A stretch of 21,225 nt of DNA, taken from a virus. Of this stretch, positions 1-21,225 are shown in pieces (within the stretch, counting starts at the first letter, position 1; every line of letters starts with the position of its first letter). A program made the translations under genes and the position numbers. A model generated the notes under the pieces. It saw nothing but the letters and a program-made list of their open reading frames with translations, was not told the DNA's origin and did not search any database. Where the stretch lies: the IMG/VR virus record IMGVR_UViG_3300048814_000012, positions 1 to 21,225 of that record; one strand, given 5' to 3'.

Positions 1-1089
1 ATACAGGCCCTTAAGAGTCGGAGTGGAAGTGGTCCACGTAACGTTATTAATGCCGACGGTATTCAGAATACCGACAACGTCTGGTCCGTTATTGCTGGCG
101 TAGAGCTGGAAGCTGTTGGAGCCATTGCCAGCGGCAACAGCATAGTCAACAGCCTGCGCATACGCTTTGCCAAGGTCTTGGAAGGCCATCTGGTCGAAAG
201 CAATAGGCGAACGCTCAAGCAACTGCAAGGAGATGAGCTGCCCACCGGCCTTCAGCACAACCGGCAGAGAGACATACGCAGTCTGCAAGTCGACCTCAGG
301 AACGTTGGTATTCTCGCCGCCATACTGCGGACCAACTGCAGTACCACCAACAACCTTAGGGATGTTAATGTTCATAGTACCGTCAGGAAGAGGCTGCTTG
401 TTCTGGCAGTCAGCTAGGGGGCGACCCGCACGCATGAAAGCAATCCACTCTAGAGTAGAGAACAAAGGCGGTACAAACTCGCCACCTGCGCCCTGAGAAA
501 TACTCAGCGCACGCTCTTGCACCGAACCGGCAAAGTCACGGTACGAATAAACGTGGCCGTGGTTATCTTCACGAGGGTTCTTGGCTTCTATCATCTGATC
601 TAGGAAGTACTGCTCAGTGGAGCTACGAGTGACCTTTGCGTCGATCTCGGTAGCCACAATGTGGTTTTCCTGACCGTGACGCTGCAAGCGCTCAACTGCG
701 CCAAAGTAGCGAGCCCCAAGGCCAGCGCCGAAACCGGCGATAGCTGCGTCCTGCAAGAACGAACGACCGTTGCCCTTTTCGTAGACACGGTGCTCGGACA
801 GCTTCTCAAGCATACCGGTGCCGTTAGTCTGATACGGCAACCCGTAGAGCTGACGAGCCGAGACAGCTTTCGCTTCTTTCTTGGCGTCCGTACGGGCCTG
901 CTTGGCCGCTGCAATAGCGTCCTCACGAGCCTGAATCTTGACCGTCAACTCACCACGAGAAAAGTTTTCCTCGGGGGTGAAATCACGAGTCTCCGTAGCT
1001 GCGGCATTGACCACAGCCTCCAACTCAGTCACGAGCGCTGCACGCTCTGCGACGAGTGCGGCAAGAGCCGCCTTCGTTTCCTTAGACAT
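1..1089 (-). CDS. Major capsid protein, HK97 fold (3' end outside window)
   Basis: Reading from ATG at 1089 leftward gives 363 codons with no stop before the window edge, so the C-terminus is missing. It forms the icosahedral head shell. Residues 1 to about 85 are Ala/Glu/Lys-rich and predicted coiled coil (MSKETKAALAALVAERAALV...), as expected for a delta domain removed by the prohead protease. From about residue 200 the text is typical of HK97-type capsids, with GAGGEFVPP, then MRAGRPLAD, NINIPKV and a segment around AGGQLISLQLLERS. A GGAGGG ribosome site lies 6 bases before the ATG. Position after protease, decoration and HAD genes fits the head module, and promoter P1 (2050-2078) can drive it. 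The short ORFs on the plus strand here are shadows. Confidence 0.92.
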   Translation of the reverse strand, partial: MSKETKAALAALVAERAALVTELEAVVNAAATETRDFTPEENFSRGELTVKIQAREDAIAAAKQARTDAKKEAKAVSARQLYGLPYQTNGTGMLEKLSEHRVYEKGNGRSFLQDAAIAGFGAGLGARYFGAVERLQRHGQENHIVATEIDAKVTRSSTEQYFLDQMIEAKNPREDNHGHVYSYRDFAGSVQERALSISQGAGGEFVPPLFSTLEWIAFMRAGRPLADCQNKQPLPDGTMNINIPKVVGGTAVGPQYGGENTNVPEVDLQTAYVSLPVVLKAGGQLISLQLLERSPIAFDQMAFQDLGKAYAQAVDYAVAAGNGSNSFQLYASNNGPDVVGILNTVGINNVTWTTSTPTLKGLY

Positions 1090-1121
1090 AATATGCCCTC
1101 CAATAGGCTTGTAGGTTTATT

Positions 1122-1152
1122 CGGACATTGTGTCATGTGGACATATTGTCCG
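1122..1152. promoter_or_regulatory. Nested inverted repeat upstream of the capsid gene
   Basis: CGGACA (1122-1127) pairs with TGTCCG (1147-1152), and TGTC (1131-1134) pairs with GACA (1140-1143). Three unpaired bases lie on each side and the loop is 5 bases. The whole is symmetric about 1137. In RNA it would form a hairpin 33 bases before the capsid ATG; in DNA it could be an operator. The 138-base gap to the HAD gene otherwise holds only the capsid ribosome site. Confidence 0.5.
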
Positions 1153-1227
1153 GTTTAGCTTACAAAGTGGTTCCCATCAGTCCGGCTCTCGGGCATTGAG
1201 AGTGGTACATCGGATCCGGCTTTATCT

Positions 1228-1581
1228 TTAATCTTCCTTGGTCTGCCATAACAGCCAGCAGGGGCAAAGGCCCTTAGCGGCTCGCAGATTTTCCTTACTA
1301 TTATCAAAGAGCATAGCGATATCGTTATCCTTAATCGCCTTTGCTTTGTTTACGTCGTGGGGCTTAGGCAGTACAATCAGCTTGAAATAGCTGCCTTTGC
1401 CGAAGCCCAGTCCAATGAGATAAGCCTCTTTGCTTGCGACATCTTCCTTGGTTACTGCGTCTTCCTCAACCCCAGTGATGATGTATACGTGATTGGCACC
1501 CGCCTGTAAGGACGAGCACAACGCCAGCATCTCGGCTGGGAATGCGTCGAGCACGCCGTCTATGTCGCAGGCAAAGTTCAC
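1228..1581 (-). CDS. HAD-superfamily phosphatase / nucleotidase-like protein
   Basis: 117 residues, probable GTG start at 1581, two bases after the TAA of the decoration gene. HAD motifs are visible in order: DIDGVLDAF at residues 6-14 (nucleophile Asp and second acid), YIITGV near 33-38 (motif II Thr), Lys residues around KAKAIKD near 79-85, and LFDNSKENL near 91-99 (metal-binding Asp). Such small HADs dephosphorylate nucleotides or sugar phosphates; the substrate cannot be read here. There is no cap domain. Its place between the decoration and capsid genes is unusual. A second, longer HAD domain lies in the right arm (18915-20027). Confidence 0.75.
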   Translation of the reverse strand: MNFACDIDGVLDAFPAEMLALCSSLQAGANHVYIITGVEEDAVTKEDVASKEAYLIGLGFGKGSYFKLIVLPKPHDVNKAKAIKDNDIAMLFDNSKENLRAAKGLCPCWLLWQTKED

Positions 1582-1583
1582 GA

Positions 1584-2000
1584 TTAAACCGTGTACCAGT
1601 TCCCACCCTTAGATACGAACGTGTATCCAGAGTTGGCAGCAACGGCGGAAAGACCTGAGCCACCGGATGCGCCGTTAATGAGCGAACCGTCGGTCGTAAT
1701 GACCTTAGGATACGCTGCACCAGTAGCCCCAGCAATAGTACGTACAATGACTTTCACGTCATCGGCGTTGTTACCCTGCGGGAAGAATGGGCCAGACGCC
1801 CCAACAGGCGGCTGTTCTGCAACCAGAGGAAGCAAGCCAACAATCGTCGGAAGTGTAATGGTAACTGCAGGCCCGGTGGCCCCACCTTCACAAATCACAA
1901 CGTCATTAGCCTTCGCCGTATAAGCGGCCGCTGCCCCAGTAGCTGCAACAGGCACAAAGACAATACCTTGTGCGTAGTTTGGCAAACCAAAGGCTGGCAT
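1584..2000 (-). CDS. Putative head decoration / head-fibre protein
   Basis: 138 residues, Gly/Ala/Val/Thr-rich and predicted all-beta, with no Cys-rich or enzymatic motif except one Cys in VICEGG. The ending SGYTFVSKGGNWYTV and the segment ITLPTIVGLLPLV resemble small phage head-surface or fibre proteins. ATG at 2000 is preceded by AGGAGA with 8 bases between. It is the first gene after promoter P1 and precedes the HAD and capsid genes, which supports a high-copy structural role. Function is inferred from context and composition; no specific family is recognised. Confidence 0.6.
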   Translation of the reverse strand: MPAFGLPNYAQGIVFVPVAATGAAAAYTAKANDVVICEGGATGPAVTITLPTIVGLLPLVAEQPPVGASGPFFPQGNNADDVKVIVRTIAGATGAAYPKVITTDGSLINGASGGSGLSAVAANSGYTFVSKGGNWYTV

Positions 2001-2012
2001 AATAGTTGTCTC

Positions 2013-2098
2013 CTATTTTTCGTGAGGAGTGATTCCTCCTCTATACTCCAACCTATCTTACTTTTATACAGTTGTCAAGTAGACCTAACTTAACCTGC
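2013..2098 (-). promoter_or_regulatory. Promoter P1 (capsid group) with conserved leader
   Basis: On the minus strand, TTGACA (2078-2073), 17 bases, TAGGTT (2055-2050), then a leader containing GAGGAGG. A box TATATGCAGGT ends 14 bases before TTGACA; the same box at the same distance precedes P2. In this copy GAGGAG (2041-2036) can pair with CTCCTC (2029-2024), hiding the conserved ribosome site. A second site, AGGAGA (near 2013), serves the gene. Confidence 0.8.
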
Positions 2099-2114
2099 AT
2101 ATATACTAGATAGG

Positions 2115-3797
2115 TTATTTGATAGACCGCAAACGCAGTACCTCGGCCTGAGCCTTAGCAAGGCGAACAGCAAGAGGAATAGATCGCACTCCGGCACCGT
2201 CCGCAGGAAGTACAGGATTTCCATCGTTTAGCTTGCCGGTATCGAGGCCGCCGTTGTTACTGGCCTTAGTACCGCTTTCCTGCGGATCGCTATCCCCTAG
2301 GGTTGCACGAATGGCAGTAGCAGCTTCGGCATTTCCAGTAGCGGCCGTCTTGAGGCCATTAGCACCCTGACCGAGAGCGTCCAGTGCATCCTTTAGAAGC
2401 TGCTCGTTAGCGCTGGAAATTGTCTTGCCCTGACGAAGCTGCTCTATGCAGTTCACCACAGCGAAGGTACGAGCCCTACTGCAGTACATATACTGGCTCT
2501 GAGCTGTCATACGCTCATCCATAAACTTCAAGGCTCTGATAGCATCCTCGAAGACAGGCTCATCACCCTCAGCTAGAGAACGGACTTCAATGAACTGGCC
2601 ATACACAAGCTGAGCAGTTCGGAAAGTAGTGACACCTTCACGACCAATAATGTCTAGGACATCGGACCTGAGGCCCACGGCCGTCAGCTTATTAGCCGGC
2701 GACTTCACTACCGATGCGTCGAATACCTGGCACTCAAGCACACTTCGCTTAGTGTATGCCTCGTTCCAATCCTCTTTGGTAGCCCGAAAGGCAAAGGACA
2801 TCTTCGAGTAATCCCCACGCTTTACCCCGGACACGAGGTTCCTACTAGAGGTATTCTCTATGATGTCTAGGTGCGCCTCAGTACGAAGGCCACGGCCGTC
2901 CTCGGCCATGTCCATAGTACGCCCAGAGTCCTGATGCCAGGACGCTAACACATCACCTTTGTGGTCCACGAGATATGGGATATAGTCCGACTCCTTGAGA
3001 GTCTTACCGAATGCCCCCGGCATGATTGTTTCGTCGTACTCACCCATCCAGTCCAGCACTGGGTACGCATCCCCGGTAGTCGAGGCCCACCCTACTAGGG
3101 TCGCCTCGGTAGCACCTTCATCGGCACGCACCTGGAAGTCAGCTACAGCGGGTGGATCAATCTCCCGCTGTGACCAATGTTTCTTTGGCACTGCCGGTAT
3201 TGTCATCTCGGCTGACTTCTTCTCGACATAGCTAGTAACCCGCTCCACTTCCGTTTCCTTTCCAAAGTCCACCTTGTCTCCATCCACTGTATAAGACGCC
3301 TGAAAGCAGTCTCCGTTAACACAATAGATTACGGTGTCCTCATTGAAGTCACAGACATAGCAAAAGTCGTTTTTCTTACTAAACTCGTCGCATACAGCGC
3401 CACTCAGCAAGTTGCTAAGATCGCTATTCCACATATCGTCCGAGTCGTCATCGTCATCCGTGACCGGGGTGATTTCCTTTTGACGCTCTTGCCAATTCAG
3501 CCAGAGTGCCGCTTTCTTGTCAGTAAGCGTGCCATCACTCGCCCAGTTCTCCGGTATAGACGCCGAAGCGCCGAGGGACTTTGCTCGTTTAATGATGTGC
3601 TTTCGTATGGCCGAATGGTCAGCGTTGCCACGGCCCACAGCCCGTATGGCATTTTTCAAATCCGCCTTATCTGCGATTGGGTAGGAGCCATCAGACATGG
3701 CCTCGCCGGACTTCGCCATTTCGTCCCGCTCAGCCTGAGTGTACTTAGCTCTTATCTGGTCTTCGTACCCGGCTAGGCGAGTCTCATAACTATCCAT
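2115..3797 (-). CDS. Prohead serine protease, S78 (HK97) family, with DUF6582-like N-terminus
   Basis: 560 residues, long for the family. It cleaves the capsid delta domain during head maturation. Residues about 30-90 (SDGSYPI, AVGRG, IRKHIIKRAK, IPENW) match a DUF6582-like domain often found on such proteases. Residues 112-190 hold an acidic run (DDDDDSDD) and a Cys-bearing segment ending SYTVDGDKVDFGKETEV. The protease core is about 215-380: LVDHKGD gives catalytic His279, KMSFAFR gives Ser334, and VFDASVVKSP supplies the acid near 360. The tail (about 385-560) is helical and Gly/Ala-rich and may be scaffold-like. ATG at 3797 overlaps the preceding stop by 8 bases. Confidence 0.87.
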   Translation of the reverse strand: MDSYETRLAGYEDQIRAKYTQAERDEMAKSGEAMSDGSYPIADKADLKNAIRAVGRGNADHSAIRKHIIKRAKSLGASASIPENWASDGTLTDKKAALWLNWQERQKEITPVTDDDDDSDDMWNSDLSNLLSGAVCDEFSKKNDFCYVCDFNEDTVIYCVNGDCFQASYTVDGDKVDFGKETEVERVTSYVEKKSAEMTIPAVPKKHWSQREIDPPAVADFQVRADEGATEATLVGWASTTGDAYPVLDWMGEYDETIMPGAFGKTLKESDYIPYLVDHKGDVLASWHQDSGRTMDMAEDGRGLRTEAHLDIIENTSSRNLVSGVKRGDYSKMSFAFRATKEDWNEAYTKRSVLECQVFDASVVKSPANKLTAVGLRSDVLDIIGREGVTTFRTAQLVYGQFIEVRSLAEGDEPVFEDAIRALKFMDERMTAQSQYMYCSRARTFAVVNCIEQLRQGKTISSANEQLLKDALDALGQGANGLKTAATGNAEAATAIRATLGDSDPQESGTKASNNGGLDTGKLNDGNPVLPADGAGVRSIPLAVRLAKAQAEVLRLRSIK

Positions 3798-4056
3798 TTG
3801 TCTCTCCTCCTAAAGGCGCCGGAGATACCGTGCCATTTGTAATCTCTATATTATGATGGGCAATGCCAAGAATCTCGGCCATCCAGTTCATCTCTCCATA
3901 GTCTTGATTCGTAGCTATTCCGAAGGCGCTAAATAAACGCTCTGTCTCAGCAGCATCCTCAAGTGTCACTACCATCTCTCGTATGTATGGCAGGTCTGGA
4001 ACACCAGCCCAGCTTAGCACTAAGAGATCAGATTCTATCTGTTCTGGCTTAACCAT
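3790..4056 (-). CDS. Hypothetical protein (88 aa)
   Basis: Start chosen at ATG 4056 (MVKPEQIES...), because AAAGGAGG lies 8 bases before it; the ORF extends 11 codons further upstream without a better site. The protein is acidic and mostly helical, with no transmembrane segment and no recognised motif. It overlaps both neighbours by 8 bases, using ATGGTTAA at its start and ATGGATAG at its end, so it is translationally coupled between the 74-residue gene and the prohead protease. A minor head or adaptor role is possible but only from context. Confidence 0.65.
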   Translation of the reverse strand: MVKPEQIESDLLVLSWAGVPDLPYIREMVVTLEDAAETERLFSAFGIATNQDYGEMNWMAEILGIAHHNIEITNGTVSPAPLGGETNG

Positions 4057-4273
4057 TAGGATTACCTCCTTTGAGGTACTCCACAGCATTTGCTTTAAGG
4101 CTAGCTGGCGCTGCTTTCCAACACGGAAGCGTAGTCCAATGTTCTATCACCGACCGGTTAAGCATCCCCATAGGACACAAACCCTCAAGGGTAGTAACTG
4201 GCTCGTGCGTGTAGGGATCCCTGACATCCCATGTTCCGACTTTAATCCAATCTTCATCGAAGTTATTATCCAT
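4049..4273 (-). CDS. Hypothetical protein (74 aa)
   Basis: Begins MDNNFDEDWIKVGTWDV and ends KGGNPNG. It has two Cys, several Trp, and no recognised domain or membrane segment. ATG 4273 overlaps the stop of the 930-residue gene in ATGGATAA; its own stop overlaps the next start in ATGGTTAA. Co-transcription with portal and protease genes points to a virion or assembly role, without direct evidence. Confidence 0.6.
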   Translation of the reverse strand: MDNNFDEDWIKVGTWDVRDPYTHEPVTTLEGLCPMGMLNRSVIEHWTTLPCWKAAPASLKANAVEYLKGGNPNG

Positions 4274-7058
4274 GACGGTTTTCCTTGGTGTCTTCTATGG
4301 TCGCATTATTTACGTTACCAAGGACCACCATCTCATGCTCATTGAGACAACCAAACCCGGTACGAGGAGTAGATAGTATTTGAGAAGCTGGCACCTGAGC
4401 TGCCATCATCACATCGCCAAACTTAGAGGCCGAGGCATAAGACAATGACCACGATGACGCCGGTCGCATTTGGGCGGTGTTGGTACTAGGATTGTTCTGA
4501 ACCCCCGCTACAGGCGTATACGTAATCACTGGAGGAGGTTCACTCTGCCCTCGCTGTAGCTGTACACTGGTCACTCCCTGATCCTTGAGCATCTGCTGAG
4601 TATCGTTGTATTGCGCCCGGACAAATGCCTGGAGAGTAGCACCATGCTCGGCGGTGATAGCTGCCTGTGCTGGACCCGCTTTCTGCCACTCTTTTGTATC
4701 CGTAAGACCAAACTCTTTCTTTACTGCTTCTTGCATAGCAAGGCTAGCAGGGTCATGGTCATTTGAGGTTTGCGCCCACTGACCGATAAGCGTCGAAACA
4801 GCAGCTTCTCGCTCTTTACCTGCCGCCGATAGCTGCTCTATGGGGGGCACTGTAGAGCCCATAATTGGCCTATCTAATCCAGCCGCCGCAATTAGGTCCT
4901 CTGTACTAGCTGTACAGTTGGCAGATATCCTGGTAGCAACATCCGCTTTACAGTCCTTCTCTGACTTAGAACTGAATACCATATTGTCCGCTGCCCAACT
5001 ATATGCGCTAGGGTCGGTCTCGAACTCTTCGTAGCCCTCGCCGAAGACCTCGTTCGACGTGTCAGCTGGTTTATTGGTCGCTTTCTCTTGACTAGTAGTC
5101 TGTACGTACCCTAGCGCTGAGTCCTTTGGTCCTGCCTGAATAATAGCAAGAGCCTCCTGCAGATCGGTTACATCGTGCGGCTGCACGGCGGGCGTAAGAG
5201 GTGCCGGTAGCGGCGCTATGGTAGAAGCAACCGTGTCGTGTGTAGCGGACTGCTGAGACTGAGAGGTACCACCAGATCCAGCATTCGCTCCAGCCTTGTT
5301 GTCAATGTCATTAGCAAAGGTCATCGCCATAAACTCTATAGCGTTGATGTCGAGCCCTTGCTGGCTAGCAAACGAACCAGCAGCATCCTGCATAGCCTGT
5401 ACCGCCAACGGATATATGCCTTGCCCCACATAACCCTCAGCCTTAACGTCAGGACCGGACAGCATCATACCGTAGGTAACATCAGGCTTCATTGAGGGAT
5501 CACTTGACAGTACAGTTGACGCATGCGTGTCAATGGTAATAAACTGCGCCGCACTTGGATCTATAATGTTGTTGACGTAGTTACGCTCTTTCATTGCCCC
5601 CGTAGGAGACAGTATGGTGCTAGGGGTAACAAGCGTGCTCGAATCCCCAACTACATGCCCTAAGCCCAACTCGATAACTTTACCAGCACCGTCACTCCCA
5701 AAGGTGGCAGCGACAACACAGGGGTCCCCATTAGCCTTAGCGCCCCACGCAGTATTGCAGAGAACCTGATCTGCCTTCATCATGCCCATAACTGCGAAGG
5801 CAGCAGTTTTAGTATCGTCCTGCTGACTAAGGCGCAATCCGTTCTGGATGTTTATACCCTTGTCCGTATTGTACTGCTGGAGGATAGCGTCAGGAACACT
5901 GACAACCGCATCACTCGTAGCCTTGCCTAGTATATACCGAGCAGCCGCCATGTTTGAGGCAATCTTTGTCTGTGCCGAGGTAGCTGCAATGGAGGCAGCA
6001 GCAACCTGAATGGTAGTGCCGGTCTTCTCTGCTATATCCTTAGCCTCATTGTGCGCCCTTCCATACCAGCAAAGCCCATAGGCAACTTGAGCTGCCGTCA
6101 TATTCTGAGACTTGTCAAGGGCATTCTGCGCCATATGGGCCTCTGATAGGATACCAGGAATGGCCTCAGCTCTGACCTCCAATTTGTCCTGAACAGCCTG
6201 TGATAGACCTAGATCAGTAGGGTTAGACCCGTTCGTTCCTGGCTGATTAACGCTACCAGAGATAAGCGCATATACACCAGGATCCGGCCGGTAGTTCTCG
6301 TTCGCCTTACCAAAGTCCCCAGTACCAAACGTAGGAATACCAGGTAGCTCAAAACTTTTATCAGTCGGATTGCCATTAACATCTCTGGTGAAGATAGTTC
6401 CATCAGGATTAACTCCGGTAGCCTCGGCTGCGCTTATGCGAGCATTCGCAGCGTTGTTCCATATCTCCTGCTGGTTACGGGTAACCCCTAAGTATGCGGC
6501 CGCAGCAACACCTTGTACGGTCTGAGAGGGTTCTACTACAAAGTTTCCCTGTTTATCCTGCCACCAGCCGATCTGCATATCAGACCTAGCATACAGATCC
6601 TTATTGGCGTTCAAATGATCCATTACTGTCTGAGCCATTACTGCTGGATCAGCACTATACGGTAGCTGCGCCTGAACACCAGCAACCTGATATCCAGTCT
6701 GAGGGGAGCTGCCATCACGAGGATTAACGGTTCCACCATCCGGCCGTTGCGCAAACATTTGCTGCAAGGATTCAACTGTCATAGGATCGCCAGAGGTGGC
6801 CCAAGTTGTATCGCTCGTATCGACAGGAGGCGGTCCAGTGTCTGCGCCAGCCCCTCCACCGCCGCTGGGAGCACCGCCTTCGTTACCGCCAAACTCTCCG
6901 TGGTATACATGGATCTGGGTCTTCTGTTCAGTCTCATCTACGTTAAGACGTTCCTGAATAGACCACGGTGGTTGTATTACCGCCCGCTCGTTGCTCTTAG
7001 GAGCAACGTATGGGACGAAATCTCCTCGTTCGCTTACCTTCCAAGGCAGCTTAGACAT
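4266..7058 (-). CDS. Portal-adjacent fusion: DUF7178-like region plus C-terminal ADP-ribosyltransferase-like domain
   Basis: 930 residues, ATG at 7058 in a TAATG junction with the portal stop. Residues 1-250 are Gly/Gln/Pro-rich. Residues about 315-580 resemble an uncharacterised actinophage domain (DUF7178, assigned from memory), with WYGRAHNEAKDIAEKTG (331-347), IAATSAQTK (357-365) and ITIDTHAS (507-514). Residues about 800-920 carry ADP-ribosyltransferase marks: an Arg in VQLQRGQ (836), the Ser motif ASSWSLSYASASKF (867-880), and ExE in NEHEM (Glu907, Glu909), where the last Glu is the catalytic residue of the R-S-E class. Such enzymes move ADP-ribose from NAD to target proteins. MuF/VIP2-type phage toxins sit next to portals in the same way and may be packaged and injected. 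Domain limits are estimates. Confidence 0.72.
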   Translation of the reverse strand: MSKLPWKVSERGDFVPYVAPKSNERAVIQPPWSIQERLNVDETEQKTQIHVYHGEFGGNEGGAPSGGGGAGADTGPPPVDTSDTTWATSGDPMTVESLQQMFAQRPDGGTVNPRDGSSPQTGYQVAGVQAQLPYSADPAVMAQTVMDHLNANKDLYARSDMQIGWWQDKQGNFVVEPSQTVQGVAAAAYLGVTRNQQEIWNNAANARISAAEATGVNPDGTIFTRDVNGNPTDKSFELPGIPTFGTGDFGKANENYRPDPGVYALISGSVNQPGTNGSNPTDLGLSQAVQDKLEVRAEAIPGILSEAHMAQNALDKSQNMTAAQVAYGLCWYGRAHNEAKDIAEKTGTTIQVAAASIAATSAQTKIASNMAAARYILGKATSDAVVSVPDAILQQYNTDKGINIQNGLRLSQQDDTKTAAFAVMGMMKADQVLCNTAWGAKANGDPCVVAATFGSDGAGKVIELGLGHVVGDSSTLVTPSTILSPTGAMKERNYVNNIIDPSAAQFITIDTHASTVLSSDPSMKPDVTYGMMLSGPDVKAEGYVGQGIYPLAVQAMQDAAGSFASQQGLDINAIEFMAMTFANDIDNKAGANAGSGGTSQSQQSATHDTVASTIAPLPAPLTPAVQPHDVTDLQEALAIIQAGPKDSALGYVQTTSQEKATNKPADTSNEVFGEGYEEFETDPSAYSWAADNMVFSSKSEKDCKADVATRISANCTASTEDLIAAAGLDRPIMGSTVPPIEQLSAAGKEREAAVSTLIGQWAQTSNDHDPASLAMQEAVKKEFGLTDTKEWQKAGPAQAAITAEHGATLQAFVRAQYNDTQQMLKDQGVTSVQLQRGQSEPPPVITYTPVAGVQNNPSTNTAQMRPASSWSLSYASASKFGDVMMAAQVPASQILSTPRTGFGCLNEHEMVVLGNVNNATIEDTKENRHG

Positions 7059-8452
7059 TAGGATCCGGCTGCAGGAGCAGGAGTCTTCGGCCCGCCATTC
7101 TGGGCCGAAGACTTAGGAGGCGGAGTACCCTCAGTTCCTGGCGGGGTATTGCCTGGCGATTTAGGAGCATTCTGTGCCGCCCCTGTGTCCGCTGCGGATT
7201 GTGTCGCTGCTAGAGCGCCACCACCCGAGATCATAAAGTCCGAGTGAGCCGAGTTAATCGGTCCCCATAGACTGTCCGCACCATCTTCTATAGATGGAGG
7301 AAGATGCAAGAACTCACGGCACTCATTCGGTGTAGCCACGGCAGCCATACGCAAAGCGTTTATGTATTCTCCGAGCATTTGGTCGTTCGTCTTAAACAGG
7401 TCGCTAACGTTTCTACGAACGTAGTAACCGGCTGGCAACAGGCTTGTGTAGAACCTGTCAGCTCTGCGGGTATAGCCGGAGAGAGAGAATAGGGCGAACC
7501 CCATAACCATCTCCTGAAGACCTTTACCATATACCTCTGAGCCCCCAGAGGAAGCGTCGCCAACAAGGTGGCCCGGAACACCATAAAACCCGCACAACTC
7601 AGCACGAGAGAACGCTCGGGCTTCGAGCAACTGTGCGGTCTGCGGGTTAACTGAGATCTGTTGCCACTTAGCATTTGAGTCCATGATGATCGGCGTATGG
7701 CTCTGTGCAAGACCACCGTGCCGGGTCAAGATCTCTTTGATGAGTCGCTCTTTATCGTCCTGTCGCATTGGCTTGTCGGTCGAGTAGATCCCGCTAGGAC
7801 TCATACCCTGAGCGAAATAGCGAGAACCGTACTCTTGCATTGCTATTGGTAAACCGAAGCCCATAGCTCCGATCTCGATAGGATTAAGTCCAACAAGCCC
7901 CTGTGGCAGAGACATCCAAGGAATGTGAATGATGTCTCGGTTAGGCAGTACCGGTCCGATATCGGATCCAATCCGCACTACCCGAACACCCTTGATCATG
8001 TTTACCCGGATCTGCGCTGGGTTCAATATCTCAATCTGAGTAGGCATATCCAGTGGCCCAGAGCGATCAATAACATGGCCATAAGCATTTCCGGCCAGAC
8101 CCCAAGAGGCCACGAGGTTAAAGTCCACCTGCTCCCTGTCGATGTCAGCACACGGAGACTCAACTACGTCGGGCGGATCTACTTCAGGATCCTTGTATGA
8201 GCGCTTATTGCCTTGCTGGCGATGTACATGAACTTGCAGTCCACCGACAGCATCCCCGAGGACACGGAGACAGGCGGCGACAGTCATGATTCCGAGGACA
8301 GAACGTTCGTTTACAATGACACCAGATACAGCTTGGTTATAGACCGATGGGGGAGGAATGGCGCTCGGGTCTGACATCCAGCCGCCCCAACCTCCTGCTG
8401 AGAGGGGCATTCCTCGCTGTTGTTCCATTGCCCTTTGTTGTCTTACAGTCAT
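7058..8452 (-). CDS. Portal protein, HK97 / phage portal family
   Basis: 464 residues, near the usual length. The dodecameric portal forms the DNA entry vertex. Visible family features: an N-terminal segment reading VAACLRVLGDAVGGLQVHV, GNAYGHVIDR, NRDIIHIPWMSLPQGLVGLNPI in the core, then FSRAELCGFYGVPGHLVGD, the characteristic region near residue 285. The C-terminal 70 residues are a Pro/Gly/Ala-rich low-complexity tail. ATG 8452 overlaps the upstream TGA in ATGA. It stands between terminase and the ADP-ribosyltransferase-like gene, the normal portal position. Confidence 0.93.
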   Translation of the reverse strand: MTVRQQRAMEQQRGMPLSAGGWGGWMSDPSAIPPPSVYNQAVSGVIVNERSVLGIMTVAACLRVLGDAVGGLQVHVHRQQGNKRSYKDPEVDPPDVVESPCADIDREQVDFNLVASWGLAGNAYGHVIDRSGPLDMPTQIEILNPAQIRVNMIKGVRVVRIGSDIGPVLPNRDIIHIPWMSLPQGLVGLNPIEIGAMGFGLPIAMQEYGSRYFAQGMSPSGIYSTDKPMRQDDKERLIKEILTRHGGLAQSHTPIIMDSNAKWQQISVNPQTAQLLEARAFSRAELCGFYGVPGHLVGDASSGGSEVYGKGLQEMVMGFALFSLSGYTRRADRFYTSLLPAGYYVRRNVSDLFKTNDQMLGEYINALRMAAVATPNECREFLHLPPSIEDGADSLWGPINSAHSDFMISGGGALAATQSAADTGAAQNAPKSPGNTPPGTEGTPPPKSSAQNGGPKTPAPAAGS

Positions 8453-8718
8453 TGCTTACGCCTCTTAATGCGTCGTATGGGGTGTGGAGTCCTAGGTAAC
8501 GTGACCATAAGTGGCGCCCCACCATACACAAACTCTGCAGCCACCACAAGAAACACTGCGCCCACCACCAGTGCTACGCCCAATCCAGCGATTATATATA
8601 CACCCGTCGTACACATGGCAGCACCGAAAACCTCTAGCCACTGGCCGAGATTGATAGGTAACTTGTTGGAGGGGCGCTGAAAGTCAGGGAGCTTCAGCCA
8701 TTGCCTGAAGGTTAACAT
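8449..8718 (-). CDS. Small membrane protein (89 aa)
   Basis: Residues about 27-68 form one long or two short hydrophobic segments (EVFGAAMCTTGVYIIAGLGV followed by ALVVGAVFLVVAAEFVYGG). The C-terminus is highly basic (RRIKRRKQ), so it should face the cytoplasm. TAAGGAG lies upstream of ATG 8718. It sits between terminase large subunit and portal and ends in an ATGA overlap with the portal start. No holin family is recognised; a role at the membrane during assembly or lysis is only a guess. Confidence 0.65.
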   Translation of the reverse strand: MLTFRQWLKLPDFQRPSNKLPINLGQWLEVFGAAMCTTGVYIIAGLGVALVVGAVFLVVAAEFVYGGAPLMVTLPRTPHPIRRIKRRKQ

Positions 8719-8727
8719 ACGGGCTCC

Positions 8728-10347
8728 TTAGGTGAACTGATTTGGCGCACAATAGTCTGCTTCCGTAATGAGCTTTGGCTCTCGTATCCCACGCTGAGGT
8801 CCGTGGTCCTGTTCCTCGTAGTCTGTAAGAAATGTAACCTCTGCATACTCCTGCTCAAGGCCCAACTCTTTAGCTCTTTGCAGCGCCATCACGGTGGCAA
8901 CTGCAGCGTCCACATACCCAGTGGACTTCTGATTAACTTTGGTAATGCGGGGCTGCATCGGATCCTTTACCCAGGCGTTGGCCATATGCCGAGCTAGTTC
9001 AGGGTCACCATCATGGTCCAATAATCCCCGCTGTATGTCCTCATAAAGGCGCTGTGTAGACTCAATCATGAGCGCACCTCGCTGAGGAAACGTCACAATG
9101 GGTATTCCCTCGTCCTGAAGTACCTCTAGGTCCGACACCCATAGGGCCGGGTCGCACGCTACTTCGAGAACTTGGTAGTATCCGCACGTTTTACGAAGCT
9201 GATTCATTACCTCGACCCGTGGTACCCGCCATGTGTCGTCCTTGTATGGTTTCTCCCACAGATGTACCATATGAACAAAGGGAACAGGCCGGTCCACAGT
9301 GACAGCGATAAGGACAGTAGCGTCGCCATCATAGCTCCCATCGAACCCCAAAACGACACGATCATGGGCAGGAATATTGTACCCATCTTGGTTGACTAAA
9401 GAGGCCCACAATCCCTGCGGCAGCCAGCGCTCGATGTCCACGAGCACCACCTGATTGAAGTAGAAACGCTTAGCAACATACTCAGGAGTCTCAGGGTCTT
9501 GTATCTCCTGATACAGACGCTCTTCATCCACCCAGTAGGAGTCACCTTTGGCAGTCCTAATAGCCTTGGTAACCTCATCGTGGCTCGTTAAGTCTTGTAC
9601 TTCCGGCGCCTCAAGGTTGTCGTACCATACTCCGTCGATCTCACCCTTCTCAGTGATGGCGGTGTATGTAGACTCAGCTACCGATCCTTCGCCGGGCTTA
9701 TGAGCGTTCGTAATCTCAAGTGTTCTGCCGGACCCGTCCCTAGCCTTTGCAATATTACGCCGGATGACTCGTGCCATCTCGACGCCTTCGTTGTTATGAA
9801 GCCAGTGGTGCGTTTCGTTGAGAATGCAGAAGCTCGGACGGGGACCTTCAAGCGCTCTTGGGCTAGATGTGACAGCTTTGATGACACCTTTACCACCTCG
9901 AACGTATATGATAGTCTTACCGAGATCGACGTGAAACTCTTTCTTGAAAGACGTACTAATCATGCCGGGAAATAGACTAGTGGTGTTGCCGGTTTGCTCC
10001 TCGGATACCGCTGCAATCTGTATGAGTGGCATCGGATGTTGTATCCCAATAGGATACCCGTTGGCGTCCCAACCGCCAAACCGACAAGGACCACAAGCTT
10101 CTATTAATGAGAAAGTCGCCAACAGCGGATCTTTTCCCCAGCCTTTGCAACGGCGGATGACACCACGGCGATACGTAAACTTGCCGTTGTCATCTATCCC
10201 ATACCACACGAGGACCATTCTCGCTTGCTCTGGTGTGTACTTCCACGGAGTGCCAGCGTCCGGGCCGTCCGGCTGTAAAATCCAACGTGTGGCCCAGTCT
10301 AAAATACCCCAACCAAGGGTTCTGTTTTCAGCCGGCAACTGATACAA
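8728..10347 (-). CDS. Terminase large subunit
   Basis: 539 residues; the DNA-packaging motor and nuclease. The start is probably TTG at 10347, with AAGGA 5 bases upstream. The N-terminal ATPase shows a Walker A-like RCKGWGKD at about 67-73 and a Walker B-like FCILNETHHW at 173-182. The C-terminal RNase H-like nuclease supplies acidic residues in GFDGSYDGDAT (Asp336), VACDPALW (Asp399) and GYVDAAVATVMAL near 490. The SPRALEGPRPSF segment is typical of actinophage terminases. It follows the collagen-like gene by about 15 bases. Confidence 0.94.
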   Translation of the reverse strand: MYQLPAENRTLGWGILDWATRWILQPDGPDAGTPWKYTPEQARMVLVWYGIDDNGKFTYRRGVIRRCKGWGKDPLLATFSLIEACGPCRFGGWDANGYPIGIQHPMPLIQIAAVSEEQTGNTTSLFPGMISTSFKKEFHVDLGKTIIYVRGGKGVIKAVTSSPRALEGPRPSFCILNETHHWLHNNEGVEMARVIRRNIAKARDGSGRTLEITNAHKPGEGSVAESTYTAITEKGEIDGVWYDNLEAPEVQDLTSHDEVTKAIRTAKGDSYWVDEERLYQEIQDPETPEYVAKRFYFNQVVLVDIERWLPQGLWASLVNQDGYNIPAHDRVVLGFDGSYDGDATVLIAVTVDRPVPFVHMVHLWEKPYKDDTWRVPRVEVMNQLRKTCGYYQVLEVACDPALWVSDLEVLQDEGIPIVTFPQRGALMIESTQRLYEDIQRGLLDHDGDPELARHMANAWVKDPMQPRITKVNQKSTGYVDAAVATVMALQRAKELGLEQEYAEVTFLTDYEEQDHGPQRGIREPKLITEADYCAPNQFT

Positions 10348-10362
10348 TGCTTTCCTTTCGGG

Positions 10363-10650
10363 TTAAAATGTAAATAGCATAGATGAGTGTTGAGCCGGTG
10401 GTGGTGCAGTTAACCACCCCCCGCCTGAAGCACCCGTAGCGCCGGGAGGGCCAGAGGCACCCGTAGCGCCAGAGGCACCAGTTGTGCCGGCGCCGCCTCC
10501 GCCTCCGGCTGCGTCTACCCACTCAGTACCATTCCATTGGTATGTATTACTGTCCGCTGTAATAGCATATGCTGGTGTGCTGCTAAGGGGAGGAATCTCA
10601 AGCCCAGCCTTAACGGGAGCAGTGAACAGGTAGAGCCGATCTACTTCCAT
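10363..10650 (-). CDS. Small collagen-like protein
   Basis: 95 residues. Residues 1-47 form a small domain ending SNTYQWNGTEWVDA, a motif common near phage fibre repeats. Residues 58-75 are six Gly-X-Y triplets (GAS GAT GAS GPP GAT GAS) flanked by poly-Gly, then a Pro-rich tail. AAGGA lies before ATG 10650. The position between the two terminase genes is unexpected for a fibre or decoration protein. Collagen-like repeats in phages usually occur in surface-exposed trimeric proteins, so a virion surface role is likely but unproven. Confidence 0.7.
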   Translation of the reverse strand: MEVDRLYLFTAPVKAGLEIPPLSSTPAYAITADSNTYQWNGTEWVDAAGGGGGAGTTGASGATGASGPPGATGASGGGWLTAPPPAQHSSMLFTF

Positions 10651-10703
10651 TCAATCCTTCGAATCCAAAACCTGGCATTAGTTTGCCTTTCTACTCCGTT
10701 GCG

Positions 10704-11159
10704 TTACGCCGCCACTGGCGCAACAGGTACTAGTCGTAGTCCTTGGTAACTCTCTTGGATAGCTGCCTTAACAGCTTCCTCTGAATCAGTCTTTTCCAGC
10801 TCTATACGCATCCGGCGTCGGTCGCCCTCAGTTACTCCGAACCTAGCAAGCTGCGAGAGGCAAGCGTTAACTGCCGTGAAAGATATCTGGCCAGTCATAT
10901 GATTCTCTGAGCGCAGAGATAGGTCGAGTGTATCGAGAATAATAAAGGCCATAGCCCAGTCAGACGATGTGTAGTACTGCGCCATACCAGACTCAGCTAG
11001 GGATCCCCATAGGCGGATGACGGACTTAGTCCAACCAACCTTTGCCTCATATGGCAGCTCGACCTTACGGTCCTCTGTCTTCTCAATCTCAGCCTTATGA
11101 TTCCTGCGCCTCGTGGTATCTGAACGTCCAGGTACTGGGCCTCTAGTTGCTACGGTCAT
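10704..11159 (-). CDS. Terminase small subunit
   Basis: 151 residues from ATG 11159 (MTVATRGPVPGRSD). An in-frame ATG six codons upstream is less likely because 11159 forms a TAATG junction with the previous stop. The actinophage small-terminase pattern is clear: RGPVPGRSDTTRRRN near the N-terminus, SLAESGMAQYYTSSDWAMA in the middle, and FGVTEGDRRRMRIELEK near residue 120. It recognises the packaging site and recruits the large subunit. The C-terminus ends in a short Pro/Val/Ala tail. Confidence 0.85.
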   Translation of the reverse strand: MTVATRGPVPGRSDTTRRRNHKAEIEKTEDRKVELPYEAKVGWTKSVIRLWGSLAESGMAQYYTSSDWAMAFIILDTLDLSLRSENHMTGQISFTAVNACLSQLARFGVTEGDRRRMRIELEKTDSEEAVKAAIQESYQGLRLVPVAPVAA

Positions 11160-11389
11160 TAGATTACCTGCGCCCAAGAGTCGGTCGCCCAGAAGGAGAT
11201 ATGAGGTTCATTAGTAAAGCCCCAAGAGTTGTCTGGTACATCTGTTACTGGCAGATCATCCACAGCAGCGGCAAAGTAAAAGCCCGCCAGCGAAACTGGT
11301 AGAGAGTCCACGAATAGTTCAGGAGTATCCCAGGCATGAGCTGGGGTCCAAGCTCCACCACTAGGTAGTTCGTCTGTGTATAAGCTCAT
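11159..11389 (-). CDS. Hypothetical protein (76 aa)
   Basis: Begins MSLYTDELPSGG. It is Trp/Phe/Asp-rich and acidic, with repeated short patterns (ELFVDSLPV, AAVDDLPVTD), probably all-beta. GGAG lies 7 bases before ATG 11389. Its TAA overlaps the terminase small start (TAATG). No family recognised. It is co-transcribed with the packaging genes. Confidence 0.6.
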   Translation of the reverse strand: MSLYTDELPSGGAWTPAHAWDTPELFVDSLPVSLAGFYFAAAVDDLPVTDVPDNSWGFTNEPHISFWATDSWAQVI

Positions 11390-11602
11390 TTATTCTCCGC
11401 CTTCTTGAACATAGGATTGGGCAAGTACTTCACATCCGTCCAATACGCTGTCAATCTCATCGAGCAGATCGTCCGTAAAGACCAACAAAGCACTGGCCTC
11501 TGGGGATCTTTGTGACCTTTCGAGCGCCGTAATTTCCTCGGGGGATGAACTAACAGTGTCCTGTACTGCCTGTTCTTTCTGCTCACGGATCAGTACCGTC
11601 AT
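11390..11602 (-). CDS. Hypothetical acidic protein (70 aa)
   Basis: Start set at ATG 11602 (MTVLIREQKEQ...), because it overlaps the TGA of the zinc-knuckle gene in ATGA and has AAGGGG upstream. The longer ORF reaching 11689 runs over that gene in another frame and is rejected. The protein is helical and acidic, with SSPEEITALERSQRSPE followed by VFTDDLLDEIDSVLDG. No known domain is recognised. Confidence 0.6.
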   Translation of the reverse strand: MTVLIREQKEQAVQDTVSSSPEEITALERSQRSPEASALLVFTDDLLDEIDSVLDGCEVLAQSYVQEGGE

Positions 11603-11709
11603 GCCGGCGCCCCTTCGCAGCAAGATTCCTTGTACCCACATTCGGGACAGCGCCAGTGACACTTCGTGGCGTCGTATACATGCCCGCACAAGTCACAAGC
11701 TCGGATCAT
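11599..11709 (-). CDS. Zinc-knuckle mini-protein (36 aa)
   Basis: A 36-codon gene, too short for usual gene callers. It reads MIRACDLCGHVYD, then KCHWRCPECGYKESCCEG. Two CxxC pairs (Cys5/Cys8 and Cys21/Cys24) plus Cys17, Cys30 and Cys31 suit one zinc site, perhaps two. Both ends show coupling: its ATG overlaps the stop of the HNH-like remnant and its TGA overlaps the next ATG, both as ATGA. Purine-rich AGAAAG lies 8 bases before the start. Zinc ribbons of this size usually bind nucleic acid or protein. Function unknown. Confidence 0.6.
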   Translation of the reverse strand: MIRACDLCGHVYDATKCHWRCPECGYKESCCEGAPA

Positions 11710-11798
11710 CGGTTACACTTTCTGCTATTACAAGAACCATGCATTAACTGGAAGTTCTCCATGAGATCAGGACCACCATTAGACAGTGTATCTCTCAG
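11706..11798 (-). pseudogene. HNH endonuclease C-terminal remnant
   Basis: An open frame of 30 codons with no ATG at its head contains SNGGPD, MENFQLMHGSCN and SRKCNR, the second half of an HNH nuclease (GG-D-N-H-CN-K). A TGA at 11799-11801 closes the frame upstream. A DHG-bearing segment lies in another frame around 11813-11830, with spacing that does not fit an intact motif. I read this as a frameshifted gene. Its stop still overlaps the next start (ATGA). HNH proteins near terminase genes often help cos packaging, so loss of this one would matter. Confidence 0.5.
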
Positions 11799-11928
11799 TC
11801 ATGGCGGGCACCATGGTCCTTTCGTATCTGAGTGTCAAACAAAGCTCTATGGTATCCAAACTAGATACAAACAATACCTTCTATGGTCTGTCCCCGGCCG
11901 GGCCCGCCAGGAGAGGACTGGCAGCGCC

Positions 11929-11979
11929 CTGACCAGGGGGAACGCTGCTCCTACTCAGGTGGCAGCGAACGGGGGTCAG
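11929..11979. repeat. Nested GC-rich hairpin
   Basis: CTGACC (11929-11934) pairs with GGTCAG (11974-11979), enclosing CGCTGC (11943-11948) paired with GCAGCG (11962-11967). The loop is 13 bases. TCTGACCAGG recurs at 11991, so CTGACC may itself be a repeated element. A structured site here would suit terminase or another DNA-binding protein. Confidence 0.45.
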
Positions 11980-12091
11980 AAATAATGGCCTCTGACCAGG
12001 ACTTATATAGCAAAACCGGTATCGACATTTAGAGGCCCTACAACCCGTATCCGATTGCTGGTGAGTCGGGCGTGGAAAAACAAACAAGACC

Positions 12092-12115
12092 ATAGGGGTT
12101 AAGGTACCCCCCTAT
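12092..12115. terminator. Hairpin, possible terminator
   Basis: ATAGGGG (12092-12098) pairs with CCCCTAT (12109-12115) across a 10-base loop. No long T run follows on either strand, so termination is uncertain. It could alternatively be a protein-binding palindrome. Confidence 0.3.
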
Positions 12116-12143
12116 AGTATATACATACATATATAGATGACAC

Positions 12144-12279
12144 ATAGATAGAGGTTAACTGAGGTACTATCTATAGAACATAATGACATTCTATAGATGG
12201 TATCATGGTGACCATCTATAGAATGTGGCATGGTATCATGGTGACCATCCTTTATAGATGGTTTCATGGCCACCATCTA
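12144..12279. repeat. Cluster of four inverted repeats
   Basis: (a) ATAGATAG (12144-12151) with CTATCTAT (12167-12174). (b) 12186-12201 with 12211-12226, perfect 16-bp arms around the 9-base spacer ATCATGGTG. (c) ATGGT (12230-12234) with ACCAT (12244-12248), around the same spacer. (d) TAGATGGT (12255-12262) with ACCATCTA (12272-12279), around TTCATGGCC. Units b, c and d share the arm core ATGGT/ACCAT and a 9-base spacer, so they are copies of one element. Strand-symmetric sites like this suit a dimeric DNA-binding protein or cruciforms at an origin. Confidence 0.75.
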
Positions 12280-12454
12280 CAAAAGCCTTATTTTATATGG
12301 TCTTTCTCATGTTGTGTCACAACATAACACAATACATTGTGTGTATGTAGAGATAACCCTTATATAATATGGTGTTTGTATGTGTGTGTGGTTATGTAGG
12401 ATGGTTCATGGCAGTTATGATGACAGTATCCTGACACGATACTTCATACCACTG

Positions 12455-12501
12455 CACACACACAACACACACACACACACAACACACACAACACACACAA
12501 C
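12455..12501. repeat. CA dinucleotide tract
   Basis: About 47 bases of CA repeats interrupted by CAA. A TG-rich stretch (about 12339-12400) upstream is partly complementary. Such tracts are uncommon in phages; they may slip during replication or sequencing. Confidence 0.85.
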
Positions 12502-12530
12502 TATATGCTGTCATTAGCGTTGTCAGACTG

Positions 12531-12637
12531 ACGCCGCCAGAGCGGGCCCCGCTATGTCGAGGGCGTGGAGGGCGAGGACGCCTCCTCGACTCGGGGCAGG
12601 GGAGCCGAGGACGACGACGACGAGTCACACAACACAC
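12531..12637. other. GC-rich anomalous block
   Basis: Composition changes abruptly to GC-rich, with AGCGGG/CCCGCT arms at 12541-12553, GAGGGCG repeats and a GAC run near 12611-12622. The single minus-strand ORF across it gives Arg/Pro-rich then Cys/Val-rich text and is not protein-like. It may be a structured site, a foreign insertion or an assembly artefact. Confidence 0.45.
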
Positions 12638-12675
12638 GACACTATTATTGCGACAGTGTACAAGACACTAGATTG

Positions 12676-12701
12676 ACCATATACCATATGGTGTGTATGG
12701 T
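12676..12701. repeat. Palindrome ACCATATGGT with outer arms
   Basis: A perfect 10-bp palindrome (12683-12692) lies between ACCATA (12676-12681) and TATGGT (12696-12701). The ACCAT/ATGGT core is the one found in the 12186-12279 repeats, so it may be a further copy of that element. Confidence 0.5.
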
Positions 12702-12722
12702 AAGCAACGCCTGCAGATTGCC

Positions 12723-12731
12723 CACCGCTAG
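12723..12731 (+). repeat. CACCGCTAG site 1
   Basis: Exact 9-mer, noncoding, 22 bases beyond the stop codon of the minus-strand HNH fusion gene. It is the leftmost copy; none occurs in 1-12722. Confidence 0.75.
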
Positions 12732-12752
12732 AACTATCTTGCTATAAAGGCC

Positions 12753-13892
12753 TTATATAACGGTGGCTTTATAGGCAACTTTGGCAGTACCGATTTGGTG
12801 AATATCTTCCAGCATTTGTGCCTGATCTAGTTTCTGCAGGGCATCGTGGCCACAGGTCGCAAACCACTTCGGAATCAACACATAAGCTTGCTCACCATAA
12901 TACTCATAAAAACCTTGAGTCATTTCGGTTTGTGCGCCCCAAGTAACATGATCGTACAGATTGCCCTTTGGAATCGGCGTTATTTGCGTTTCACGTTGTG
13001 TCCCGTTAGCGACAGTACAATGTCCGCCTAAGATATTCTGATCCGGTGGACTTAGGAGCGCCCAGGGCTTACTTTCCGCAGAATCAGTTTCTGCAGATTG
13101 TGGCACTTCAAAAGCCCAGTAGAGGCAACCAAAGTTGTAGAGAGCTTGTCTCATAAGGTCATAATCGTTAATATCGACAGTAGCAGCGCCAATAAGTTCA
13201 AATCCCAAAGGATTAGGCTGGGAACACGCCGAGATTACGGTAGAAAGCTGCAATCCGCTGTCAGGACCCCCAGTGAGCTGATAATAGAAGTCGGACGTGA
13301 CCGTATCGCCAGGATACGTATAATCGACGCCAGCAATAAGCGCCCAGATCTGCGCAGCATGTATGATGCCTGCGATAGTACAGTCACCGATACTGTCATT
13401 GCACGCCATAGGATATTGCAGGTTCTCGCCATATCTAAATGGTTTGTCCGTGCTAGGAAGATCCGAAAGTACACCGTATGTAGCCAGAGGACGAATTAGA
13501 TCGGGTATAGTCTCTGCCAGTGCGCCAAACTTACCGAATACTCCACCGCTAGAGTTATTGGCAGTCTTAGGCGCAATACCTACCGATTCTGCCCATGCAA
13601 GATTCTCACTAGCTTTAACCATTTTAACGCCTTTCATCATGTTGCATGTTAGATGAGCTGCTGCGAGGTTATTGTCATTGTCACTGCCACCATTAGTTCT
13701 AGCTATGATATGGTCCACACTATCGGCCCCATATCTACCGCATAGGTAGCATGTATAATTGTCACGCTGTAATATACGAGATCGTGTCACACCCCAACCC
13801 TTAAGGTAAGGTAATGTCACTCCAATGCTAGGACATCTCTCACCGCTAGCATGTACGTTACCACATCGACAGGATCTCGGTAGCCTAGCCAT
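12753..13892 (-). CDS. HNH endonuclease fused to a papain-like cysteine-peptidase domain
   Basis: 379 residues, ATG 13892 in a TAATG junction. Residues 1-20 carry Cys8, Cys10 and Cys20. Residues 40-90 are an HNH nuclease: CYLCG (48-52), SVDHIIARTNGGSD (58-71, catalytic His61), Asn75, and HLTCNMMKG (80-88). Residues about 130-345 resemble a C39/papain-like domain seen in phages: NDSIGDCTIAGIIHA places a nucleophile at Cys171, LGGHCTVANG gives His291, and VTWGAQTEMTQGFYEYYGEQAYVLI (reported in parts: VTWG 316-319, FYEYYGEQAY 328-337) is the family ending. HNH enzymes nick or cut DNA; the peptidase part may be active or only a fold. Third gene of the P2 operon. Confidence 0.78.
   Translation of the reverse strand: MARLPRSCRCGNVHASGERCPSIGVTLPYLKGWGVTRSRILQRDNYTCYLCGRYGADSVDHIIARTNGGSDNDNNLAAAHLTCNMMKGVKMVKASENLAWAESVGIAPKTANNSSGGVFGKFGALAETIPDLIRPLATYGVLSDLPSTDKPFRYGENLQYPMACNDSIGDCTIAGIIHAAQIWALIAGVDYTYPGDTVTSDFYYQLTGGPDSGLQLSTVISACSQPNPLGFELIGAATVDINDYDLMRQALYNFGCLYWAFEVPQSAETDSAESKPWALLSPPDQNILGGHCTVANGTQRETQITPIPKGNLYDHVTWGAQTEMTQGFYEYYGEQAYVLIPKWFATCGHDALQKLDQAQMLEDIHQIGTAKVAYKATVI
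13538..13560. repeat. 23-bp exact repeat, copy A (includes CACCGCTAG site 2, 13544-13552)
   Basis: Identical to 14635-14657. This copy lies inside the HNH fusion gene, encoding the NNSSGGV region on the opposite strand. The CACCGCTAG core is the shared motif; seven flanking bases on each side are also kept, apart from those within the core. Confidence 0.8.
13841..13849 (+). repeat. CACCGCTAG site 3
   Basis: Inside the HNH fusion gene near its start; antisense to it, where it encodes the HASGER segment. Reading frame differs from site 4. Confidence 0.75.
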
Positions 13893-14137
13893 TAGACGAG
13901 TCTACGGCTACGCTTATACGCACAAGGTTCGCAGCGGATAGTGCCTTTGACACAAGTACTGACAAGACAATCGAAGCATAGCCTAGGAGTATTGCTGTAC
14001 TCTAGCCTATTACCGGCATCATAATATTCAGCCTCAGGATCATCCCATTTAGCGTCAGGCGGTCGATACAAGTTAACAGTGTCTTCGTCTTGTTCTAAGC
14101 TAGCAGTAAGACCTTCAGTATCCTCTAAAGATATCAT
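13892..14137 (-). CDS. Small Cys-rich protein, zinc-finger-like (81 aa)
   Basis: An acidic N-terminal half (MISLEDTEGLTASLEQDEDT) is followed by RLCFDCLVSTCVKGTIRCEPC, four to five Cys in CxxC-x4-C-x6-CxxC spacing, and a basic tail YKRSRRLV. This looks like a small zinc site for nucleic-acid or protein contact. ATG 14137 overlaps the previous TGA in ATGA. It is the middle gene of the P2 operon. No family recognised. Confidence 0.65.
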   Translation of the reverse strand: MISLEDTEGLTASLEQDEDTVNLYRPPDAKWDDPEAEYYDAGNRLEYSNTPRLCFDCLVSTCVKGTIRCEPCAYKRSRRLV

Positions 14138-14556
14138 GACACTGGACCTGTCTTAATTAGGGACTTCTTCCAAGCTACGTAATCACCATGAGTCTGCCAT
14201 TTACCGTGAGTGTATTCTTTCAAACACTCACCGCAAAGTCCTTTGACTACCTTAGGTAGTGCGGGCTGACCACAAGCTAAACAGTCCACGAGCGAGGTAG
14301 TTCTACCTGGTTTAGGCGATGTATCCAGCAAGAATGCGCAGATGTTGACAGCCGATTGCAGACTTTTGACTGCCTGTCTAAGCTGTTTGCATATACCTAC
14401 ATCTACCTGCTTGTGAAACGGATCTGGATCACGAGAGTTATTGGGCTGATCATCTCGGGCGAGAATCTCCAGCAAATCACTGTCCTTTATCCTCACCGCT
14501 AGCTTTCGCAGCGTTCTGAGATTATCTAGGACTTCCTGCTCATCGTAGGGTTTCAT
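14134..14556 (-). CDS. Helical protein with C-terminal zinc ribbon (140 aa)
   Basis: Residues 1-85 are helical and rich in Leu, Arg and Asp. Residues about 92-115 hold CLACGQPALPKVVKGLCGEC, two CxxC pairs typical of a treble-clef or zinc-ribbon. First gene of the P2 operon; ATG 14556 overlaps the stop of a 4-codon upstream ORF. The repeated Cys-pair theme runs through all three genes of this operon, hinting at DNA-linked functions. No known family is recognised. Confidence 0.68.
   Translation of the reverse strand: MKPYDEQEVLDNLRTLRKLAVRIKDSDLLEILARDDQPNNSRDPDPFHKQVDVGICKQLRQAVKSLQSAVNICAFLLDTSPKPGRTTSLVDCLACGQPALPKVVKGLCGECLKEYTHGKWQTHGDYVAWKKSLIKTGPVS
14494..14502 (+). repeat. CACCGCTAG site 4
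   Basis: Within the 140-residue gene, antisense. There it encodes the LAV codons of KLAVRIK, a different frame from sites 2 and 3. Confidence 0.75.
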
Positions 14557-14632
14557 GGCGGGCGCATTCCTCCTCTATACTCCAACCTATCATCTGTCAT
14601 ACACTTTGTCAAATGCGATACCGATGACCTGC
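14553..14632 (-). promoter_or_regulatory. Promoter P2 with conserved leader and 4-codon upstream ORF
   Basis: Minus strand: box TATATGCAGGT (ends at 14627), 14 bases, TTGACA (14612-14607), 17 bases, TAGGTT (14589-14584), then GGAGTATAGAGGAGGAAT. The next ATG (14567) begins M-R-P-P-stop, and its TGA overlaps the true ATG at 14556. The ribosome site is well placed for the short ORF, so the main gene may depend on re-initiation. Confidence 0.8.
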
Positions 14633-14634
14633 AT

Positions 14635-14657
14635 ATACTCCACCGCTAGAGTTATTG
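14635..14657. repeat. 23-bp exact repeat, copy B (includes CACCGCTAG site 5, 14641-14649)
   Basis: Identical to 13538-13560. This copy is noncoding, immediately upstream of the conserved box of P2. Confidence 0.8.
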
Positions 14658-14685
14658 CCGGTCCGACACTAGGGTAACGAGAACG

Positions 14686-14960
14686 CCCGTCATCGCTGAG
14701 TCACCACCATCTCTTACATACTGTCAGCTGGGAAGACACCTTCCCATTAGCTACCAGCACATGTGTATTCCTCAAAATCCCTCAAAATCCCTGCCCAGAC
14801 TGCCGGAAAGAAGCAGGTCAGCCCCGTCATCGCTGAGTCACCACCATCTCTTACATACTGTCAGCTGGGAAGACACCTTCCCATTAGCTACCAGCACATG
14901 TGTATTCCTCAAAATCCCTCAAAATCCCTGCCCAGACTGCCGGAAAGAAGCAGGTCAGCC
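14686..14960. repeat. Perfect tandem duplication, 2 x 137 bp
   Basis: Copy 1 spans 14686-14822 and copy 2 spans 14823-14959; all positions I compared are identical. Each copy contains TGGGAAG-ACAC-CTTCCCA, a perfect 7-bp hairpin (14729-14746 and 14866-14883), and an internal direct repeat CTCAAAATCC x 2. Perfect identity suggests recent duplication or active maintenance. Confidence 0.93.
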
Positions 14961-15083
14961 ACTTATGTCAACCTTTAATCCACCATAATCGCACTCTGAC
15001 CTGGGTTTTTTGTCAGATGACCACTATAATCTTCTAAAACACCCTACCTATATATTTATACATATACTAATTAATAGTAGTTA

Positions 15084-15095
15084 TCCTCTAGAGGA
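15084..15095. promoter_or_regulatory. 12-bp palindrome TCCTCTAGAGGA
   Basis: A perfect palindrome in the AT-rich part of the control region, about 85 bases before the -35 of P3. It could be an operator for a dimeric regulator. Confidence 0.4.
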
Positions 15096-15180
15096 AATTA
15101 TTCTGATTTTTAACATTTTTGGCACCTGACCAGCATTTTATCTGTGGTCAATTCTCAGCTGGCACCTCTGACCTGCGGAT

Positions 15181-15224
15181 TTGACAAAAAGCACCGCATC
15201 CGATAGGTTCGTAATTAGAGGAGG
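15181..15224 (+). promoter_or_regulatory. Promoter P3 with conserved leader
   Basis: TTGACA (15181-15186), 17 bases, TAGGTT (15204-15209), then AGAGGAGG ending at 15224. Upstream text CTCTGACCTGCGGAT resembles that before P4. It drives the zinc ribbon and RNA ligase genes. Confidence 0.8.
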
Positions 15225-15234
15225 ATACGTGCCA

Positions 15235-15459
15235 ATGTACGAATGCCCGAACTGCGGAACTACAAAGCCTCATGCGATGAACCAGTGTAAGAGTTGTGGC
15301 TGGCGGACGGCGCCCCGAGTGCGCAGGGTGGCGCCCCGAATGCGCAGGCTGTCGAACTGTCCGAACTGTGGCTTTGACCTTAGACCGAGGAGAGAACGGC
15401 TGTGCGTAGAGCACAATCTGCCTGGTGAATGCCACTACCGTCCACCGCAACACTCCTAA
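15235..15459 (+). CDS. Double zinc-ribbon protein (74 aa)
   Basis: Starts MYECPNCGTTKPHAMNQCKSCGW, one CxxC-CxxC ribbon, and continues to a second half with NCPNCGFDLRP and later Cys near CVEHN and GEC. Between them a basic linker holds an imperfect 21-base tandem repeat encoding APRVRRV/APRMRRL. ATG 15235 lies 10 bases after GAGGAGG; GTG 15229 (4 bases) is possible, and the ORF opens to TTG 15181 inside the promoter. Zinc ribbons with basic linkers often bind nucleic acid; a phage regulator is possible. First gene of the P3 operon. Confidence 0.75.
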   Translation: MYECPNCGTTKPHAMNQCKSCGWRTAPRVRRVAPRMRRLSNCPNCGFDLRPRRERLCVEHNLPGECHYRPPQHS

Positions 15460-15474
15460 CCAGAAAGGACCGCC

Positions 15475-16212
15475 GTGTATAACTTCCCTGATTACCATAA
15501 GATACAAGGGTTGTATAAGCGTAATGATAGGGGCAACTTCATCATTGGTAACTATAGCCTAGACGTATTCCATTATCTTAAGGATGATCTATGGCGCTGG
15601 ACCGAGAAGGTGGATGGTACCAACATACGCATCTACATAGATCCTAAGGTAGAAGCCGTAGGCAGCGATTTCCTTTACGGTGAGCCGGAGATCGCTATCG
15701 GCGGCCACCATGCCAAAAGTCAGATACCTGCGGCATTAGTACAGCATTTGAATGATACCTTTGGAATGCTGCACTTTGATCGCATACAGTCCGCACTCAC
15801 CGGACCAGTAGTGTTGTATGGTGAAGGATACGGAGGTAAGATACAATCAGGACATAGTGTGTATGGATATCCTAAGGAGCAAACGTTCATTCTGTTTGAC
15901 GTATGGGTGCCAGAATATCGCCACCGCTTGGGTGGATATTGGCTGGACTCTGACATTGTACGTGAGATAGCAGATGGGCTTAAGATACCGCACGTTCCTG
16001 CTGCTGTTGTCTGCGGTTCGCCTATTGGCATCGCAACCTTGGAACAGGCAGTGTATGATATACAGTATCACGGTGTACCATCGCAGTTGGGTAGACCTGG
16101 AGCACAGTGTGAGGGTATTGTTGGCACGCCTAAGATACCACTGTTTGATAGAATGGGCCACCGCATCATCACTAAGATAAAGCATAAGGACTTTGACTCT
16201 GCGGGGGTTTGA
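15475..16212 (+). CDS. RNA ligase (Rnl2-like nucleotidyltransferase domain)
   Basis: 245 residues, GTG start at 15475 with AAAGGA upstream. It joins RNA ends or repairs nicked RNA using ATP. The nucleotidyltransferase motifs are in order: TEKVDGTNIRI at 43-53 (motif I, with Lys45 the site of AMP attachment), VVLYGEGYGGKI at 112-122 (motif III), FILFDVWV at 138-145 (IIIa), CEGIVG at 212-217 (IV) and KIKHKDF at 234-240 (V). No long C-terminal domain follows. The stop lies in the -35 of P4. Phage RNA ligases can repair tRNAs cut by host defence; no tRNA or kinase gene is seen in this window. Confidence 0.87.
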   Translation: MYNFPDYHKIQGLYKRNDRGNFIIGNYSLDVFHYLKDDLWRWTEKVDGTNIRIYIDPKVEAVGSDFLYGEPEIAIGGHHAKSQIPAALVQHLNDTFGMLHFDRIQSALTGPVVLYGEGYGGKIQSGHSVYGYPKEQTFILFDVWVPEYRHRLGGYWLDSDIVREIADGLKIPHVPAAVVCGSPIGIATLEQAVYDIQYHGVPSQLGRPGAQCEGIVGTPKIPLFDRMGHRIITKIKHKDFDSAGV

Positions 16213-16252
16213 CAGAGCCGCCGAGGCATGATAGGTTGGAATATAGAGGAGG
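16209..16252 (+). promoter_or_regulatory. Promoter P4 with conserved leader
   Basis: TTGACA (16209-16214), 17 bases, TAGGTT (16232-16237), then AGAGGAGG ending at 16252. Its -35 overlaps the RNA ligase stop codon. It drives the gene at 16260 and probably the long downstream operon. Confidence 0.8.
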
Positions 16253-16259
16253 ACCCGCC

Positions 16260-16571
16260 GTGAATACAGATCCAATCGACGCCCTTTGGGCCAACCCATT
16301 CAGCATCAAAGGTGATACGTCTGCTCAGGACGCTGCGGCCTATCTGGTACTTGAGAAGTACTCAGACGAAACGAAGGCGTTAGCTACCGCCGTAAAAGCC
16401 TTATATTTTGGGGCCTATACACTCCACCAAGAGAATCCTGCCTGTTCACAGTTAGAGCTTTATAAAGGATGTATTGTCACACTAGTGCGAGAAGGTATAA
16501 GCATATATAGTATAGTAGAAGCCAGTAAACTATTGGTCGATGTTTTTGATGCCATACAGGAGGCATCATGA
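16260..16571 (+). CDS. Hypothetical helical protein (103 aa)
   Basis: GTG start at 16260, chosen because GAGGAGG lies 7 bases upstream; the longer frame begins within the promoter. Begins with MNTDPIDALWANPF. Mostly helical, with one Cys in CSQLELYKGC and another nearby. Ends DVFDAIQEAS. No motif recognised. First gene of the P4 operon. Confidence 0.65.
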   Translation: MNTDPIDALWANPFSIKGDTSAQDAAAYLVLEKYSDETKALATAVKALYFGAYTLHQENPACSQLELYKGCIVTLVREGISIYSIVEASKLLVDVFDAIQEAS

Positions 16572-16626
16572 AAAGGTATAGCAAAAATCTCCTCGGGTGC
16601 CGAGCGTGAATGGAGTCAAATAAATA

Positions 16627-16947
16627 ATGGACCTTAACGACCTGATATCTCCTGACACTCCACTAGCAGTATCTGACGATGATGAAGATACTCGGCCAAT
16701 CATGACCGGTATAGATGTTATGAGCTGGTCAAAGCATATAATCAGCAAGGTGGATGAGTCTATAGAGCTGTTAACCAAGCAGTACCGTTGTGCGCCAGAA
16801 GTAGTCCTAGCTCTATACGGTAATGTTGGCGTGTACGCAATAAATATTGCAGAAGCTATACATAGCAAGTTAAAAGCTGAGATTGTGGAATCTCCACCGC
16901 TAGCTGTTTCAGCACGCTATAGAGATCCTAACAGGGGGTACCTGTAA
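16627..16947 (+). CDS. Hypothetical protein (106 aa), acidic N-terminus
   Basis: Begins MDLNDLISPDTPLAVSDDDE, then a helical stretch (SWSKHIISKVDESIELLTKQ) and a hydrophobic section (VVLALYGNVGVYAINIAEAI), probably a soluble amphipathic helix. TAA overlaps the next ATG as TAATG. No family recognised. CACCGCTAG site 6 falls in its SPPLA codons. Confidence 0.6.
   Translation: MDLNDLISPDTPLAVSDDDEDTRPIMTGIDVMSWSKHIISKVDESIELLTKQYRCAPEVVLALYGNVGVYAINIAEAIHSKLKAEIVESPPLAVSARYRDPNRGYL
16895..16903 (+). repeat. CACCGCTAG site 6
   Basis: Within the 106-residue gene; read as CCA-CCG-CTA-G (PPLA), a frame different from sites 7-10. Confidence 0.75.
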
Positions 16948-17261
16948 TGCGGAACGAAGCCGAAGCAGCCATTCTTTGTTATCAGCACGGCATAGGGGAT
17001 GTGCGCACAGAGGACAGCAACCAAGCACTACTTAAGAAAGTGGAACCTGTGATGCGACCTGAGGCGATAGCTCAAGAGATCCTAGCTAGTGAGGACTTTA
17101 TGTGGCTTATGGTGGGTGGCGATGATGTTTGGATTAACTCGCATATCGACGCACTGCGCCCGGCATGGGACGCATACGTAGAGGCAGGCGGCAAGACATA
17201 TGGACATCATATGGATATTTCACGAGAGGAAGATAAAGATGGCACCATTCAAAGTACTTGA
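16947..17261 (+). CDS. Hypothetical protein (104 aa)
   Basis: Begins MRNEAEAAILCYQHGIGDV; the middle contains MRPEAIAQEILASEDFMWL and WINSHIDALRPAW, suggesting a small helical bundle. No motif recognised. It overlaps the next gene by 23 bases. Confidence 0.6.
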   Translation: MRNEAEAAILCYQHGIGDVRTEDSNQALLKKVEPVMRPEAIAQEILASEDFMWLMVGGDDVWINSHIDALRPAWDAYVEAGGKTYGHHMDISREEDKDGTIQST

Positions 17262-17421
17262 AGGAAAGCAGTACCGTTATCGTGATAGTGGCAGAGTGAC
17301 TGTCGCCGCACTGCTGAGCGAACGTGCATTCGTAGCATTCCCCAGGACGGATGGCAAGGTCAAGTATGTATGGGCGAACCTGGCCGATCTGTCCCCTGTA
17401 CGTGGGCGACCCACAAGATGA
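17239..17421 (+). CDS. Small beta-rich protein (60 aa)
   Basis: Start set at ATG 17239 (MAPFKVLEGKQYRY), since GAGGAAG lies 6 bases upstream; the ORF opens 13 codons earlier without a site. Short beta strands and basic residues (RGRPTR tail) resemble a small SH3-like fold, not assigned. Its TGA overlaps the exonuclease ATG in ATGA. Confidence 0.55.
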   Translation: MAPFKVLEGKQYRYRDSGRVTVAALLSERAFVAFPRTDGKVKYVWANLADLSPVRGRPTR

Positions 17422-18212
17422 ACCTCCACCCAGCCATACTACATATAGATATAGAGACATCTCCTAATCTCTGTTGGGTGTGGAATCTATGGGAAGAGAC
17501 AGTACAACTCGAACGCCTCATAGAGGTACAGCGCACACTTAGTTTCGCTGCCAAATGGGATGGCGAGCCAGCTAAGGATATGCAGTTCTATAGCATTCAT
17601 GACTTCGATAAGGGACGGAATACAGTCAAGGCACAAGACCGTATGATAGAGGCCGCTAAGAGCCTGCTCGATGAGGCTGACATAGTGGTGCATTACAATG
17701 GCACCCGGTTCGATATGCCATACCTTAACAGGGAGTTCTATCTTACGAAGCGCACGCCACCCAGCCCATACAAACAAGTGGACCTATACCTCACCGCTAG
17801 AAAGGTATTCAAGTTTCCTTCCAATAAGTTACAGCACATATCCGAGGCGTCCGGTCTAGGCGGTAAGATCTCCAAAGCCGATGGCATTGTGTTCGACCTA
17901 TGGGCTAGGTGCATGGATGGTGACACTGACGCATGGAAGCTAATGCGTAAGTATAACAAACGTGACGTTGTACTAACGGAAGGTGTATATCACCGCATGC
18001 TCCCATGGATTGTGTCTCACCCGAACCTCGGGGCATTCATAGGTGAGCGATGCTGTCCAGCTTGCGGTAGCACACATTTACAAGTACGAGGCTATGCGAT
18101 CCTCAATACAGGACGATACCCGAGGTACCAGTGTATGAACCCACTGTGTGGTAAGTACTCACGAGGTACCAAGAGCGACCAGCGCACGACACTAGTGAAC
18201 ATAGCGACATAG
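17418..18212 (+). CDS. DnaQ-like 3'-5' exonuclease (YprB/RNase H-like) with C-terminal zinc ribbon
   Basis: 264 residues from ATG 17418, which overlaps the previous stop as ATGA. DEDD exonuclease motifs: LHIDIETSP (Asp11, Glu13), VVHYNGTRFDMPYL with Asp99, and KYNKRDVVLTEGVY with Asp183 in motif III. The sequence then ends in a zinc ribbon, CCPACG (212-217) and YQCMNPLCG (237-245). The acidic residues coordinate two metal ions to trim DNA or RNA ends. The zinc ribbon may bind substrate. This exonuclease is separate from the polymerase's own domain at 20538. Site 7 of CACCGCTAG lies in its LTAR codons. Confidence 0.83.
   Translation: MNLHPAILHIDIETSPNLCWVWNLWEETVQLERLIEVQRTLSFAAKWDGEPAKDMQFYSIHDFDKGRNTVKAQDRMIEAAKSLLDEADIVVHYNGTRFDMPYLNREFYLTKRTPPSPYKQVDLYLTARKVFKFPSNKLQHISEASGLGGKISKADGIVFDLWARCMDGDTDAWKLMRKYNKRDVVLTEGVYHRMLPWIVSHPNLGAFIGERCCPACGSTHLQVRGYAILNTGRYPRYQCMNPLCGKYSRGTKSDQRTTLVNIAT
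17792..17800 (+). repeat. CACCGCTAG site 7
   Basis: Within the exonuclease gene, in the YLTAR codons. Confidence 0.75.
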
Positions 18213-18223
18213 ATCGGAGACTA

Positions 18224-18901
18224 ATGACAACCAAGTCCGCACAAGAGTTAGATCCTGTGGTAGCAACGGCACAAGCAGAGGCCATAACAAAGGCCAATCT
18301 CGAAGCTGCTAGAGCTAGCAGGGCCGCTGCCGATAAGACACTACTAGAGATAAAGACTCTCAAGCGCCTTGACGCTGAGCTATATGCTACGGATGCCTAT
18401 AACCTCCGCTATGCTTACGTAGAACCAGTCAATACCAACTCTAGCCTGAAGTGTCAGAATATGCTTTCCCAGTGGCACAGACTCTACCCTACCCGCACTA
18501 TAGAGATTGTCTTTACATCTCCTGGCGGTTCTGTCGTGGATGGCATGGCCTTGTTCGACTACATCAAAGAAATACAGCGTTCCGGTCACACGATAAATAC
18601 TCACGTACTGGGTGTGGCAGCGTCTATGGCTGGCATCTTGTTACAGGTCGGCAACACTCGCAGTATGGCACCCGAGTCCTGGCTCCTTATACACGAGGCT
18701 AGCTTTAGTTCATCCGGTAAGATAGGTGATGTCGAGGACACTACCGAATGGGTTAAGAAAGTATGCGACCGCATCCTCAATATCTTCACCGCTAGGTCTA
18801 CCTGTACCAAGGCATTCATTAAAAAAAATTGGGAGCGCCGAGACTGGTGGGTTAGCGCCGAGGATGCTCTCAAGTATGGCTTCATCGATGAGATCCGATA
18901 G
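18224..18901 (+). CDS. ClpP-like serine protease
   Basis: 225 residues, GGAG before ATG 18224. Residues 1-50 are a helical, Ala-rich extension. The ClpP/crotonase fold follows: FTSPGGSVVDGMAL (97-110, oxyanion region), VLGVAASMAGILL with Ser134 as nucleophile, WLLIHEASF with His157, and RRDWWVSAEDALKYGFIDEI, where Asp207 matches the third catalytic residue. All three appear present. Phage ClpP-like enzymes usually mature heads, but here an S78 protease does that job in the other arm. The role is more likely non-structural or involves host ClpX/ClpC partners. Confidence 0.85.
   Translation: MTTKSAQELDPVVATAQAEAITKANLEAARASRAAADKTLLEIKTLKRLDAELYATDAYNLRYAYVEPVNTNSSLKCQNMLSQWHRLYPTRTIEIVFTSPGGSVVDGMALFDYIKEIQRSGHTINTHVLGVAASMAGILLQVGNTRSMAPESWLLIHEASFSSSGKIGDVEDTTEWVKKVCDRILNIFTARSTCTKAFIKKNWERRDWWVSAEDALKYGFIDEIR
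18787..18795 (+). repeat. CACCGCTAG site 8
   Basis: Within the ClpP-like gene, in the FTAR codons. Confidence 0.75.
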
Positions 18902-18914
18902 AAAGGTACTCCGC

Positions 18915-20027
18915 ATGAGGATAGCTATAGACCTAGATGGTGTGCTATACAACTTCACCGCTAGCCTGTCCGATTACATAGGGCATGCCGTCGGGCAGTG
19001 GTACCCATACCGGCCTAGTTGCTGGGAGTTTTACGAGACAGACTGGGGTATGTCCCTGGCCGAGTATCTGGCATGGTTCGAGCAAGGCGTTAACGCCAGT
19101 TGGATCTTTGTCGTAGGTGCGCCGGCCAAAGGATCTATCGAAGCATTGCACGCCTTGATAGCTAAGGGCCATACTATACACCTAATCACTGACCGCAACG
19201 TGGGCGAGAAGGCTAAGGTTAATACGGCCCTATGGCTTAACGCTTATGGCGTGCCGTACGATACGCTCACTTTCTCCAATGGAAGTAAGGCCAGTCTCAT
19301 CAAGGTAGACCTCGCCGTCGATGACCGGCCTAAGCTGGTTGATGAGTATCGTGCCGCAGGTGTAGAAGCATACTGTATGGGCTTCGATGAGCGCAAGGAT
19401 ATGAAGGCTAATAAGTGGTATATCCCTTATGACTGGGATAACTTCCAGCTCATAGCTGAAGGTACCGAACAACGATACGGAGCTGTTCGGCAGCCAGCAG
19501 ACAATCGAACTCGAGCTCACGTTCCACCCGGAGGCGCTCGGCCGCCTGCTCGCTCGTATCGGCGAACACGATCACAAGATACAAGCATGGCACGCATCGC
19601 CGAGGTGGAGTGCCGGAACGCTAAGCTGGAGTTGCCCTGGACGCCCTCAATGACTAAACAGATACCGATGCCTCTAGTGCGCACCTTTGATACGGGTGCT
19701 ACTCGTGACCTTGATGATACCAAGGACGACCCCGAGGGTTTCTATACGCCTCGTGTCATCCACCGCTTCAATCAGTACATGACCCATAACCGGCACCTTG
19801 CGGATGGTAGTGTCAGAGACTCTGACAACTGGCAGCGGGGTATCCCTCGTGAGGCATATGCGAAGTCCTTATGGCGCCATCACTTGGCCGCATGGACGGA
19901 GCATAGAGCATGGGTAAGTGGAGATTCCGCCTACGATAGGGACCAGCTAGAGGTAGACTTGTGCGGTGTTATCTTCAATGCGCAAGGTATGCTAGACACC
20001 ATACTTAAAGAGAAAGAGTCAGACTAA
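18915..20027 (+). CDS. HAD nucleotidase joined to a MazZ-like (DUF5664) domain; possible frameshifted two-gene region
   Basis: A single open frame of 370 codons from ATG 18915 (GAAAGG 8 bases upstream). Residues 1 to about 182 are a HAD 5'-nucleotidase-like domain: IDLDGV (Asp6, Asp8), HLITDRN (89-95) and LAVDDRPKLV (133-142). Residues about 246-370 match DUF5664/MazZ, a dATP/dGTP diphosphohydrolase family: FDTGATRD, DDTKDD, DNWQRGIP, WRHHLAAW and DLCGVIFNAQ. Between them residues 185-235 read as Arg/Pro-rich junk, while frame 1 (19456-19653) reads as protein, ending TGA in an ATGA overlap with ATG 19650 (MTKQIPMPL). So the natural products may be two proteins. Both enzymes shape nucleotide pools. 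Confidence 0.75.
   Translation: MRIAIDLDGVLYNFTASLSDYIGHAVGQWYPYRPSCWEFYETDWGMSLAEYLAWFEQGVNASWIFVVGAPAKGSIEALHALIAKGHTIHLITDRNVGEKAKVNTALWLNAYGVPYDTLTFSNGSKASLIKVDLAVDDRPKLVDEYRAAGVEAYCMGFDERKDMKANKWYIPYDWDNFQLIAEGTEQRYGAVRQPADNRTRAHVPPGGARPPARSYRRTRSQDTSMARIAEVECRNAKLELPWTPSMTKQIPMPLVRTFDTGATRDLDDTKDDPEGFYTPRVIHRFNQYMTHNRHLADGSVRDSDNWQRGIPREAYAKSLWRHHLAAWTEHRAWVSGDSAYDRDQLEVDLCGVIFNAQGMLDTILKEKESD
18956..18964 (+). repeat. CACCGCTAG site 9
   Basis: Within the HAD domain, in the NFTAS codons just after the catalytic Asp codons. Confidence 0.75.
19456..19653 (+). other. Embedded frame-1 open segment between HAD and MazZ-like domains
   Basis: After a TAG at 19453-19455 this frame is open to TGA 19651-19653 but has no ATG, GTG or TTG. 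From about 19468 to 19590 it reads protein-like (IELELTFHPEALGRLLARIG) with C/G at most third positions, while the long frame there is Arg-rich. It could be reached by a frameshift from the HAD frame, or reflect a sequence indel. Its stop couples to ATG 19650. Confidence 0.45.
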
Positions 20028-20299
20028 TGACAGTAACTAACGATCCTAGTTACGATATTAAGTCTGCTGCTCTGAAGTGGGTACATGAGCTATACGATCA
20101 GGCTAACGCTGCTATACGCTATCTATGTGGAGAAATCGTGTCCTCACAGTTAAAAGAGATGTACTCTATAGAGATCTCTAACGAAGAAGGCCAGGAGATA
20201 TTCAAAGCTGCGCTCATTGATAATACAAATGCCGCACCGTTTCCCACTGATATACTACAGGCGATAGCTAGAGCATTGGGAATAGGAGATGATCTGTAA
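20027..20299 (+). CDS. Hypothetical helical protein (90 aa)
   Basis: ATG 20027 in a TAATG junction. Begins MTVTNDPSYDIKSAALKWVH; the middle is helical (QANAAIRYLCGEIVSSQLKE) and acidic later, ending AIARALGIGDDL. No motif recognised. It is coupled to the MazZ-like gene before and the MazG-like gene after (TAATG), so a nucleotide or replication role is suggested by context only. Confidence 0.6.
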   Translation: MTVTNDPSYDIKSAALKWVHELYDQANAAIRYLCGEIVSSQLKEMYSIEISNEEGQEIFKAALIDNTNAAPFPTDILQAIARALGIGDDL

Positions 20300-20538
20300 T
20301 GACAGACACCACGCATTTAGCAGAGGAGTTAATACAGACGGCTGCGGTAGTTGTAGCGTGGCTTGAAAAGCTGGGCTATACGCAGAATGCTGCGCTTACG
20401 GATATCCGGCACGAGAGATTTGCTCAGGATGAAAAGTGGGGCAATCAGGCGCACAAGCCGAATGGTACATGGCTCGCCATATTGGGCGAGGAGTATGGAG
20501 AAGTGGCAAAGGAACTGCTAGAAGGTGGGCACATTTAA
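20299..20538 (+). CDS. MazG-like protein, apparently rearranged (79 aa)
   Basis: Residues 34-75 match the start of phage MazG-like NTP pyrophosphatases: IRHERFAQDEKWGNQ, then TWLAILGEEYGEVAKELLEG with the metal-binding EExxE (Glu64, Glu65, Glu68). Residues 8-24, AEELIQTAAVVVAWLEK, match the last helix of the same family, which normally comes after the EExxE helix. So the order of the parts appears swapped. Length is short for the family (usually about 110). TAA overlaps the polymerase ATG. These enzymes hydrolyse NTPs or dNTPs to monophosphates; activity here is uncertain. Confidence 0.68.
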   Translation: MTDTTHLAEELIQTAAVVVAWLEKLGYTQNAALTDIRHERFAQDEKWGNQAHKPNGTWLAILGEEYGEVAKELLEGGHI

Positions 20539-21225
20539 TGCAAGTCAATCTGATCGAAACGTTTGCAGAGGCCGAGGCATTCATGTCTTGGCTTGGCGAG
20601 CGCCGACCTGTATTGGCTTGCGATACAGAGACAGGTGGACTGGATTGGTGGCGAGATGAACTACGGCTCGTACAGTTTGGAGACTTTGAGACAGGATGGG
20701 CCATTCCATTCCACCATTGGGGCGGCCTTGCGCTCGATGCCATTGCTCGATACTCTGGCCCTATTACATTTCACAATGCAAAGTTCGATGTCATGTACCT
20801 CACTCATAACGGGGCTAAACTCGAATACGATAGGGTCCATGATAGTCGAGTTATGGCGCATCTCCTAGATCCAAACAAGCCGACAAAGCTGAAGATGCTG
20901 GGCAATAGGTACCTTGGATCCAACAGCGATGAATGGGAAACAAAGCTAGACGCTGCCTTTGCGAAGGGACATTGGGGCTGGGCAACCGTCCCGATTACAC
21001 TGCCGGAGTATTGGGAGTACGCATGTATGGATACAATCCTCACCGCTAGGCTACATGAGCACCTATACCCTAAGCTAACGGGCGCACTGCTCGACATCTA
21101 TGAGATGGAGATAGCAATAGAGCACATCATTATGGACCAAGAGATGCGAGGCATAGCAGTAGACTTGCCCTATAGCATAGAGCAGCGAGCCGTCTATCTC
21201 AAGGCTGCAGACGAGCTAGAGCAGT
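20538..21225 (+). CDS. DNA polymerase I (family A), N-terminal part, exonuclease domain (runs off window)
   Basis: ATG 20538 in a TAATG junction, open to the window edge (229 complete codons). It replicates the phage DNA. The 3'-5' proofreading domain is visible: VLACDTETGGLD (Exo I, Asp28 and Glu30), ITFHNAKFDVMYL (Exo II) and YACMDTILTARL (Exo III). The text then enters the start of the polymerase part, with IYEMEIAIEHIIMDQEMRGI and AVDLPYS, as in family A enzymes. No 5'-nuclease domain precedes it, as in T7-like and many actinophage enzymes. Confidence 0.9.
   Translation, partial: MQVNLIETFAEAEAFMSWLGERRPVLACDTETGGLDWWRDELRLVQFGDFETGWAIPFHHWGGLALDAIARYSGPITFHNAKFDVMYLTHNGAKLEYDRVHDSRVMAHLLDPNKPTKLKMLGNRYLGSNSDEWETKLDAAFAKGHWGWATVPITLPEYWEYACMDTILTARLHEHLYPKLTGALLDIYEMEIAIEHIIMDQEMRGIAVDLPYSIEQRAVYLKAADELEQ
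21041..21049 (+). repeat. CACCGCTAG site 10
   Basis: In the Exo III codons of the polymerase gene (ILTAR). It is the last copy seen before the window ends. Confidence 0.75.

Follow-up and report, generated by a model that had tools for sequence, protein, structure and literature searches.

Stoperators are known from one well-studied mycobacteriophage group. These cluster A phages (L5, D29 and Bxb1, with the repressor gp71) carry 20-30 of the asymmetric 13-14 bp sites per genome, mainly in short intergenic regions of both arms. The sites are aligned with transcription and inactive when reversed, and their consensus varies by subcluster (PMC6550527, PMC9283540). In L5, the early promoter Pleft is located at the extreme right end of the genome (coordinate 51,672), and an operator (site 1) together with seven stoperators lies within 50,397-51,773 (PMC5712189).

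Here we use the stoperators of L5 and cluster A (PMC5712189, PMC6550527) as the comparison base for an array of identical 9-bp sites, CACCGCTAG, in a viral fragment of 21,225 bp (IMGVR_UViG_3300048814_000012, positions 1 to 21,225; hereafter the window). Both sets of sites are asymmetric, similar in length and present in many copies; they lie on one strand along the right arm, are densest at the right tip and differ in consensus among relatives. The genome layout is also like that of L5, with structural genes running one way from one end and early and replication genes running inward from the other.

Nonetheless, the two differ in several respects. The cluster A consensus is GGTGGMTGTCAAG or a subcluster variant, compared with CTAGCGGTG or AATGCGGTG here, and only a GGTG-like part is common to them. 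We count 10 exact copies in the fragment, six in a relative (G004) and 13 copies of a variant, CACCGCAT, in a complete relative (G008). Eight of the ten copies in the window lie within genes (coding fraction 0.81), and the left arm has no cluster of them. While cluster A sites follow transcription, the present ones keep to the same strand over a block of minus-strand genes (12753-14556) and over the plus-strand genes, and the match in orientation would hold only for a putative transcript running inward from the tip. The tip promoter is putative here; promoter-like matches in that region are not above chance.

The original prediction had likened the repeat to stoperators by its length and asymmetry. 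The present site is asymmetric and 13-15 bp long; the consensus is different and the repressor family was not found in the window, G004 or G008. Fixed polarity had been taken as an argument against stoperators and for a replication, recombination or packaging signal, which does not follow because the stoperators of D29 likewise keep to a single strand along its right arm. In this control (stoperator matches with up to two mismatches), 19 of the 21 right-arm matches are on one strand, with eight in the last 1.6 kb; 21 of 30 matches lie outside genes or overlap gene ends, and both arms are occupied.

Sequence, strand and reading frame of the sites

The window contains a minus-strand structural operon (terminase, portal, head protease) and the other features listed in Table 1, and a search of GenBank phage DNA gave no match. 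We consider an actinobacterial host very likely, because the best GenBank relatives of the large terminase are from actinophages (~40% identity) and G008 encodes a WhiB factor. Within the minus-gene block, the 140-aa zinc-ribbon gene is conserved in the window, G004 and G008. The HNH gene (12753-13892) joins the nuclease to a C-terminal domain, phrog_19005, with papain-like Cys/His motifs by eye; its G008 counterpart has no HNH match.

Table 1 Sites and other features of the window
Feature	Coordinates	Strand	Context	Relatives
Large terminase	8728..10347	-	used for genome map placement and for finding relatives	
Noncoding stretch	~12.0-12.7 kb		between structural operon and minus-gene block	
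Putative chromosome end, cos-like	12060..12076	.	coinciding or nearby contig ends	
Conserved noncoding tip	12077..12720	.	CATAGGGG...CCCC hairpin, ATCTATAGA repeats, TGTTGTGTCACAACA palindrome	
Promoter-like TTGACC-17-TATGGT	12673-12701		just before site 1; match not above chance	
Site 1, CACCGCTAG	12723..12731	+	noncoding, 658 bp from putative chromosome end	G004: at 649 and 678 bp from end; G008: at 588 bp as CACCGCATT
Minus-gene block	12753..14556	-	three genes: HNH with C-terminal domain, two zinc-ribbon proteins	
Site 2	13544..13552	+	antisense in HNH gene	G004: aligned place is CACCGCATG
Site 3	13841..13849	+	antisense in HNH gene	
Site 4	14494..14502	+	antisense in 140-aa zinc-ribbon gene	
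Site 5	14641..14649	+	noncoding, upstream of minus-strand promoter-like TTGACA-17-TAGGTT (by eye)	G004: equivalent place also carries site
Weaker relative, CACCGCATC	15192..15200	+	inside promoter-like TTGACA-17-TAGGTT upstream of first plus genes (by eye)	
Early/replication genes	15475..21225	+	RNA ligase, DNA polymerase exonuclease, ClpP-like, nucleotidase, DNA polymerase (cut)	
Site 6	16895..16903	+	plus-strand gene (SPPLAV)	G004: lost
Site 7	17792..17800	+	exonuclease gene (LTAR)	G004: kept
Site 8	18787..18795	+	ClpP-like gene (FTAR)	G004: one change, CGCCGCTAG
Site 9	18956..18964	+	5'-nucleotidase-like gene (FTAS)	G004: kept
Site 10	21041..21049	+	DNA polymerase I-like gene (LTARL)	G004: kept, stretch 69% identical

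All ten predicted copies, from 12723 to 21041 on the plus strand, were confirmed; the minus strand has no copy, nor do the first 12.7 kb. This count covers the window, which ends at 21225, and later copies may exist. Dinucleotide shuffles of the window give a mean of 0.28 copies and a maximum of 2. Allowing one mismatch adds just four sites, where 4.9 in total would be expected; the signal is therefore the exact 9-mer, which is also the top dispersed strand-specific word in the window.

Three copies are antisense within minus-strand genes. Four of the five copies in plus-strand genes share one frame (C ACC GCT AG), the fifth is in another, and plus genes show a mild CACCGC bias, as might be expected if chance or codon usage had produced the array. 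This explanation can already be regarded as refuted by the antisense copies, by the independent array in G008 and by synonymous-codon shuffles, which contain 0.18 genic copies on average and 2 at most and reach the observed 8 in 0 of 2000 trials. The originally proposed signal, strand-polar, at the DNA level and indifferent to gene direction, is borne out in two relatives, one of them complete.

The predicted preference for C or T before the core also holds, with a pyrimidine at 13 of 13 non-redundant sites of the window and G004. In the same sites, positions -6 to -4 are A/T-rich and are followed by a pyrimidine-rich stretch. With its flanks, the site extends over ~13-15 bp, roughly AWTYYYCACCGCTAG. 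Among all 4096 hexamers, CACCGC shows the strongest strand bias when the right arms of the window, G004 and G008 are pooled (17/1, 12/2 and 16/0, respectively), bearing in mind that strand-polarity tests on sites common to the window and G004 are not independent.

Turnover of the array in related genomes

Relatives were found by terminase and exonuclease searches, plus a polymerase match for G008. The exonuclease of G004 (IMGVR_UViG_3300050191_000028, 49.6 kb) is 97% identical to that of the window, and the polymerase of G008 (IMGVR_UViG_3300048503_000003, 58.2 kb) is 60% identical. When the ends of G008 are joined, the portal reading frame is restored, and we therefore consider this genome complete. 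G004 and G008 are the only two independent relatives in which the right arm is present; a further contig (G007) is 99.8% identical to G008.

Both relatives carry a one-strand array, and equal counts on the two strands were not found. The G004 copies of CACCGCTAG are all on the plus strand at 12.55-23.07 kb, which is the homologous 10.5 kb. G008 has no CACCGCTAG; its CACCGCAT copies are on the same strand as the window array with none on the other, and 11 of the 13 are found in the homologous right-end 4.3 kb. Eight CACCGCAT are antisense within the small minus-gene block, compared to 0.64 in synonymous shuffles. The sites of window/G004 and those of G008 have the same core and different last triplets (TAG versus ATT), and the positions are mostly new, whatever the gene direction. 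The predicted absence from the left arm agrees with G001, which extends this arm by 12.9 kb and has one copy only, in a repetitive stretch. The polarity flip at a single point that had been envisaged is seen in none of the records, since they contain no clustered sites beyond these.

At the four coding sites aligned between the window and G004, every one of the 12 third codon positions is conserved (joint probability ~0.009); other window sites are lost or shifted in G004. Sites are gained and lost while the array is retained, suggesting that selection keeps regional density and polarity, not fixed positions.

Viral contigs were also scanned for clustered CACCGCTAG with a pair pattern, yielding >100 loci and no dispersed array of the present type other than that of G004; outside G004, the multi-copy loci examined are clustered repeats. 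Scans with the polymerase, the nucleotidase and the small protein returned known relatives or weak matches only. A k-mer scan of distant phages (Attoomi, Liebe, phiHau3, P318 and a Kutzneria element) found no comparable array. Two further polar words, GTTTACACG and GGCCATCTTC, are repeated in Arthrobacter phage Liebe (L182), and most copies of the latter are ~45-85 bp before gene starts.

Position at a putative chromosome end

Contig G001, which is 99.96% identical to window 1-12065, stops at window 12065, and G002 (terminase 80%) stops at the same base. G005 and G006 stop no more than ~20 bp away, and the ends of two G008-like contigs are roughly 35-90 bp from the corresponding position. Because related contigs stop at or near the same base, we place a putative chromosome end, probably cos, near 12065. 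If the map is read from this putative end, the array would be the right-terminal end of the chromosome. The first site is 658 bp from it in the window, 649 bp in G004 and 588 bp in G008, where site density peaks near the tip. The TGTTGTGTCACAACA palindrome and ATCTATAGA repeats are kept at the tip of the window (12160-12340), of G004 (~12000-12190) and of G008; a search with the palindrome added no relatives.

One tentative reading, possible but doubtful, is that the copies are polar address tags and not a repressor regulon. The tags, which are rare in the sampled bacterial genomes and diverge in sequence between related phages, would be read from the chromosome end inward by a factor travelling on the DNA during entry, repair, replication or packaging. 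The CTAGCGGTG tag is nearly phage-specific among 15 sampled bacterial genomes, which hold related terminases and have 3-27 copies each. The terminase search of hosts retrieved mainly actinobacterial and some Chloroflexi genomes and no close relative; the small minus-block protein, used in a host search, found none. Should a motor or nuclease read the tags, they would represent a novel type of end-proximal DNA signal.

Chi, KOPS and SRS are likewise short, oriented, frame-independent signals at the DNA level. Unlike them, the array is located at one phage chromosome end, is rare in the 15 bacterial genomes and shifts its specificity between relatives. Chi-like sites would stop a RecBCD/AddAB-type nuclease that enters from the right end and degrades phage DNA, and the array adjoins the putative end and is densest there. 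Known Chi sites must face the enzyme entering from the DNA end, and the present core points that way. Its other strand is G-rich (GCGGTG); the orientation is consistent, but would be so by chance in 50% of cases and is read from a putative end. Host Chi is over-represented and oriented in the host, whereas CTAGCGGTG is rare in all 15 sampled genomes, any of which may differ from the true host, and the exact TAG or ATT ending is phage-specific. We therefore consider a Chi-like role unlikely.

A replication signal seems equally improbable. Polar sites acting in origin function, as fork barriers or in the priming of the lagging strand close to a right-arm origin would explain a polarity independent of genes; replication genes are found in the right arm and GC skew switches sign near 15 kb of the window. 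However, the skew tracks gene direction and hence says little, and the sites, instead of forming iteron-like clusters, are spread within genes over 8-11 kb and turn over in position. The terminal location, single polarity and gradient toward the end would also fit pointers for DNA entry or packaging, where a motor would read tags on the end that enters first or is packaged last. This is very unlikely: the first-entering end is deduced from lambda-type phages, and we know of no packaging motor that reads spread internal tags.

Candidate operators and roadblocks

The explanation we prefer, with a probability of about one in two, is that the copies are asymmetric sites for a phage DNA-binding protein and exert stoperator-like control of early transcription. 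A putative sequence-specific binder, most likely phage-encoded, would recognise the ~13-15 bp sites of an array that covers the last 9-11 kb at the right end of an actinophage chromosome. Of these, the copy closest to the tip would serve as operator and the others as roadblocks, effective in one direction, to early transcription running inward (window plus strand), and early genes would probably be switched down. What is observed are the sites with their strand, confinement and positional turnover, and the last triplet that differs between relatives; the binding protein, its roadblock action, the promoter at the tip and the chromosome end are inferred. An unchanged core next to an altered flank would be the expected trace of a co-evolving protein, as between cluster A subclusters (PMC6550527). 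The sites run opposite to the direction in which the minus-gene block is transcribed, which speaks against a stoperator-like reading, as do their mostly genic location, the left arm without clustered sites and the absence of a gp71-type repressor from the window, G004 and G008.

In favour of a true cluster A immunity system (L5-type) with a lost or diverged repressor, the strand pattern is that of D29, and CCACC/TCACC is similar to the sense-strand CCACC end of the L5 site. The consensus differs, however, and the phage repressor that the original prediction had called for was not found: the gp71 family (phrog_357, phrog_3929) is absent at E 10 from the window, G004 and G008, of which only G008 is complete, while the positive control worked. 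Integrase, resolvase and ParA were searched in addition and none was found, so that both the expected binder and lysogeny are missing. A lost repressor would furthermore not preserve ten exact sites or shift specificity. We consider such an immunity system quite unlikely; the array appears stoperator-like in its probable mode of action and not a member of cluster A.

The start-associated sequences of cluster K mycobacteriophages are also asymmetric repeats (~13 bp). They sit just before start codons, whereas the present sites are placed regardless of genes.

The 140-aa protein of the minus block was considered as a candidate binder; its predicted structure (pLDDT 59) is unusable, and its profile search gave weak zinc-ribbon matches only. 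We also considered promoters of a single-subunit RNA polymerase, given the CAC...TAG look of the sites; a polymerase of this type was not recognised in the scanned proteins.

If the stoperator-like reading is true, polar genome-embedded roadblocks would also serve lytic growth, through a different protein, in uncultured actinophages without recognisable repressor or integration genes. The TAG and ATT endings on one core provide a ready pair of specificities for finding the binder.

Two further features were observed. The divergent intergenic region of the window contains a ~137 bp tandem duplication (~14683-14960) with four CCTCAAAATCCCT and is flanked, by eye, by a divergent pair of promoter-like TTGACA-17-TAGGTT sequences (14589-14617 on the minus strand, 15183-15212 on the plus strand). 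Type II hammerhead ribozyme arrays are found in the distal arm of G004 (L047 6-102, 1028-1095, 1565-1654 and 2453-2554, with AGTCGAAAC copies at G004 38990-44340) and of G008 (L056 5353-9715, eight matches) and not in the window. Two hammerheads in G004 and three in G008 are above the Rfam gathering score and the others have E <0.02; the arrays may process a long phage transcript.
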